Shown here: piece by piece, positions 1-64,000 of the stretch
How the letters are laid out: each line of letters begins with the position of its first letter
Position numbering within the stretch: the first letter of the stretch is position 1
From: Bdellovibrionales bacterium RIFCSPHIGHO2_01_FULL_40_29
GTDB taxonomy: Bacteria; Bdellovibrionota; Bdellovibrionia; Bdellovibrionales; Bdellovibrionaceae
NCBI GenBank assembly: GCA_001771815.1
Contig: MEPU01000003.1
Span: 1-64,000 of the forward strand
Direction of reading: 5' to 3'
Length of the DNA: 64,000 nucleotides
The notes under the pieces: model-generated
What the model saw: only the letters and a program-made list of their open reading frames with translations
Database searches by the model: none
What the model was told of the DNA's origin: nothing
Position numbers and translations under genes: made by a program

Positions 1-2600
1 TCAGGTGTCACTGCTGCTTCGTACGGATCTGCAACTGGCGTTGCTACATTCACAGTGGATGCTAAAGGTCGACTGACTACGGCTGCAACAACTCCGATTG
101 CGATTGCGCAATCTCAAGTTACAAATTTAACAACAGATTTAGCTTCAAAAATTGCTAACGCTGGATCTGGCGCAGGTAATGTTGTTGTCTCTATGCAATC
201 TGGAAATACAGCGGGCCGTCCTGCTGCGGGAACTGATGGACGTTTATACTTAGATACACAAGCACAAATTATTTATCGCGACAATGGAACAACTTGGGAT
301 CAAGTAACTAATGTGGGATCAGGCGACATCACTGATGTTGTTGCTGGTACGGGTTTATCTGGTGGTGCTGCAACTGGTTCTGCAACTTTGAATTTAGCAG
401 ACACTGCGGTGACTGCGGCTGCTTATGGATCTGCAACAGGTGTTGCGACATTTACTGTGGATGCTCAAGGTCGCTTGACTGCTGCTGCAACAACTCCGAT
501 TGCGATTGCGCAATCTCAAGTGACAAACTTAACAACTGATCTTGGTAATAAACAACCGCTCGATGCGCAATTAACGGATATCGCTGGTTTATCTCCACTT
601 GCGAATAATTTTATTAGCGGCGATGGAACTAATTTCATTTTAAAAACCCCCGCCGAAGCCAGAACTAGTTTAGGACTTGGCGGAGCGGCTCTACTTAATG
701 TTGGTACTGCGGCAGGAACTGTTGCTGCAGGCGATGATTCAAGAATCACCGGAGCATTGCAATCAGGCGCAAGTGCTGGTGGAGATCTAACTGGAACTTA
801 TCCCAACCCTACTTTAGGAACTTCGGGTGTCACCGCAGCGTCTTATGGATCTGCAACAGGTGTTGCAACATTCACCGTGGATGCGAAAGGTCGCTTAACT
901 ACTGCCGCAACAACTCCGATCGCCATTGCTCAATCTCAAGTGACTGGACTGACAACGGACCTCTCTTCAAGAATTATCAACTCCGGAATTGGACTCGGAA
1001 ATACAGTTGTGTCTATGCAATCCGGAACCACTGCAGGCATGCCAGCTGCGGGAACCGATGGACGACTTTATTTAGATACGCAAGCTCAAGTTATTTACCG
1101 TGATAATGGAACCATTTGGACTGCAATCGCAAGTAATGCAGGATCTGGTGGTGACATCACAGATGTTGTGGCTGGCACGGGACTATCTGGTGGTGCTGCA
1201 ACTGGTTCTGCAACTATTAACTTAGCTGACACCGCTGTGACTGCGGCTGCTTATGGATCTGCAACTGGGGTTGCAACATTTACTGTGGATGCACAAGGTC
1301 GATTAACTGCTGCTGCGACAACTCCGATTGCGATTGCGCAATCTCAAGTGACAAACTTAACAACTGATCTTGGTAATAAACAACCGCTCGATGCGCAATT
1401 AACTGATATCGCGGGATTATCTCCACTTGCAAATAACTTCATAAGTGGCGATGGAACTAATTTTGTTTTAAAAACTCCGGCTGAAGCACGAACTAGTTTG
1501 GGTCTTGGCGGTGCTGCGATTTTAAATGTTGGCACTGCTGCTGGAACTGTTGCAGCGGGTGATGATTCTCGTATCACTGGCGCACTACAATCTGGAGCAA
1601 GTGCTGGTGGAGACTTAACTGGGACTTATCCGAATCCTACACTTGGAACTTCAGGTGTCACTGCTGCTTCGTACGGATCTGCAACTGGCGTTGCTACATT
1701 CACAGTGGATGCTAAAGGTCGACTGACTACGGCTGCAACAACTCCGATCGCCATCGCACAATCTCAAGTAACTAATTTAACCACTGATCTTGCAACAAAA
1801 ATTACTAACGCCGGATCTGGTGCTGGCAACATTGTTGTCTCGATGCAATCTGGAAATACTGCGGGACGTCCCGCTGCGGGAACTGATGGACGCATTTATT
1901 TAGATACGCAAGCTCAACTTATTTACCGAGATAACGGAACAACTTGGGATCAAGTCACTAATATCGGAACCGGAGACATCACTGACGTTGTAGCTGGTAC
2001 GGGTTTATCTGGTGGCGCTGCAACGGGTTCAGCAACTGTTAATTTAGCAGACACTGCTGTGACTGCAGCGGCATACGGATCAGCAACAGGCGTTGCAACT
2101 TTCACCGTCGATGCGCAAGGTCGATTGACTGCTGCTGCGACGACTCCGATTGCAATTGCTCAATCTCAAGTGACAAATTTAACAACTGACCTCGGAAATA
2201 AACAACCACTCGACGCACAGTTAACAGATATCGCAGCACTCTCACCAACAGCAAATAACTTCATTAGCGGTGACGGAGTTAATTTTGTTTTAAGAACTCC
2301 CGCTGAAGCTAGAACTGGATTAGGTCTTGGTGGAGCGGCCGTTCTAAACGTTGGCACTGCTGCTGGAACTGTTGCTGCGGGTGACGATTCAAGAATCACT
2401 GGTGCATTGCAATCAGGTGCAACAGCTGGTGGTGATTTAACTGGAACATACCCCAACCCTACTTTAGGAACATCCGGAGTAACCGCAGCATCGTATGGAT
2501 CGGCATCCAGCGTTGCCACGTTCACAGTGGATGCGAAAGGTCGCTTAACAGCTGCGGCATCAACTCCGATTGCGATCACGCAATCACAAGTGACAGGTTT
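1..2600 (+). repeat. Tandem long repeats inside the fibre gene (822, 828, 822 bp, plus a partial fourth)
   Basis: Units start at 1, 823, 1651 and 2473. Each encodes the same order of motifs: SGVTAASYGSATGVATFTVD, TTPIAIAQSQVT, GRLYLDTQAQ, GDITDVVAGTGLSGGA, a second TFTVD/AIAQSQVT block, LDAQLTDIA, AEARTSLGLGGAA, GDDSRITGALQ and DLTGTYPNPTLGT. The 6-bp length difference comes from extra Ser/Gly codons near 1130-1150. The first 98 bases of the units at 1 and 1651 are identical, while the unit at 823 differs at many third positions, which suggests gene conversion or recent duplication. Confidence 0.95.
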
Positions 2601-5600
2601 AGCAACTACGGATTCACCAACATTTGCTAGTGTCACTGGAACCACTTCACTGATTTCTCCGATTCTTTACGGTGGAACAGGTGCCAGCGGAAATATCACC
2701 ATCGATTCAACTTCTAACGTGACAAAAGGTCATATTATTTTGGCTCCAACAACTGGTAACGTTGGTATCGGGATATCATCGCCAACTAAGAAATTGCATC
2801 TCTATTCAACGACAAATAATGGTTCGGACATGATATCTGAAACTGATGGCTCTCGAGTCATTAAACACTGGTTTAAAAATGCGTCGCAAAGTTATTCTAT
2901 CGGAAATAGTGGTACTGTCAGTTATGGTAATAGCTTTGTCATTACTGACGAAACAGCAGTTGTTCCGAGACTACTCATTGATACTGCTGGTAAAGTCGGT
3001 ATTGGCGAAACAGGTCCAACAGCGGTATTGCATTTAAAAGCAGGAACTGCCACTGCGGCTACTGCACCTCTGAAATTTAATTCCGGAGTTCTACTTGCGA
3101 CCGAAGAAAATGGCACCATGGAATATGACGGCACAGATTACTATTTAACATCTGGTGGAGTACGCAAAAAGGTAGCTTACTCTGGAACTGGAAGTTTAGA
3201 TTGGTCTTTGACCGGGAATGCAGGGACAAATGCCGGTACCAATTTTATTGGAACAACTGATGATGTAGATGTTGTGTTTAAGCGAAATGGCCAACAGTCA
3301 GGATTATTGAACAGTGCTTTATCAAATACCTCATGGGGAGTTGGTGCTTTGAAGCCAACAACCACAGGAAATTTTAATGTTGCCGTTGGAACTTATGCAC
3401 TATTTAACAATACGACAGGAGCCTACAATTCAGCCTTAGGCGATAGTGCTATGTATAACAACACGACAGGAATTAGGAATATGGCCTTTGGAAGTAGTGC
3501 TTTGGCCGCCAATGCTGGTGGAAGCCGAAACATTGCTTTAGGTTATTTAGCGGGTACATATCAAGCAGATGGAACGACGGACCTGACATCAACCTCTGAC
3601 TCTATTTACATCGGTGCAAATACCAAGGGCTTAAATAATTCTGACAGCAACAGCATCGTCATCGGTTACAACGCAATTGGAATCGGCGCGAATTCCGTAG
3701 TGCTCGGAAATTCTTCGATCACGACAACAGTCCTCCGCGGCAACGTCGGTATCGGGACTACAGGTCCAACAGCAACTTTGCATTTAAAAGCCGGAACCGC
3801 AACCGCAGGAACAGCTCCTCTGAAATTCACTTCCGGAGTTTTACTAACCACCGAAGAAAACGGTGCCATGGAATATGACGGCACTAATTTTTATCTGACC
3901 TCAGGTGGTGCGCGCAGATCCATCGCTAGCCTTAATGGATCTGATTCCATTACAAATAATATCAGCAATATTTCAAACTCTGGCGGCAGCGTGACTGTCA
4001 CACCATCTGCTGGAAATTCATTGGTTGTGAATTCGGCGACTGTTTCAACAAACTCAACAACAGGTGCATTGATTGTTTCCGGAGGAGCCGGAATTGCTGG
4101 AGCCTTGAATGTGGGTGGAAATATTTTAGGATCAAGCAATATTACCGCAACAACGGCCATGTATTCTCCACTTATTTATGGTGGAACGGCGGCCAGCGGA
4201 GATATCACCATTGATTCAACGTCAGATGCAACCAAGGGGAATATTATTCTAGCTCCAACATCTGGTAACGTGGGTATCGGAACAACAACAGTGGACGCAC
4301 GACTTGACATAGTCGCTTCATCTGCAAGTAGTAAGGCATTGGACGTATCGAATACATTAACTGATACCTCAGGCACATTAAAATCGTTTTCAAACACTTC
4401 TGTTTTTGCTCCGACGGCTGCCACAACAGCATTTTATATGGGTGCGTATAATCAGGCTGACTTTCAAGGTACTGTCAATTCAGGAGGTTTTCTTTATGGA
4501 ACTTCCACTTTAGCGCAAAATACATCAGCGGGCATTCAGTTTGGAACTATCTATGGTACAAGGTCCCATGCCAGAAACGCAAGTAGCGTGACTGCCGGAA
4601 CCGCGAATCTTTATGGCTTATCAGTGCTGGCGCAAAATGCAAGTGCAACTGCTGATTCAGTGACAAATGCCTATGGCGCAAGGATTGATGTCAACGGTTC
4701 TAATACAAGCATTACCAATGGATATGGAGTTTATGTTGGTAATGTTGATGGTACTAATAGATGGTCATTCTATGCCCCAGATGCAACAGCACCTTCATAC
4801 TTCGCTGGCAATATCGGTATTGGAACAGCAACACCCGAAGCTTTACTTGATACCTCAGGTGGTACAATGCGAGTTCAAGGTGCCGCTGGCTATGGAACTT
4901 TACCAACGACTGGCAAAGGCCTGGAGCTTGGCTATGATACCACTACAGATTATGGCTTAATGGCTTCCTATAACCGAACAGGCTCTACCTATTTAGGTAT
5001 GAACATCGATGCCTCTCCATTAATATTAAATGGAAACAGCCAGGGTAACGTCGGTATCGGGACAGCTAATCCATCCTCGCCATTAGAAACCTCTTTTGAA
5101 AACAATGTGGTAGGACTAAGCGGTTATGCCAGCATGCGGGCGACGAATAGGGACACCACGCTTGGAAACATGTCGAGTATTCTTTTTGATCTAACGCGCA
5201 CAACACCTGGTCAGTTCACCGGCGGAGCTATCGGAGTGACTGCCGCGACGGATGCGGGCACTGCAGACATGCTGTTCTATTCTCGTAACGCTGGCACATT
5301 GAGCGAGAAAATGAGAATCATGTCCTCCGGTAAAGTCGGTATCGGGACAAGTGCTCCTGTCGCAGTACTGCACTCAAAGGATGCAGCTCTTACGGGTGGA
5401 AATCCTTCAACTTCAGGAACAACAGATGCGAATATATTGCAGCGAATAGAGGCCAATACTGGAGTATTAGACATTGGTATGCAGAGTTCAGGTGCTATCT
5501 GGTTGCAACCTCGAAATAGAACAAACTTAGCGACAAACTATAATCTCCTCTTGAACAGCAACGGTGGAAATGTTGGTATTGGCTTAGCCACACCCACCTA

Positions 5601-6108
5601 CCAATTGCAACTCTCAACAGATTCCGCAGCAAAACCGGGAACAAGCACCTGGACAATTGCTTCCGATGAACGACTTAAAGATATTCGCGCACCGTTCACG
5701 CGTGGACTGGAAGCGATCAATGGTTTGAATACAATTTATTTCAATTATAAAAAGGGAAATCCACTAGAGCTTCCATCAGAAAAAGAATTTGTGGGTATCA
5801 AAGCGCAAGATGCTCAAAAGGTTATTCCAGAAGCTGTCGAAACCGATGAGCAAGGTTATCTTCACGTTACAAATGACTCGATTATTTGGGCCGCCGTTAA
5901 TGCCATCAAAGAACTCTACACCAAGTACTTAGGACACGAACAACGCCTGAATCGCCTTGACCGCGAACTGGCTTCTGTAAAAACTGAAAACGCCATCAAA
6001 AATCAAAAAATAAAAGAACTCGAACAACGTCTAGCCGAGCAAGAGAAAAAAGAAGCCGAGATCAAAGCGCGTCTTCAGCGCATTGAAAAAATTCTGGATT
6101 CAAAGTAA
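1..6108 (+). CDS. Giant trimeric tail-fibre-like surface adhesin with C-terminal S74 chaperone domain (5' end outside window)
   Basis: The frame is open from base 1, so the gene begins upstream; 2035 codons are visible. Codons 1 to about 825 are three near-identical units of 274-276 residues, and a fourth begins but breaks off. Then come eight [NK][VI]GIG motifs (near codons 920, 998, 1249, 1423, 1604, 1683, 1778, 1857), which in phage-like fibres mark joints between beta modules. Between the second and third lies a YadA-head-like stretch of A-x-G spaced repeats (about 1120-1240). The end is an intramolecular chaperone of the endosialidase/peptidase S74 family, with Ser1888-Asp1889 and Lys1893 spaced as in the self-cleavage site, followed by a charged coiled coil (about 1955-2035). 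Architecture matches the Mosaic Adhesive Trimer fibres of Bdellovibrio, which help recognise prey; that role is inferred. Likely surface-exposed and trimeric. Confidence 0.85.
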   Translation, partial: SGVTAASYGSATGVATFTVDAKGRLTTAATTPIAIAQSQVTNLTTDLASKIANAGSGAGNVVVSMQSGNTAGRPAAGTDGRLYLDTQAQIIYRDNGTTWDQVTNVGSGDITDVVAGTGLSGGAATGSATLNLADTAVTAAAYGSATGVATFTVDAQGRLTAAATTPIAIAQSQVTNLTTDLGNKQPLDAQLTDIAGLSPLANNFISGDGTNFILKTPAEARTSLGLGGAALLNVGTAAGTVAAGDDSRITGALQSGASAGGDLTGTYPNPTLGTSGVTAASYGSATGVATFTVDAKGRLTTAATTPIAIAQSQVTGLTTDLSSRIINSGIGLGNTVVSMQSGTTAGMPAAGTDGRLYLDTQAQVIYRDNGTIWTAIASNAGSGGDITDVVAGTGLSGGAATGSATINLADTAVTAAAYGSATGVATFTVDAQGRLTAAATTPIAIAQSQVTNLTTDLGNKQPLDAQLTDIAGLSPLANNFISGDGTNFVLKTPAEARTSLGLGGAAILNVGTAAGTVAAGDDSRITGALQSGASAGGDLTGTYPNPTLGTSGVTAASYGSATGVATFTVDAKGRLTTAATTPIAIAQSQVTNLTTDLATKITNAGSGAGNIVVSMQSGNTAGRPAAGTDGRIYLDTQAQLIYRDNGTTWDQVTNIGTGDITDVVAGTGLSGGAATGSATVNLADTAVTAAAYGSATGVATFTVDAQGRLTAAATTPIAIAQSQVTNLTTDLGNKQPLDAQLTDIAALSPTANNFISGDGVNFVLRTPAEARTGLGLGGAAVLNVGTAAGTVAAGDDSRITGALQSGATAGGDLTGTYPNPTLGTSGVTAASYGSASSVATFTVDAKGRLTAAASTPIAITQSQVTGLATTDSPTFASVTGTTSLISPILYGGTGASGNITIDSTSNVTKGHIILAPTTGNVGIGISSPTKKLHLYSTTNNGSDMISETDGSRVIKHWFKNASQSYSIGNSGTVSYGNSFVITDETAVVPRLLIDTAGKVGIGETGPTAVLHLKAGTATAATAPLKFNSGVLLATEENGTMEYDGTDYYLTSGGVRKKVAYSGTGSLDWSLTGNAGTNAGTNFIGTTDDVDVVFKRNGQQSGLLNSALSNTSWGVGALKPTTTGNFNVAVGTYALFNNTTGAYNSALGDSAMYNNTTGIRNMAFGSSALAANAGGSRNIALGYLAGTYQADGTTDLTSTSDSIYIGANTKGLNNSDSNSIVIGYNAIGIGANSVVLGNSSITTTVLRGNVGIGTTGPTATLHLKAGTATAGTAPLKFTSGVLLTTEENGAMEYDGTNFYLTSGGARRSIASLNGSDSITNNISNISNSGGSVTVTPSAGNSLVVNSATVSTNSTTGALIVSGGAGIAGALNVGGNILGSSNITATTAMYSPLIYGGTAASGDITIDSTSDATKGNIILAPTSGNVGIGTTTVDARLDIVASSASSKALDVSNTLTDTSGTLKSFSNTSVFAPTAATTAFYMGAYNQADFQGTVNSGGFLYGTSTLAQNTSAGIQFGTIYGTRSHARNASSVTAGTANLYGLSVLAQNASATADSVTNAYGARIDVNGSNTSITNGYGVYVGNVDGTNRWSFYAPDATAPSYFAGNIGIGTATPEALLDTSGGTMRVQGAAGYGTLPTTGKGLELGYDTTTDYGLMASYNRTGSTYLGMNIDASPLILNGNSQGNVGIGTANPSSPLETSFENNVVGLSGYASMRATNRDTTLGNMSSILFDLTRTTPGQFTGGAIGVTAATDAGTADMLFYSRNAGTLSEKMRIMSSGKVGIGTSAPVAVLHSKDAALTGGNPSTSGTTDANILQRIEANTGVLDIGMQSSGAIWLQPRNRTNLATNYNLLLNSNGGNVGIGLATPTYQLQLSTDSAAKPGTSTWTIASDERLKDIRAPFTRGLEAINGLNTIYFNYKKGNPLELPSEKEFVGIKAQDAQKVIPEAVETDEQGYLHVTNDSIIWAAVNAIKELYTKYLGHEQRLNRLDRELASVKTENAIKNQKIKELEQRLAEQEKKEAEIKARLQRIEKILDSK

Positions 6109-6195
6109 AAAGAGTCGGTAAACATAAAAATGACACTGCGCTCACATCAATCACCTTTGCCGCCCAAGACAGAAAAATGATAGAGTAATCGACTC

Positions 6196-7233
6196 ATGTT
6201 ATTAATAATTACTGCCTTTCTACTAGTCCTTTTGATTTCATTTTTCTGTTCGCTCTGTGAAGCTGTTTTACTTTCGCTTTCGCCGGCTTTTGTGGCTGTC
6301 GTTGCCGAAGGCAAAGCCAAATACGGAAAACTTCTCAGTCACCATATGGACAATCCCGATCGTTCCATTTCTGCTATTTTGACTTTAAACACAGTTTCTC
6401 ACACCATGGGGGCTGCGTGGATTGCCTCGTTGGTTCATCAAGAATTTGACGAGACTTGGGTGACCTTAGCTTCTGTGATACTGACATTTTTAGTTTTGGT
6501 ATTTTCAGAAATCCTTCCCAAAACTATTGGTAAAAATCATTCCAAAGCTCTGGCACCTGTTGCTGCCTATGGCATTCAGTTTATGATTGTCGCGCTCTAC
6601 CCGCTTGTGAAATTATCAGAAATGATTTCGAAAACTTTATCAACCCCGTCTGAAGTTCCTGATGTGACTCGCGAAGAAATGATCATGACCGCTGAAATCG
6701 GCGTTGAAGAAGGCACGATTAAGGCCAAGGAATCAAAAATTATCAGCAACTTACTCAAGCTCGATAAAATTTATGTTTCCGATATCATGACTCCTCGCTC
6801 AGTATTCACTGCGCTGGATGGTGCGATGAGCGTCGACGAAGTCGCGCGCAAGTTTCGACCGATTCGATTTTCACGACTTCCGGTTTATGAAAGCACCCTA
6901 GATCATATTATCGGCATGACTCATCGATATAAAATTTTAGAAGCCCTCTCGCAGGATCAACACACAAAATTAGTTCGCGAACTTATTTTGCCGATCAACT
7001 CTGTTAATGAACGCATGACCGTTTCACAAGCGTTGGATTTCTTCATCAAAGAAAAAGATCATATGGCTTTGGTGGTGGATGATTATGGCGGAGTCACTGG
7101 ATTAGTGACTCTTGAAGATACCGTTGAAACTTTACTCGGAGTCGAAATTGTGGATGAGTTCGATAACATCGAGGACATGCGAAAATATGCCATGGAGCAA
7201 TGGCAACAGCGCAAAAACAATCTGCGCCGCTAG
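6196..7233 (+). CDS. DUF21/CNNM-type membrane protein with CBS pair (HlyC/CorC-like transporter family)
   Basis: 345 residues. The N-terminal half (1 to about 150) carries three or four hydrophobic segments of the DUF21/CNNM transmembrane domain, including the small-residue-rich SLCEAVLLS segment. A CBS pair follows, from IMTPRSVF (about 197) to VVDDYGGVTGLVTLEDTVE (about 290-315). It stops soon after, so it lacks the C-terminal CorC/HlyC domain of longer family members. The family is linked to Mg2+ or Na+ handling; substrate is not readable here. The 3' end overlaps the convergent small gene by 4 bases. Confidence 0.85.
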   Translation: MLLIITAFLLVLLISFFCSLCEAVLLSLSPAFVAVVAEGKAKYGKLLSHHMDNPDRSISAILTLNTVSHTMGAAWIASLVHQEFDETWVTLASVILTFLVLVFSEILPKTIGKNHSKALAPVAAYGIQFMIVALYPLVKLSEMISKTLSTPSEVPDVTREEMIMTAEIGVEEGTIKAKESKIISNLLKLDKIYVSDIMTPRSVFTALDGAMSVDEVARKFRPIRFSRLPVYESTLDHIIGMTHRYKILEALSQDQHTKLVRELILPINSVNERMTVSQALDFFIKEKDHMALVVDDYGGVTGLVTLEDTVETLLGVEIVDEFDNIEDMRKYAMEQWQQRKNNLRR

Positions 7234-7412
7234 TTCCTGGGCACTTCTACAGTGTCGCTAGAATTTTCAGCAGGAGATCTATTTTTACCTCCCCAATTTG
7301 GTCCAAACAGCACCACTCTAAATAATAAAACAGCAATTAAAGTTAGTACTCCTAAGGTCGCGAAAAGACGCACGGTTTGATACTCTTTATTTTTATGATG
7401 TTCGTTTTCCAT
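7230..7412 (-). CDS. Small single-pass membrane protein, unknown function
   Basis: 60 residues: a polar N-terminus (MENEHHKNKEYQ), one hydrophobic segment (about residues 14-33) and a short polar C-terminal tail. An AGGAA ribosome-binding site lies five bases before the ATG, which supports it as real. It lies convergent to the DUF21 gene with a 4-base overlap and divergent from pyrE. I do not recognise a family. Confidence 0.55.
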   Translation of the reverse strand: MENEHHKNKEYQTVRLFATLGVLTLIAVLLFRVVLFGPNWGGKNRSPAENSSDTVEVPRN

Positions 7413-7494
7413 AGAGTTCCTGCGTAAAACCTTTCCAAGAACACATTAAAAAGCATAAACTAAGCCAACGAAATAAGAGCCTAAAGGGGACCAT

Positions 7495-8016
7495 ATGAAT
7501 CACTCCGAACTCGCAAAAAAAATTGATGCCATCTGCCACCTCAAAGGAGATTTTTTACTGCGAAGCGGAACTCGGTCCCATGAGTATTTTGACAAGTATC
7601 GTTTCGAATCCCAGCCCACTTTGCTGCGCGAAATTGCCGAACAAATGAAATCCTTGATTCCACCAGGAACCGAAGCTCTAGCAGCGCTTGAAATGGGTGG
7701 AATCCCCATTGGTACGGCGCTGTCCTTAGCGACGGGAATTCCCTGCGCCTTTATTCGCAAAGAAGCCAAAGAATACGGTACCTGTCAATTTGCTGAAGGT
7801 TTTGAAATCAAAGGAAAAAAACTTTGCCTCATCGAAGATGTGATCACCTCAGGTGGCCAAGTTTTACTCAGCACGGATGACTTACGAAATGAAGGCGCCA
7901 TTGTCGAGCATGTTCTGTGTGTGATCAATCGTGGTGGCGCTGAAGCTGTCTCGAAGCTCTCGGCAAAAGGTCTTGGTTTAAAAAGTCTTTTTGTTCGCGA
8001 CGATTTTAAAAAATAG
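7495..8016 (+). CDS. pyrE: Orotate phosphoribosyltransferase
   Basis: 173 residues with a type I phosphoribosyltransferase fold. The PRPP-binding signature CLIEDVITSGGQ lies near residues 117-128, the FIRKEAKEYGT stretch carries the OPRTase lysines, and the N-terminus (DFLLRSGTRSHEYFDKYRF) matches the orotate hood (usual F-x-SG-x-S-x-Y-D-x-R/K). It joins orotate to PRPP to give OMP in pyrimidine synthesis. It is slightly shorter than E. coli PyrE. A strong AAAGGGGA site precedes the ATG. It converges on folC with a 2-base gap. Confidence 0.88.
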   Translation: MNHSELAKKIDAICHLKGDFLLRSGTRSHEYFDKYRFESQPTLLREIAEQMKSLIPPGTEALAALEMGGIPIGTALSLATGIPCAFIRKEAKEYGTCQFAEGFEIKGKKLCLIEDVITSGGQVLLSTDDLRNEGAIVEHVLCVINRGGAEAVSKLSAKGLGLKSLFVRDDFKK

Positions 8017-8018
8017 TT

Positions 8019-9269
8019 TTATATTTTTTTTAAAATTTCACCCACCAAATATAATGACCCCGTCACCAGGACTAAATCCTGCGAATGAGCCTGCTGTGCA
8101 ATTCGGTCTAAAAGCACACCCACATCATGATGAGATTCTGTCGCCCGCATTTTAATTTCCTGCGGATACTCCGCCAAAGCTAAGCCTTTAAACGGCGTTT
8201 CCGTCAGATACAGTTTTATATTTTTTAACTGCAAAAGCTCTCTCAACATGGAATCAACGGCTTTGTCTTTTCCAATACCCACAACAACATGAATTTGATT
8301 CCAAGAAAAATCATTTAATAAATCCAGCAAGCTCTCGATTCCCTGAGGATTGTGATCACCCGACACATACACAGGCGCTTTCATTGATGGCCACTCAATC
8401 TTTTGCATGCGCCCTTTCCAGTTCACCTGATTCAAGGCCGACAAATAGGCTCCAGGATCAAAACCCAAGCTTGCAAAAACCGCCAGCGCCGTCGACGCAT
8501 TCATCGCCGCACGTTCGCCCATTAAATTCATTTCGGCCATACCCCATGGTGTCTGCAAAAAATATTGCGGCCCTGATGATTTCATTAACGAGACCTCTGC
8601 ACCAGGCAGCCATGTTGATTGCGTCTGCTGGCGCACCTCGCAAACCAAAGAATTGAGTTCAGTCGGAAGAGGATGATGAATCACTTTATTTCCATCAGAA
8701 ACAATTCCAAACTTATTTTTGGCAATGGAAATCAAGTCATGACCTAAAATATTTGTATGATCTAAACTCAATGCCGTGATGACGGACGTCGCATGGGGAA
8801 TGGCATTGGTGGCATCAAACGTTCCACCCAATCCCACTTCAAAAATAACGTAGTCTAAATTTTGATCCCATGTGTTTGAAAAAAAATAATCGGCGGCCAT
8901 CACTGTTAAAGCTTCAAAATGAGTGAGCTCAAACTTTTCTATGCGCTTCTGATTCTGTTGATACAGTTCAACAAAGTTGACCTTGCTGATTTGTCGCTGA
9001 TTGACTCGGATTCGCTCGGTGGTATCCACCAGATGCGGAGAACTATAGAACCCAACATTTTTTCGAGCCGAACACAGCAAGGATTCTAAAATGGCACAGG
9101 TGCTGCCCTTGCCATTGGTGCCCGCGACCACAATCACTTTTGACGGGTCAATTTTTGAAAACCAATTGGTATCATTCAAGGCGCGGGTGATTTTCTCAAT
9201 CCCCGGCATTTCCTTGGGCATAATACTCAGTGCTTCTAATTTTTGAACAATGATATCAAACTCTTTCAC
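8019..9269 (-). CDS. folC: Bifunctional folylpolyglutamate synthase/dihydrofolate synthase
   Basis: 416 residues, Mur-ligase-like. The ATP P-loop GTNGKGST is at residues 50-57. The family motif HFEALTVMA follows, then FEVGLGGTFDATN (about 145-157), SLDHTNILG and the second-domain GDHNPQG. It adds glutamate to dihydropteroate and to folates. Start is GTG at 9269, inside a GTGA overlap with the folKP stop, so translation is probably coupled. It is the last gene of the six-gene run. Confidence 0.92.
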   Translation of the reverse strand: MKEFDIIVQKLEALSIMPKEMPGIEKITRALNDTNWFSKIDPSKVIVVAGTNGKGSTCAILESLLCSARKNVGFYSSPHLVDTTERIRVNQRQISKVNFVELYQQNQKRIEKFELTHFEALTVMAADYFFSNTWDQNLDYVIFEVGLGGTFDATNAIPHATSVITALSLDHTNILGHDLISIAKNKFGIVSDGNKVIHHPLPTELNSLVCEVRQQTQSTWLPGAEVSLMKSSGPQYFLQTPWGMAEMNLMGERAAMNASTALAVFASLGFDPGAYLSALNQVNWKGRMQKIEWPSMKAPVYVSGDHNPQGIESLLDLLNDFSWNQIHVVVGIGKDKAVDSMLRELLQLKNIKLYLTETPFKGLALAEYPQEIKMRATESHHDVGVLLDRIAQQAHSQDLVLVTGSLYLVGEILKKI

Positions 9270-10537
9270 GGCATAAATCTCAGGGCAATTCTTTGGGATT
9301 CCAAATCATGAATTCGAAGATACTGAACAAAAGCCAAATTCATGGTCGCAGTCGAAAGCGCCGTTTCTAAATCTCGATGGTTGGCGGAACGATCTGAAAA
9401 TAACGTTTGGTACGATTTGCGCGAATGTCCTACTAAGATTTCATCTGTCACCGAAGAAAACTCATTTAAATGTTTTAGCAGATAATGATTTTGCTGTTTT
9501 GATTTACCAAATCCAATACCCATATCAAAAATCAACTGCGACTCAGAAATTCCAAAATCGACACATTCTGATTTTTTTTGATGCCACCAGGCTGTTAAAA
9601 TTTCTGTTGGACTTCGAACTTCGGACAAAAACTCATCCGTTTTTGGAGGAACCGATAGGGAATGCATCACAATTGCTTTCTTCCCACTGGCTTTCACAAG
9701 CTCTTTCATTTTTTGGTCTCTTAATCCGGTCACATCATTGATAAAATCAATTTCAAAATTCTCAAGACACTTTTCGATCACTGATGGCTTATACGAATCA
9801 ATACTGACAGAAATGCCTTTCCCTGAAATCAATTCCAGGGCGTGTTTCAAGCGATGCCACTCATCTGACTCGCTCACGGACAGGGCTCCCGGTCGTGTGG
9901 ACTCAGCGCCAAAATCAATAATCTCAGCCCCTTGTTCAACCAGTTTCATGATTTGAGCTTCATTGAGCTTCTCATTACCATCTGAAAATGAATCCGTCGT
10001 TAGGTTCACAATCCCCATCAGTTTCGGCCAAAAAAATGTATCGGATTTTCTGGTTTCAAATGGTTTTTTCAAAATCCAATCCACAGCCCACAGTGGTCGA
10101 TTCACCGTGGTTTCTGGAAGGACATCTAACAATGGCAACAAGGCAAATGGGCGCTCTCGCAAATGAGCATGGGGAATTTTCAGATTGTCTAATTCGATTT
10201 GCAGCCCTTGCCAATACAAAATATCCAAATCCATCACACGTGGCGCCCACGTTTCTGAACTGGTACGACCCATTTTTAATTCAATACTTTTTAATGTTTT
10301 TAACAGCCGCAATGGTTCGCAGTGATCCACTTCGATAAGAGCCGCCGCATTTAAAAAATTTTGATTCCAGCTTGTCGGAGCATCTGACGGCACCTGAGCC
10401 ATGGATTCATAAATAGCTGAAACCTTGCGAACACTTATTCCTGGGATTTGTTTTAATTCAAAAAGGGCGTGGCGCAGTTGATGGATAGGATTCTGAAGAT
10501 TAGAACCCAGCCCAATTACGACACGATTTGCTGACAT
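9266..10537 (-). CDS. folK-folP: HPPK-DHPS fusion (hydroxymethyldihydropterin pyrophosphokinase + dihydropteroate synthase)
   Basis: 423 residues. Residues 1 to about 150 are HPPK: IGLGSNLQNP at the start and the signature ending PRVMDLDIL at 99-107. Residues about 170-423 are DHPS: MGIVNLTTDSFSDG at 174-187, IDFGAESTRPGA, SIDSYKP, INDVTG, FDMGIGFGKS and GHSRKS. It carries out two successive folate steps, to dihydropteroate. Fusions in this order are common in plants and fungi and known but less usual in bacteria. A GGAG site five bases before the ATG lies within the end of folB; the two genes overlap by 22 bases. Confidence 0.93.
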   Translation of the reverse strand: MSANRVVIGLGSNLQNPIHQLRHALFELKQIPGISVRKVSAIYESMAQVPSDAPTSWNQNFLNAAALIEVDHCEPLRLLKTLKSIELKMGRTSSETWAPRVMDLDILYWQGLQIELDNLKIPHAHLRERPFALLPLLDVLPETTVNRPLWAVDWILKKPFETRKSDTFFWPKLMGIVNLTTDSFSDGNEKLNEAQIMKLVEQGAEIIDFGAESTRPGALSVSESDEWHRLKHALELISGKGISVSIDSYKPSVIEKCLENFEIDFINDVTGLRDQKMKELVKASGKKAIVMHSLSVPPKTDEFLSEVRSPTEILTAWWHQKKSECVDFGISESQLIFDMGIGFGKSKQQNHYLLKHLNEFSSVTDEILVGHSRKSYQTLFSDRSANHRDLETALSTATMNLAFVQYLRIHDLESQRIALRFMP

Positions 10538-10902
10538 GTGAACTCCACACCATCCATCAAATTTTCGATGGGAACTCGCATCTTTCGAACGGTCAAACTG
10601 ATTTCTGCCAGAATTTTTTTCTGTTTCAAAGCAAAAGTCAGATTTTCAAAAACCTGCTGATTCAAATGCTCAATCAATTGAAAATTTTTACTTTGAGCTT
10701 TGCTTTTTATCATTTCAGATAGCTGAACGTAATCGACGGCATCTTGCAATTGATCGGTGATGCTTCCATTAAGATTTTTTAAAAATTTTATTTCTACTGT
10801 GAACTGTACGGGTTGAGCTTGCTTTTGTTCTTCGAGTGAACATCCTAAATGCACCCAAACTTCGTAGTTTTTAAAGCGCAATGTCTGTTGGCACTCACTC
10901 AC
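10516..10902 (-). CDS. folB: Dihydroneopterin aldolase
   Basis: 128 residues from the GTG at 10902. The family core starts at FKNYEVWVHLGCSLEEQ and continues through PVQFTVEI, DAVDYVQLSEMI, FQLIEHLNQQVFENL and the C-terminal beta strand SLTVRKMRVPIENLMDGVEF. It converts dihydroneopterin to the hydroxymethylpterin substrate of HPPK. An in-frame ATG 13 codons upstream exists, but the GTG has GGAG seven bases before it and forms a GTGA overlap with the methyltransferase stop, so I prefer it. The reading frame overlaps folKP downstream. Confidence 0.82.
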   Translation of the reverse strand: MSECQQTLRFKNYEVWVHLGCSLEEQKQAQPVQFTVEIKFLKNLNGSITDQLQDAVDYVQLSEMIKSKAQSKNFQLIEHLNQQVFENLTFALKQKKILAEISLTVRKMRVPIENLMDGVEFTCQQIVS

Positions 10903-11699
10903 GATTTGACTCCAACAACATAAGCAATCCAACTCAGGCAAGCTTCACCCTTTTCAACTTGCTTGAATATCCCATTACCCCCACCTTTACGATTGGTGCC
11001 TTCCCAGTAAACCACAACTTTCTTAAATCCAACTTCCGCCATTAAATCCTTAAGCTCTGGGATGGTCCACAAACGCCAATCATAGGTAAAAACATTTTCA
11101 TACTTTTTACCCTTAACCCGAAAATGAATTTGAAAAAGTGCTTCATTGGTAATGGGATCAAAACTTTGCTGATCCCAATAATACGTCATGTTCTTAAATT
11201 TTGTTCGATCTTCAATAATATCCGCACATTGCGAGCCTCCAAAAATATCCAGAATAAATAATCCTTTCGAATTTACCGAATCATAGACATTCTGAAAATA
11301 CTGTTTCAAGAGCTCACGCTTTTTAAAAATGCAGTATGAAAAATTAACGGCGGCAACGATGTCAGCCTTTGGAATCCCTTTATCCAAGACATTTTTTTGA
11401 ATCAAAGCAACTCGAGATTGCTGCTCTGCTGTTAACTTAGAAATATAATGCTTTCGACCATACTCAAGAGGTTCCGGATCCAAATCCAAACCGCATGATC
11501 GGTACTTCTTATTCAACTTGACCCATTCTGCGCTGATGGCGCCACCAGCACAAAAATCTTCTCGCAATGTGGTGACTTTTTTGGATTTAAAAATCTCGTG
11601 ATACGTATCTCGATAAAACTCCACATCTGTTTCTGGAGACTGAACAGCTTCATGGTACAATGCATACTTATCAAATGGCAGGACTTGTGGCTTTTTCAT
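10899..11699 (-). CDS. Class I SAM-dependent methyltransferase, substrate unknown
   Basis: 266 residues. The Rossmann SAM-binding loop is EDFCAGGAISAEW, followed by the acidic strand end GLDLDPEPLEYG. Then come IVAAVNFSYCIFKKRELLKQYF (motif for the adenine side) and GLFILDIFGG. A methylation role is clear; the substrate is not. It sits between E1 beta (TAATG one-base overlap) and folB (GTGA overlap), so it is translated with them, but a link to folate or branched-chain metabolism is only positional. Confidence 0.8.
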   Translation of the reverse strand: MKKPQVLPFDKYALYHEAVQSPETDVEFYRDTYHEIFKSKKVTTLREDFCAGGAISAEWVKLNKKYRSCGLDLDPEPLEYGRKHYISKLTAEQQSRVALIQKNVLDKGIPKADIVAAVNFSYCIFKKRELLKQYFQNVYDSVNSKGLFILDIFGGSQCADIIEDRTKFKNMTYYWDQQSFDPITNEALFQIHFRVKGKKYENVFTYDWRLWTIPELKDLMAEVGFKKVVVYWEGTNRKGGGNGIFKQVEKGEACLSWIAYVVGVKS

Positions 11700-12754
11700 T
11701 AAGGAACCTCAGCGCAAATTTCGCGAACCAGTGTTTCAATATCATGTTTCTGTGGCACACTTGCATCTTCTAAGTTTGGATGAAGACCTATTCCTGGAAC
11801 GGCCTTACCAGCAAGAACTCGAGGAGGTGCTTCTAAATGATAAAACAACTCTGTTGTTGTGCGGTAAGCTAAGTGCTCTCCGAAATTTGTGACTTCGGTG
11901 TCCTCGTTAACAAATAAAACACGTCCCGTTTTTTCCACGGAGGCTTTGATCATTTGCCAGTCATAAGGATAGATCGATCGCAAATCAATAACCTCGATCG
12001 AATATCCTTCAGCATTCAATTGATCTGCGACCTCATTACAAACCAGTAAATGCCGACCGTAACTCACGACTGTGATATCATGACCTTCGCGGGTGATTTT
12101 ACCTTTTCCAAAAGGCACTAAATACTCTTCGATTTTTGGCCACTTCGGTTTCCACTTAGTGCGATCGCCAATCGGTGCATCGATCATGGCTTTCAATTCT
12201 TTTTCATCGGTAGGTTCACCGGGAATCAATTCATCTCCGCGAACGCGCATCAACGCTTTTGGTTTTAAAAATAAACACGGATTCGGATCTAAAATACAAG
12301 ACAACAACATTCCATAGGCATCCAATGGATTCGATGGCATCACAATTTTCCAACCAGCCAATCGAGACGCCCACGCATCAAAAGAATGAGAATGGTAAAC
12401 ACTTCCGCGAATCCCCGCACCGACTGGAGTCATCACAGTCATCGGCAATGGATACTGACCATTTGTACACCACAATGTGTTTCCAGCAATTTTAAGTAGA
12501 TCAATTGTATTAAAAATATAATCTACAAACTGAATTTCAGCGACACAACGATCGCCAGCCATGGCAATTCCCATGGCCATGCCGATTATTCCACGCTCAT
12601 CCAACGTAGAATTCCAGGCTGTCTTCAAACCTTGAGTTGCGGTGAAAACACCGCCCAAAGGGGCTCCGACATCCTGACCAAAAACATCTTTCAGTTGATA
12701 ATTCGTTTCCGCATAATGCAAAGCCATGCGGATAGCTTGAGCCATATTAGCCAT
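11699..12754 (-). CDS. bkdB: 2-oxoacid dehydrogenase E1 component, beta subunit (branched-chain type likely)
   Basis: 351 residues of the transketolase pyrimidine-binding and C-terminal domains. Seen are TLDERGIIGMAMGIAMAG, the catalytic-type glutamate region, EIQFVDYIF, the phosphorylation-loop-like RGSVYHSHSFDAW, and the C-terminal DLRSIYPYDW block. With the alpha subunit it decarboxylates a 2-oxoacid using thiamine diphosphate. Similarity is best to 2-oxoisovalerate dehydrogenases, but pyruvate or acetoin types cannot be excluded. Start ATG shares one base with the alpha stop (TAATG). No E2 or E3 gene lies in the window. Confidence 0.83.
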   Translation of the reverse strand: MANMAQAIRMALHYAETNYQLKDVFGQDVGAPLGGVFTATQGLKTAWNSTLDERGIIGMAMGIAMAGDRCVAEIQFVDYIFNTIDLLKIAGNTLWCTNGQYPLPMTVMTPVGAGIRGSVYHSHSFDAWASRLAGWKIVMPSNPLDAYGMLLSCILDPNPCLFLKPKALMRVRGDELIPGEPTDEKELKAMIDAPIGDRTKWKPKWPKIEEYLVPFGKGKITREGHDITVVSYGRHLLVCNEVADQLNAEGYSIEVIDLRSIYPYDWQMIKASVEKTGRVLFVNEDTEVTNFGEHLAYRTTTELFYHLEAPPRVLAGKAVPGIGLHPNLEDASVPQKHDIETLVREICAEVP

Positions 12755-13833
12755 TAGAATTTTCTCCAGTCCGCATTTTCACTTCCTACATAGGTGTGAT
12801 CCCAAATACTTTCCGCCTGCGGAACAGGTTCTTTCCGCGCGATTTCCAGGGCTTCGCGTCCCTCTTCTTCGTATTGCTCCCAAACTTTTTTTGCTGCGGC
12901 AACTGTCAAAACTCCGGCTTTGATCAGCTTGCTTTCAAAAACTTTAACAGGATCCACTTCCTCTAAAACGGGGTTAGCTCCACTGGCTGATGAATGTCCG
13001 TATAACCGAGACACTCTTGCTTCAATAAACGCGGGCTTTCCGGTTTTACGAATGTATTCCATGTCCTCTTGCAATGCCAAATAAGTCTCGATGGGATCAT
13101 TGCCGTTGATCACTCGAGATTTAATATTAAATCCCTTGGCCCGATCTGCAATGGTGTCTTCACCATGCTGGCCGTCCCAATAGGTTGAAATGCCCCATTT
13201 GTTATTTTGTACAGTGATCAAGACTGGCAATTCTTGGCCACGCCGAGACGCCAAAATTAAACTGGTCGCAAAATCTCCCTCAGCAGTACCCGCATCACCA
13301 CCTGTCACAATCGAAATGGCTTTTTTCCCAAATCGCTTTTGCGCGTGAGCCGTTCCACAGGCAATCGGATATTGAACCTCTAACGGTGATGTTACCGGAG
13401 CAATATTCAAATCTGGAAAAACATAATGATTTGAAAAATTACGACCACCCGTTGATGGGTCTGTCACGCGATTCATCATCAAGCGAATCGAATCCAACAT
13501 GGAAACTCCCATCGCCAAAACGGTTGGAGTGCAACGATAATGCAAATGCATAAAATCGTAAGCCAGTCCTTTTCCTTTGCGAGCCAATAACCCCAGCGGA
13601 ACTCCCCAGGCTTCTTCACCAGGTCCACCAATCCAAAAATAGGATTCTCCAGCGCGGTAAATTTTTATCAGACGTTCTTCAAGAACGCGCGACTTCACCA
13701 TCAGGTCATGCATTTGCAAAAGAAGTTTTTCGGACAAACCACCGAATTGATTCTTGGAAGAACTCTTTTTAATCGAAGCTGTTTTCGACGTCTTTTTCGA
13801 CGTCTTTTTCGAAGTCTTTTTAGAAATCGCCAT
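12754..13833 (-). CDS. bkdA: 2-oxoacid dehydrogenase E1 component, alpha subunit (branched-chain type likely)
   Basis: 359 residues. The thiamine-diphosphate motif runs from GGDAGTAEGDF to ITVQNNKWGIS (about 200-235), with GNDPIETYLA and the RLYGHSSASGAN loop after it. The first about 25 residues are an odd lysine/serine/threonine tail coded by a 12-bp tandem repeat. I place the start at the ATG at 13833, with AAAGG seven bases before it, rather than the in-frame GTG at 13839. First gene of the minus-strand run that continues through E1 beta to folC; a promoter should lie in 13834-13933. Confidence 0.83.
   Translation of the reverse strand: MAISKKTSKKTSKKTSKTASIKKSSSKNQFGGLSEKLLLQMHDLMVKSRVLEERLIKIYRAGESYFWIGGPGEEAWGVPLGLLARKGKGLAYDFMHLHYRCTPTVLAMGVSMLDSIRLMMNRVTDPSTGGRNFSNHYVFPDLNIAPVTSPLEVQYPIACGTAHAQKRFGKKAISIVTGGDAGTAEGDFATSLILASRRGQELPVLITVQNNKWGISTYWDGQHGEDTIADRAKGFNIKSRVINGNDPIETYLALQEDMEYIRKTGKPAFIEARVSRLYGHSSASGANPVLEEVDPVKVFESKLIKAGVLTVAAAKKVWEQYEEEGREALEIARKEPVPQAESIWDHTYVGSENADWRKF
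13785..13821 (-). repeat. 12-bp tandem repeat coding the KKTS tail of E1 alpha
   Basis: About three copies of a GACGTCTTTTTC-type unit (plus-strand reading), the last with one change. Each encodes Lys-Lys-Thr-Ser. Copy number may vary by slippage, which would change only the length of the basic N-terminal tail. Confidence 0.75.
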
Positions 13834-13933
13834 AGTCACCTTTGTAAAAGGGTTATCCTATCCAAATTACTGAGAAAATGGTTTAAATAATGGGGCGCAT
13901 AAAACAGGAATTGAGCGGGATCTAAGCAGTTTA

Positions 13934-14554
13934 TTAGAAAAGCCACCGCAAGAAAGACTCGATAAAGGGCAAACTCTGAACCCACATGAATTTCACAGCA
14001 ATAAACATGGCAATTGAAGTCCCAATAAAAATTGCCATGCCCAAAAATAGCAAAATCAAATCTTCAAAAAGCAGTGCTAAAGCCAAGGCGATCAACGTGA
14101 TCGCCGGAGGAAAATTTGTTCCTGGCGGAAGCGGCAGAGCTAAAAAGCAAGCACTGACTAGCACCAATAAAAAAATCATCAATCGAATAAAAAAATTATC
14201 TAATATCATCTCGCCACGTGATTTAAATAGAAACTCAATTTTAAGAGAATACCTCTCGCCAAATTCAAACACCTTTGAAAACAAATGAACCGGTAACATT
14301 TGATGACGCCATTTTTGAGGAATCCAAATTTTTTTTCGCAAAAGCCAGTAAACAGCAATCCACGAAATCAAAGCTCCCATGATCGTCGACAATCCAGGAA
14401 TAGGAATAGGCAGCAAAAAAGGAAGCGACAAAATCACGATGGCCAAGCCATGGGATTTATCCCCTAACTTTTCCAGCAACTGATTCACCGTAAAGTCACA
14501 ATGACTCAGGTCTTCTTTTAAAATTTTGAAGCGATCAGACAATAAAATCGACAA
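13934..14554 (-). CDS. ExoD-family membrane protein
   Basis: 206 residues with a cytoplasmic N-terminus and four or more hydrophobic segments. The family hallmark is the proline-rich stretch LSLPFLLPIPIPGLSTIMG (about 40-60), preceded by FTVNQLLEKLGDKSHG, and repeated in weaker form as FLALPLPPGTNFPPAITLI. ExoD proteins were named for exopolysaccharide defects in rhizobia; their molecular function is not known. It stands alone, upstream of and divergent from htpX. Confidence 0.8.
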   Translation of the reverse strand: MSILLSDRFKILKEDLSHCDFTVNQLLEKLGDKSHGLAIVILSLPFLLPIPIPGLSTIMGALISWIAVYWLLRKKIWIPQKWRHQMLPVHLFSKVFEFGERYSLKIEFLFKSRGEMILDNFFIRLMIFLLVLVSACFLALPLPPGTNFPPAITLIALALALLFEDLILLFLGMAIFIGTSIAMFIAVKFMWVQSLPFIESFLRWLF

Positions 14555-14608
14555 ATCATCCCCTCCAAGTATTCCTACTTTTGTACAGTATCCGAGCCGG
14601 ACTGTAAT

Positions 14609-14636
14609 TTGACAAGGGATGTTGCCTACTTACATA
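14609..14636 (+). promoter_or_regulatory. Candidate sigma-70-type promoter upstream of htpX
   Basis: A perfect TTGACA at 14609-14614 is followed after 16 bases by TACATA at 14631-14636. A second TTGACA at 14667-14672 has only a poor -10 (AAATTA or AATTAA) 17-18 bases on. Either could drive htpX. Called by eye only. Confidence 0.4.
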
Positions 14637-14701
14637 GTTTAATACGCAATTCCATTCCAGTTAACATTGACAAAATTTAACTAAGCCTCAAATTAAAGAC
14701 T

Positions 14702-14714
14702 GTCATTTAATGAC
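14702..14714. promoter_or_regulatory. Short perfect palindrome before the htpX ribosome-binding site
   Basis: GTCATT-T-AATGAC, 14 bases before the htpX ATG and directly before its GGAGGA site. It could be an operator or an mRNA hairpin that masks the site. A palindrome this short may also be chance. Confidence 0.3.
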
Positions 14715-14728
14715 GGAGGATTTGCATT

Positions 14729-15622
14729 ATGTTTAAACGAATTGGTCTCTTTGTTCTCACGAATATTCTGATCATGGTCACGATCTCTGTAGTATTGAAT
14801 CTTTTGGGCGTTCAACCCTATCTAAATGCTAATGGCATTGAGTATTCCCAATTGATGATTTTCTGTTTAGTTTGGGGATTTGGTGGAGCTTTCATCTCTC
14901 TGCTACTTTCAAAATTCATGGCAAAAACGATGATGGGAGTCAAAATTATCGACCCTAACGCCAGTCATGATCAAGAAACTCAGTGGTTGCTTCAAACGAC
15001 ATATCGCTTGGCCACAGGTGCTGGTTTAACAAAAAAACCAGAAGTTGGCATTTACCAATCTGATGATATCAATGCCTTTGCCACCGGCCCCTCGAAGTCA
15101 AACTCGCTGGTTGCGGTTTCAACAGGATTGTTACGTAAAATGAAGCCCAATGAAATCGAAGGTGTTTTAGCCCATGAAATTGCTCACGTGGCTAACGGAG
15201 ACATGGTCACCATGACTTTGGTTCAAGGTGTTGTGAATGCTTTCGGAATGTTTCTGGCTCGCGTGCTGAGTTTTTTCTTATCTCAAGCCGTCGACGAAGA
15301 AAAACAACCCATTGTGCGCATGATTTCAACGATTGTGTTCGATATTATTTTCAGTATTTTGGGTTTATTTGTCGTTTCTTATTACTCTCGACAACGCGAA
15401 TACCGCGCAGACAAAGGCGCTGCTGGATTAACAGGAAAAGACAAAATGATTGCAGCGCTCGAACGACTGCGTATTGAATTTGAATCTGGCGCACCTGAAG
15501 TAGCTACACAGAAATCGCCGGTAGCCACTTTACAAATTTCAAATCGCAAATCGGGATTTATGAATTTGCTTTCAACGCATCCCTCCCTAAACGATCGCAT
15601 CCAACGACTTAAATCCGCTTAG
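14729..15622 (+). CDS. htpX: Membrane-bound zinc metalloprotease HtpX
   Basis: 297 residues, the usual HtpX length. Two N-terminal transmembrane segments (about 5-25 and 38-60), the zinc motif HEIAH near residue 150 followed by VANGD, two further hydrophobic segments (about 160-185 and 195-220), and the third-ligand region REYRADKGAA. M48 family peptidase that degrades misfolded inner-membrane proteins. GGAGGA precedes the ATG. The stop is directly followed by the GTG of the next gene. Confidence 0.93.
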   Translation: MFKRIGLFVLTNILIMVTISVVLNLLGVQPYLNANGIEYSQLMIFCLVWGFGGAFISLLLSKFMAKTMMGVKIIDPNASHDQETQWLLQTTYRLATGAGLTKKPEVGIYQSDDINAFATGPSKSNSLVAVSTGLLRKMKPNEIEGVLAHEIAHVANGDMVTMTLVQGVVNAFGMFLARVLSFFLSQAVDEEKQPIVRMISTIVFDIIFSILGLFVVSYYSRQREYRADKGAAGLTGKDKMIAALERLRIEFESGAPEVATQKSPVATLQISNRKSGFMNLLSTHPSLNDRIQRLKSA

Positions 15623-16570
15623 GTGCCATCCGAAAATTATCTTCAACTTAAACTCGGTGATCTTCTGAAATCTCATTCAGAAGGTCATTCGACAGAAACA
15701 CTTCCCGATAATTTGGGAGATGCTTACCTTTTTAAATTCAATCCTGTCTTTCGAAAAATACGTCAGCAGTTCTTAAAAATGGGATACACACTCACGCAAG
15801 ATGATTTTTGTCATTATGATGTATTACCCTATGCTTCATTACCAAAAATTCTTTCTCAGAAAAAAGTTCCGTATAAAAATAATGTCCAAGCGCTTCAGGA
15901 AATTGAAACCACACGTCCCGGTCGATTTACCGTCGGCGAATTGGTCAAAGTGAAATCAAATTATGTGCTTCATGAATCCAGCCACTGTATTGCGGATTCG
16001 ATCTTAGAAAAAATCACCGCTGGTCCATTTTTATCCCCATTGAAAATCACTGCTGAAAGCGCACGTGTTTTTAAGTTTATTATGGCTGAATCCTTTGCCA
16101 ATGCTGTTGAATCCTTTGCCAATATTTATAATAAAACGCCGCAGGGGAAACTTTTCTATGATCTGAATTCTTATGTGACTCACCATCATAAAATAAATGT
16201 GGCTTTAGAAAAAGCCATCACCCTACTTGGCGAGCGATTAACTTTTGATTTGATTTATATTTCTTACTTGTACTCAAACTGTCTGTTGCCAGAACCCCAT
16301 TCAAAACAACTGACTTCCATTTTCGAAGTGCTCATCCCTGATTCTGATCTTCGAAAAAAGGCTTTGGATTCTCCGCATGTTCGAAAACTATTTTCACATG
16401 GGTTTGAACTCAGCCTTGATTTTCGCATGCAAACCACTGGATTTTTCTGTGCCTTCATGGGGATAGACACTCCCCTTGAAAAATTATTACGTATTGATCT
16501 GTTAGAGATTTTAAAAAAAACGACTCCTGTGTCCGATTTTTTATCAGACACACGTCTTTTTAATGATTAA
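15623..16570 (+). CDS. Unknown protein with an HExxH zinc-binding-like motif
   Basis: 315 residues, no family recognised. The GTG start abuts the htpX stop with no gap, so the two are probably co-translated. Residues 117-121 read HESSH within VLHESSHCIAD, and a glutamate in MAESFANAVESF follows at 156, a layout compatible with a zincin active site (two His, catalytic Glu, distal Glu ligand). No signal peptide and no clear transmembrane segment, so a cytoplasmic location is likely. The 3' end overlaps the convergent lipoprotein gene by 11 bases. Protease function is inference from the motif alone. Confidence 0.65.
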   Translation: MPSENYLQLKLGDLLKSHSEGHSTETLPDNLGDAYLFKFNPVFRKIRQQFLKMGYTLTQDDFCHYDVLPYASLPKILSQKKVPYKNNVQALQEIETTRPGRFTVGELVKVKSNYVLHESSHCIADSILEKITAGPFLSPLKITAESARVFKFIMAESFANAVESFANIYNKTPQGKLFYDLNSYVTHHHKINVALEKAITLLGERLTFDLIYISYLYSNCLLPEPHSKQLTSIFEVLIPDSDLRKKALDSPHVRKLFSHGFELSLDFRMQTTGFFCAFMGIDTPLEKLLRIDLLEILKKTTPVSDFLSDTRLFND

Positions 16571-19500
16571 CGAATGGTAATCCGTCGCCAGTCTCGCTAC
16601 CAGTATCCCCGATATTCGGAGTCACCGTACCATTACCCAAAGCTCCGTTGGCCGCTCCACCCCAGCACTTCAGCCGCTTTGTGGTTGTTATCACGCAAGC
16701 ATGAAAATAACCTACTGAAATAGAACTGGCGACAACTCCCGTACCTAAGTTCACATTTGATAACGAAGACATCTCGTTGTTGTTATCTCCAATATTCGAC
16801 GTGCTACCTATAAGCAATTGACCTTGATTGCCTTGTCCCCAACAGCGAACGCCACCGGCCGCGCTCATTGCGCAACTCATTTGATTTCCACCAAAAATTT
16901 GAGTCGGAGTGTAGGAACTAAATGCAATAGCTGCCAAACCATCACCCATTTCACCTGTGTCATCACCCCATTGGTTTGTACCAACATCTAAACCCAGCTG
17001 TCCGCGAAAATTTCGTCCCCAGCATTTTGCAGTTCCATTATCTAAGACAGCACACGCGTGGCTATAGCCCGCTCCAATATTTGTTGCTGTTCGAGCTGTT
17101 CCTAAATTAATAGCTGCTAACCCTGTCATTTCGCCAGCCTCATCACCCGTTGTGACTGATGATTCAGTTCCCAATTGACCATAGCGATTTCCACCAAAAC
17201 ATTTCACAGTCGCATTGTCCAAAAGCGCGCATGTAAAATCCATTCCTCCGACTAACTTGGTGGCCGTTCGACCAACACCCAAATTCACGGCAGGTAAATT
17301 ATCGCCCATCTGCGAACCAGCTGTACCACGATTGACGGAATCTTCTAAACCCAACTGACCGGATGAGTTTCGTCCAAAACATTTCGTCACACCATTATCT
17401 AATATTGCACATGTGACATACCCAAACGCATAGATCTGAGTGGCCGTTCGACCAACTCCAAAATTCACTGCTGGCAAGTTATCACCCATTTCATTGGATC
17501 CATCACCCCGATTTGCAGTGCTGCCAATTCCCAATTGCCCGTAAGTATTCTGACCCCAGCATTTAACAGTGGCATTGTCCAACAATGCACACGTATGTGA
17601 AATGCCTGCAGCCAACTGCGTTGCCGTTCGCCCAGCTCCCAAATTCACAAAAGGCAATGCTCCACCAAGTTCTGTGGTCACATCAGCTAAATCTGTTGTT
17701 GATCCATGTCCTAATTGTCCAGCGGCTCCATCACCAAAACATTTCACAGAACCATCGTTGTAACGAACACAGTTGTGATAAGATCCAGATACAATTTCAA
17801 CGGGCTCAATATGCGTGATTGCTGCATCATCTATATTTGTAATATTATCTGTCACTCGAACAGTTCCCGCTCCAATCACCGATGCGGCAGTATATAAACC
17901 CGTGGATGCATTGATGGATCCTGTACCTGCAAAAACCGAATACGTATATGGTGCTGATCCTAAAATCGCCGAGAATGTCACCGTTGAAAAAATAGGTAAC
18001 TTCAAGCTCGATGGAGTGATAGACAATTCACTCACAATCGTCACTTCGGCTACAACAGTATTTCCAATGGTGTCAGTGACTTGTACAATATCTGTTCCAG
18101 CCACTGCCGGTGCCGTATAAAAACCTGTTGTGGAGTTAATAGATCCATCTCCACTTGAAATGGAAAATGTCAATGTACCGACACCACCCGAAGCTGTAAA
18201 TGTTGTGGTATCCAATGCGGCGATGGTTAAACTCAGGGGAGAAAGTGTTAATGGTTCATAAATTGTGACAGCTGTATCTGCTGTTGCTCCGACAGAATCC
18301 GTTGTTCTTAGTGTTGCGGAACCTATTGTTGCGGGTGCGGTGTAATCACCCGTCACCGTATCAATCACACCACCACCACTTACAATTGAGAACGTATAGG
18401 GACTGACTCCCCCTTCAGGACTTAAACTCAAATCAGAATTTGTAACCACATAGGCTGTTACAGGTGATACCGTTAATGGTCCCGTGACTGTTAACGATCC
18501 ATTGCTTGTATTCCCTAACGAGTCTGTCACGCGCACAGTGACAGATCCTGCTGATGCGGCCGTATAAAGTCCAGTTGACGAGTTAATTGATCCAGGACCA
18601 CTCAAAATAGAATACGAATACGGCGACACGCCACCCGTCGCTGAGTAACTTTGCGTTCCAGACGACGAAATCGTGGCCGTTAACGGAGAGATTAAAAGTG
18701 CTGCATTGATGGTGACCGTTGAATCTGAAATATTACCCATTCCATCCGTCACTCGCACGGTGGCCGAACCCGCTGTTGCGGGCGCTGTGTACGCTCCACT
18801 TGATGAATTTATTGCTCCTCCACCAGACACGATTGAAAATGTGTACGGCGAAACTCCGCCCGTAGCACTGAATGTATATATATTATTAACCGCTAATGAT
18901 TTCGTCGCTGGAACAATCGCCAGCGCCGCATTAATTGTGACAGATGCATCGGCAGTTGCTCCTAAATTATCAGTCACTCGAACCACTGCCGAACCAGCAG
19001 CAACGGGCGCCGTGTATAATCCTGTTGATGCATTGATAGATCCCCCACCACTCACCACGGAATACGAATACGGCACAGCTCCATTAGATCCTGCAAAAGT
19101 CACACTGTTATTCACTGCTAAAGTTGTACTCGCCGGAGAAATGCTCAGACCCGATGTTATTGTCACCGTCGAATTCGCTGTGTTACCAATACTATCCGTC
19201 ACACGAACTATCGTTGTATCCGGAGTTGCTGGCGCCGTGAATAATCCTGTTGATGCATTGATGGAACCCGTTCCGCTCACCAGTGAATACGAATAAGGAA
19301 CGACCCCACCATCAGCTGAAAAATTAAGAGTTCCATTGATACCCATCGTTTGTGACGTTGGCGAAATAGTCAGGGCCGCGTTCACGGTCACATTGGCATC
19401 TGCGGTGGCACCCAAAGAATCTGTGACTCGCACAACAGCCGACCCTGCACTGGCCGGTGCTGTGTACACACCCGTTGTGGCATTGACGCTGCCCGTTCCA

Positions 19501-20624
19501 CTCAGACGTGAAAATGTAAATGGACCAGTTCCACCAACGGCTGAAAATGTCGTTGAATTATTAACCGCCAATGTCGTTGATGTTGGCGAAATACTCAGTG
19601 CTGTTGTCACTGTGATTGCCGCATCAGCCGTATTTCCTATAGCATCTGTCACGCGGACCACCGCCGAGCCATTACTTCCCGGAGCCGTGTAAACACCGCT
19701 GCTTGAATTGATGGAACCTGTTCCTGATACCAAAGAATACGAATACGGCGAAACTCCACCGCTTTCAGAAAAAGCAATCGTTGTATTGATCAATGTTGTT
19801 TGCGAGGTCGGAGAAATTTGTAAAGCGGCATTGATGGTGATGCTGGCATCATCGGTTGCACCTAAACTATCAGTGACCCGAACAACTGCCGATCCCGCAC
19901 CCGCCGGAGCGGTATAGACCCCCGTTGTTGCGTTGATACTTCCGGTGCCACTCACCAGACTGAAAGTGTACGGACTTGAACCACCGCCCGCCGTGAATGT
20001 TGTCGAGTTATTCACAGCCAATTCATAAGTGGAAGGTGAAATCCCCAATACCGAAAAAATACTAACTGTGGCATTGGATGTATTTCCTAAAGAATCCGTC
20101 ACACGCACTGTTGCACTACCCGCTGAACCAGGTGCTGTGTACAATCCAGTTGTTGCATTGATGCTGCCAACGCCACTGACTTTTGAGTATGTCAGCGGTG
20201 GAACTCCACCTGTCGCAGAAAATGTATGTGTGGCGCCGATAGATAAACTTTGTGACGTCGGAGAAATCTGCAATGCAGGATTGATCGTCACCACTGAATC
20301 TGAGAAAGCTCCCAAACTATCGGTGACGCGAACAACTGCCGAACCCGACGCTCCAGGTGCCGTATAATTTCCAGATGTTGATAAAATCGAACCGCTGCCA
20401 CTAAAAATTGAAAATATGTACGGCGCCGTTCCGCCAGAAACAGTGAATGTTTGCAAATTGCTAACTGCTAAAGTTACAGCCACTGGTGAAATCGCAATCA
20501 CAGACTCAGAGGGCACAATAAGCGATGGCGACGGAGCATAACCATCCGTCGCTCGTTGACATGAAACGATTAGAAAACTAAACAACAGCGCGAATTTCAT
20601 TAACTTTTGAATCATATTATTCAT
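16560..20624 (-). CDS. Surface lipoprotein with 12 Ig-like repeats and a seven-bladed RCC1 propeller
   Basis: 1354 residues. The N-terminus is a lipoprotein signal with lipobox FLIVSC (Cys about 22). Residues about 42-945 are 12 consecutive units of about 75 residues, each with LxISP-, GGVxPYxFSxxSG-, GSINxxTGxYTAP- and VRVTDSLGN-type motifs, a bacterial Ig-like fold. Residues about 950-1354 are seven RCC1-type units with H-x-C-A, VKCWG and GQLG motifs; seven is the number needed to close a propeller. Each blade keeps two cysteines about 9-12 residues apart, as expected for disulfides outside the cytoplasm. Likely a stalk that displays a propeller on the cell surface; ligand unknown. Confidence 0.85.
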   Translation of the reverse strand: MNNMIQKLMKFALLFSFLIVSCQRATDGYAPSPSLIVPSESVIAISPVAVTLAVSNLQTFTVSGGTAPYIFSIFSGSGSILSTSGNYTAPGASGSAVVRVTDSLGAFSDSVVTINPALQISPTSQSLSIGATHTFSATGGVPPLTYSKVSGVGSINATTGLYTAPGSAGSATVRVTDSLGNTSNATVSIFSVLGISPSTYELAVNNSTTFTAGGGSSPYTFSLVSGTGSINATTGVYTAPAGAGSAVVRVTDSLGATDDASITINAALQISPTSQTTLINTTIAFSESGGVSPYSYSLVSGTGSINSSSGVYTAPGSNGSAVVRVTDAIGNTADAAITVTTALSISPTSTTLAVNNSTTFSAVGGTGPFTFSRLSGTGSVNATTGVYTAPASAGSAVVRVTDSLGATADANVTVNAALTISPTSQTMGINGTLNFSADGGVVPYSYSLVSGTGSINASTGLFTAPATPDTTIVRVTDSIGNTANSTVTITSGLSISPASTTLAVNNSVTFAGSNGAVPYSYSVVSGGGSINASTGLYTAPVAAGSAVVRVTDNLGATADASVTINAALAIVPATKSLAVNNIYTFSATGGVSPYTFSIVSGGGAINSSSGAYTAPATAGSATVRVTDGMGNISDSTVTINAALLISPLTATISSSGTQSYSATGGVSPYSYSILSGPGSINSSTGLYTAASAGSVTVRVTDSLGNTSNGSLTVTGPLTVSPVTAYVVTNSDLSLSPEGGVSPYTFSIVSGGGVIDTVTGDYTAPATIGSATLRTTDSVGATADTAVTIYEPLTLSPLSLTIAALDTTTFTASGGVGTLTFSISSGDGSINSTTGFYTAPAVAGTDIVQVTDTIGNTVVAEVTIVSELSITPSSLKLPIFSTVTFSAILGSAPYTYSVFAGTGSINASTGLYTAASVIGAGTVRVTDNITNIDDAAITHIEPVEIVSGSYHNCVRYNDGSVKCFGDGAAGQLGHGSTTDLADVTTELGGALPFVNLGAGRTATQLAAGISHTCALLDNATVKCWGQNTYGQLGIGSTANRGDGSNEMGDNLPAVNFGVGRTATQIYAFGYVTCAILDNGVTKCFGRNSSGQLGLEDSVNRGTAGSQMGDNLPAVNLGVGRTATKLVGGMDFTCALLDNATVKCFGGNRYGQLGTESSVTTGDEAGEMTGLAAINLGTARTATNIGAGYSHACAVLDNGTAKCWGRNFRGQLGLDVGTNQWGDDTGEMGDGLAAIAFSSYTPTQIFGGNQMSCAMSAAGGVRCWGQGNQGQLLIGSTSNIGDNNNEMSSLSNVNLGTGVVASSISVGYFHACVITTTKRLKCWGGAANGALGNGTVTPNIGDTGSETGDGLPFVNH

Positions 20625-20941
20625 TAAAATGTCCCACTTCCTTGCGACATAGTTTTCTCAACCCGTTCCGTTGTCTTTAATATCGACAAAAACTTAGAAA
20701 AACTTGAGTTGACATTCTCACCTTGAAACAACCTAGACCAAGGAAAAGGCGTTTATATTTTGAACACGACCATACTCTAGACAAGTACCCACGATTACTC
20801 AGTCGTTTTGATAAGTTAACCCCACCACGTCTCAAGTTCACTCTAAACAGTTCAACAACTCACACGGATGAACTCAAGTCTATTTGATTTAAAACAAATA
20901 AAATCGGCCTGACCTTTGCTCCTTTGTCAGTCGGGGGTACT
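20625..20941. other. Divergent intergenic region between two surface lipoprotein genes
   Basis: 317 bases with no gene I can support. TTGACA at 20709-20714 could be a -35 box toward the plus strand, but the -10 candidates at 17-19 bases (CCTAGA, TAGACC) are weak. The region must hold promoters for both flanking genes. No hairpin terminator or RNA gene seen. Confidence 0.5.
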
Positions 20942-22771
20942 GTGAATACCAATAAAAAAATTTCTCTCATCTTATCTTTAGGTGCGACTTCTCTGATGAT
21001 TATCTTTCAGAATTGCTCTGCCACAAGATTTCAAGGCATTAGCCCTTCAGAAGATATCGCCTTAAAAAAGAATATCTTTGTTACTCCAGGTAATAATACT
21101 GATGATACGGACGGCACGAATAATGGTGAATATAATGTTGGTGATGTTCTTGGCGCCGGTGGAGAAATCCCCTCAGAAGGTTTACGTGTTTCTCATATTA
21201 GCCAAGCTGCAAAAAGCTTTGTTAAAACATGTAACAAATCCATGTATGAAATTGAAAAGAAAGAAGTTCTTGAAGAAGTCGCTCGAAATCCAAAATTAAT
21301 TCCAGTTCAATACTCCATTTCATTCGGCAGCAAAACAGATGATTTGGCATTCGTTGCTCACAGTCGTGCAATTTTGACTGACAATCGTGGTATTTTTAAA
21401 AATCAATACATTGTTCCTTATTCAACGCTTGCCGCGAACGACACAAAATCTTTGCCCGGTTACTATGTGCGAGGTTATTACACGACGGACTACAGTAAAG
21501 CGAAGTCCGACTATATCTTTGGCAAAAGATGCTTTTTTAATACGGTTCAAATTACAAGTGACGTCGCCATGCCTCAGGGTGGTTACATGCCATTTTTAAA
21601 AAACAAACCTGAAATTTCAAATCTGCATGGCTCTCATTATCTCATTTCAGGACAAGAAATTCCTTTAGATCAAACTCAATTTACTCTGAAAAACAAAGTC
21701 AATAATTTGCGAGAACCACAAATCATTGCTCTTTTCGTAGCCGACATCAGAAGCAAAAATTTTACACCCAAGTATCAAGATAAAATCTTAAAATCCATCA
21801 ATGCCAACCGTGGCAAAACGATGATGTTAAATACCAATGATATTTTTGATCTTGAACAAGTTTTTACGGGATTTAATGATCACGTTTTAAGTTTAGCTCA
21901 AAATTTTAAAGGAGAAACAGGTAAAACATTTTCATCTTTAACAGGCGCACCGCAATTGTTATTTAATATCTTAAGCGGTGTCCAAGACACAACTGTTTTG
22001 GTACCAAGCCAGTACACTCCCATTGTTTTAGATTTAGGGGAAATCGGCATAAAAACTTCAGATGCGACATGGGGCACTTATTTTGATATGGCGGCCACAG
22101 GCAAAGGCGCACATAAAACATCGTGGTTAGGTGGAGATCTTGAAAATCAGATGGGAAAATCAAGACAACCTGCCAGCGTTAACAACAGCTCTGTTAAAAT
22201 GGATGTCCAAAGAACAACTCAAGACGGTTTTCTTGTTTTACCATCTCAAGAGGGCCGCGTGAGTTCTTCAAAAAACTTATTCGGTGATAACTTAGAAGTT
22301 CATGGCAAAACGTATGAAAATGGATTCTTAGCTTTGCAGGCTTTGGCCAACAAAAAATGTGATAGCACAGATATCAAAGAAAGATATTTAGGCCCTTGGG
22401 ATTCCAAACTCTATACAAGCACAATCAAAGTTTGGGTCGATGGCAACCGCAATGGTATTGATGAAACTGGTGAATTGTTTTCTTTAAAAGACGTTGGTGT
22501 CGTCGCCTTAAATGTTTGCCACTACATCAGCGAGAAAGAAACCGATAGTTTTGGAAATGGGACAGCGATGAGATCTGCTTTCTTAAGAGCCGATCCTGAA
22601 GACATCACTAATTTATTAGCCGACGAGGATGAAATTATCAGTCAGTTACAAGATGGATTGGATAAAAATGGCAAACAAGTTGAATTTAGACTCGCTGTTG
22701 ATTTGATTTTCAATACGTTCCCAGAATTAAAACTTCATGAAGTCAGCTCTTTATCCATGGCTTCAAAGTAG
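20942..22771 (+). CDS. Large predicted lipoprotein with an EF-hand-like loop
   Basis: 609 residues from the GTG at 20942, chosen because GGGGG lies just before it and it leaves a compact lipoprotein signal (TNKKISLILSLGATSLMIIFQNC). An upstream TTG at 20924 would add six residues. The body has no family I recognise. Near the C-terminus, VDGNRNGIDETGEL has the D-x-N-x-N-G-I-D-x-x-x-E spacing of a calcium-binding EF-hand/dockerin loop. Likely attached to the outer membrane. Divergent from the Ig/RCC1 lipoprotein, so the two may be regulated together. Confidence 0.75.
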   Translation: MNTNKKISLILSLGATSLMIIFQNCSATRFQGISPSEDIALKKNIFVTPGNNTDDTDGTNNGEYNVGDVLGAGGEIPSEGLRVSHISQAAKSFVKTCNKSMYEIEKKEVLEEVARNPKLIPVQYSISFGSKTDDLAFVAHSRAILTDNRGIFKNQYIVPYSTLAANDTKSLPGYYVRGYYTTDYSKAKSDYIFGKRCFFNTVQITSDVAMPQGGYMPFLKNKPEISNLHGSHYLISGQEIPLDQTQFTLKNKVNNLREPQIIALFVADIRSKNFTPKYQDKILKSINANRGKTMMLNTNDIFDLEQVFTGFNDHVLSLAQNFKGETGKTFSSLTGAPQLLFNILSGVQDTTVLVPSQYTPIVLDLGEIGIKTSDATWGTYFDMAATGKGAHKTSWLGGDLENQMGKSRQPASVNNSSVKMDVQRTTQDGFLVLPSQEGRVSSSKNLFGDNLEVHGKTYENGFLALQALANKKCDSTDIKERYLGPWDSKLYTSTIKVWVDGNRNGIDETGELFSLKDVGVVALNVCHYISEKETDSFGNGTAMRSAFLRADPEDITNLLADEDEIISQLQDGLDKNGKQVEFRLAVDLIFNTFPELKLHEVSSLSMASK

Positions 22772-22781
22772 GCTTTAAACC

Positions 22782-22812
22782 AAAAAAAAGAGCCACTCTT
22801 CGAGGGGCTCTT
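22782..22812 (-). terminator. Rho-independent terminator for the S41 protease gene
   Basis: On the minus strand, AAGAGCC pairs with GGCTCTT around an inner GAG/CTC stem and is followed by a run of eight or more T. It lies 28 bases past the protease stop and may also slow transcription coming from the convergent lipoprotein gene. Confidence 0.85.
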
Positions 22813-22839
22813 CATTCATCGTATTTATGATAAATAAAC

Positions 22840-24852
22840 TTATTTTGCTGAGTTGTTTAAAGCTATTTTACCCAATTCTTTGCCATCACCCAATAAAATC
22901 AAATCCGTCAATACATTCGCTGCTTCCTGAATGTCAGCGCGCTTCAAGTACTCTTTTTCCTTTTCAGCTTTGTCTGTTGCATAACGACTTTTCTTCACTT
23001 TCTTTTCTTTTTCGCCTTTTTCTTTAATCACTTCCGAGACTTTGATGATTTTTCCTAATTTTTTAGTTTTTTCTAACTCATCAACAATCTTCTTAAAGTC
23101 CTCATTTTTAGAAACGCGCTCTTGGGAACGCACCTTCAGTGATTTGATCCATGCTGGCTTAACTAATGGCCAAGCTCCATCACCTTTTTCAACGTAGGCT
23201 GATTTTGATAAAAAAGAACTGATCTTTTTAGGGGGTAATGAATAATCCATGCTCTTTTCGCCAATATCATCAACGCTGTATGGACTTGGGATAATGATGT
23301 CGGATTCAACACCACGGTGCTGAGTCGAGAATCCACCCGGAGTAAAGAACATACCAATTGTGACCTTCAATGCACCCAATTCCCCTGGAACCGGCAGAAC
23401 CGTTTGCACGCTGCCTTTACCGTAGGTGTGATCTGAACCGACGACCACCGCGCGATTATAGTCTTTTAATGCTCCTGAAACAATTTCAGATGCCGATGCA
23501 CTAATTCTTGAAGTCAGAATAACCAATGGACCAGACCAATCCACTTTCTCGTCTGTATCGGCCAATGAAATCTCTGAACCTGCTTTGCTTGATGATTGTT
23601 TTACAACATTACCGGTTTTAAAAAACAACCCCCCAATTTTAACAGCATCATCTAAAGATCCACCACCGTTGTTCGAAAGATCTAAAACCAAACCATCCAC
23701 TTTTTTCTCTCGAGCCTGAGCAATAACTTTTTTCAAATCCGCTGCCGAAGATCGACCACCGCGTTTTGAGTCCGAATAAAATGAAGGAAAATTAATCACG
23801 CCAATTTTCTTCTTCATACCGCTAACTTCTTTATCCAAATATGTAATTGAAACAGCATTGTCTTCTAAAGCAATTTTCTCACGAACAAGCTCAACATCGA
23901 ATTTTTTATTCCCATCTGACTCTTTACGCAAAATAGACAATTTAACTTTGGTGCCTTTTTGACCGCGAATCATTTTCACGACATCCTTTAAATCCATGTC
24001 GATGACATTTTCCATTTTTCCATCTTTTTTACTGACCGCAATGATTTTATCTTGAGGCTCTAAGTGTCCTGATTTAGATGCTGCACCACCTGGGACTAAA
24101 GCTTCAATTGTTGTGAATCCATCTTGCTGAGATAGCGTCGCGCCAATCCCCTCTAACGACAAACTCATATCGATAGTAAAATCATCATAATAGTCTTTTG
24201 AAAAGAAATTAGAATGAGGATCCAGCGCCATAGCAAAAGAATTCAGATATCCCGCGACCAACTCCTCAAATTTTGTTTCTTTTGTTCGTTTTAAATTTCG
24301 CTCGTAATTTTTGATCACCTTGCTCTTAGCCTCATCCAGCTTAATGTCAGTTGCGATATAATTGGCAATTTGAAATTGAACAAATTTTTTCAAAAACTCT
24401 TCAGCTTCTTCTTTTGTTTTTGGGTGTGGTTTATGATCTGGATCGTAAACAAACTCAACATCCTTATTAAACTTAAAATCTTTACCTAAAAGAGTTTTGA
24501 TAAATTCAGAACGCTCTTCAGTTCGCTTAACCACTAATCCTTGAACTTCATTAACGAACTTGCAGTCTTTTTTTTCAACATTAGAAAAAACATTCTTCAT
24601 CATAGTCTTGATGGCCTGCACGTCGGATTCTAACAAATAAATTTTCGCACCATCTTGTCGCTTGATGTATTGCTCGATGACTCGATTTTGTAATTCTTTG
24701 TCTTTATCTTTAAAAACCAAATGGTTTTGTAAAAATCCTGTTTGAATGGGATCTACCCAATTGCAATCCAAAGAACGAGTAAAATCCAATCCTTGTGAAT
24801 GGGCTGAAAAGCTTAATAACAACAACAGAGAAACAAAAAAATTTCGCATCAT
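22840..24852 (-). CDS. prc: Tail-specific/C-terminal processing protease, S41 family
   Basis: 670 residues, close to E. coli Prc (about 680). Signal peptide MMRNFFVSLLLLLSFSAHSQ, a helical N-terminal domain with the ALDPHSNFF motif (about 215), a PDZ domain (about 225-320, GIGATL to GHLEPQDKIIAV), the S41 core with catalytic serine in ISASASEIVSG (about 450) and lysine in TYGKGSVQ (about 478), then a lysine-rich C-terminal domain. A periplasmic protease that trims C-termini. A terminator follows. Confidence 0.9.
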   Translation of the reverse strand: MMRNFFVSLLLLLSFSAHSQGLDFTRSLDCNWVDPIQTGFLQNHLVFKDKDKELQNRVIEQYIKRQDGAKIYLLESDVQAIKTMMKNVFSNVEKKDCKFVNEVQGLVVKRTEERSEFIKTLLGKDFKFNKDVEFVYDPDHKPHPKTKEEAEEFLKKFVQFQIANYIATDIKLDEAKSKVIKNYERNLKRTKETKFEELVAGYLNSFAMALDPHSNFFSKDYYDDFTIDMSLSLEGIGATLSQQDGFTTIEALVPGGAASKSGHLEPQDKIIAVSKKDGKMENVIDMDLKDVVKMIRGQKGTKVKLSILRKESDGNKKFDVELVREKIALEDNAVSITYLDKEVSGMKKKIGVINFPSFYSDSKRGGRSSAADLKKVIAQAREKKVDGLVLDLSNNGGGSLDDAVKIGGLFFKTGNVVKQSSSKAGSEISLADTDEKVDWSGPLVILTSRISASASEIVSGALKDYNRAVVVGSDHTYGKGSVQTVLPVPGELGALKVTIGMFFTPGGFSTQHRGVESDIIIPSPYSVDDIGEKSMDYSLPPKKISSFLSKSAYVEKGDGAWPLVKPAWIKSLKVRSQERVSKNEDFKKIVDELEKTKKLGKIIKVSEVIKEKGEKEKKVKKSRYATDKAEKEKEYLKRADIQEAANVLTDLILLGDGKELGKIALNNSAK

Positions 24853-24958
24853 TTTGGATGTCCTTTTATCAACGTCTTAAGAGTGATTCTTTCACGTACT
24901 TGAAAGTATATGCCTGACTGCCTGGAATGATAAGTCTTGTTGCAATTAGATATATCGC

Positions 24959-25876
24959 TTAAGGCTTACGTCGAGTTGCATTAAACATATCCAATTGTGA
25001 AACAACATCTTGAAACTGCTGGGACCTGATGCCGTGTTGGGTGATTTCATGTTTAATGAACCCCCCATTATGCGTTTCGATCATAAAAAATGACATTTCC
25101 GGATAACTGGACTTCAGTCGAGCCATTTCTTCAACAACTAACTGTATATTTTTAGGATCATCATCGCTCATTCCAAAACGGTGGTGAGGACTATAGCCGT
25201 AAACTTCTATCGCCTTTTCAACGGATGCCCGTATGGCTTTTTGTTTTAACTCGGCTGTCGATAACTTTAATTCATGATCATTCAAATGTTTTCGAACTTC
25301 TTTATTGCTAACCGCATACAAACTTAAATAATTAGGCACTGCTGGTAAATATCCCGCTTTCACAAACTCGTGGATTCCCTCTTTGATCACATCAGCCGAA
25401 TGACCACGCGCTGTAATAACCGATACAGGTCGTTGATTAAAAGTCGCATGGTAAAAGCAATCCCATGAAGGCCCCTTCCACTGCATATCTGGTAACTGCA
25501 ATGCTGAAAGCACATCCTCAACAAACGGTTGCTTTTTATTCAATTCCCGAGCGACATCATCTAAATTAATATCTCGAAAGCATCGAAAGGTACCTGATTG
25601 ATCATCAAATCGAACTTCATACTCACTATAAGGCCCTTGTTTTCCAATAGTGTGATGATGAATCGCCCACTCACCGCTTGTCAGTGAAAGCTCTTCTTGA
25701 GTTTCTTTATGAAACAGAATCAACGGGGTCGTTAAGAATGCGATATTGTCATCAAAATCAAAAAAATAGAAACTCCGACCGCCTCGATTATAATTGCGAT
25801 CTGGCTCCTTCAAACGAGTCTCGCCCAATTCCAATTGACCTTTTATTGGTGGTTTTCGTGAATTTGAATCACTCAT
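24959..25876 (-). CDS. HAD-superfamily-like protein with modified motif I
   Basis: 305 residues from the ATG at 25876; an in-frame TTG at 25903 would overlap topA. HAD-like landmarks in order: FYFFDFDDNIAFL (motif I, with Asn where a Thr or Val is usual), VSVITARGHS (motif II), a basic region, and HHRFGMSDDDPKNI (motif IV). A conserved WDCFYHATF block and a C-terminal FFMIETHNGG stretch are not ones I can place. Four bases downstream of the topA stop, so an operon is likely. Enzyme activity is uncertain. Confidence 0.65.
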   Translation of the reverse strand: MSDSNSRKPPIKGQLELGETRLKEPDRNYNRGGRSFYFFDFDDNIAFLTTPLILFHKETQEELSLTSGEWAIHHHTIGKQGPYSEYEVRFDDQSGTFRCFRDINLDDVARELNKKQPFVEDVLSALQLPDMQWKGPSWDCFYHATFNQRPVSVITARGHSADVIKEGIHEFVKAGYLPAVPNYLSLYAVSNKEVRKHLNDHELKLSTAELKQKAIRASVEKAIEVYGYSPHHRFGMSDDDPKNIQLVVEEMARLKSSYPEMSFFMIETHNGGFIKHEITQHGIRSQQFQDVVSQLDMFNATRRKP

Positions 25877-25880
25877 CGTC

Positions 25881-28679
25881 TTACTCGCCTTTTTCCGCGC
25901 CAATTTTCAGGACAATTGTTTTTGAAGGCAGCGGTGGTTTATTCGGAAGCGCCGTTTTTTTTGTTACCGGCGGTTTCTTCGCCGCTTTCACAGCTGGCTT
26001 TGCTGTTGCCTTTACTGCTGCTGGCTTTGCCACAGCTTTTTTCGTTTCAGCTGCGGCAACTGTTTTCTTTGCAGAGGCTTTTTTTCTTGTCGTTTTTTTC
26101 TCTGGTTCAGCCGTCGTTCCTAATTTTTCATTCAAAATCTCAAATGCTTTTTCAGCTGTCAGGGCCTCGACGGTCATACCCTCGGGCAAACTGGAATTGG
26201 TCTTTCCGGCTTTTAAATACGGACCGTAAGGTCCATTAAACAAACTCACCGAAATTTTATGAATCGGATGATTTCCAAATTCCTTCAATGCCGAAGCTTT
26301 ACCACGGCCTTTCTTAGGTTGCGATAAAAGCTCAAGGGCTTTTGGTAAATCCATCGTAAAAACAGTTTCTGTTTTTGGTATAGACCGATAGTCACCATCA
26401 TGAACAACAAAAGGACCGAATCGACCAAGCCCGGCTTTGATTTCCTTTTGAGTGTCAGGATGCAGGCCCAAAGTTTTTGGTAGCAATAAAATTTCTAGCG
26501 CCATGGGTAACGTGATATCTTCTGGCTTTACTCCTGGTGGCAATGACCCTCGTTTGATTTTTTCTTCATCGGATTCACCCAGTTGAACATACGGACCATA
26601 GCGACCATTCAGCACATAGATTTTTTTCCCTGTCACCGGATCCAATCCCAGGGAATCAGCACCTTTTAGTTTTTGATCAATTAATTTCTCAACATGCTCA
26701 CTGGTCATATCCGCCGGAGCTTCTGAATCGGGGATGGTGGCACTCACGCTGTCTTCACCCCGTTTTGATTTCACATAGGCGCCGTAGCGTCCCACATGAA
26801 ATTCATAATTTTCTAAACCCTCTAGCTTAACAGTGCGGGCTTCATCAGGAATAATTTTATCTTCCTGAGCTGCAACAACAGCCTTCAATCCCGTGGGGCC
26901 ATGATAAACTCCGGTTAAATACTTTTCCCAATTCAAATCACCTTCTGCAATCGTATCCAGTGATTTTTCCATCTCCGAAGTAAAACCTAAATCCACATAC
27001 TGAGTTAAATGTTGCGATAAAAGTTTTGAAACAACCATGGCCGTAAAAGTTGGAATTAAGGCGCTTCCTTGTTTACGAACATATCCCCGATCAATAATCG
27101 TTCCAATGACACTGGCGTAGGTCGATGGACGACCAATGCCTTCTTTTTCCATGATTTGAACCAACGAAGCCTCTGTGAATCGAGCCGGTGGTTTAGTCTC
27201 GTGCGAGGTGGGTTCCATTTTTTGTAATTTTAATAAATCGTTAATCGCAAGCTTCGGCAATTTCACTTCACGTGATTCTAAATCCGCATCCGGATCATCA
27301 CTGCCTTCTACATAGGCTCGTAAAAAGCCCGGAAATTCAATTGTTGTTCCGCTTGCCGCAAAAACAGCATCACCCGCTTTGATTCGGGCACTGACTTGCT
27401 TTTGTTTAGCATCCGTCATCTGAGATGCCATTGTCCGTTTCCAGATCAATTCATATAATTTAAATTGAGTCCCCGTTAAACCTGTCTCATCCGGATCTAA
27501 AAATTTTGTTCCTGCAGGACGAATCGCTTCATGAGCCTCTTGCGCCCCTTTTACTTTTTTACCATCAAAGGTTCGCGGAGCTGACGGCAGATACTCATTT
27601 CCATATTTTTCTAAAATAGAATTTCGTGCGGCCTTCAAAGCTTCTTCGGACAAGTAGGTTGAATCTGTACGCATGTAGGTAATGAAACCTTGCTCATACA
27701 ATTTCTGTGCGACCTGCATCGTTTCCCGTGATCCTAATCCCAATTTACGATTTGATTCTTGCTGTAAAGTCGATGTGATAAATGGAGCATACGGTCTGCG
27801 TGTCACCGGTTTTTCTTCGACATCCGTCACGGTCCAGGTTGCAGATTTCAAATCTTGTAAAATTTGATCTGCAGATTTTTGATCCAACACCATCATGTCT
27901 TTACCAGACAGCAATTGCCCCGTCAGGCCGTCAAAATCTTTTCCGGTTGCGACTCGTTGGTTCTTATAAGATAAAATTTTAGATTCAAATCCCTGCTCAT
28001 TTTTTTCAAGCTCGGCCAAAACACCAAAATAAGAAGATTTTTTAAATCGAATGCGTTCTTTTTCGCGCTCTACAACTATTCGAACCGCCACAGACTGCAC
28101 GCGACCGGCCGATAAGCCATACGCTACTTTTTTCCAAAGCAGCGGTGAAATCGTATATCCAACAAGGCGATCCAACACGCGTCGGGCCTCTTGAGCGCGC
28201 ACCAAGTTGTAATCAATCTCACGCGTCTCGGACAAAGCTTTATGAATCGCTTCTTTCGTGATCTCGTGAAACACCATTCGCTTTGTTGGAACTTTAGGTT
28301 TTAAAACTTCCAGCAAATGCCAACTGATGCTTTCCCCTTCACGGTCTTCATCCGTCGCTAGGAATAACTCATCAGCTTCGGCTAATTTTTCTCGTAAATT
28401 TTTTATGACTTTAAACTTATCTTTTGGAATGCAATACAAAGGAGCAAAATGCTCATCGACATTAACTCCCAGCTGCGCCCATTTTTCTTTTTTCACTTTT
28501 TCTGGAATATCTTTTGCGGATTGAGGTAAATCCCGCACATGCCCCATACACGATTCGACAATGTATCCGTTTCCCAGAAACTTGCGTATTGTCTTGGCTT
28601 TTGTCGGTGATTCCACGATCACCAACTTGATTCCTGATCCAGTATTTGAATTTTCAGTATTTGTAGCTTTCTTCGCCAT
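25881..28679 (-). CDS. topA: DNA topoisomerase I (type IA)
   Basis: 932 residues. Toprim domain at the start (VESPTKAKTIRKFLG ... DEDREGESISWHLL), GYTISPLLWKKV and SAGRVQSVAVRIVVERE, catalytic tyrosine in FITYMRTDST (about residue 335), then three or four GRYGPYV/GRFGPFV-type C-terminal repeats in place of zinc fingers, and a lysine/alanine-rich tail of about 80 residues. It relaxes negative supercoils. The GAGGAAT site before the ATG supports the start. Confidence 0.95.
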   Translation of the reverse strand: MAKKATNTENSNTGSGIKLVIVESPTKAKTIRKFLGNGYIVESCMGHVRDLPQSAKDIPEKVKKEKWAQLGVNVDEHFAPLYCIPKDKFKVIKNLREKLAEADELFLATDEDREGESISWHLLEVLKPKVPTKRMVFHEITKEAIHKALSETREIDYNLVRAQEARRVLDRLVGYTISPLLWKKVAYGLSAGRVQSVAVRIVVEREKERIRFKKSSYFGVLAELEKNEQGFESKILSYKNQRVATGKDFDGLTGQLLSGKDMMVLDQKSADQILQDLKSATWTVTDVEEKPVTRRPYAPFITSTLQQESNRKLGLGSRETMQVAQKLYEQGFITYMRTDSTYLSEEALKAARNSILEKYGNEYLPSAPRTFDGKKVKGAQEAHEAIRPAGTKFLDPDETGLTGTQFKLYELIWKRTMASQMTDAKQKQVSARIKAGDAVFAASGTTIEFPGFLRAYVEGSDDPDADLESREVKLPKLAINDLLKLQKMEPTSHETKPPARFTEASLVQIMEKEGIGRPSTYASVIGTIIDRGYVRKQGSALIPTFTAMVVSKLLSQHLTQYVDLGFTSEMEKSLDTIAEGDLNWEKYLTGVYHGPTGLKAVVAAQEDKIIPDEARTVKLEGLENYEFHVGRYGAYVKSKRGEDSVSATIPDSEAPADMTSEHVEKLIDQKLKGADSLGLDPVTGKKIYVLNGRYGPYVQLGESDEEKIKRGSLPPGVKPEDITLPMALEILLLPKTLGLHPDTQKEIKAGLGRFGPFVVHDGDYRSIPKTETVFTMDLPKALELLSQPKKGRGKASALKEFGNHPIHKISVSLFNGPYGPYLKAGKTNSSLPEGMTVEALTAEKAFEILNEKLGTTAEPEKKTTRKKASAKKTVAAAETKKAVAKPAAVKATAKPAVKAAKKPPVTKKTALPNKPPLPSKTIVLKIGAEKGE

Positions 28680-28727
28680 CAGTATTCCTCTAAACTACTA
28701 AAAAACACTGAATTTGCAGAAAGCACA

Positions 28728-29495
28728 ATGAAAAATTTGAAAGAGTTTCACTCCAAGATCGAGTTTGTCCTGACAGATATCGATGACACACTCACGACTG
28801 AAGGCCAGCTTCACTCGAGCGCGTACAACTCTCTTTGGCAACTTCACGACGCAGGTCTAAAAGTGATTCCCATTACTGGACGTCCAGCTGGTTGGTGCGA
28901 AATGATTGCTCGACAATGGCCTGTAGCAGGTGTTGTTGGTGAAAATGGGGGCTTCTATTTTCATTATAGCAATAAAAAAATGCACCGTTGGTTTAGTGTT
29001 ACTTCACACTCTGAAAATCGTAAAAAACTCGACCTCATCCAAACCGAAGTCCTTCAAAAAATTCCCGGAGCCGCTTTGGCTTCAGATCAATTTTGCCGTT
29101 TGATGGATCTGGCGATTGATTTTTGCGAGGATGTGCCTCCGCTGACTCCTTCGGCAGTTGATGAGATTGTTCGACTATTTCAATCCCACGGAGCACAGGC
29201 CAAAGTCAGCTCTATTCATGTGAATGGTTGGTTTGGAAACTACAACAAACTTTCAACAGCATTTCAATTTTTGAAAGATAACTACCAATTAAGCGAAGAA
29301 GACGCTCTGAAAAAATGCATTTTTATAGGTGACTCACCAAATGATGAACCTCTATTTGAAAAATTCCCCCACAGCTTCGGGGTCGCCAATATCAATGCCT
29401 TCGCTTCAAAAATGAAAAGCCTTCCCACCTATGTTGCTTCCCAAAATGGTGGCGATGGTTTTACCGAGATTGCTCAACACATTCTCGGTATTTAA
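28728..29495 (+). CDS. HAD-IIB family phosphatase
   Basis: 255 residues. Motif I LTDIDDTLTTEG, motif II IPITGRPAGW, a lid domain in the middle, then KKCIFIGDSPNDEPLFE as motif IV with the GDSxND signature of Cof/sugar-phosphate phosphatases. Substrate not readable; sugar phosphates are usual for the family. Divergent from topA across 48 bases. Confidence 0.85.
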   Translation: MKNLKEFHSKIEFVLTDIDDTLTTEGQLHSSAYNSLWQLHDAGLKVIPITGRPAGWCEMIARQWPVAGVVGENGGFYFHYSNKKMHRWFSVTSHSENRKKLDLIQTEVLQKIPGAALASDQFCRLMDLAIDFCEDVPPLTPSAVDEIVRLFQSHGAQAKVSSIHVNGWFGNYNKLSTAFQFLKDNYQLSEEDALKKCIFIGDSPNDEPLFEKFPHSFGVANINAFASKMKSLPTYVASQNGGDGFTEIAQHILGI

Positions 29496-29510
29496 TGATA
29501 ATTTCCAAAA

Positions 29511-30212
29511 CTATTTTACTACGCTACTTTGAGGGTTAATCTTTGGATTGTTTGCTGGCTTTGAATTGAATACATCATTAAAAAAATTTGTCGATTTACA
29601 GCTTATTACTTTGGATTGTACTTTTTCAGAATACTTATTTAAGTCTTCATAAATTTCACTTATGCAGCTTTTAAAAGTTCTCAACTTCTGGTTGAGACTA
29701 TTTTTTAGTTCAACCTCAACAGAGGACTCGATTTTGCTACAGACAGCTTCAACTGAAATTTTGTAAGATTTATTTAGGGTTTCAAATGATTTTTGAAGTC
29801 TCAAAATCTCCTTCTCAAAAACGCCTTGCTGAAAATTGCCATTTGTATCGAATACCTTATCTAAAGAGATCCTTTTTGCAAACATTGCCTCTCCCAATTT
29901 AATATTGAAGTCACGTTCAGAGACAGTATTCCCTGTTCCTGGACCAACGATGATTCCGTAGTCATCTTTAATTACAGGGAAATAGGAATCAGTAGAAATT
30001 CCTTTAAAACGAAGATATCCACTTTTAAATTTTGGTGGTACTTTGCAAACATAAAAGATTCCGTCCTCAACTGTATAAACCGAGTTGTGACCATCTACAG
30101 TTAAAAATGGACTGTGAGAGCAAAGTTTGCTCACATTTTCAAAACATCTCGTATTGGAATCTGCGGCCCAAAGTATCTGTGTCAAAAACATGGAAAAAAA
30201 AATAGTTTTCAT
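29511..30212 (-). CDS. Predicted secreted protein, unknown
   Basis: 233 residues with a signal peptide (MKTIFFSMFLTQILWAA). The mature part has about six cysteines, a FKGISTDSYFPVIKDDYGIIVGPGTG stretch and a helical C-terminal half. No recognised family and no clear ribosome-binding site. It begins the AT-rich accessory stretch that ends near the Rhs gene. Confidence 0.55.
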   Translation of the reverse strand: MKTIFFSMFLTQILWAADSNTRCFENVSKLCSHSPFLTVDGHNSVYTVEDGIFYVCKVPPKFKSGYLRFKGISTDSYFPVIKDDYGIIVGPGTGNTVSERDFNIKLGEAMFAKRISLDKVFDTNGNFQQGVFEKEILRLQKSFETLNKSYKISVEAVCSKIESSVEVELKNSLNQKLRTFKSCISEIYEDLNKYSEKVQSKVISCKSTNFFNDVFNSKPANNPKINPQSSVVK

Positions 30213-30303
30213 ATTATTTCATTCGGCCATATCTAAACGAAACTTAACTCTATTAAAGACCAGAGCTCTCTCCATAAGCTCTATATTTGATTTGGATCAA
30301 AAA

Positions 30304-30321
30304 CGTATATTTTACTATACG
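30304..30321. promoter_or_regulatory. Inverted repeat upstream of the helix-turn-helix gene (candidate operator)
   Basis: CGTATA at 30304-30309 and TATACG at 30316-30321, six bases apart, ending 12 bases before the GTG at 30333. The position suits autoregulation by the HTH protein. The right arm could double as a -10 box. Confidence 0.45.
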
Positions 30322-30332
30322 ATTCGTCTAAA

Positions 30333-31013
30333 GTGGCCGATACTAATCATATGAATATTGATCAGCTAGTAGAACATTTAAAAAAGCAAAACCTCACCGA
30401 GATCGAGCGAGCTACCGGAGTTCGGAGACAGTCTATCTATGCCTTATTCCAAAAGCACACCATGCAACTCGATACATTAAATAAATTATTACATTATCTC
30501 GACCTCGAAAACTCATTTGAAAGACACGTCTCAACCGAAGAAATCTATAAGAACATGCGTTACTATGGCGCTCCTATAAATAATAAAGCTGAAAAGTCTC
30601 TTTCACTTGAAGATACCTTGGCGTCCGCTATTGAAATAAGTCAGGCAGATGATTTTATCGCATCTACAATTCCTTATGTAATCGCCAACAATTATTCAAC
30701 GTTGAATCTGATTAAATTATTTCAGGAGTGTGTAAAAAAAGATAAAGTCCGTCTTATGGGGTTTTACTTAAATTTAGCTTGTGAGTTTGTTCCAAATAAT
30801 GAGGCTAAGACGTTTCTTGAGATGGTAAGCAACATGTATAAATTCAATAAACAGCATTGGGAGTCTGCAACATTAAAGATTCCTAGCCCGAGTATTCAGT
30901 CGCATTATATGCAGAACCCTATTGCATTGAAATGGAAAGTTTACTCTGCAGGTAAATTAGAGGATCATATTAAAAGGTGGCATAAATGGATTCAATTACG
31001 AAAGACGAAATAG
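30333..31013 (+). CDS. Helix-turn-helix protein, likely regulator/antitoxin-like partner
   Basis: 226 residues from GTG at 30333 (an ATG at 30351 is equally possible; neither has a clear ribosome-binding site). Residues about 10-50 (LVEHLKKQNLTEIERATGVRRQSIYALFQ) form a helix-turn-helix of the XRE kind; the rest is helical and unplaced. It overlaps the next gene by 28 bases, a layout typical of antitoxin-toxin pairs with a nucleotidyltransferase partner. Confidence 0.6.
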   Translation: MADTNHMNIDQLVEHLKKQNLTEIERATGVRRQSIYALFQKHTMQLDTLNKLLHYLDLENSFERHVSTEEIYKNMRYYGAPINNKAEKSLSLEDTLASAIEISQADDFIASTIPYVIANNYSTLNLIKLFQECVKKDKVRLMGFYLNLACEFVPNNEAKTFLEMVSNMYKFNKQHWESATLKIPSPSIQSHYMQNPIALKWKVYSAGKLEDHIKRWHKWIQLRKTK

Positions 31014-31249
31014 CCCTTGTCATAAAAGAAATGGACAAGCTCACAATATCAAATATTGATATTTTTTTTGTCGGCAGCATTGCCTCTATTATTGGGTACG
31101 ATACGAGCAAGCAGACAAACGATGCTGATACCTACAATTCTATAACCACCCATGCAGTTGAATTATGGAATAAAGCTTGTGAGATCGCCATTCGAAGACA
31201 AGGCTTAAAAAATATTTGCTTCAATAACTGTCATTTTTTTGGCATTTAA
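30986..31249 (+). pseudogene. Truncated nucleotidyltransferase-like gene (AbiEii/DUF6036 type suspected)
   Basis: 87 residues with a good AAGGTGG site. FFVGSIASIIGYDTSKQTNDADTYN resembles the strand-loop-DxD signature of minimal nucleotidyltransferase toxins (GS/GG, then T-x-D-x-D). Family members are about 180-300 residues, so most of the protein is missing. The open frame ends seven bases before the displaced Rhs segment, which suggests recombination cut it off. Function is inferred from a weak motif. Confidence 0.45.
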
Positions 31250-31406
31250 TTTCGGATGTGAAAGAACTTCGAACTGGTGCATTTTTAAATTCTACTCCTG
31301 CACCGCTGGCATCTTTTACTGATCGTAAAACTCCATACGCACTGTAATCCATTTTCTGAATAATATCACCAGACGCATTTGTAATCTCATTTACTGTGTT
31401 TAAATC
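31221..31406 (-). pseudogene. Displaced fragment of an Rhs core
   Basis: Minus-strand codons from 31406 read LNTVNEITNASGDIIQKMDY onward and match residues about 2522-2571 of the downstream-adjacent Rhs protein, then leave the homology after SSFT and end at a TGA at 31221 after 11 unrelated codons. There is no start codon. The aligned DNA (31256-31404 against 32607-32755) has only about five mismatches, all at the 31360-31404 end. Confidence 0.85.
31256..31404. repeat. Direct repeat, copy 1 (Rhs core segment)
   Basis: About 149 bases nearly identical to 32607-32755, same orientation, spaced 1351 bases apart. The first about 103 bases match perfectly. The barrel gene and the Rhs tip lie between the copies, so recombination between them would delete both. 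Confidence 0.95.
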
Positions 31407-31970
31407 TTACCATTTGTAGCCAACACCAAGGGCTAGAGTAGTAATATCAGAATTGAACTTATCAGAATAAAATTTTGTCATACTATATTCGGCCCTAATA
31501 AGATATCGCTCGTTAAATGTAAAATCATATCCAATTGCGATACCTAATCCTTTTAAACTTGTTTGTATCGTGTTACTCGAACTTATTGAATATTCATCAT
31601 AACCTAAGTTTGGATATATTATTGCTGCAAAATGCATGGTGCTTTCCAAAAATGGAAAATACTTTATTTTCGCCAAGAATGATTGTTTTTCATTTTTGAT
31701 TCCGAAATCTCTATTTTCGTATTTTGAAAACTGATAACCAATTGATACACCAAAATGCTCAGGTGCCGCCTTGTTTGATGAATATTCAAGAAAAATATCA
31801 TATATTTTTTCTGAATTAAATGATCCATTTGTTTGCGAATACAAACCTTCTCCTGTATTTAGCGAAGCATTTACCACTGAATTAACCACTATTGACTCAT
31901 ACTTAGAACCAGCAAGACATAGTTTTGAATAAAAAAGTATAATCCATAATAAATACAGTCTAGTATTCAT
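31407..31970 (-). CDS. Predicted outer-membrane beta-barrel protein coupled to the Rhs gene
   Basis: 187 residues from the ATG at 31970; an in-frame upstream start would bury the signal peptide. Signal peptide MNTRLYLLWIILFYSKLCLAG, alternating hydrophobic/polar strands with many Gly/Tyr, and the final LALGVGYKW ends in an aromatic residue as outer-membrane barrels do. The start overlaps the end of the Rhs gene by 11 bases and its AAAGG site lies in the last Rhs codons, so the two are translated together. It occupies the place where an Rhs immunity gene would be. Its role is unknown. Confidence 0.7.
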   Translation of the reverse strand: MNTRLYLLWIILFYSKLCLAGSKYESIVVNSVVNASLNTGEGLYSQTNGSFNSEKIYDIFLEYSSNKAAPEHFGVSIGYQFSKYENRDFGIKNEKQSFLAKIKYFPFLESTMHFAAIIYPNLGYDEYSISSSNTIQTSLKGLGIAIGYDFTFNERYLIRAEYSMTKFYSDKFNSDITTLALGVGYKW

Positions 31971-34900
31971 AGCCAAGCCTTTGTTGATAGTTTGAGTTAA
32001 CGTCTGGCGAATTGCGATCAGGAACTTTCCCATTACTATCTCCAGTAAAAATTCCGCCGATTGCAGGACCTAACGGTAAATCTAAATAAAAATAACGCCA
32101 AGAAAACAAACCTGCGCCACCAATAGCTGTAAATTCAAAGAACTTCTTCTTGTCAACATTACCATTTTCATCTTTTCCTGCATATTGATATGCTGCCCAA
32201 TTAAAGGCAGATGTTATTAAAAATGCTGAGGCCGCTTTTTCTAAACTATAGCTCCACGCTTCGCCACCAAGCCAACCTCCAAGACCATACAGTATACCAT
32301 TAAGCAAAATATTTTCTCCAAATTGCTCTAAGAAGTTACCTCCTTCATAATTATTTTGAACAACAGTCTGCGCTATAGAAATCACAACTAAATAGATAAG
32401 ATCATCCCAACCAAAAAATTTACCTGTTGGATCATTAAACATCACAGGATTATTCGCTGCATAAACATACTTACTCAAAAATGTACTCGGATTCGCGAGC
32501 TTCCCCGGATCAGGATCCTGCTGTAAAAATCTCCCCGTACTCGGATCATAATACCTCGCTCTATAGTAATACATACCCAGCTCAGACTCATACTCTCTTC
32601 CTGTATATGTGAAAGAACTTCGAACTGGTGCATTTTTAAATTCTACTCCTGCACCGCTGGCATCTTTTACTGATCGTAAAACTCCATACGCACTGTAATC
32701 CATTTTCTGAATAATATCTCCAGACACATTTGTAATCTCATTCACTGTATTTAAGTGATCTTTCAGATAATAATACTGACCTGCATTTTGAACCAACCCG
32801 TTACTCACTGCGAAGCTCGTGAACTTAGCTCCTAACACATCATCAGGTCTTAATGGTGAATGCGTATAACTAGCCGTTAAATTATTATCTGCGTCCAGTT
32901 CTGCAATAATATTGTCGCCACCGTAATAATATTTCTGCGTCTTTGATTTTTGGGGATTTTCATAATCTGTCAGCTGGCGCGCTATTCTTCGACCTGCGGG
33001 ATCGTATTTAAATTCGATGACCTTAAGAACATCTCCACCCAGAGGTGCTGAAGTTATTGTTGATTTTTTGAGTTGATTCAAAGCTGAATACTCAAACGTG
33101 TAACTGATACCGTTTTGTTTATTCGATTTGTACGTGATATTCCCGTTTAAATCGTACACATATGTGAATTTTCCATCATCTTGAATACGCTGGCCCGTAC
33201 TATCAAATGTCGACGTTGTTCCATTATACGTTAATCTATTCCCAAGTGCATCGTAACTGAAAGATTCGTTATCCACCGGATTTTCAGATTTATTCGCAGC
33301 AACAAGTTGCCCATTGGAATCGTAACTATAACTCAAACTTGCTGCTGGACTTCGTTTTTGCGTGATATAATTTCTTAAATCGTAGCTGTATTCATGAAAA
33401 CTAATTTCAGCTCCACCTTTTTGATGAGATATTTTTGATAAACTCGATCCCGTATCAAAAATATAATTCGTGACTGAACCCGGTCGCGACACTTGTGCCA
33501 ACCGACGAGCATCATCATAACCAAAACTATAACTGCCTGTCGTCGAACTCCCCATCGAAATCAACTGATCCGTACTTGGACTATATTCATACGAAATATT
33601 TTGAAAATTACTTTGCAAAGATACAAGTTGATCCAATTTGTTGTAATTAAAATACATCTCATGAAGCGGATAGTTCAGCAAATCACTGGATACATTTTCA
33701 TAGACAATTCTCTGCTTCGCATCACGCTGATATTGAATAACCGCTGTTCGATTGGCAATTTGCACAACCTCATTTTTGATATTATATTGATATTGGATTT
33801 GATCATCTGCAGTCACAACTTGAGTCACCTTATTCACTTCGTTATAGAAGTATTGCTTCAGTTGATTTGCTGGATCTTTTTCGCTGACAAGATTACCATT
33901 TCCGTCATACTCCATTTGATAAACTTGACCCAATGGATCGGTCTTTCTAATCAATTGGCCTTTTAAATTATATTCAAAACTTGTCACTTTACTATTTGGA
34001 TCTTTAATCTGTATCAGCTCGCCAGACGGCGAATAGCTGTAGGATGTGATTTCGCCATTTGGTGATGTCACCTTTGTCAGACGATTCATCTGGTCGTATT
34101 CATAATTTGTCGTTGATTCCGCACTTCCATTAATATTTGAAGTTGCTGTCAGAACATTGCCTGCCAAATCATAGGTGTACGTCGAAAACTTATTGTTAAA
34201 ATCAGTTTGTTTTATAAGCTGACCTTTTGAGTTATATTCGTATGTGAACTGATTCTTTAACTGACCTGATTGATTGAAGCGGGATTTGCTAATTATAAGT
34301 CCCAATGAATTGTATTCATATGTTGCATACGTGCCATCTGGGGTAATTTCTTTGATCAATTGTTTTCTGCTGTTATAAATTTTTTTGCTGGCTTTACCAT
34401 GCGGATCAGTTTGCGAAATAATCTGTCCCGCACTGTTGTACTGTGCTTCAGTTGTAATATCTAAAGTTACATTTTTTACTTTAATGACATCACCATAAAT
34501 CGGATCATAGGTGTTTTGTGTGACAGAACCATCCACATCAGTTATTTCAATAGGTCGCCCGTCCAAATCTCTTTTAATTGTTGTTGTTCGCCCTCTAGCA
34601 TCAACTAGTGTTGAAATATAGCCCTGAAAATCTTTGGCTAAAACTGTTTTGTTGCCATTTGGATCAGTAATCGATTCATTGATATCGTTAGCGCCAACAC
34701 CATATTGCTTTGGCGTTGTGTCCGCAGAATTAAAATTCTGTTGGTTTGCACTACCGCTATCGTTAATTGTTAGCGTTGTATTATCAGATTGAATGATATT
34801 AGCAATCCGACCATAGACATTATACTGGTACTCTCGTCTTGAATTTTTTTGATCAATTTCAGCAATCATTAAACCATCAGAGTTGTATTCAAATTGTTTT

Positions 34901-37900
34901 GCCGTTCCATCTGGAAAATACACGGATTTCAGATTTCCAGAAAAATCGTAGTTGAATTCCGTAGCCCGATTAGCCGGGTCAATAATGCGCGAAAGTTTAT
35001 CGCCAGAATAAATATAAACTATAGACTCATTCATAGGTGTTTTTATTTCAGTCAGTCGATTTCTCTCGTCGTAGATATAACGAACAACGCGGTCAGCATT
35101 ATCAACAGCTGACGTTTGATAACCTAAACTATTAAAATAAACTCGACTACCATCACGATACGTTCTGACCCAGGTCCCATCTTCAATTCTTTGCAGCATA
35201 GAATTGTCTTTTGTTGTCGGCAAAAAGGCCAACACACCACCTGTGGTATTTTGAAAAATAACACGACGAACTCTGTTATTTCCACTATCTGCGATCAATA
35301 GATTTTTATTTTCATCAAGACCCAAATGCGTTGGAGCATTTAAATTTGCATCAAGTGCGGAACCGCCGTCACCAGCAAAACCTGCACGGCCACTACCGGC
35401 AACAGTCATTGCATGATTTGTATTTAAATTGATTCGAACAACGCGATTATTTCCAGTATCTGCTACATAAAGATACTGATTTTGCTCATCCAACACCAGA
35501 CCATAGGGTTTATTCAATAAAATTTCTCGGGCTTTTGATTCATTTGCAAAAACACCATTAACAGGATCTCCTGCCACAATCGAAATATTACCATTGGTAT
35601 CAACTTTTCTAATGTAACCACTATCGCTAGAAATATAAAGATTCCCGATAGAATCAAAGACAAGTCCCTTCGGGTGATTGATTGAGGCCTCGGTTGCAAG
35701 TCCACCATTACCCACATCACTGGCTTGACCATTTCCAGCAATAACTCCATTTTCACCCGTGGCCACATTCAGCCAACGAACTTTATGAAATCCATAATCA
35801 GCAATAACAACAACATCAGGTCTTGGACTTGCTACAACGCTCATTGGGGTATTTAAAGTTTGCTTACCATTAATAACAACATCATCCGTGCTAAATGGGA
35901 TTTCACTTGAATTTGATTCCACTAAACCACACGAATTTGAACCTGTATTATTCGAATGCACTCGAGATATTCCGCCGCAAATTAAACCAGGCACACTGCT
36001 GCAATATTGATTCATCGCTGTTTGTTGAGTTTCATTCGTCGTTTGATAGTTATTTATAAATACTGTCGGAGACACTTGAGATCCCAAGACCCGAGTGGCA
36101 ACACCTCCGTTCATATCAAAAACAGAATGCCTATTGGCATCAACACCAATAATACGTCCATTTAAATTAAGCATGCTCACAGGTTTAGAATTTTGTGTAT
36201 ATGAAGACGTGTGTCGTGCACATGACGAGTAGTAATTGGGCGCATTACAATACGTAACTGTTTCCCATCTGACACACGAATTACCACCTGGCCAAGACCA
36301 ACGCTCTGCACACACTCGCTCTTGCCAACAATTCTGCGTCTGATAATTATAAAAATCATAACCTTTTAAAAGACCATTCAATGCATAATTGCTTCCAATG
36401 ATATTCTTACTAACACCAGCAGTTCCGTTGTAATTTAAATTTACTATTTCCAAATTATTCTGACTTGAAGCCGCTGCGACATTCGGCCAAGCATTTAGTG
36501 CCACTCCACTACTGACATCAACTCCAAGATTTGAGCCATCAATCACTGTTTGTATTGTATTATTAATCCCGTAGGTCGTAATTCCACCATCGGCTTCTTC
36601 AAGCATAATTTTATCACTGCTCGGATTAACAACCTTTTGATACCCAGCAAGTTTCCAACCCGTTCCGGCTTCAGAATTTTTATAGTTTTGTACATAAATC
36701 GAATCCGTTAGATCTTGTCCGAATACTTTTTCTGGCGATAACGATGGTTCAAATGGCTCAGGATCTGTCGATTGAGCGCTTGTCGTATCCGTCCAATACG
36801 TTGTTGTGTAAGTGCCCATGATAAGTTCTTTAAAATAGATATCATAATGGGCCTGATACGGATACACCCCCGTATCAAAGTATTCATTTGTATTATTGTC
36901 TTTAAGTAAATCCACACCAAAACTTATTGCTGCCATGTGTGGCAAATCTTTAAACGTTTCTTTATTCGTTCTTAAATTTCCAGTCGTCAGAGTCGCTTCA
37001 ATTTTTTCAGGCTGAATCTGAGACGTCACATTTGTATATTTGGTCTCATACTGAACATTTGCATAAAATGTTTTTGGATCAGCACTGCATCCAGAAGGTA
37101 AATTATCATAATCGATTGGTCCACCACCGCCTTCCCCGCCACCACTGGTGTCAATATAGAATGGCCATGAGCAATTCACAAATTTGACTTCGTATGGTTC
37201 AAGACTTGCGCCCACCTGATTTGGCAACGTGACATCCACTTTAGTATGTGCAAAATCAAATAAATTTGTAACTAAAGCCGATGGCTTTGCCCAAGAGCTT
37301 TTATAAATTAATTTCGGCGCAAACGATTGACCTAAAGTTTTAAATGAAGGCAATTCAATCTGAGCACTCAAGGCTCCATTAAAAGTATCAGCACCCGGCT
37401 TATCTTGGGAACCGATTTGTCTTATGTTTGGTCCCGCAATAGTAGCATAAGCCAATGAAAAATGCCTGATCCCTTGATTGGGCTTTGTCACAACACTTTG
37501 ACCATCGGAAGAAACTGTGGCTGCGCCGCCAATTTCCCAACGTCCATTTTTTGAATTCATCAGCATGATCACAAGCTCAGTTTTAGGATAAAAATTATTC
37601 ACATTGGGAAGACTTAATTCAACAGGCTCACTAAATGTTGTTCCTGATGGTTCAAGCGCAACAACAGTTTTAGGCTTAGCCCATTTCGGCACACCGACTG
37701 TTGCATGATCAGCTGGAACAGTTTGTAAACTGATTAAGTTTTCACTTTCACCATTCGGAAATTGTGTCGCACCAGAAGGAATACTCAATGTCACTCCGGG
37801 AGCATGGGTATCGGTCACAACACCACCGGCTTGGGCCACAATACTTGTTGCACTGCCATCTAAATAAATTGGCGCGAGATAAATTGGAGTTTGTAAAATA

Positions 37901-40320
37901 TTACTTTGTCTGACACCAATCGTGATACTCATCGAAGTTTTAGAAAATTTTCTGGGTGTCGCTTGAGCTGATAAAATCACTTGGCTACCATCAATAACCA
38001 GTTGCTGATCACCCAAGACTTTTTTACCTGGAAAACTTGATTTTAAAAATGAAAATACACCATTGCTATCCGTATATGTAGAAAGAGGAGTACCCATAAT
38101 TGAAACTTGCGCATGAACTAATGGGAAATCATCAGTATCACGGACAGTTCCGGAAAGAATAACATCATTTTCTGCATCCAATTCATAATTATAACTGACA
38201 GTTTCATTTTTTCGATGATCATAAACACTAACACTATAAGAGCTTGAAGGAGGCATCGAAATCATGAAGCTCCCTTTTGCATCCGCGACTATTGTTTCTG
38301 AATTAAAAAAACCACCTGAAACTTTCACTGTATAATTTGGTCTCGTTGCGCCAACAGCACCCTTAACAATGACTTTATTATTGGGCTCATCCACATATAA
38401 ACCTATTAAAGATTGATTCAGTGGTCTAGATATCGCATAAACTGTGATTGCTTTTTCTCCAACATTGCCAGCTTTATCAATAGCCTGAGCTGTTAGCGTA
38501 GTATTCCCCTCAAGAACTGTTGAAAAACTTGTAGTAAGATTTTGAGTTTCTCCTAAAACTGGAATATCCGATCCATTGAGCTTTGCTGAAACCACTGGTT
38601 CATTAGCAGTTAAGCTCACTTGAAAATAAAATCCATCGACAGAGTCATCCTGAATCGGCGAAACGAACGTCAAAACTGGTGGCGTTGTGTCGCGCATGAT
38701 AGTTTTAATATCGCTCATGGCAACATTTCCGGCCATATCCTGACTGATTATTTTAACTAAGTTTATGCCTTCATTTGTGAGATTTATGCTTCCTGTAAAA
38801 TAGATACTGCTTGTTGTCAGTTGCAATTCATCATTCACATATATTTTTGTTATTGTTGGACTTAAATCCTCAATACTGACAGGAACTTGATAGGTCATTT
38901 GATTTGTAAGGACTTCACTTGGAATACCATGAGAAATTTTTGGTGCAGTCCTATCAATTCTAAAATTTATGACATGAGTGACAGCTTCATTTAAAGCTAA
39001 ATCTTTGACATTGGACTCAAGACTATAAAGCCCCTCGGCTAATGGATTTATATCGCCCGAAAAAGCGTACTCAGCACCCTCACCAATTTTTAACTTTGAA
39101 AAATTCAAAGTCATATCTTGATTGACGACCGCACCACCATCAGTCACTGAACCCGTTAATCTTGTATGAAATGTTTCCGCATCAATGCGTCCAAAAAGAT
39201 CCGCAGATCTTAAATTCACATAATCCAAGGCTTGCACAGACAATGTTCCAGAATCTGAATTCGGCGAAGACTCAGTAAGCCATACAGGCTTTACCGTGTC
39301 GCTACTGACAGGTATTTTTTGCGTGATCCAACCAACTCGATTTTTGAATTTATTTTTATCAGCTGTATAAAGTGCAATCGAAAATTCATTGCTATTATTC
39401 GGAAGCAACCTGTCCGTTGTATAGGTGTACGAAATACTCTCGCCACCTGATAGTTCTTGCGCCTGACTTGTATATAGCTTTTGACCATTAAATATGAACT
39501 GAGCCACTTTTAAATCATGCTCATCCTTGTGATCGTCATCATCTCTACCTTGGCGCAAATTCGTCACACTCGCATAAATAGAAGTGCTCATCCCCTCAAT
39601 TGCTGTCCCAATTTCAGACTTGATTAAAAAACGATACTTATTCATGACTGTCGATATCTGACTTGAATTGGACGTCAAATTATCCACTTGCTGAGCAAAA
39701 CGATTTTCAGCGATAAGATCTTCATCAGAGTTTAGCTTTAAGCTGATTTTCTGACTCAGACTGTCTAATAATTGAATTTGTTTCTCAATATAAGAAACAG
39801 CTCCTGCTGACCAATTTTCTTTTTTAGATTTATTTTTTAGTTCGTTTAATGCCTGAATCCGGCGCTCCAGTTTGGCACGAGTTTTTGAGAATTTCTCAAG
39901 CAATGCTCGCTCTTGTCGATTGTTATAAAGCTTGATTGAAAACTGATTCAGATCAAGAGCATTGATACTTTCAACTTTGTAGTCGAATCTGATTTCAGAA
40001 CTATTGGTGCTCGTTAAAATCAGTTTGTCTGTAACATCAATGGCTTCGCTCGGAAAAGAGGCCGTGATATCAATTCCTTCTTTCTGAAGCTCTTGAAGTA
40101 AAGTGAATTTATCTTTTTTGTATTTATGATTCTCGTCTTTGTTATAAACTTTAATCACACCAGAATAGGTAACAGACTCACCATTATGAACATTTTTTTT
40201 ATCTGGCGTAACTGAAACGATCACACCTCGGTCTCGGGCATAACCAAAATAATTCCCGTCAGCAAACGAGACATTTAAAAAACTGAACATCATTACAAAT
40301 GAAATTAAGCATGACTTCAT
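31960..40320 (-). CDS. Giant Rhs/YD-repeat protein with Ig-like and NHL domains (teneurin-like layout)
   Basis: 2786 residues. Signal peptide 1-20; a helical N-terminal part; Ig-like domains (about 455-640); a carboxypeptidase-regulatory-like beta domain (about 710-760); a cysteine-rich insert (about 1320-1370); NHL propeller units (about 1485-1695, GLVFDSIGNLYISS, VYVADTGNNRVVRI-like); more than 15 YD repeats (about 1735-2560); the Rhs core YYRARYYDPSTGRFLQQDP; and the cleavage-type motif P-x4-DPTG in PVMFNDPTG. A 153-residue tip with two hydrophobic helices follows and matches no toxin I know. Exported. Immediately downstream of a small lipoprotein gene, and coupled to a barrel gene. Confidence 0.88.
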   Translation of the reverse strand: MKSCLISFVMMFSFLNVSFADGNYFGYARDRGVIVSVTPDKKNVHNGESVTYSGVIKVYNKDENHKYKKDKFTLLQELQKEGIDITASFPSEAIDVTDKLILTSTNSSEIRFDYKVESINALDLNQFSIKLYNNRQERALLEKFSKTRAKLERRIQALNELKNKSKKENWSAGAVSYIEKQIQLLDSLSQKISLKLNSDEDLIAENRFAQQVDNLTSNSSQISTVMNKYRFLIKSEIGTAIEGMSTSIYASVTNLRQGRDDDDHKDEHDLKVAQFIFNGQKLYTSQAQELSGGESISYTYTTDRLLPNNSNEFSIALYTADKNKFKNRVGWITQKIPVSSDTVKPVWLTESSPNSDSGTLSVQALDYVNLRSADLFGRIDAETFHTRLTGSVTDGGAVVNQDMTLNFSKLKIGEGAEYAFSGDINPLAEGLYSLESNVKDLALNEAVTHVINFRIDRTAPKISHGIPSEVLTNQMTYQVPVSIEDLSPTITKIYVNDELQLTTSSIYFTGSINLTNEGINLVKIISQDMAGNVAMSDIKTIMRDTTPPVLTFVSPIQDDSVDGFYFQVSLTANEPVVSAKLNGSDIPVLGETQNLTTSFSTVLEGNTTLTAQAIDKAGNVGEKAITVYAISRPLNQSLIGLYVDEPNNKVIVKGAVGATRPNYTVKVSGGFFNSETIVADAKGSFMISMPPSSSYSVSVYDHRKNETVSYNYELDAENDVILSGTVRDTDDFPLVHAQVSIMGTPLSTYTDSNGVFSFLKSSFPGKKVLGDQQLVIDGSQVILSAQATPRKFSKTSMSITIGVRQSNILQTPIYLAPIYLDGSATSIVAQAGGVVTDTHAPGVTLSIPSGATQFPNGESENLISLQTVPADHATVGVPKWAKPKTVVALEPSGTTFSEPVELSLPNVNNFYPKTELVIMLMNSKNGRWEIGGAATVSSDGQSVVTKPNQGIRHFSLAYATIAGPNIRQIGSQDKPGADTFNGALSAQIELPSFKTLGQSFAPKLIYKSSWAKPSALVTNLFDFAHTKVDVTLPNQVGASLEPYEVKFVNCSWPFYIDTSGGGEGGGGPIDYDNLPSGCSADPKTFYANVQYETKYTNVTSQIQPEKIEATLTTGNLRTNKETFKDLPHMAAISFGVDLLKDNNTNEYFDTGVYPYQAHYDIYFKELIMGTYTTTYWTDTTSAQSTDPEPFEPSLSPEKVFGQDLTDSIYVQNYKNSEAGTGWKLAGYQKVVNPSSDKIMLEEADGGITTYGINNTIQTVIDGSNLGVDVSSGVALNAWPNVAAASSQNNLEIVNLNYNGTAGVSKNIIGSNYALNGLLKGYDFYNYQTQNCWQERVCAERWSWPGGNSCVRWETVTYCNAPNYYSSCARHTSSYTQNSKPVSMLNLNGRIIGVDANRHSVFDMNGGVATRVLGSQVSPTVFINNYQTTNETQQTAMNQYCSSVPGLICGGISRVHSNNTGSNSCGLVESNSSEIPFSTDDVVINGKQTLNTPMSVVASPRPDVVVIADYGFHKVRWLNVATGENGVIAGNGQASDVGNGGLATEASINHPKGLVFDSIGNLYISSDSGYIRKVDTNGNISIVAGDPVNGVFANESKAREILLNKPYGLVLDEQNQYLYVADTGNNRVVRINLNTNHAMTVAGSGRAGFAGDGGSALDANLNAPTHLGLDENKNLLIADSGNNRVRRVIFQNTTGGVLAFLPTTKDNSMLQRIEDGTWVRTYRDGSRVYFNSLGYQTSAVDNADRVVRYIYDERNRLTEIKTPMNESIVYIYSGDKLSRIIDPANRATEFNYDFSGNLKSVYFPDGTAKQFEYNSDGLMIAEIDQKNSRREYQYNVYGRIANIIQSDNTTLTINDSGSANQQNFNSADTTPKQYGVGANDINESITDPNGNKTVLAKDFQGYISTLVDARGRTTTIKRDLDGRPIEITDVDGSVTQNTYDPIYGDVIKVKNVTLDITTEAQYNSAGQIISQTDPHGKASKKIYNSRKQLIKEITPDGTYATYEYNSLGLIISKSRFNQSGQLKNQFTYEYNSKGQLIKQTDFNNKFSTYTYDLAGNVLTATSNINGSAESTTNYEYDQMNRLTKVTSPNGEITSYSYSPSGELIQIKDPNSKVTSFEYNLKGQLIRKTDPLGQVYQMEYDGNGNLVSEKDPANQLKQYFYNEVNKVTQVVTADDQIQYQYNIKNEVVQIANRTAVIQYQRDAKQRIVYENVSSDLLNYPLHEMYFNYNKLDQLVSLQSNFQNISYEYSPSTDQLISMGSSTTGSYSFGYDDARRLAQVSRPGSVTNYIFDTGSSLSKISHQKGGAEISFHEYSYDLRNYITQKRSPAASLSYSYDSNGQLVAANKSENPVDNESFSYDALGNRLTYNGTTSTFDSTGQRIQDDGKFTYVYDLNGNITYKSNKQNGISYTFEYSALNQLKKSTITSAPLGGDVLKVIEFKYDPAGRRIARQLTDYENPQKSKTQKYYYGGDNIIAELDADNNLTASYTHSPLRPDDVLGAKFTSFAVSNGLVQNAGQYYYLKDHLNTVNEITNVSGDIIQKMDYSAYGVLRSVKDASGAGVEFKNAPVRSSFTYTGREYESELGMYYYRARYYDPSTGRFLQQDPDPGKLANPSTFLSKYVYAANNPVMFNDPTGKFFGWDDLIYLVVISIAQTVVQNNYEGGNFLEQFGENILLNGILYGLGGWLGGEAWSYSLEKAASAFLITSAFNWAAYQYAGKDENGNVDKKKFFEFTAIGGAGLFSWRYFYLDLPLGPAIGGIFTGDSNGKVPDRNSPDVNSNYQQRLGYEY
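32607..32755. repeat. Direct repeat, copy 2 (inside the intact Rhs gene)
   Basis: Partner of the repeat at 31256-31404. It lies just before the end of the Rhs core, which is where rhs genes commonly exchange their variable C-terminal tips. Confidence 0.95.
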
Positions 40321-40321
40321 A

Positions 40322-40621
40322 TTACTTCACCCAAGCTTTAAGTTCACTGTCATCAGCGGCAATACCTTGGTCTTGCAGGAATTGAACATCTTCTGAAGTT
40401 AAAGCGTAGTTGCTGTCTTGATTCATTTTCTTTTGAATATCGACGACCTGCTTTTCAGCGGTACTTACACTTGAATCTGGGCTTACAATATCCTTTATAG
40501 AGTCACTGATGCTAGATATTATTCCCGGCGTATCTTCGGATGAGGAGCTGCATCCCACTAAAAAAGTACTGACTATGAGAAAAAATATGATCGCCTTACT
40601 TTGCACACTGGTGATAATCAA
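40322..40621 (-). CDS. Small lipoprotein, first gene of the Rhs operon
   Basis: 99 residues. TTG start at 40621, chosen because CGGAGG lies five bases before it. Lipobox FLVGC after a hydrophobic stretch, then a Ser/Asp-rich linker and a short helical domain ending in LKAWVK. The stop is one base before the Rhs ATG. No family recognised. It may be the membrane anchor or export partner of the Rhs protein, by position only. Confidence 0.7.
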   Translation of the reverse strand: MIITSVQSKAIIFFLIVSTFLVGCSSSSEDTPGIISSISDSIKDIVSPDSSVSTAEKQVVDIQKKMNQDSNYALTSEDVQFLQDQGIAADDSELKAWVK

Positions 40622-40688
40622 GAAGCCTCCGAAAAAATCTTTATAGTATTTACAACTGAAGAATTTAATCGGAGTAAATAAACAAAAC

Positions 40689-40716
40689 TTTAGTTTTAAA
40701 ACATGATAAAACTAAA
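40689..40716. promoter_or_regulatory. Perfect 10-bp inverted repeat upstream of the Rhs operon
   Basis: TTTAGTTTTA and TAAAACTAAA separated by eight bases, 68 bases before the lipoprotein start. AT-rich and without a T-run directly after it on the minus strand, so an operator is more likely than a terminator for the tolC-family gene; both remain possible. Confidence 0.5.
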
Positions 40717-40819
40717 AAACTTTAAAAAATTAGTTTGAACAAACACACCGTCTCAATGTAAATCAACTTTATTTAGATACTTCTCGCGAATCGTCCAGTT
40801 GAGAGCCCATGGGATGAAT

Positions 40820-42124
40820 TTAATATTTTTTATTATAAGACTTTGAAAACGAATTCACGCTTGTATCAATACCCAAATTTTCAAACAAAGTTCCAACCAA
40901 TTGCTGAATACCAAAACGAATACGCAAAATAGAAATTTGCTGTGATAATGTATTGCTCGAGGCACTTCGAAATGCATTCAATCTTGGAATTCCCACCTTG
41001 ATCATATCCACAGATTCACCGGCTTCTACAGCGGCCAAAACACGATCTAAATTCTCGCGAGCCGTTTTTAAATTTGCTAAATATGACGTGTATAAATCCA
41101 TTTGATTCTGCAGCAACGGGTACGTGGATTCAATTTTAAATTTCTTTTCGTCAATAGTGCCCTCTAAATCACTTTGTGCCGCCGCAACTGATTTTTCACT
41201 GGCTCGTTGACTATGGCGATTTGAAACATCAAAAGTCATCTGAGCCTGAATGCCCACGGATGCTGATGTGCCATAACCACGTCGAGACGATCCTCCGCGA
41301 TCTACCGATGCACTGGCTGTTACCTGCAGACCATGGCGGGCTTTCTCCGCTTCACTGTACTCACGATTTGAATTCAAATTGTATTCGGCCAACTTTATAT
41401 CCGGATTTTTATCCAAGGCAATTCGAAAGGCCTCTTCCGCATTCTCGGGAATACCCAGGGATTGGATTGCTTGACCGATCGTCTGCAATTGTTCAAATGG
41501 GGGCGCTGGAATTGTTGAATAATACTTAAAACCTTTTTCAGATTCACGCAAACTGAACTTCAATGTCAGCAAGGTATTTTGTAACTCACTGATACTTTCT
41601 TGAATAGTCACGGCTTCTTCAGCCGTGGCGACTTTCAAATACAACTTTAATGTGGTTTCCGCATAAGTTAAATAGCGAATGCGCTCGTTCAGCTCGACAA
41701 TGGAAACATACGACATTAAAACTTCTGCAGCAATACTGGCTCGGGTGTTGGACATCATCGGACTGGTTGAATTGTACTGCGCAATGGATGCTTTCAAATC
41801 ACTTTCTCGTGCAGCAACGGCATGTCGATGAGCTCCTCCATCAAAAAGACTAACAGATGTGCTGATTCCAACCCGACGCCCCTGCGAACTTGCCTCACCC
41901 GCAGAGTAATTATATGACTGACCTGCACCAATTGATACGAAGGGCATTGAGCTCAATCGAGCGGCTTCCAATCGATCTTCCATAGCGGATATCCGGGCCT
42001 CGTTGGCCACCATTTTTGGATTATTCTGCAGGGACACCTTTATCGCTTCTAAAAGCGTCATCGAAAATACCGACGAAGAAAACAACATCAAACCTAATAG
42101 AGTACTCACAAATGAAAATTTCAT
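40820..42124 (-). CDS. TolC-family outer membrane efflux protein
   Basis: 434 residues, typical family length. Signal peptide MKFSFVSTLLGLMLFSSSVFS, then two similar halves, each a long coiled-coil helix pair with beta strands (LLEAIKVSLQNNPKMVANEARI and AFRIALDKNPDIKLAEYNL start the halves). VGISTSVSLFDGGAHRHAV and VGIQAQMTFDVSNRHSQRA are the membrane-strand regions. Trimeric outer-membrane export channel. No inner-membrane pump or adaptor lies next to it, so the substrate is open. Confidence 0.85.
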   Translation of the reverse strand: MKFSFVSTLLGLMLFSSSVFSMTLLEAIKVSLQNNPKMVANEARISAMEDRLEAARLSSMPFVSIGAGQSYNYSAGEASSQGRRVGISTSVSLFDGGAHRHAVAARESDLKASIAQYNSTSPMMSNTRASIAAEVLMSYVSIVELNERIRYLTYAETTLKLYLKVATAEEAVTIQESISELQNTLLTLKFSLRESEKGFKYYSTIPAPPFEQLQTIGQAIQSLGIPENAEEAFRIALDKNPDIKLAEYNLNSNREYSEAEKARHGLQVTASASVDRGGSSRRGYGTSASVGIQAQMTFDVSNRHSQRASEKSVAAAQSDLEGTIDEKKFKIESTYPLLQNQMDLYTSYLANLKTARENLDRVLAAVEAGESVDMIKVGIPRLNAFRSASSNTLSQQISILRIRFGIQQLVGTLFENLGIDTSVNSFSKSYNKKY

Positions 42125-42162
42125 ACTAAAAAACAGTGCGAAGGCGATGCCAAAACCAAATA

Positions 42163-42206
42163 CCTGGATATCACCAGGATTGTCATTAAGACCTCAAAAT
42201 GACAAT
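42163..42206. promoter_or_regulatory. Two adjacent inverted repeats upstream of the TolC-family gene
   Basis: CCTGG-6-CCAGG at 42163-42178, then ATTGTCATT-10-AATGACAAT at 42179-42206, 38-82 bases before the ATG at 42124. No T-run follows either stem. They look like operator sites, though the larger stem could also end transcription of the upstream gene. Confidence 0.5.
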
Positions 42207-42255
42207 TTTAATGATTAACGACTTAATTTGATCTCAATGACAACTTGATCGACAA

Positions 42256-42885
42256 CTAATAACTATTAAAAACCATTTCCAGATTGGTATCTAACATTTG
42301 GCTTATCGGCGTCACGATGGGCTCTTCAGGATTCAGTACTTTTCCTAAATCTGTCAGCCGTCTTTTGATAAGCTCCTGAACATGGGGCCCATCCAAACGC
42401 AAATCTTTCATTTTATTGACGATTCCGATCTCAGCACCCGTGACCTCTTTCATCACTTTGTAGGTCAGCTCACTGCAATAGATGCGATCATTATTAAACT
42501 CAAAATAGATATCATATGTTTTTCCAAAATATTTGGCCAAGGCCTGGTACAATCCCATTCGCATCTCTGCATTGCGATAAGCTTTAAAACGAAAAATTTT
42601 GAATTCTTGATTTTTTCCTCGAGCGATAAATTGTTTCAGGGGCGTGGCTTCAACACCGTTCCGTGCTTCAGCCACAAACCAAGAATTATCTTTCTTAACA
42701 ATGATACCCACATGAGACCACTCGGATGCCGTAGCTTCTCGAATGGCATAAGATTGAGCCGACTGACTCTTGTGAAAAATTAAATCCCCATCTTGTAAAA
42801 TCTGACTCATGTCGATTTGGTTGATATTCCCGAATCCCGAAATCGCAGAGAACGATAACAAAAGAAAAAAGAGGATATTCTTCAT
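42256..42885 (-). CDS. Permuted papain-like (YiiX/NlpC-P60-type) periplasmic protein
   Basis: 209 residues from the ATG at 42885, which leaves a clean signal peptide (MKNILFFLLLSFSAISGFG); an in-frame start at 42936 would add 17 polar residues. Family marks are LQDGDLIFHKS, the histidine in EWSHVGIIV, FVAEARNGVEATPL and the cysteine in IYCSELTYKVM, in permuted order (His before Cys). Members are hydrolases or amidases, often acting on lipids or peptidoglycan. It follows another member of the same fold. Confidence 0.75.
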   Translation of the reverse strand: MKNILFFLLLSFSAISGFGNINQIDMSQILQDGDLIFHKSQSAQSYAIREATASEWSHVGIIVKKDNSWFVAEARNGVEATPLKQFIARGKNQEFKIFRFKAYRNAEMRMGLYQALAKYFGKTYDIYFEFNNDRIYCSELTYKVMKEVTGAEIGIVNKMKDLRLDGPHVQELIKRRLTDLGKVLNPEEPIVTPISQMLDTNLEMVFNSY

Positions 42886-42934
42886 ATCCTCTACTCTAAA
42901 AAGTTTATTTTTAACGAGCAACAACTGTTGCGTC

Positions 42935-42965
42935 ATTCTAGACTAAATTTAATTTAATCTAGAAT
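42935..42965. repeat. 31-base near-perfect palindrome between two papain-like genes
   Basis: 14 of 15 base pairs match, with one C-A mismatch, around a single central base; arms begin ATTCTAGA and end TCTAGAAT. It begins ten bases after the upstream gene's stop (minus strand). No T-run follows, so it may stabilise mRNA or partly terminate. Confidence 0.8.
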
Positions 42966-42974
42966 TCATTAATT

Positions 42975-44498
42975 TTACTTCGTGCTTTTCGCAGCTTTCA
43001 ATAATGTTTGGTACGAATCAACACCCTTTGCCGGCATAAAAAACAATGTCGATATATACTCCATTGATTTTTGTTTCATGTTCTGACCCAATAATTGATT
43101 GGGAACAATGGCATGCATCATAAATGCTGTCGGAGAATAATTTAAACGATTGGCTGCATTGAACTGGCCACGAATGGCGTTTCGCATTCCAATTTGTTGT
43201 TCAAATCCCGCAACATTAGGAACTGCCGTCAAGGCATAGTAACCCAACACATGTTGATAAAACTCTGGATCAGCATGCAATAACTGCTCTTCAACATCAC
43301 GATGCCCCTGAGAAATGCTGGCCTTATTTTTTCCTGCTGTTCCAATAATAGTCCATTCAAGCAAACGCTGACGAACACTTTTTCCAGAAGCATGTGGACG
43401 AGGATCCGCTTTCATAATATCCGCTAACAAAATCGGTCCATCACTCATACCAAACTGATCATCCCCTTGCTCGCGCTGACCTTCATACAAAGATCCAAAA
43501 ACCTTCATCGGTTCAAAAATCTTTTTCACACACGATGGTGTACTATCACCATTAAAACGTTTTGCATCTGATTCAGGATTACAATCCTTTAATGACAACA
43601 CGGCCCAAGCAAATTCCGAGCAATACATGGTCAAGCCATCCGGTACACTTTTCGCCAAGGCCAAACGACCCAAGTCGGCAACAAATCGCATCTCATCATC
43701 ACCTGATTTATTCACATCATACGTTGGATTCATGTAATCCATATTGAATGTGATTCGATCTGCATACTTTTCATTGGCATCAGGTTTTGATTTCACTTTA
43801 TAAATTTCTTTAGAGCGTGATCGGAATAATTCCAACCATTTGCCAACATTCTGACGTTGTTCATCCGTCATGTTTTTATCACGCACAATATGAAACATTA
43901 CTCCCTCTTCAGCATAGTGCGCTGAAGTGAATTTTGACATTCGATTATCACCCAGCATTTCTGCATTCAGGGGCATATCCACATTGATGACATAATTTTT
44001 TCCATCTTTATCTTTTTTAACTAAAGCCATTCCCGCATGAGTCACACCCAATTGAACATGAATATAAGGTATTGTTCCGGCCAACGTTGGCCGAGCTGAT
44101 AAAATAATATCTCCGGTTTTAACTAAACCTGAATCCGCCAATTTATTACTGACGCTTTCACGCGAATCCTTCGGGGCGGCAACAACCAAACGCAAACCCA
44201 AATTACTTTGACCTGATTTATCTTGTTCTTGAATGATTTCATTGTAGTTCGTTAACACCAGCGGCATTTTCTGAGTGGATGATCTCACCGAAGTGATTTC
44301 GGTCTCAATATTTCCGTAAGCCATTGTCGGCACCGTAAAAAAGTAAGGAATATTCAATGTTTCCTTAAAGCCCGTATCGATTTGAGCTTGATAGGGGTTT
44401 TTCCCTATCGTCGATACCACGGCATCTTGTCCTGCAAATAATGTTTGCGCTAACAACGCTGTACTTAAAAACAGGCTAATGGCTTTATTGAAGTTCAT
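42975..44498 (-). CDS. Large secreted protein with permuted papain-like domain
   Basis: 507 residues, signal peptide MNFNKAISLFLSTALLAQTLFA. The middle has KTGDIILSARP, GVTHAGMALVKK and MYCSEFAWAVLSLKDC, the same D-G/T-D-I, H and C landmarks as the neighbouring 209-residue protein, so it has the YiiX/NlpC-P60 permuted fold (about 125-300) with an N-terminal extension and a C-terminal domain of about 180 residues that I cannot place. GGAG lies nine bases before the ATG. Likely periplasmic hydrolase. Confidence 0.68.
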   Translation of the reverse strand: MNFNKAISLFLSTALLAQTLFAGQDAVVSTIGKNPYQAQIDTGFKETLNIPYFFTVPTMAYGNIETEITSVRSSTQKMPLVLTNYNEIIQEQDKSGQSNLGLRLVVAAPKDSRESVSNKLADSGLVKTGDIILSARPTLAGTIPYIHVQLGVTHAGMALVKKDKDGKNYVINVDMPLNAEMLGDNRMSKFTSAHYAEEGVMFHIVRDKNMTDEQRQNVGKWLELFRSRSKEIYKVKSKPDANEKYADRITFNMDYMNPTYDVNKSGDDEMRFVADLGRLALAKSVPDGLTMYCSEFAWAVLSLKDCNPESDAKRFNGDSTPSCVKKIFEPMKVFGSLYEGQREQGDDQFGMSDGPILLADIMKADPRPHASGKSVRQRLLEWTIIGTAGKNKASISQGHRDVEEQLLHADPEFYQHVLGYYALTAVPNVAGFEQQIGMRNAIRGQFNAANRLNYSPTAFMMHAIVPNQLLGQNMKQKSMEYISTLFFMPAKGVDSYQTLLKAAKSTK

Positions 44499-44694
44499 AC
44501 AAAAATGCTCCTTCTATTTGTTATCAAATATTCTAACAACTCTAAGGAATGCGGAAATTACGCCAATAACACCGTCAATCTATTGGATTTCAATCCGACA
44601 GCCTGTTCAAAGTATTTTCAAAACGACATTTATTGTAATTTTATAGGTATTAAGTGTGTTTTAAGACCGTCTCAGAATAAGACATTGTGAGCAC

Positions 44695-45306
44695 TCAGTT
44701 TCGTCGCCCCTTATAGGTCAAAAACTCAGGCTGATCGTCACTCCAGATAAAATGATGAACAGCCCCATTCGAAAAAGCATGTTGCTCCCAAGGGATTCCA
44801 GAACCAAAAACATAGGTCATGGCCCGCATCACCATCCCATGTGCAAAAACCGCAATATTCTTGCGATTTGAACTCTGAGCAATATCCAACATCACGGTGC
44901 GAATGCGAATCATCATTTGACGTTTGGTCTCGCCTTCAGGAAAACCAAAATCTAATAATCGCTCGTCATAATCGCGCCAATTTTTAATCATGGCTTCGCC
45001 AAAACAAGTCACGATTTCTTCAAATGTTAAACCCTCGACCACACCAAGATTTGTCTCGCGCAGTCGCTCGTCTCTGTTAACAGTCAAATTTAATTCTTGA
45101 GTAGCAATCTCAGCACTCTTCCATGCCCGCATCAGTGAACTGGTATAGACTGCTTCAATCTGCAATTGAGACATAATAGGAGCAAGCGCCAGCGCTTGCT
45201 CCTGTCCTTTTAAATTTAATGGCACGTCGGTTTGACCCTGAAAACGATGGGCTTTATTCCAATCCGTTTCACCATGCCGAACCACGTAGATATTTTTAAC
45301 TTTCAA
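44695..45306 (-). CDS. Histidine phosphatase (phosphoglycerate-mutase-like) family protein
   Basis: 203 residues. The catalytic RHGETDWN is near the start (residues 10-17), followed by RFQGQTDVPLN, SSLMRAWKSAEI, the acid residue in LRETNLGVVEG and the second histidine in VFAHGMVMRAM. Probably a phosphatase of a small phospho-metabolite; the exact substrate is unknown. It precedes nothing downstream for about 190 bases. Confidence 0.85.
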   Translation of the reverse strand: MKVKNIYVVRHGETDWNKAHRFQGQTDVPLNLKGQEQALALAPIMSQLQIEAVYTSSLMRAWKSAEIATQELNLTVNRDERLRETNLGVVEGLTFEEIVTCFGEAMIKNWRDYDERLLDFGFPEGETKRQMMIRIRTVMLDIAQSSNRKNIAVFAHGMVMRAMTYVFGSGIPWEQHAFSNGAVHHFIWSDDQPEFLTYKGRRN

Positions 45307-45311
45307 AGAAA

Positions 45312-45422
45312 CTATCTTTTATTTGCTTTAATCATACGTTTCTTCTTAGTCACGCGCTTCGCTTTATGACGTGCACTTTTATTCTTAGAATTTTTTTTCT
45401 TACCGCCAACTTTTAATGCCAT
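45312..45422 (-). CDS. 36-residue very basic protein
   Basis: The sequence begins MALKVGGKKKNSKNKSARH and ends RMIKANKR; about half of its residues are Lys or Arg. AGGAG lies six bases before the ATG at 45422, a strong site. Composition suggests a ribosome- or RNA-associated peptide, but I cannot match it to a named ribosomal protein. It lies five bases upstream of the histidine phosphatase start, and downstream of tex. Confidence 0.7.
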   Translation of the reverse strand: MALKVGGKKKNSKNKSARHKAKRVTKKKRMIKANKR

Positions 45423-45455
45423 TGTAATCTCCTTATAGATTTTGTTATTTCAAAC

Positions 45456-47864
45456 TTATTTCTTATTATTGCCTTGGTTCAATAATGCCGCAAACGGATT
45501 ATTAAACGGAGATGCCGCTGGTCGTGGAGGTCCCGATGGTCTTTGGCCTTGCTGCTGTGACCGAGGTCCCGAAGAACTTGGCCCTTGCGAAGGACGTCCT
45601 CCACCTGGTCGCTGATCAGTCCGTGGTTTAAAATCACCCCGAGGTTTTTGATTCTCTTTGAAATCACGAACCGGTTTGTACTCCGGAGCTGCATCTAACT
45701 TCATCGACAGAGCAATTTGATTTTTTGCCAAGTCCACTTTCAGAACTTTCACATTCACTTGATCCCCAGGATTGACAACTTTACGAGGGTCATCAACAAA
45801 CTTATGGGCGATTTCAGAAATATGCACCAAACCATCCTGGTGAACTCCGATATCTACAAAAGCTCCAAAATTAGTAACATTTGTCACAATCCCTGGGCAA
45901 ATCATTCCTTCTTTTAAATCTTTCACTTCAAAAATATCATCTTTAAAACTAAAAACTTTAAATGGATCACGCGGATCTCGTCCCGGCTTTTCCAGCTCTT
46001 TGATCATATCATCAAATGTGTACTCACCAACAACTCCAGCCCATTTTGTACGAGCCGCTAATAATTTCTTAGCTCCATCGCCAACAAGTTCATTGATATT
46101 GGCATTTAAATCCGCTGCCATATCACGAATGGCACTGTAGCGCTCGGGATGAATTCCAGTGGAATCCAAAAATACTTTTCCATTTAAAATTCGCAAAAAG
46201 CCCGCAGCCTGTTCATAAATTTTTGTTGAAAATCGTGGAACCTTCATCAGCTCAGAACGATCTTGAAAAAGACCATTCTTTTTTCGGTGTTCAACAATAG
46301 CGCCTGCCAAAGCTGGACCAATTCCAGAAACAAATGACAACAAAGACGTCGATGCTGTATTCACATCCACACCCACATTATTCACACAACTCTCAACGAC
46401 TGCCTCTAGACCCTTTTTCAAAGATGTTTGATTCACATCGTGTTGATACTGCCCTACACCAATTGATTTGGGATCAATTTTCACCAACTCAGCAAGGGGA
46501 TCTTGCAAGCGACGAGCAATAGAAATAGCCCCTTTGACAGTGACATCTAAATCTGGAAACTCGGCACGCGCCACTTCGCTGGCTGAATAGACAGAAGCTC
46601 CTGATTCATTCACCATAATAACAGGGATTTCTTTGTCTTTACCCAATTCTTTTAAGATTTTTTTCAAAAATATTTCTGTTTCGCGACCAGCAGTTCCATT
46701 CCCAACAGCAATGGCCTCAATTTTTATTTGCTTCGTCACTTCACTAATCAAGGCCGTTGCCTTTTTCTCGGCCCCTTCACCCAAAGTATGCATCACTGTG
46801 TAAGAAACGTAATTGCCACCTTTATCGACCAAGGCCACTTTACAACCTGTTCGTAATCCTGGATCGACACCCAAAACACATTTAGGTCCATATGGAGATC
46901 CTAACAAGACGCGCTTTACATTTTCAGTAAATACTTTAATTGCATGCTCATCTGATTTTTCTTTGAGCTTGGCATGAACTTCATTTTTAACCGAAGGCAC
47001 CACATAAACATTCAATGCCAAACGTGCTGATTCTTTTAAAAATGTTCCTACTGGATTGTCCGGAGTCGACGTCGCAAATTTTTCATATGTTTTTAGCAGC
47101 ATTTCATCATCTGCATTTATATCCACGGATAATTCTTCCTCTTCCCAACCACGCTTCATCGCCATATAGCGGTGAGACGAACGCTCTTCTAAAAGATTTT
47201 TAACGGGTTCAGAATAATCTTTGGCATACATTTCATACTTTGAATTTGGTTTATAACCTTTGGCAGCCTTCGCCACAGCTTTCCCTTGCTCGAAATAGTT
47301 TTTAACAACAACTTCACGAAGCAATGGATCATTGGCAATTTTCTCAACGATAATATCTTGAGAACCTTTCAACGCATCATCATAGGTAACAATTTTTTTC
47401 GTCGGATTTAAGAAATTTTTAGCTTTCATTTCCATGGTATCCGCATCAGTGGATTGTCCATGACCTTTTTCCCAGATCCAATTTGCCAAAGGCTCCAAAC
47501 CCGCTTCGCGCGCGATTGTTGCTTTGGTTTTTTTCTTCTTTTTGAAAGGCTTGTAAATCTCCTCAAGCTCAGTCAAATCCCACGACAGTTCAATACGCTT
47601 TTGCAATTCCGGAGTCAGATTGTTTTGCTCACCAATCTCTTTAACCAAAAAAGCTTTTCGTTTGACGACTTCTTGATAAGTTTCAAAAGTTTCAATGACG
47701 GCACGAATTTGCACCTCATCCAGATTTCCAGTTTTTTCTTTTCGATACCTGGCTATAAATGGGACCGTTCCACCCTCAGCCGTCAGTTCTAAAACGGCGG
47801 CTGCAGATTTTGGCGGGACTCCTTGAACATGACGAGCCAGAAAACTTTGTAAAGCTTGTTCCAT
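45456..47864 (-). CDS. tex: Tex family RNA-binding transcription accessory protein
   Basis: 802 residues. Tex-N domain at the start (FIARYRKEKTGNLDEVQIR), YqgF/RNase H-like domain beginning VLGVDPGLRTGCKVALVD (about 330), helix-hairpin-helix LSFVSGIGPALAGAIVEHR (about 505), and an S1 domain GIVTNVTNFGAFVDIGVHQDGLVHISEI (about 655-720). The last about 70 residues are Pro/Gly/Arg-rich and probably disordered. It binds nucleic acid and affects transcription and decay. The fold and length match the family, with a longer tail than usual. Confidence 0.94.
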   Translation of the reverse strand: MEQALQSFLARHVQGVPPKSAAAVLELTAEGGTVPFIARYRKEKTGNLDEVQIRAVIETFETYQEVVKRKAFLVKEIGEQNNLTPELQKRIELSWDLTELEEIYKPFKKKKKTKATIAREAGLEPLANWIWEKGHGQSTDADTMEMKAKNFLNPTKKIVTYDDALKGSQDIIVEKIANDPLLREVVVKNYFEQGKAVAKAAKGYKPNSKYEMYAKDYSEPVKNLLEERSSHRYMAMKRGWEEEELSVDINADDEMLLKTYEKFATSTPDNPVGTFLKESARLALNVYVVPSVKNEVHAKLKEKSDEHAIKVFTENVKRVLLGSPYGPKCVLGVDPGLRTGCKVALVDKGGNYVSYTVMHTLGEGAEKKATALISEVTKQIKIEAIAVGNGTAGRETEIFLKKILKELGKDKEIPVIMVNESGASVYSASEVARAEFPDLDVTVKGAISIARRLQDPLAELVKIDPKSIGVGQYQHDVNQTSLKKGLEAVVESCVNNVGVDVNTASTSLLSFVSGIGPALAGAIVEHRKKNGLFQDRSELMKVPRFSTKIYEQAAGFLRILNGKVFLDSTGIHPERYSAIRDMAADLNANINELVGDGAKKLLAARTKWAGVVGEYTFDDMIKELEKPGRDPRDPFKVFSFKDDIFEVKDLKEGMICPGIVTNVTNFGAFVDIGVHQDGLVHISEIAHKFVDDPRKVVNPGDQVNVKVLKVDLAKNQIALSMKLDAAPEYKPVRDFKENQKPRGDFKPRTDQRPGGGRPSQGPSSSGPRSQQQGQRPSGPPRPAASPFNNPFAALLNQGNNKK

Positions 47865-47921
47865 GCTGACCTCTTAAATTTTTAATGTGATTAGGGATAA
47901 AAACATAGGATTTTTATTTAA

Positions 47922-48143
47922 TTATTTGTGGCGATACATGACTAGGCCATGTGTCGGATCATACGGAGAAACTCCGACAGTCACGCGATCACCGACAACA
48001 ATTCGAATGTTAAATCGTCGCATTTTACCGCAAAGTTTTGCGTTAATAACAATTTTATTTGTTTCTAGTTCGACCTTGTAAAGCCCGCCCGCTAACGCGT
48101 CGACAACCTTACCTTCAAATTGTGCTAAATCATCTTTTGCCAT
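47922..48143 (-). CDS. infA: Translation initiation factor IF-1
   Basis: 73 residues, the usual IF-1 size. OB-fold sequence FEGKVVDALAGGLYKVEL, then INAKLCGKMRRFNIRIVVGDRVTVGVSPYDPTHGLVMYR, which follows the IF-1 pattern closely (usual ending R-I-x-Y-R). It binds the 30S A site. A weak ribosome-binding site, and no ribosomal neighbours, which is common for infA outside the spc operon. Confidence 0.93.
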   Translation of the reverse strand: MAKDDLAQFEGKVVDALAGGLYKVELETNKIVINAKLCGKMRRFNIRIVVGDRVTVGVSPYDPTHGLVMYRHK

Positions 48144-48217
48144 GCAGGACAGATACTAAGAGTTAAACATTCACCATGCAATCTAAAAACACGATACTTT
48201 TGGTTATGTTGATCGGA

Positions 48218-48820
48218 CTACGCTTTGTAATTGCTAATCAACATGCGAATTCCCGTCTCAAACAGGACTTCCAGGCGATCATTGTCATTTTTTAAAATAA
48301 ATCCCCATCCTAAAACTTTATGCTGAATTGGTGACATAGCTGGAAAAGTATCTGACATTTTGTAACCCACTGCTTTTTCTTTACCATATTTTTTAAAAAG
48401 CTCTGCCCACTTGGCCTTCTCATCATCCAAGTTTCCTTTTTCAATCCGAATTGGTTTTACTTTGCTGGTTTTTTCAGCTTTAGCGGGACTGGCATCAGTA
48501 TCGGCCTCAACGGATTCAATGGCTTCAACTACAGGTTCTGATTCAACGACAGCCTTTCCTTTTTTAGTCATCAGTGCCGGCTTGGACTTTGTAGGTGTCG
48601 CCTTCCCAGAAGTGTTTGCTTTCTTTGCAACCTTCGACCCCTTTGTCTCAACGGCTTTAGTTGCGGCAGTCACCTTCTTTACTACTTTTGTGACGAGCTT
48701 TTTTAAAGCTTTCACCATTGGTTTTTTAGTCGGTTTTGAAGCTGCTTTTATTGTCGATTTTGCCTTAGCAGGTTTTGCTTTGGCTTTGGTTTTAGTTACA
48801 GAAGTTGATTTTTTAGCCAT
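48218..48820 (-). CDS. Lysine/alanine-rich histone H1-like protein
   Basis: 200 residues. Residues 1 to about 90 are almost all Lys, Ala, Thr, Ser and Pro, like the tail of histone H1 or bacterial AlgP/HctB. An acidic stretch (about 92-115) follows, then a C-terminal folded part (AKWAELFKKYGKEKAVGYKMSDTF ... RMLISNY). DNA or RNA binding is likely from the charge. GGAG lies nine bases before the ATG. Divergent from lpxD. Confidence 0.7.
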   Translation of the reverse strand: MAKKSTSVTKTKAKAKPAKAKSTIKAASKPTKKPMVKALKKLVTKVVKKVTAATKAVETKGSKVAKKANTSGKATPTKSKPALMTKKGKAVVESEPVVEAIESVEADTDASPAKAEKTSKVKPIRIEKGNLDDEKAKWAELFKKYGKEKAVGYKMSDTFPAMSPIQHKVLGWGFILKNDNDRLEVLFETGIRMLISNYKA

Positions 48821-48913
48821 TCATTCACTCCCTATGCATTTTGTTATATCGCGTGTTAGTCACAGAACAAGTAAAATGGTGTCTTTTCTTTCGCGAAGCA
48901 TTAGAATACGAGC

Positions 48914-49972
48914 ATGAATTTTATAACTGACGATCAAATCAGTCGCGCCGGCCAAGGCTTGTTAAAACCCGTGCATGTTCACGCTCACCACTATGATTCT
49001 GTTCATTCACCTAATTTTGCAACAGCTCAAAGCCTTGTGTTCATTTCAACTTCTCAAATGCTCACAGTGGCTCTCGACAATAAAGCTCAAGGCTTTATCA
49101 TTTTGGAAAAAAGTTTTTCTCAAATCAAAGATCAGCTTCCTGCTTTTGTGTCTGCCTGGACAACGCCTCACATTCAGCAGGCCATGACACATGTCCTGCC
49201 GCTCTTTGACCGCAAAAGAATTGCCCACCCCACGACAGTCCATCCCACGGCAGTGATTCATGCCCAAGCCCAGATTGATTCCACAGCCAGCATTGGCGCC
49301 TATGCTGTGGTTCAAGAAGGCGCCGTTATCGGAGCCCATTCTAAAATTGGGTCCCATACGATCATCGAAGCTTTTGCTCAAATTGGCAGTGATACTTTTA
49401 TCAGTCCGCATGTTTTTGTTGGGGCTTACTGTGAAGTTGGTTCTCGCTGCCATATCGCTCCTCATGTCACTCTGGGTTCTGATGGCTTCGGTTTTTTTTC
49501 TGATCGGAGCGGTCATCATAAAATTCCACAAATTGGAAATGTCATTATTGAAGACGACTGCGAAATAGGTGGCGGATCCGTGATCGATCGAGCCACTCTC
49601 GAGCACACCATCATTAAGAAGGGCTCCAAACTCGATAATCTTTGTCACATTGCTCACAATGTTGAAATTGGAGAAAATGCGATTCTTGCTGCCGCCTTTA
49701 AAGTTGCAGGCTCCACTAAAATTGGAAAAAATCTGATGACCGCCGGCAATGTTGACGTCAACGGCCATATCGAAATTTGCGACAATGTAATTCTGACCGG
49801 ACGCACAGGCGTTGCCTCTTCCATTGTGCAACCTGGAATTTATGGTGGGTTCCCCGCTGAAAATCACCGCGACAATATCAAAAACATGGTTTCTTTTTCA
49901 CATTTAACAAAAATTCGAAAGAATGTTCAAAAAATAATGAAACATCTTAAACTAGATGACACAAAGGAGTAG
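48914..49972 (+). CDS. lpxD: UDP-3-O-acylglucosamine N-acyltransferase
   Basis: 352 residues. An N-terminal uridine-binding domain (1 to about 95), then left-handed beta-helix hexapeptide repeats (about 100-300), with the catalytic histidine region [15 protein letters not shown] (about 240-250), then a short C-terminal helix. Third step of lipid A synthesis, so this cell makes lipopolysaccharide. It stands apart from other lipid A genes here. Confidence 0.92.
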
Positions 49973-49975
49973 CCT

Positions 49976-50341
49976 ATGACCTACGAATTCTACAAAGTCC
50001 TGCACTTGGTTTCTATTATACTTTTATTTTCTGGTTTGGTTGGTCTCTTGACCATTCAAATGTCCGGCGGATCGGCTTTGGGCCGAGTCAAATCTTTGGT
50101 TTATATTTCTCATGGTGTAGGGTGGTTGCTGCTTTTAGTCAGTGGTTTTGGTTTAGCGGCACGCTTGGGTTTAACCACTGGTTTACCAGGTTGGGTTTAC
50201 TCAAAACTTGTCATCTGGCTTTTGCTTGGACTTGCCATCACTGTGATTCGCAGAAAAGGCGTTAAGGGTTTACCCGTGTATATTGGTTTAATGGTTCTGT
50301 TTTCCGCTGCGGCATTTCTAGCGGTAACAAAACCACTTTAA
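49976..50341 (+). CDS. Small four-helix membrane protein (SirB2/CopD-like)
   Basis: 121 residues with four hydrophobic segments (about 8-28, 40-62, 74-90, 98-116). The FYKVLHLVSIILLFSG start, with a histidine in the first helix, and SHGVGWLLL in the second recall small SirB2/CopD-type membrane proteins with possible haem or metal ligands. AAAGGAG overlaps the lpxD stop, so it is co-translated with lpxD. Function unknown. Confidence 0.65.
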   Translation: MTYEFYKVLHLVSIILLFSGLVGLLTIQMSGGSALGRVKSLVYISHGVGWLLLLVSGFGLAARLGLTTGLPGWVYSKLVIWLLLGLAITVIRRKGVKGLPVYIGLMVLFSAAAFLAVTKPL

Positions 50342-50377
50342 TTCAAGACACCAGCCTCATTTAAAAAAAATCAAATC

Positions 50378-51556
50378 CTAGTCGGTGATAACTGTCTCGC
50401 CGACTTTAGGTTTTCGACGCGATCCTTCGAACATTTCGTATTTTAAAAAGCGGCACTCGATATTTCCATTAAATACAAAAAATTTCTTCGTCGCTTTTAA
50501 TTTCATCTCAGATAGCAATTCTTTATTCCCCGATAAAATCCATGCTGTCCAACCCATAAAGCGATGCTTTAATGTGTAACCCAAATCGCGATAGACATCT
50601 TTTAAATTATCCTCATCACCGATTCGAGCTCCATAAGGTGGATTCGCAATTATCAATCCGGTTTCAACACCTTCTGGTGGATGAGCTGTTGCAATCGGCA
50701 TGCTTTTAAATTCGATATACTCCAAAACCCCTGCATTTTTGGCATTGTCCTTTGCCATCTGTAAAACTTTTTTATCCAAATCATACCCGTAAAATTTCAC
50801 ATCGGTTTCGGGCTTCTCATTGTCGATGGCTTCCTGAACCACTTGATCCCACACATCGGCATCAAAATCAGTGTAATTCATAAAACCAAATTTTTTACGC
50901 TCAAGACCTGGCGCCATATTCACAGCCATCATTGCGGCTTCAATCAGAATCGTTCCCGAACCACAGAATAAATCCACGATCGGAGTTTTCCTATCCCACT
51001 CAGCCAATCCAATCAGACCCGCCGCTAAATTTTCTTTTAGAGGTGCTTCACCTGTTTTGTGTCGGTACCCACGCATAAACAACGAACTTCCTGAAGTGTC
51101 GATGGAAACATGATACTGATTTTTATATCCGCGAATATGAATGCGCAAATCAGGATCGGTATTTTGAACATCGGGGCGCGAGCCAAATTTATCACGAAAC
51201 TGATCGACAACAGCATCTTTCACTTTCATCGCCAAAAAACGCTGATCCAGGATGGCACACTCTTTTATGGAAGCATCCACTGCCAATGTTTGATTTGGTT
51301 TGATGTACTTTGTAAAATCATGTTTTAAAATATTATGATAGATATCTTCATTCTGATACGCCGGAAAATCCAAGATTGGTTTCAAAATACGACTGGCATA
51401 CCGAGAATTTAAATTAGCTTTGTAACAGCCGGCCCAGTTGGATTCAAACAGCACTCCGCCCGCCGTTTTTTCCCACGTCTTAAGACCCATTTGTTTTAAT
51501 TCTGTTTCGACTAAATCAGCCATGCCGGTTGGACATGAAGCAAAGAAAGTTGCCAT
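50378..51556 (-). CDS. rlmL: THUMP-domain 23S rRNA guanine methyltransferase (RlmL/YpsC type)
   Basis: 392 residues. N-terminal ferredoxin-like plus THUMP domain (about 1-160), then a SAM-binding Rossmann fold with VDLFCGSGTILIEAAMMAVNMAPG (about 195-220) and the catalytic NPPYG of N2-guanine methyltransferases (about 305). It corresponds to the first half of E. coli RlmL or to Bacillus YpsC; it has no RlmK half. Likely makes m2G in 23S rRNA. Confidence 0.87.
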   Translation of the reverse strand: MATFFASCPTGMADLVETELKQMGLKTWEKTAGGVLFESNWAGCYKANLNSRYASRILKPILDFPAYQNEDIYHNILKHDFTKYIKPNQTLAVDASIKECAILDQRFLAMKVKDAVVDQFRDKFGSRPDVQNTDPDLRIHIRGYKNQYHVSIDTSGSSLFMRGYRHKTGEAPLKENLAAGLIGLAEWDRKTPIVDLFCGSGTILIEAAMMAVNMAPGLERKKFGFMNYTDFDADVWDQVVQEAIDNEKPETDVKFYGYDLDKKVLQMAKDNAKNAGVLEYIEFKSMPIATAHPPEGVETGLIIANPPYGARIGDEDNLKDVYRDLGYTLKHRFMGWTAWILSGNKELLSEMKLKATKKFFVFNGNIECRFLKYEMFEGSRRKPKVGETVITD

Positions 51557-51579
51557 CGCTCTACACCTTTTCTAGATAG

Positions 51580-51633
51580 GAATGTGTCGTTCCTGCCGCG
51601 TGGGTTTTCGAGACCGTTGGCTGCGACACATTC
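51580..51633. repeat. 10-bp inverted repeat in the gap upstream of rlmL
   Basis: GAATGTGTCG at 51580-51589 and CGACACATTC at 51624-51633 flank a 34-base loop. It lies between the ETF-QO stop and the rlmL start, on the leader of rlmL. Could fold as an mRNA structure or terminate the ETF-QO transcript; no T-run is seen. Confidence 0.6.
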
Positions 51634-51638
51634 GTGTT

Positions 51639-51679
51639 AATACTCACTTAAGTTTCTGTAAAATACTCACTTAAGTTTC
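51639..51679. repeat. Two 18-bp direct repeats at the ETF-QO 3' end
   Basis: AATACTCACTTAAGTTTC occurs at 51639-51656 and again at 51662-51679, the second including the last codons and stop of the ETF-QO gene. This looks like a small tandem duplication of the gene's end. Confidence 0.85.
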
Positions 51680-53434
51680 AATATACTTCGGACCACCACC
51701 GCCTTCGGGGGCTGTCCAATCTATATTCTCGAATGGGCATTTAATATCACAGGTCTGACAGTGAATACAGTTTGTATAATTAATTTGTAAATCATACTGA
51801 CCCGCATGTTGCTTGGCCGGAACCATTTCATAAACACTGGCTGGGCAAAATATAGTGCACGGCGATTTGAATTGCGGCTCACAGACTGTACGGCAAATAT
51901 CGCCGTTCTGAAGCTTCAAATGATTCGGAGAATCCTCGTCATGACTGGTTCCAGTTAAATACACACTGGAAAGCTTATCAAACATTAAAACGCCATCAGG
52001 TTTAGGCAACTGATTCTCTGGGGCCTGTAAGCCCTCGGTCCCCCAAACATCTTTAACTTTTTGTGTGGTTTTTGCATCAATATGATCAATCTTCATATTG
52101 TCGAATAACCCTCGTCCGCCCGTGATTTCTTGAATCGCCAACAGTGGCAACGATGCAAAGATCCCCATACTTAATGTCTGGTGAAAATTCCGCACGCGGT
52201 ACAATTCGTTTTTTACATAACTTTGGTGAATTTTTTCTTCATATTTTTTCAAGACTTCTGATGATGAGTTCTGAGCCTTGATCGCCTCAACAGCCACTTC
52301 CGCAGCCGCCATTCCAGATTTCATGGCCAAATGAATACCCTTTAGTTTTTGCACATCCACCATACTTGCAGAATCGCCACAGACCATAAATCCATCGCCA
52401 TACAGTTTCGGCATAGAATACCAGCCACCTGCCGGAAGAGTCTTCCCTCCATAAGCAACAACTTTACCGCCCTTTATCATATCGGCGATAAAAGGATGGG
52501 TTTTTAATCTTTGCAATTCCCGATGGGGATCTAAAAGCGGATCTTTTGAATCCAAGTACGCCACAATTCCCAGAATAATTTTATCACCTGGTATTGTGTA
52601 AATAAATGTTCCGCCAATGCTCTTACTCAATGGAAAGCCCATGGTGTGAATCACCTTGCCAGCTTCGATTGTTCCCGCAGGCATTTGAATAATTTCTTTT
52701 ACACCTTCTTCAAAAACTTCAGGATTTTTCCCAGACCGTAAGTTTAATTTTTTACTGACTTGCTTAAATAAACTTCCGCGCGTGCCATCTGCAAAGATTG
52801 TCGTTTTGGCTTTTAAAATAAGACCAGGCTCAAAATTAGCCTTTGGAAGTCCACTCTTATCGCGACCCTTATCTCCCGTGCGCACGCCAACAACTTTATC
52901 ACCTTCATAAAGCGCCTCTACTGCTGCAAAACCTGGAAAAATATTAATTCCTTTGGCTTCACATTGCGACGCCAACCAACGATTCAACTTGGATAGCGAT
53001 ATAATATAATTCCCCTCATTGTGAAACGGCGGAGGAACAATCGGTAATTTGAAAGCACTGCTTTGACTTAAAAAATAAACAGCATCTTTTTTCACTTCGC
53101 TGTCTAATGGACATCCCAGCTCTTTGAAGTTTGGAATCAATTCAGCCAAGGCTTTTGGATTCAAAACCGCCCCAGAAAAACTATGAGCTCCAATTTCAGA
53201 TCCTTTTTCCAAAACAACAATCATCTGTTCCGGAATTTTCTCAGCTTGCAAAGTCCCTGCATCAACAGCGGCATTGTGCAATTCAATATCACTTGCAATT
53301 TTATAGGCACACGAAAGACCTGCCGAGCCCCCACCCACAATCAACACATCCACATCCATCGTGTCGCGAGTCACTCCTTCAGGAAGAATATTCATATTTT
53401 TCGCAATATCGGCCGGACTTGATTCGTGACTCAT
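51671..53434 (-). CDS. Electron transfer flavoprotein-ubiquinone oxidoreductase
   Basis: 587 residues. FAD-binding VDVLIVGGGSAGLSCAYK (about 28-46), the GAHSFSGAVLNPKAL motif, ETF-QO core blocks (PEVFEEGVKEI, GWYSMPKLYGDGFMVCGDSASMVD) and a C-terminal 4Fe-4S domain (NYTNCIHCQTCDIKCP, about 560-575, the cluster's Cys motif). It passes electrons from ETF to quinone in fatty- and amino-acid oxidation. It is membrane-associated. The start ATG overlaps the stop of a small secreted-protein gene (TAATG). Confidence 0.93.
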   Translation of the reverse strand: MSHESSPADIAKNMNILPEGVTRDTMDVDVLIVGGGSAGLSCAYKIASDIELHNAAVDAGTLQAEKIPEQMIVVLEKGSEIGAHSFSGAVLNPKALAELIPNFKELGCPLDSEVKKDAVYFLSQSSAFKLPIVPPPFHNEGNYIISLSKLNRWLASQCEAKGINIFPGFAAVEALYEGDKVVGVRTGDKGRDKSGLPKANFEPGLILKAKTTIFADGTRGSLFKQVSKKLNLRSGKNPEVFEEGVKEIIQMPAGTIEAGKVIHTMGFPLSKSIGGTFIYTIPGDKIILGIVAYLDSKDPLLDPHRELQRLKTHPFIADMIKGGKVVAYGGKTLPAGGWYSMPKLYGDGFMVCGDSASMVDVQKLKGIHLAMKSGMAAAEVAVEAIKAQNSSSEVLKKYEEKIHQSYVKNELYRVRNFHQTLSMGIFASLPLLAIQEITGGRGLFDNMKIDHIDAKTTQKVKDVWGTEGLQAPENQLPKPDGVLMFDKLSSVYLTGTSHDEDSPNHLKLQNGDICRTVCEPQFKSPCTIFCPASVYEMVPAKQHAGQYDLQINYTNCIHCQTCDIKCPFENIDWTAPEGGGGPKYIET

Positions 53435-53652
53435 TAAAACCCCTCTTCACTTTCAGGATTATCTAAATTTTTATTATTTTCATTTGGTACAAGTGATGAT
53501 TGAACTTTAAGATCCGACTCATCTAAGCCGCCCACATATTCACGGTCGCGAGCCATTTGAACATACATCGAATCTTCTTCGGCATAACTCATGATAGGGG
53601 TTATCAAAACAAAAACCAGAGACATCAGTGATAAAAATGATTTGTTTGGCAT
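53434..53652 (-). CDS. Small secreted protein coupled to ETF-QO
   Basis: 72 residues: signal peptide MPNKSFLSLMSLVFVLITPIMSYA, then about 48 acidic, probably disordered residues. The stop shares one base with the ETF-QO start, so the two are co-translated. No family recognised. The pairing of a periplasmic peptide with a cytoplasmic-face flavoprotein is unexplained. Confidence 0.55.
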   Translation of the reverse strand: MPNKSFLSLMSLVFVLITPIMSYAEEDSMYVQMARDREYVGGLDESDLKVQSSLVPNENNKNLDNPESEEGF

Positions 53653-53700
53653 GTCTTAGTTTTAATCCGACTTTGAAATAAAATAAAGACTAAATGCGTT

Positions 53701-54513
53701 TTATAGACGCCGATGAGACTTCATTGGAATTTGTGTTCGCACAGCCTTTAAAGTCTGTTGGCTCAATTCAACAATTACAAATCCCACACCTTCTGCTTTT
53801 AGGGTCAGAATCTCGCCCCAGGGGCCAATGCCAAGGGTGTGCCCAAAGGTCTCTCTTTGATCTTCACTTCGAACACTCCTGTGAGTTCCAACCTGTGCCG
53901 GAGCCAAAACAAAACATTGAGACTCAATTGCTCGGGCTCTAAGCAACACCTCCCAGTGCGCCTGCCCCGTTTTCACTAAAAATGCGGCAGGAACTAAAAT
54001 CGCATCCACCTCTTGGGCCGCATAGGACGCATACAATTCCGCAAAGCGCAGATCATAACAAATGGAGCTTCCAAATTTAAAGTCCCCAATCTGAAAAACA
54101 CTCGCAACGCTTCCTCGTTCAAAACTGTCGGATTCGCGAATGGGGCTTTGGCCACTCAGTGCCATATCAAACAAATGAACTTTTCGATATAGAACTTCAA
54201 CCAAACCATTTTCTCGAATCAACACACTGGCATTATACACTTTTTTATCGGTATCCAAAATAGCTGTCGTTAAATGAAGATTTACTTTTTTCTGCTGAGC
54301 CTTCTTTTGAAGTGCACTCCATACCTCAGACTGCAAATCGATAGCGACAACTTTTTCCGCAGCCACAATGCGAAAATACAGCGTATTCTCTGGAAAGACG
54401 ATCAGCGAGACCAATGGATCTGCACCCATGATCTCATCGACAATTTTTAAAATTGAATCTAGATTTGTGGCGACATCATCTGTGGAGCTTAACTGAGCTA
54501 ACGCAATTTTCAC
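53701..54513 (-). CDS. Nitrilase-superfamily carbon-nitrogen hydrolase (Nit/omega-amidase-like)
   Basis: 270 residues from a GTG at 54513 with AGG nearby. The catalytic triad is visible: Glu in LIVFPENTLY (about 42), Lys in YRKVHLFD (about 112) and Cys in SSICYDLRFAELY (about 150). The layout matches Nit1/Nit2 omega-amidases, which hydrolyse deaminated glutathione or 2-oxoglutaramate. Exact substrate uncertain. Confidence 0.85.
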   Translation of the reverse strand: MKIALAQLSSTDDVATNLDSILKIVDEIMGADPLVSLIVFPENTLYFRIVAAEKVVAIDLQSEVWSALQKKAQQKKVNLHLTTAILDTDKKVYNASVLIRENGLVEVLYRKVHLFDMALSGQSPIRESDSFERGSVASVFQIGDFKFGSSICYDLRFAELYASYAAQEVDAILVPAAFLVKTGQAHWEVLLRARAIESQCFVLAPAQVGTHRSVRSEDQRETFGHTLGIGPWGEILTLKAEGVGFVIVELSQQTLKAVRTQIPMKSHRRL

Positions 54514-54547
54514 ATCGCAACCTAACTTTACTTTAATTTACCAAACT

Positions 54548-54859
54548 TTACTCAAGCTCAACCAATTGAACTGTCGAGACTTCCGTGCACTTAAATCCGC
54601 CCTCTTCAATGTTCTTACGAACACTTTGCAAAACACCCTCGCACGAAGCAAAATAAGTGGCCGAACTCACAACCTGCAAATATCCCTCTTTCGAGTAATA
54701 GGTCTTGCACTTGCCATTCTCTAATTTAAAGGCCCGCAACCAGCGAATACTTCGCTCGCGTTTACACATTAAAAAAATATCCGAGCTATCTTGTGCTCGA
54801 AGTGGGGACATCACGATTGCAAAGAGTGTTATTAAAAGTAAAAAACCGTTTGAAAACAT
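54548..54859 (-). CDS. Small secreted protein, unknown
   Basis: 103 residues: signal peptide MFSNGFLLLITLFAIVMSPLRAQ, then about 80 residues with four cysteines (CKRER, GKCKTYY, ASCEG, FKCTE), which could form two disulfides in the periplasm. It lies 34 bases upstream of the nitrilase gene, perhaps one transcript. No family recognised. Confidence 0.55.
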   Translation of the reverse strand: MFSNGFLLLITLFAIVMSPLRAQDSSDIFLMCKRERSIRWLRAFKLENGKCKTYYSKEGYLQVVSSATYFASCEGVLQSVRKNIEEGGFKCTEVSTVQLVELE

Positions 54860-54940
54860 ACTTTATTTTCAACCGGCTTTTTTTATGTGGCTATGAGATA
54901 GTGTCTGATAGTGTCAATTTAGGATCGAAACTAAACCTAA

Positions 54941-54967
54941 GACTGCGAGCTAGACTAGCTCTCAGTC
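54941..54967 (-). terminator. Probable terminator of the rpmB-rplX transcript
   Basis: Outer GACTG/CAGTC and inner GAGCTA/TAGCTC arms with one mismatch and a three-base loop, 11 bases after the rplX stop. On the minus strand the tail (TTAGGTTTAGTTT) is T-rich but interrupted. Confidence 0.6.
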
Positions 54968-54977
54968 AGGGATAAAA

Positions 54978-55247
54978 CTACTTCGATTTTGCTGCTGCTT
55001 TTTTTGGAGCCTTAGTTGCTTTCTTCGCTTCTTTAGCTTTGGCTTCAACTAATTTTACATTTGAATAATCGATGAAGCCTTCTTTTTTCAAAAGACCATC
55101 TTTTTTATCAAAATGAGTTTGAATTTTAACGCCTTGAATTTTAATTTTCATAGCAATAGGCTTCACTTCAATAACAGTTCCCTTTTTGCCTTTGTCTGCG
55201 CCAGTGATAACTTGAACAGTGTCGCCTTTTTTAATTTTTAATTTCAT
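54978..55247 (-). CDS. rplX: 50S ribosomal protein L24
   Basis: 89 residues. KOW motif at the start (KIKKGDTVQVITGADKGKKGTVIEV), then the L24-type middle and DYSNVKLVEAK near the end; a short lysine/alanine-rich tail follows. It helps start 50S assembly. It lies next to rpmB, not in the S10-spc cluster where rplX is normally found, so it may be a second copy or a moved one. Ten bases separate it from rpmB. Confidence 0.85.
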   Translation of the reverse strand: MKLKIKKGDTVQVITGADKGKKGTVIEVKPIAMKIKIQGVKIQTHFDKKDGLLKKEGFIDYSNVKLVEAKAKEAKKATKAPKKAAAKSK

Positions 55248-55257
55248 AAATTACCTC

Positions 55258-55554
55258 TTAAGCCTTTTTTTTCTTTGCGTTCATTTTGCGACGGATTTTA
55301 GTTTTAACTTCCATAGCACGTTTTGATAATTTCACTTCATCTGTGTTCAAAATGAATGCATCAAATCCGCCAGAGTGTTCCATGTCACGAATCGTGCTGG
55401 TTGCGACATACAGACGAACCATTTCATTCAAAGTTTTGCTAAATATGCGCTTTCTTTGAACATTTGGCTGTGCCGTGCTCTTTGTTTTAATATTTGAGTG
55501 GCTCACTAAGTTCTTAACGACCACGCCTTTTCCAGTTAATTCACAACGACTCAT
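55258..55554 (-). CDS. rpmB: 50S ribosomal protein L28
   Basis: 98 residues. The family N-terminus SRCELTGKGVVVKNLVSHSN followed by KTKSTAQPNVQRKRIF is clear, and the end is a basic tail longer than in E. coli L28 (78). Only one cysteine is present near the start, so this is the zinc-free type. First gene of the rpmB-rplX pair, divergent from rpsR. Confidence 0.9.
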   Translation of the reverse strand: MSRCELTGKGVVVKNLVSHSNIKTKSTAQPNVQRKRIFSKTLNEMVRLYVATSTIRDMEHSGGFDAFILNTDEVKLSKRAMEVKTKIRRKMNAKKKKA

Positions 55555-55717
55555 GACTTACTCCCTTAAAATTCTTATAAATAAATACTCTCAATAGTCA
55601 GTTTTTACTAGCTAACCAAGACCTTGTTCAATATAAAGCTAAATAAACCAAACAAAGTTCTTCCAAAACCGAGCTTTCTGGTATATTCAAATATTCTTTA
55701 ATAGGCAAGAGGTTTAC

Positions 55718-56023
55718 ATGGAAAAAGATTTTAAAGACAACAAAGAGTCAGGCAACCGCAAAAACGTACGCAGCAAGTACCGCACAGAATACTCTGGCGA
55801 CCATACTTTCGATTATAAAGATCCAGCGTCTTTACACCGCTTCATTAGCGACGGTGGCAAAATCACTCCAGCTCGTATCTCTAAGCTTAGCCTTAATCAG
55901 CAAAAGCAAGTTGCTGCTGCAGTAAAAAAATCTCGCAATTTGGCATTATTACCTTCTGGAACTGACGCTTACGACGTTTTCCACCGTGCTGAGTTGATCA
56001 GCCCCGTGCCTTTCGAAGTTTAA
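55718..56023 (+). CDS. rpsR: 30S ribosomal protein S18
   Basis: 101 residues. The S18 core FDYKDPASLHRFISDGGKITPARISKLSLNQQKQVAAAVKKSRNLALLPSG (about 39-88) is unmistakable; the first about 35 residues are a charged extension and a short tail follows. It pairs with S6 on the 30S platform. AAGAGG precedes the ATG. rpsF, its usual neighbour, is absent. Confidence 0.93.
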   Translation: MEKDFKDNKESGNRKNVRSKYRTEYSGDHTFDYKDPASLHRFISDGGKITPARISKLSLNQQKQVAAAVKKSRNLALLPSGTDAYDVFHRAELISPVPFEV

Positions 56024-56055
56024 GCCTTAAATTGTTCATTCTTTTTTAGAGAACA

Positions 56056-56083
56056 ACGCTAGCCTTTCGGCTGGCGTTTTTTA
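56056..56083 (+). terminator. Rho-independent terminator after rpsR
   Basis: ACGCTAGCC pairs with GGCTGGCGT (one G-T) around a TTTC loop, followed by six or seven T. It overlaps the last codons of the convergent membrane-protein gene. Confidence 0.9.
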
Positions 56084-56460
56084 TTGCGCTCAATCCAAGC
56101 GGCAATACTCAGAGCCAATAGCATCAATAAATAGCTCCCATTGGCGTACCGATGCAAAAAACCCGCTGGTACTCCCGCAAAACTTAACGAATTAAACTCA
56201 GCCCCCCAATTTAGGATTCTCAGTAAGAATATGGGCACAGCAAACAAAACCCAAAACTGCAGAACCCCACCAATCACAAATTGATATCTATTCAAGGACC
56301 TGATCTCATCCCACAGAAAGAGTCCAGGCCACAAAACAAACCCCGAGCCCGCGATAAGAGCTGCTATTTGACGATCCTCAATAATCCGAAACACAGCTGT
56401 AACTATCAAAACCCAAAAAAGCAGAACAAGGCTCTTCTGAAAATAGGAAAATTTTTTCAT
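56059..56460 (-). CDS. Small polytopic membrane protein, unknown
   Basis: 133 residues with four hydrophobic segments (about 10-25, 32-50, 60-82, 107-124) and a basic end (ERNKKRQPKG). GAGGG lies nine bases before the ATG. No family recognised. Its last seven codons double as the rpsR terminator read on the other strand. Confidence 0.6.
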   Translation of the reverse strand: MKKFSYFQKSLVLLFWVLIVTAVFRIIEDRQIAALIAGSGFVLWPGLFLWDEIRSLNRYQFVIGGVLQFWVLFAVPIFLLRILNWGAEFNSLSFAGVPAGFLHRYANGSYLLMLLALSIAAWIERNKKRQPKG

Positions 56461-56626
56461 AGTTTATATCCCTCTTATTCTCAATTCGCAGAGAACAGTC
56501 TCAGAGTTTAGATTCTTTTTCGTCAAAATCAAATCCTTCGTTTTCGTAGGTCATTTACCCGGTTCCGGCTTTGCAATTCCGAATCACGTGCGGCCAATGC
56601 CGCCATAACCAAACAAGGGGGAACTT

Positions 56627-56845
56627 ATGAACTTATTTCGATCAAACCACCAGGACACTACACTTGAACTCAATCACCAGCTTTCAGATTTTGGCCTGCA
56701 TCCAGCGGATTGGGAACTCATTTACAACTCAAACAATCAAATTAAAATTCAACACAAACAAGAATCCTCGTTTTATTTTTTAGGATTAACACAGAAAGTA
56801 AACGGTAAAAATATCTGGAAAAACATTATCCTTGCTGGACTTTAA
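56627..56845 (+). CDS. Small cytoplasmic protein, unknown
   Basis: 72 residues, polar, no signal peptide; predicted beta strands around NQIKIQHKQESSFYFLGLTQ. AAGGGGGA precedes the ATG at good spacing, which supports it. Its stop abuts the stop of the convergent gene with no gap. No family recognised. Confidence 0.5.
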   Translation: MNLFRSNHQDTTLELNHQLSDFGLHPADWELIYNSNNQIKIQHKQESSFYFLGLTQKVNGKNIWKNIILAGL

Positions 56846-57541
56846 TTATTGGAACAAATCACATCGCATAGAAAACAAACTGCGCTCAAAGATTTCATTC
56901 TTTTCTAAAGTTCCCGAGGGATTACTCGGTGTTTTGTAGGCCATTGGACGGCTCAACGGATCTTGCTTATCCCACTCAACACTTTCCGGCCAGGCTTGCG
57001 GATACTGTAAATAAACGGATTCACGCAATGCTAAAAGCTGCTCTTCACCAATCAGATTAACGATGCTCCTTTTTAGGAAGCAGAACGTTTTCACATCTGA
57101 CTCTGTCAACCATCCGGCTCGTTCAGAAATTCCAGCTGGAGGCTCTTGCCCCCACGCCACTAAAGCCATCACCATGATGCCCTCAATAATGTTCTTTTGA
57201 AACCACGGGTTCTCCTCCGCAAACTTCACTTGGCACTGCTCTGGATAAACCTTCAACGCCTTTGTCAATTTACGAAGACCTACAAAATAATCTTCGCAGG
57301 CGCCAATACTATTACCCTCTCGACAGCGATCTTTCCAAAACTGAATTTGGGGATACTGGATTTTACCTTTAATCCGCGTAGCACTTGTGATCCCACGCAT
57401 GTCTTTTAAAAAAATAGCTGTCTTCACTTCGCACTCATCTTTAAGCGGATTATACACGACAATAAAAATAAGTGCCAAAATCAAAACACCCAAAACAAGT
57501 CCAAACTTAGGAATCCGCGCAACGATTTGATTTAAATTCAT
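56846..57541 (-). CDS. Membrane-anchored periplasmic protein, unknown
   Basis: 231 residues with one N-terminal membrane helix (about 12-30) and a mostly helical periplasmic part with seven or eight cysteines. Its start is ten bases after the EEP-phosphatase stop, so it is probably the third gene of that operon. No family recognised. Confidence 0.6.
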   Translation of the reverse strand: MNLNQIVARIPKFGLVLGVLILALIFIVVYNPLKDECEVKTAIFLKDMRGITSATRIKGKIQYPQIQFWKDRCREGNSIGACEDYFVGLRKLTKALKVYPEQCQVKFAEENPWFQKNIIEGIMVMALVAWGQEPPAGISERAGWLTESDVKTFCFLKRSIVNLIGEEQLLALRESVYLQYPQAWPESVEWDKQDPLSRPMAYKTPSNPSGTLEKNEIFERSLFSMRCDLFQ

Positions 57542-57551
57542 TACCTAAGCC

Positions 57552-58322
57552 CTATCCTGGTTCAATCATTACTTGGGATGATGGAGTCAGTTCCGTCAGA
57601 ATCGGCAAATGATCTGATAAACCACTCCACATTCCTTTTCGCAGAGCTATCGCAGATGTGCATTCTAAATTTCGATAATAAACTCGGTCTAAGGCCAATA
57701 AAGGCAACCACGCTGGAAAAGTGACTGCATGTTTACCATTCCTATTCAAAAAAACTTCATTCAATTGTAATCTTTCAATCAAGAGATCACTCGCATTTTC
57801 ACGCCAATCATTAAAATCACCCGCAATAATCAGTGGCGCATCTGCGGGGACTGAGTTTGAAATCTTTCTGGCTAAAGTCAGTATTTGATTTTTACGGTCT
57901 TTTTCAAATAAACCAAAGTGAATGCAAAAGACATGAACCGGATGTCGACTGCCTGGCACTTCTAATTCTGCATGCAACAGTCCTCGGCTTTCCAGAACTG
58001 TCGAAATATCTTCATTCGACCACGAGATAATTGGAAACTTGCTCAAAATCGCGTTGCCGTGATGACCCTCCTGATACACGGCATTTTTACCATAAGCAAA
58101 ATGGGACCAGGTCTGATCTGCCAAAAACTCAAACTGAGAATTCGTTGGCCAGTTTTTAACTGAATTCGAATGCTTCTCGTGTTCACCAATAACTTCTTGC
58201 AAAAAAACAATATCGGCTTCGACTGTTTTGATCGATTCTTTGATTTTCTGTAAAATAAACTGCCGATTGCCCGTCGAAAATCCTTTATGAATATTATACG
58301 TTAAGATTCGCAATGGTTTCAT
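57552..58322 (-). CDS. Endonuclease/exonuclease/phosphatase (EEP) family hydrolase
   Basis: 256 residues from the ATG at 58322; the longer in-frame start would overlap the upstream gene. Motifs in order: LTYNIHKG, VFLQEV (metal Glu), HGNAILSKFP, CIHFGLF, IIAGDFNDWR and LSDHLPILTEL (catalytic His). It hydrolyses phosphodiesters or phosphates of lipids or DNA. ATGA overlap with the phospholipase D-like gene upstream suggests they act on the same membrane phospholipids. Confidence 0.85.
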   Translation of the reverse strand: MKPLRILTYNIHKGFSTGNRQFILQKIKESIKTVEADIVFLQEVIGEHEKHSNSVKNWPTNSQFEFLADQTWSHFAYGKNAVYQEGHHGNAILSKFPIISWSNEDISTVLESRGLLHAELEVPGSRHPVHVFCIHFGLFEKDRKNQILTLARKISNSVPADAPLIIAGDFNDWRENASDLLIERLQLNEVFLNRNGKHAVTFPAWLPLLALDRVYYRNLECTSAIALRKGMWSGLSDHLPILTELTPSSQVMIEPG

Positions 58323-59401
58323 AGCCACCCCTGAAAAGAAAGAAAAAATTTTTCCAACAATCGATGCATCCACGACCGCTGCGTCCACTCTGCCAATTCA
58401 ATTTTTCGAGACGACTGAATATCCATAATAAATTGATCCTGCGCCTTCTCAATATTACTTTGCAAAACCAATGTAGCATTTGTTTCTAAATTATAAAATA
58501 TACTTCTGTAATCTAAATTGTAAGATCCCATACTGACCCAATTATCTATGATAAGAACCTTTGCGTGCAATAAAGTCGGTTTGTATTCATAGACCTTTAT
58601 GCCAAAGGTCAATAACGCGTTGTAATAGCTCTCCATCGCAAACTTTGCTCCGATGACATCGCTAAATCCCGGCAGTAAAATCTTAACATCAACTCCCCGC
58701 CAAGCTGCTGCACACAGTTGTCGCGTTAAATGCAAATCCGGAATAAAATAGGGATTGGTAATCCATATTTTGCTTTTTGCCTGACGAATATTACGAATCA
58801 ATTCACTGTGCTCTGCTTTTTTTTGACGACTTATTTTTCTCCACCGATATCCATAGTGCTCCTGCGAAAAGTTCCATGCATCTCGTGCCATCGTCAGAAA
58901 AGACTCTAAATTTCCACCTCGAATCATCACCGAGACATCTTTCCAGGCCTGGTTTCCTCGAACACTCGGCAAATGTCTTTCGCTGATATTCATGCTACTC
59001 ACAAAAATAGTATTGTTATCAATGATGCAAATTTTTCGATGATTCCGTCGATTCAACTTAAAAAAACCAAGAGCAATTCTTTTCAACGTTAAAAGCTTCC
59101 ACACCGTCGAAGGTCTCCGCTGCCATGGAAGAGCATGAAAAAACTTAAGCTCAACTCCCAATCCACGCCAACGCTGAGCATCCGCAAACGACCAGGCCGA
59201 GGAACCCACTCCATCCAAAAGCAACTGAACCCGCACTCCGCGTTCTTTCGCTTTTACCAGTAACTCCAAAATATCCAACCCAAGGCTATCTTGATCAAAA
59301 ATATAAGATTCAATATGAATAAAATTTTTCGCCGAAGAAATGGCATCTTTCACCGCTTGAAAGTAATCATCCCCATTTGTAAATGTGATTTCTTCGTACA
59401 T
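58319..59401 (-). CDS. Phospholipase D-like/cardiolipin synthase family protein
   Basis: 360 residues with two HxK(x)4D motifs: HRKICIIDN followed by VSSMN (about 122-137) and HAKVLIIDN followed by MGSYNLD (about 276-292). Cardiolipin synthases of the ClsB type have the same two-motif layout without membrane helices. It likely exchanges phosphatidyl groups. First gene of an operon with the EEP hydrolase. Confidence 0.87.
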   Translation of the reverse strand: MYEEITFTNGDDYFQAVKDAISSAKNFIHIESYIFDQDSLGLDILELLVKAKERGVRVQLLLDGVGSSAWSFADAQRWRGLGVELKFFHALPWQRRPSTVWKLLTLKRIALGFFKLNRRNHRKICIIDNNTIFVSSMNISERHLPSVRGNQAWKDVSVMIRGGNLESFLTMARDAWNFSQEHYGYRWRKISRQKKAEHSELIRNIRQAKSKIWITNPYFIPDLHLTRQLCAAAWRGVDVKILLPGFSDVIGAKFAMESYYNALLTFGIKVYEYKPTLLHAKVLIIDNWVSMGSYNLDYRSIFYNLETNATLVLQSNIEKAQDQFIMDIQSSRKIELAEWTQRSWMHRLLEKFFLSFQGWL

Positions 59402-59470
59402 GTCATTACCTTACTACCCTGGCAAGAACATGCAAAAGATATCTCGACCAAAGTTAGGTAGCGCCAGACA

Positions 59471-59857
59471 TCACTGCGCTTTTGCCATATCTAAGCAACT
59501 CGCCGCACACTTTTTACAGATTTCCGCACATGACTTCATCATCGAATCATTCAAAGCCAACGCCTCACAGCTTCCGGCGCATGCACTACAGACTTCCGCG
59601 CAGATTTCACATGTTGACGCGTGAAATTCTGAATGACGAATCATAAAGTCTGCCGATAAATTGCAAATCCTAGAGCAATCATCCAGCAGCTTAATATGTA
59701 CTGGATCAGCATGGCCGCCCCCTTTATTTAAACAGTGCTCAACGACATAAGAACAAATTTGAAAACACTCAAGACAGTTTTGAATACATTCTTGCATCAC
59801 GGATGAAGTCTTGTTCCAATTCTTTTCAGTCCCTGATTCATAAGTCTGCATATTCAT
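59471..59857 (-). CDS. Cysteine-rich four-helix copper-storage-like protein
   Basis: 128 residues from the ATG at 59857, with GGGAGG four bases before it. It has 16 cysteines, mostly in C-x3-C or C-x2-C spacing on amphipathic helices (ECIQNCLECFQIC, CEICAEVCSACAGSC, CAEICKKCAASC), the pattern of Csp3/DUF326 proteins that line a helix bundle with Cu(I). No signal peptide, so a cytosolic copper sink is likely. Confidence 0.85.
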   Translation of the reverse strand: MNMQTYESGTEKNWNKTSSVMQECIQNCLECFQICSYVVEHCLNKGGGHADPVHIKLLDDCSRICNLSADFMIRHSEFHASTCEICAEVCSACAGSCEALALNDSMMKSCAEICKKCAASCLDMAKAQ

Positions 59858-59943
59858 ATAGCCTCCCAGCATAAGAAATCATAAATGCAAGAATGTTGCT
59901 GATATTTTACGGACTCTATCTGATTTTAAAACCTTCTCCAGAA

Positions 59944-60070
59944 CTAAAATTTTAAAGAATGCTCTGAGCGTTCCATTTTACCCCGGAACTGTATATTCAC
60001 AATCGAAGTAAAGACATATCCTTTTTGTACTAAGTCATTCTTAAAATTCATTTCGATTGTCTCTACGCAA
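59944..60070 (-). pseudogene. Remnant of the 3' end of an IucA/IucC-like gene
   Basis: The minus strand codes VETIEMNFKNDLVQKGYVFTS, matching EEIEIKFKNDLAQKGYVVTS near the end of the gene at 62936-64000. At DNA level 60004-60064 is about 84% identical to 63068-63129. No upstream part of the gene is present. The open frame that contains it (to 60195) runs into the helicase start and is not credible as a gene. Confidence 0.75.
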
Positions 60071-60160
60071 AAGATCAAACACACTATTACTTTACTTTTA
60101 AAAGCTCTTCTCACGATACGAAGATCGTTTTTTATTTGAAAATACAAGGGTGCTATTCTA

Positions 60161-62728
60161 ATGACTAAAACAAAGAGATTCCAAATATATCTCAAAGGTG
60201 AGGATAGAACTAACGATGTTCGGCATTATCGTCGGATTGGCAATAAATACGAAATTACATTCAACAATGGCAAAATTTTTAATTACAATGCTCATAACGT
60301 GCGAGTCGCGGAACCTCGTGAGTGCTTCTCATATTTAAAGCGTATTGCTGATGAGATTGGCCTCAAAGTCGATGTCGAAGACGGCAGAACCATCAACCTA
60401 CTCTCCATCAATTACGCTAAAATCAAAAGCATCCAACACGATAGCATATTTGGTGCATTTCTCTCTGGACGTAAACTTTCTGACAAAGTAATTAAAAATA
60501 AAACTGGGCAAGATACCGTCATTTATCCATTTGGTTTCAACATAAGCCAACAGGATGCCGTTAAAAATGCTTTAACGAACACTCTCAGTATTATACAAGG
60601 CCCTCCTGGAACAGGAAAAACACAGACTATTCTCAATATTATTGCAAACGCCATAATGAGAGGAAAGAGTGTTGCCATCGTTTCGAGTAATAATTCTGCA
60701 ACAAAAAACATTTATGAAAAACTTCAGAAAAATGATCTGGAATTTATCGCAGCATATTTAGGAAATACCGCCAATAAAACTGATTTTGTTGCAGGTCAAA
60801 AACCTATTCCTAATCTAAAAGATTGGGAACTTTCTTCAAAAGAGTCTAATAAATTGATTCACGCTTTGACTCAAGAGCATAAAGCCCTACAAAAGAAGCT
60901 CGCTCAACAGCAAGAACTATCCATCTTAAAACAACAACTTTCCGAAATTGTGACGGAACAAACGCACTTCCTCTCATCCGGCGATTTGCAGACTCCAAAT
61001 GAAATTCAAAAATTAAAGACTTCTCAAGAGGCCATGGAGATGTGGCTTTTATGTGAGGCAGAGAGCGTTGAACATAAAAAAAATAAATTTTTAATTTTTT
61101 TAAGACATATACTTAACTTTTTACTATTCAAGAGACAAAATATTCTTATTCAGAAAATGACTAAGACTTCGTCAGCAGAGTCTTTAATTAAATCATTTCA
61201 ACAACGATTTTATGAACTAAAGAGGGCTGAACTTGATAAATCAATTTCTGAATTGACCTATCAATGGGAGTCATTCGCTTTTAATGCTAAGATCAAAGAA
61301 TATACTGCGAATTCAGTAAAGGTTTTTAAATCTTATCTCGCTAACAAATATTCAGGGAAAGATCGGGAAACTTATGAAGTTAATGATCTACGTGAAAAAT
61401 CAGATGCCTTCATTAAAGATTATCCAGCAATTCTGAGCACGACGTATTCACTAAAAAGCAGTCTCGCAAACGATGTGATGTACGACTATGTAATCATTGA
61501 TGAATCCTCTCAAGTCGATTTATGCACGGGGGCTCTCGCATTATCCTGTGCCAAAAATGCTGTTATTGTAGGTGACTTGAAGCAACTTCCTCATGTCGTA
61601 GATTCTGAAATGGCCAAGGCAACAGATAAAATCTTTTCTGAGTTTAGCTTACCAGAGGCGTATCGCTATCGAAACCAAAGTTTACTTTCTTCCCTCATTA
61701 CAATATTTCCAAATTCTCCCATGACGCTATTAAGGGAACATTATCGCTGTCATCCTAAAATAATCGAATTCTGCAACAAAAAATTCTATAACGATCAGCT
61801 CATTATATTGACCGAGCCAAAAAATAATCGTGCACCTTTAACTGTGTACAAAACCGTTGAGGGAAACCATGCACGAAATCGGATGAATCAACGTCAAATT
61901 GACACAATCAAAGAAGAAATTATTCCACAACAAGAACTAAATACGTCTGATGGCTCTATAGGAATAATTACTCCATATAGGAATCAAACGAATGCGCTTC
62001 AAAAAGCCTTTGCAGAACTAAAGATTAAGGCCGATACCGTTGACAAGTTCCAGGGACAAGAAAACTCGGTTGTTATTCTTTCGACTGTGGACAACGAGGC
62101 CACAGAATTCTCGGATAATTCCAATCGTTTAAATGTCGCTGTTTCACGTGCAATTGATCAACTCATAGTTGTTGTCAGCGATGAAGATGTAAGAAGTGAC
62201 ACTAATATTGGAGATCTCATTCGCTATATTCAATATAATAATTTCGCAGTCATCGAGAGCAAAATTCATTCTGTTTTTGATTACCTTTACGCCTCATATT
62301 CCGAGAGAAGACGCAAACTATTAGCCAAATCTAAAAATGTTTCTCAATACGATAGCGAAAACTTAATGCTTGCAATAATCGAAACAGTTCTGAAAAAAAA
62401 TGACTTGTCCAACCTCAAGGTAGCAATTCATGTTCCACTTAGAATGATCATTCGAGACACTAGTCTGCTGACCTCTGATGAATTAAAATATGCCACCAAC
62501 GTGAATACTCATGTCGATTTTCTTATCTATGACAAGGTAAGTAAAACCCCTAAGCTCATAGTCGAAGTTGATGGAACTCGATTTCATCAAGATGGCAGCA
62601 AACAATCAGTGCGAGATCTGATGAAAAACAAAATTCTACAGAAATACAATTTGCTTTTCCTACGCTTTAAAACCGATGGAAGTGGCGAAGAAGAATTATT
62701 ATCTCAAGCTCTTAAACCTACAGTTTGA
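60161..62728 (+). CDS. SF1 helicase fused to a C-terminal PD-(D/E)XK-like nuclease
   Basis: 855 residues. Helicase motifs of the Dna2/UPF1 kind: GPPGTGKT (147), IDESSQ (about 447), GDLKQLP (about 471), LREHYRCHP (about 522), DKFQGQE (about 628) and NVAVSRA (about 656). A coiled-coil insertion separates motifs Ia and II. The last about 120 residues contain HVDFLIYD, LIVEVDGTRFH and a downstream lysine (KNKILQKYNLLFLRF), the D-(E-x-D)-K layout of a Vsr/DUF2726-type nuclease. Single-gene helicase-nuclease proteins often act in phage defence; that role is inferred. AAGGGTG precedes the ATG. Confidence 0.85.
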   Translation: MTKTKRFQIYLKGEDRTNDVRHYRRIGNKYEITFNNGKIFNYNAHNVRVAEPRECFSYLKRIADEIGLKVDVEDGRTINLLSINYAKIKSIQHDSIFGAFLSGRKLSDKVIKNKTGQDTVIYPFGFNISQQDAVKNALTNTLSIIQGPPGTGKTQTILNIIANAIMRGKSVAIVSSNNSATKNIYEKLQKNDLEFIAAYLGNTANKTDFVAGQKPIPNLKDWELSSKESNKLIHALTQEHKALQKKLAQQQELSILKQQLSEIVTEQTHFLSSGDLQTPNEIQKLKTSQEAMEMWLLCEAESVEHKKNKFLIFLRHILNFLLFKRQNILIQKMTKTSSAESLIKSFQQRFYELKRAELDKSISELTYQWESFAFNAKIKEYTANSVKVFKSYLANKYSGKDRETYEVNDLREKSDAFIKDYPAILSTTYSLKSSLANDVMYDYVIIDESSQVDLCTGALALSCAKNAVIVGDLKQLPHVVDSEMAKATDKIFSEFSLPEAYRYRNQSLLSSLITIFPNSPMTLLREHYRCHPKIIEFCNKKFYNDQLIILTEPKNNRAPLTVYKTVEGNHARNRMNQRQIDTIKEEIIPQQELNTSDGSIGIITPYRNQTNALQKAFAELKIKADTVDKFQGQENSVVILSTVDNEATEFSDNSNRLNVAVSRAIDQLIVVVSDEDVRSDTNIGDLIRYIQYNNFAVIESKIHSVFDYLYASYSERRRKLLAKSKNVSQYDSENLMLAIIETVLKKNDLSNLKVAIHVPLRMIIRDTSLLTSDELKYATNVNTHVDFLIYDKVSKTPKLIVEVDGTRFHQDGSKQSVRDLMKNKILQKYNLLFLRFKTDGSGEEELLSQALKPTV

Positions 62729-62877
62729 TCGCAATCAAAAAAATCTAAATTCCATCGGCTTATTTTGCTAATTTTTTAAAAGTGGAGTTATGTTTTTTCA
62801 TAATTTTTTCAGCAGAGGCTTTTAATGTTTTATTCGTAGATCGAATAGGCTCAATTATAAGACGCACAAAATATGCC

Positions 62878-62897
62878 GACTATAGCATCTTATAGTC
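62878..62897. repeat. 7-bp inverted repeat between helicase and siderophore-synthetase-like gene
   Basis: GACTATA at 62878-62884 and TATAGTC at 62891-62897 with a six-base loop, between convergent genes. No T-run, so terminator function is doubtful. Confidence 0.5.
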
Positions 62898-62935
62898 TAG
62901 ATAAACCGAACACTGCTCGGCTTGAGAAACAGACT

Positions 62936-64000
62936 CTAAAACAAACTCTGACACATTTTAAATTCATTTGAGACAGCTTTCATAAAAATATTTTTGTTCT
63001 CATAAAACGCAATCTTTAAATCTTCTTCCTGACCACCTATGAATTGAGATCTAAAAATAATTCCATACGATGTCACGACATACCCTTTTTGTGCTAAATC
63101 ATTCTTAAATTTTATTTCGATTTCCTCTCTCCACCCATGCGGAAGACTAACAACCTGTTGAAGCGCAGTCCGCTTAAGCAACTCCACCCGCATCTCTTCA
63201 GAGCTCAACATGTCACCTTCAAGATTGATTCTAGCACTATTTAAATCCGGCTTTTTACTATTTACAAATTCTGTAATTTGATCCGTCGGTGATTTATCTT
63301 TGTGTGGTGAATTCAATTGTTTTGCTATTTCTTCTTTTAACGCTTGATAAACTAATTGTCTTGTTGCGCTTGGATCGTAAGTTGGCAACACACTTCGAAT
63401 GTCTTTTAGATATCCCCACTGAAGTAGCCAATCGTGCAGATACGAAATATGGTATTTTTCAATTTGCTCAGCACCCCAACTTAAGCCAAAATCCTTATCC
63501 GCCAGCTCTGATCTTAACGAATCTGTTTTTAGCCCATTAAGCCATCTTAAACGATAGTCCGCTTTCATGCTTCCAACATCGCGATGTAATATTTTTTCAA
63601 TTTTTAGCGTCTCCGGATCCAATACTAAAACAACATTTTGTCCATGAATCTGCGGCACTATCCCTTGAAACAGCATTAGTGGTAAATTTTGATGGATAAA
63701 TGGCTTAAAGAAAAACTCGACTACAAAATGATTAAACGAAATATTTTGTTGATTTGGCTTATTTGTAAAATAGCGGCTTTTCTTCCATAGCTGAATAATC
63801 GGAGGTTCAATACCCGTACCTTTTGAAAATAACCAAAACATGGGTACAATTTTTTTCCCTTTATTTTCTTCTATAAAACTGGCATCCCTTAAAATGAAAC
63901 CGTGCTCTGCAACCTGCCCCTGAGTGGCATCAATGTAAAACTTCATACCTTGATCAGCTTTGACATAAGCCCCGGCAACCTCAGGAATCAAGGCGACTTT
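62936..64000 (-). CDS. IucA/IucC-like protein, C-terminal part (5' end outside window)
   Basis: The frame stays open to base 64000, so the gene continues beyond; at least 354 codons are visible. FFKPFIHQNLPLMLFQGIVPQIHGQNVVL followed by ILHRDVGSMKAD is the pattern of NIS siderophore synthetases (H-G-Q-N and R-D motifs). Such enzymes join a carboxylate to an amine with ATP. A C-terminal FhuF-like part is not clear. The last about 60 residues are duplicated as a remnant at 59944-60070. Confidence 0.6.
   Translation of the reverse strand, partial: KVALIPEVAGAYVKADQGMKFYIDATQGQVAEHGFILRDASFIEENKGKKIVPMFWLFSKGTGIEPPIIQLWKKSRYFTNKPNQQNISFNHFVVEFFFKPFIHQNLPLMLFQGIVPQIHGQNVVLVLDPETLKIEKILHRDVGSMKADYRLRWLNGLKTDSLRSELADKDFGLSWGAEQIEKYHISYLHDWLLQWGYLKDIRSVLPTYDPSATRQLVYQALKEEIAKQLNSPHKDKSPTDQITEFVNSKKPDLNSARINLEGDMLSSEEMRVELLKRTALQQVVSLPHGWREEIEIKFKNDLAQKGYVVTSYGIIFRSQFIGGQEEDLKIAFYENKNIFMKAVSNEFKMCQSLF

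What the first reader, a model, noticed from the sequence alone, without database searches (positions are those of the whole stretch)
31960..40320. Bacterial protein with a teneurin-like domain order
Ig-like region, NHL propeller, YD-repeat shell, Rhs core with P-x4-DPTG and a 153-residue hydrophobic tip occur in the order seen in animal teneurins and large polymorphic toxins. The tip matches no toxin I know, and carries two probable membrane helices, which would suit pore formation. An exported version in a presumed predator is of special interest.
Basis: partly seen in the sequence, partly recalled or inferred. Interest (0 to 1): 0.7.

Follow-up and report, generated by a model that had tools for sequence, protein, structure and literature searches.

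The report
Teneurin-like shell toxin with barrel partner
A bacterium of the Bdellovibrio group encodes a giant exported shell protein, related to the bacterial ancestors of our nerve-cell teneurins, that appears to carry a swappable envelope-attacking tip and to travel with an unusual outer-membrane protein that probably protects the producer.

Summary
One intact 2786-aa exported protein (31960-40320, minus strand) has the order Ig-like, TTR-like, ZU5-like, NHL, YD-shell, Rhs core with P-x4-DPTG, tip. Its NHL-to-core half matches a solved bacterial teneurin-like protein (E 1.6e-83). That architecture is not new: a 2026 paper defines bacterial teneurin-like proteins (TLPs) as shell toxins with polymorphic tips and downstream immunity genes. 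This lineage is a variant: the paper does not list Bdellovibrionota, and profile searches find no FN-plug match here.

First, tip plus next gene form an exchanged cassette: the unit core end-tip-gene is bracketed by 148-bp direct repeats (97% identical). Relatives share the backbone up to DPxG but have different tips, so the tip is not a structural cap. Second, the partner gene overlaps the Rhs stop codon by 11 nt and looks like a secreted outer-membrane beta-barrel. A same-genus relative has a phospholipase-A2-like tip followed by a barrel, then an orphan tip tail followed by a second, related barrel.

I infer a self-cleaving polymorphic toxin with a helical, envelope-acting tip and an outer-membrane immunity protein. 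Pore formation is plausible but unproven: one clear membrane segment, poor structure model.

The parts
31960..40320 (-). TLP-like Rhs/YD-repeat gene, 2786 aa
   Evidence: Intact ORF; domain and PDB matches
40261..40320 (-). Signal-peptide-like N-terminus (residues 1-20), no lipobox
   Evidence: Hydropathy maximum 1.58 at residues 4-22; sequence read directly
38401..39288 (-). Ig-like region (about residues 345-640)
   Evidence: Weak Big_13, Ig_J and OmpL47 hits
38044..38157 (-). TTR-like CarboxypepD_reg domain (residues 722-759)
   Evidence: Pfam E 2.7e-8
37591..37848 (-). ZU5-like domain (residues 825-910), in the position of the TIP domain of TLPs
   Evidence: Pfam E 0.0017, sub-threshold; weak ankyrin ZU5 match by profile
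36301..37368 (-). Region in the FN-plug position (about residues 985-1340), no detectable plug homology
35206..36288 (-). Teneurin-type NHL propeller (about residues 1345-1705)
   Evidence: TEN_NHL; profile match to 9pt5 E 2.4e-69
32701..35133 (-). YD-repeat shell (about residues 1730-2540)
   Evidence: Ten RHS_repeat hits; PDB match to 9ifo 1526-2633
32422..32697 (-). Rhs-associated core with R2589, D2602, D2630 and P-x4-DPTG
   Evidence: TIGR03696 E 3.5e-20; motif positions
31963..32421 (-). Tip (residues 2634-2786), mainly helical by prediction
31407..31970 (-). Partner gene, 187 aa, signal peptide, outer-membrane-barrel-like; candidate immunity gene; start overlaps the Rhs stop by 11 nt
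   Evidence: OMP_b-brl E 2.8e-6, 28.0 of 28.7 bits; C-terminus LALGVGYKW; sequence
32607..32754 (-). Direct repeat, copy A (inside the Rhs core)
   Evidence: 144/148 identical to copy B, E 2e-69
31256..31403 (-). Direct repeat, copy B: displaced remnant of the old Rhs core, starts 3 nt behind the partner gene's stop

Best explanation
This is a T6SS-independent, Sec-exported polymorphic toxin on a teneurin-like carrier. The N-terminal Ig/TTR/ZU5-like domains display it; the NHL/YD-shell encapsulates the C-terminal tip, which the core cuts off behind DPTG with its aspartate pair (D2602, D2630). The freed ~152-aa helical tip acts on a neighbouring cell's envelope, probably by inserting into a membrane. 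The next, translationally coupled gene makes a secreted outer-membrane beta-barrel that protects the producer. Tip and barrel gene come and go together as one cassette by recombination in the Rhs core. Shown by computation: domain order, motif, tip polymorphism, cassette scar, gene overlap. Inferred: cleavage, encapsulation, target, membrane action, immunity, delivery.
For: Match to the solved TLP shell over NHL to core; DPTG with TLP-like Arg-Asp spacing of 13 (PMC13018210); tips differ among relatives exactly from DPxG on; core end + tip + partner bracketed by 148-bp direct repeats, 144/148, as the C-terminal displacement model predicts (PMC2935791); partner start overlaps the Rhs stop; in G001 two successive tip-end/barrel pairs; related tips in G020 and G086 are followed by lipoproteins, and all 16 clade cassettes have an envelope-type next gene; clade tips are hydrophobic compared with other Rhs tips of the class (p 2e-5); G001's tip is PLA2-like, that is membrane-directed; no T6SS sheath gene in the genome; BiTLP precedent of a permeabilising tip (PMC13018210).
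Against: The window's own tip is only mildly hydrophobic (61st percentile of class tips) with one clear membrane segment; its model is poor (pLDDT 55). The barrel assignment rests on a sub-threshold Pfam hit plus the C-terminal pattern; its single-sequence model failed. The window's barrel is not detectably related to G001's barrels, and relatives of the tip have lipoproteins instead. Exported partners are common for Rhs genes of the class in general (46 of 60).
Confidence: 0.5

Rival explanations
1. A polymorphic toxin as above, but the hydrophobic first third of the tip only serves retention in the shell or translocation, and the diverged C-terminal ~90 residues are an unrecognised enzyme or binding toxin acting in the periplasm.
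For: Tip similarity to G020 covers only residues 1-54, and to G086 9-83, while the rest diverges; only one clear membrane segment; a sibling tip is an enzyme-like PLA2.
Against: G020 and G086b tips are related over nearly their whole length; no catalytic motif or family hit in the C-terminal part.
Confidence: 0.25
2. The barrel-like gene is not an immunity gene but an outer-membrane anchor, receptor or helper for the carrier that merely rides in the cassette; immunity is provided otherwise or is not needed.
For: An outer-membrane barrel is an unusual immunity protein, with no precedent in the papers searched; the barrels of the window and of G001 are not detectably related.
Against: A helper of the shared carrier should be conserved with the carrier, but the gene in this place changes with the tip (lipoprotein, multi-pass protein, barrel); cassette scar and overlap; pairs in G001.
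Confidence: 0.18
3. A non-toxic adhesion or signalling protein, like the pilus-linked YD-repeat protein Bd0109 or animal teneurins.
For: Bd0109 is a YD-repeat protein tied to pilus and growth signalling in Bdellovibrio (PMC3818213); long Ig-like N-terminus.
Against: Autocleavage motif, polymorphic tip, cassette scar and partner gene would be unexplained.
Confidence: 0.07

Closest known systems
Bacterial teneurin-like proteins (BiTLP of Bacillus inaquosorum, PDB 9ifo/9pt5; PMC13018210)
   Same: Ig-type N-terminus, TTR-like domain, NHL, YD-shell, DPxG cleavage motif, short variable tip with a membrane segment, coupled downstream gene
   Different: No FN-plug or TIP match; ZU5-like domain in the TIP position; Bdellovibrionota, not among the paper's six phyla; SPI-type signal rather than the lipoprotein signal reported for Gram-negative TLPs; unrelated tip; barrel-like partner
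Rhs polymorphic toxins with tip displacement (PMC2935791, PMC3482391)
   Same: Conserved core, exchangeable tip + partner, displaced core remnant downstream
   Different: NHL and exported N-terminus instead of PAAR/VgrG parts; no T6SS sheath gene in the genome
Tse5 pore-forming Rhs toxin (PMC10684867)
   Same: Shell with a ~150-aa tip released by aspartyl autocleavage; membrane as proposed target
   Different: T6SS-delivered; no detectable tip similarity by PDB search
Tox-WTIP predicted pore-forming tips (PMC3482391)
   Same: Two-membrane-helix tips on RHS carriers
   Different: Wx[ST]IP motif absent from this tip (sequence)
Animal teneurins
   Same: TEN_NHL followed by YD-shell
   Different: Cleavable internal tip in place of an external Tox-GHH domain; no EGF or transmembrane part

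Membership tests
Bacterial teneurin-like protein (definition of PMC13018210) | NHL domain of teneurin type | tested here: met
   TEN_NHL E 2.1e-12; profile against 9pt5 E 2.4e-69
Bacterial teneurin-like protein (definition of PMC13018210) | YD-shell directly after the NHL | tested here: met
   Single alignment 1526-2633 to 9ifo, E 1.6e-83
Bacterial teneurin-like protein (definition of PMC13018210) | FN-plug domain before the NHL | tested here: inconclusive
   No match by sequence, by 7-sequence profiles or by Pfam models; the authors' HMM could not be run and no structure model was made
Bacterial teneurin-like protein (definition of PMC13018210) | TIP domain (96% of TLPs) | tested here: inconclusive
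   Profile of residues 640-960 does not match the BiTLP chains; ZU5-like instead
Bacterial teneurin-like protein (definition of PMC13018210) | Variable C-terminal domain plus adjacent immunity gene | tested here: met
   Variable tip; adjacent coupled gene; that it confers immunity is not testable here
Rhs polymorphic toxin | Rhs-associated core ending in DPxG, then an exchangeable tip | tested here: met
Rhs polymorphic toxin | Displaced tip/core remnants downstream | tested here: met
   148-bp repeat, 144/148
T6SS Rhs effector | T6SS in the genome | tested here: not met
   No VipA sheath gene; no PAAR domain in the protein
Pore-forming toxin | At least two membrane-spanning helices in the tip | tested here: inconclusive
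   One segment at 1.47, others at or below 0.91; low-confidence all-helical model
Pore-forming toxin | Membrane permeabilisation | not testable with these tools
   Needs an assay
Outer-membrane beta-barrel (partner gene) | Signal peptide, C-terminal aromatic beta-signal, barrel domain match | tested here: inconclusive
   Signal-peptide-like start and C-terminus met by inspection; OMP_b-brl 28.0 of 28.7 bits; single-sequence model unusable; no PDB match

The most novel reading that the evidence does not exclude
Outer-membrane beta-barrels serve as cognate immunity proteins of shell-encapsulated envelope toxins (a helical tip here, a phospholipase-A2-like tip in G001), in a Bdellovibrionota sister lineage of teneurin-like proteins with its own plug. 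Protection would then act at the outer membrane, before or as the toxin crosses it.
Probability: 0.4. Interest if true: 0.68.

Novelty: new variant of a known kind. Interest (0 to 1): 0.5.

Why it matters
It extends teneurin-like toxins to a group that includes known bacterial predators, shows tip-plus-partner cassette exchange on such a carrier at the level of one event, and proposes a kind of immunity protein (outer-membrane barrel) for which I found no precedent in the papers searched. It bears on what the bacterial ancestors of teneurins did, and on how bacteria without a T6SS deliver and survive shell toxins.

Tried and rejected
Tip against Pfam, PHROGs and PDB (profile): nothing beyond chance. 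FN-plug and TIP by profile: nothing. AlphaFold of the barrel from a single sequence: unusable. AlphaFold of the tip with five sequences: low confidence, so no fold search was run. Idea that envelope-type partners are special to this clade: weakened by the control set, 46 of 60 elsewhere against 16 of 16 here, Fisher p 0.03. Idea that the barrels of G001 and of the window are one family: not supported. Structural-cap idea: rejected. Barrel in other genomes of the phylum: none found in 369. Cassette of foreign base composition: tip GC3 0.26 lies within the backbone's range, so no support. Conserved synteny with the TolC-like neighbour in the genus: not seen. tblastn did not pick up the orphan tip tail in G001; a direct alignment against shuffles did. 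My first motif pattern for tip ends missed several loci and was replaced by a blastp-anchored one.

Full report
OBSERVATION. The window holds one intact ORF of 2786 aa at 31960-40320 on the minus strand. It opens with a signal-peptide-like stretch without lipobox. Pfam and NCBIfam give weak Ig-like hits (415-633), CarboxypepD_reg 722-758 (a TTR-like fold), a sub-threshold ZU5 825-910, TEN_NHL 1531-1642, ten RHS repeats and the Rhs-associated core 2542-2633. Against the PDB the best match by far is the teneurin-like protein of Bacillus inaquosorum, aligned from the NHL to the end of the shell (1526-2633, E 1.6e-83).

WHAT IS KNOWN. Raoelijaona et al. 2026 (PMC13018210) define bacterial TLPs by FN-plug, NHL and YD-shell. 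They show that BiTLP is cut behind DPxG and within the plug, that it encloses a hydrophobic ~92-aa tip which makes E. coli permeable when exported, and that TLP genes are nearly always followed by a gene that, in the tested case, is an immunity gene. Their six phyla do not include Bdellovibrionota, and the word Bdellovibrio does not occur in the paper. Contigs of related loci used here are titled as uncultured Bdellovibrionales, Bdellovibrionaceae and Bdellovibrio sp., so the window comes from that neighbourhood. Whether this organism is a predator was not tested.

IS IT A TLP? NHL and shell: yes. In the position of TIP there is a ZU5-like domain within the best-conserved part examined (60% mean column identity over residues 640-960), whose profile does not match the BiTLP chains. 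The ~355 residues in the FN-plug position match no plug by sequence, profile or Pfam model. I call the protein a TLP-like variant or sister lineage. The catalytic spacing at the cleavage site fits: R2589-D2602 is 13 residues, as R2103-D2116 in BiTLP; D2602-D2630 is 28 against 24 (and the paper). Cleavage itself is inferred.

THE TIP IS POLYMORPHIC. In whole-genome searches of relatives the backbone matches stop at about residue 2636. In a full-length alignment with seven relatives, identity is mostly 30-70% along the backbone from about residue 500 up to 2633, and near background in the tip. Sixteen cassettes of this core clade carry many different tips. Four tips are related: the window's, G020's (E 4e-11 over residues 1-54) and two of G086. 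In the same genus, G001 has the same backbone (43%) and a tip whose loop and HD-motif region aligns with phospholipase A2; the similarity is weak, but 12 of 13 PDB matches up to E 10 are phospholipases A2 or their homologues.

CASSETTE SCAR. A 148-bp piece of the Rhs core (32754-32607) recurs at 31403-31256, 144/148 identical, E 2e-69. The second copy starts 3 nt behind the stop codon of the next gene. The unit from copy to copy is exactly core end + tip + next gene, 1351 bp. This is what the C-terminal displacement model (PMC2935791) leaves behind: an incoming core-tip-partner unit, with the remnant of the old core downstream. The remnant breaks off next to a truncated nucleotidyltransferase-like gene on the other strand.

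THE PARTNER. The next gene (31970-31407) overlaps the Rhs stop by 11 nt. It encodes 187 aa with a signal peptide, an OMP_b-brl hit just under threshold (E 2.8e-6, 28.0 against 28.7 bits) and a C-terminus LALGVGYKW of outer-membrane type (aromatic last residue, alternating hydrophobics; established knowledge of the beta-signal). In G001 the PLA2-like tip is followed by a 214-aa protein of the same type (ending LLYLGLGISF). Then come an orphan piece homologous to the end of that tip (local score 78 against 22.9 +/- 4.6 in 2000 shuffles) and a second barrel-like gene related to the first (E 8e-5). Tip ends and barrels thus travel in pairs. In the rest of the clade the same place holds lipoproteins or multi-pass membrane proteins. 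A partner's site tends to mirror the toxin's site (noted for L,D-peptidase toxins in PMC3482391), so I infer an envelope target. I found no earlier outer-membrane barrel immunity protein in the searches made; absence there is weak evidence.

MEMBRANE ACTION. The clade's other tips are hydrophobic (median GRAVY 0.445, n = 14) compared with 71 other Rhs tips of the class (median -0.30; p 2e-5). The window's own tip is not extreme: -0.14 overall, one segment at 1.47. A five-sequence AlphaFold model is mostly helix but of low confidence (pLDDT 55). I rate membrane insertion more likely than not, pore formation less certain.

DELIVERY. No T6SS sheath gene was found in this 99.99% complete genome. 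A TolC-type gene lies 500 bp upstream on the same strand (40820-42124); close relatives of that gene are absent from most genomes of the genus, and I draw no conclusion from it.

CONTROL ON THE PARTNER ARGUMENT. Other Rhs genes of the class also mostly have envelope-type next genes (46 of 60), so the exported-partner rule belongs to the exported Rhs proteins of this class as much as to this clade. The outer-membrane C-terminal pattern was seen in none of those 60.

VERDICT. A variant of a class published in 2026. Its new elements are the lineage, the clean cassette scar and the barrel-like partner.

Noticed in passing
30333-31246 (+): HTH gene followed by a truncated DUF6036-like nucleotidyltransferase (weak hit), cut off where the displaced Rhs remnant ends; looks like a broken toxin-antitoxin pair.
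   Followed up: partly
L037 (G001:C40) 10305-12370: PLA2-like tip, barrel-like gene, orphan PLA2-tip tail, second related barrel-like gene in a row.
   Followed up: yes
L051 (G086:C100) 1-9000: Array of orphan cassettes: two core pieces with tips, each followed by lipoprotein genes, plus further lone lipoprotein and membrane-protein genes resembling partners elsewhere.
   Followed up: partly
L040 (G049:C87) 8394-9221 (-): Tip of the same core clade containing HEVGH, a possible metal-binding protease motif, with an overlapping lipoprotein gene.
   Followed up: no
L044 (G008:C10) 2434-2829 (-): Degenerate piece of the same YD-shell (72% identical, stop codons inside), a lost copy of the gene in a same-genus genome.
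   Followed up: partly
16560-20624 (-): 1354-aa exported protein with an RCC1-type propeller and a BiPBP_C domain.
   Followed up: no
42256-44498 (-): YiiX-like C92 amidase gene next to a 507-aa exported protein without Pfam hit.
   Followed up: no
L112 (G000:C8, contig end) and L111 (G000:C11, contig start): Further Rhs pieces of the window's own genome at contig ends, one with a multi-pass partner gene; the window's gene is not the genome's only Rhs gene.
   Followed up: no
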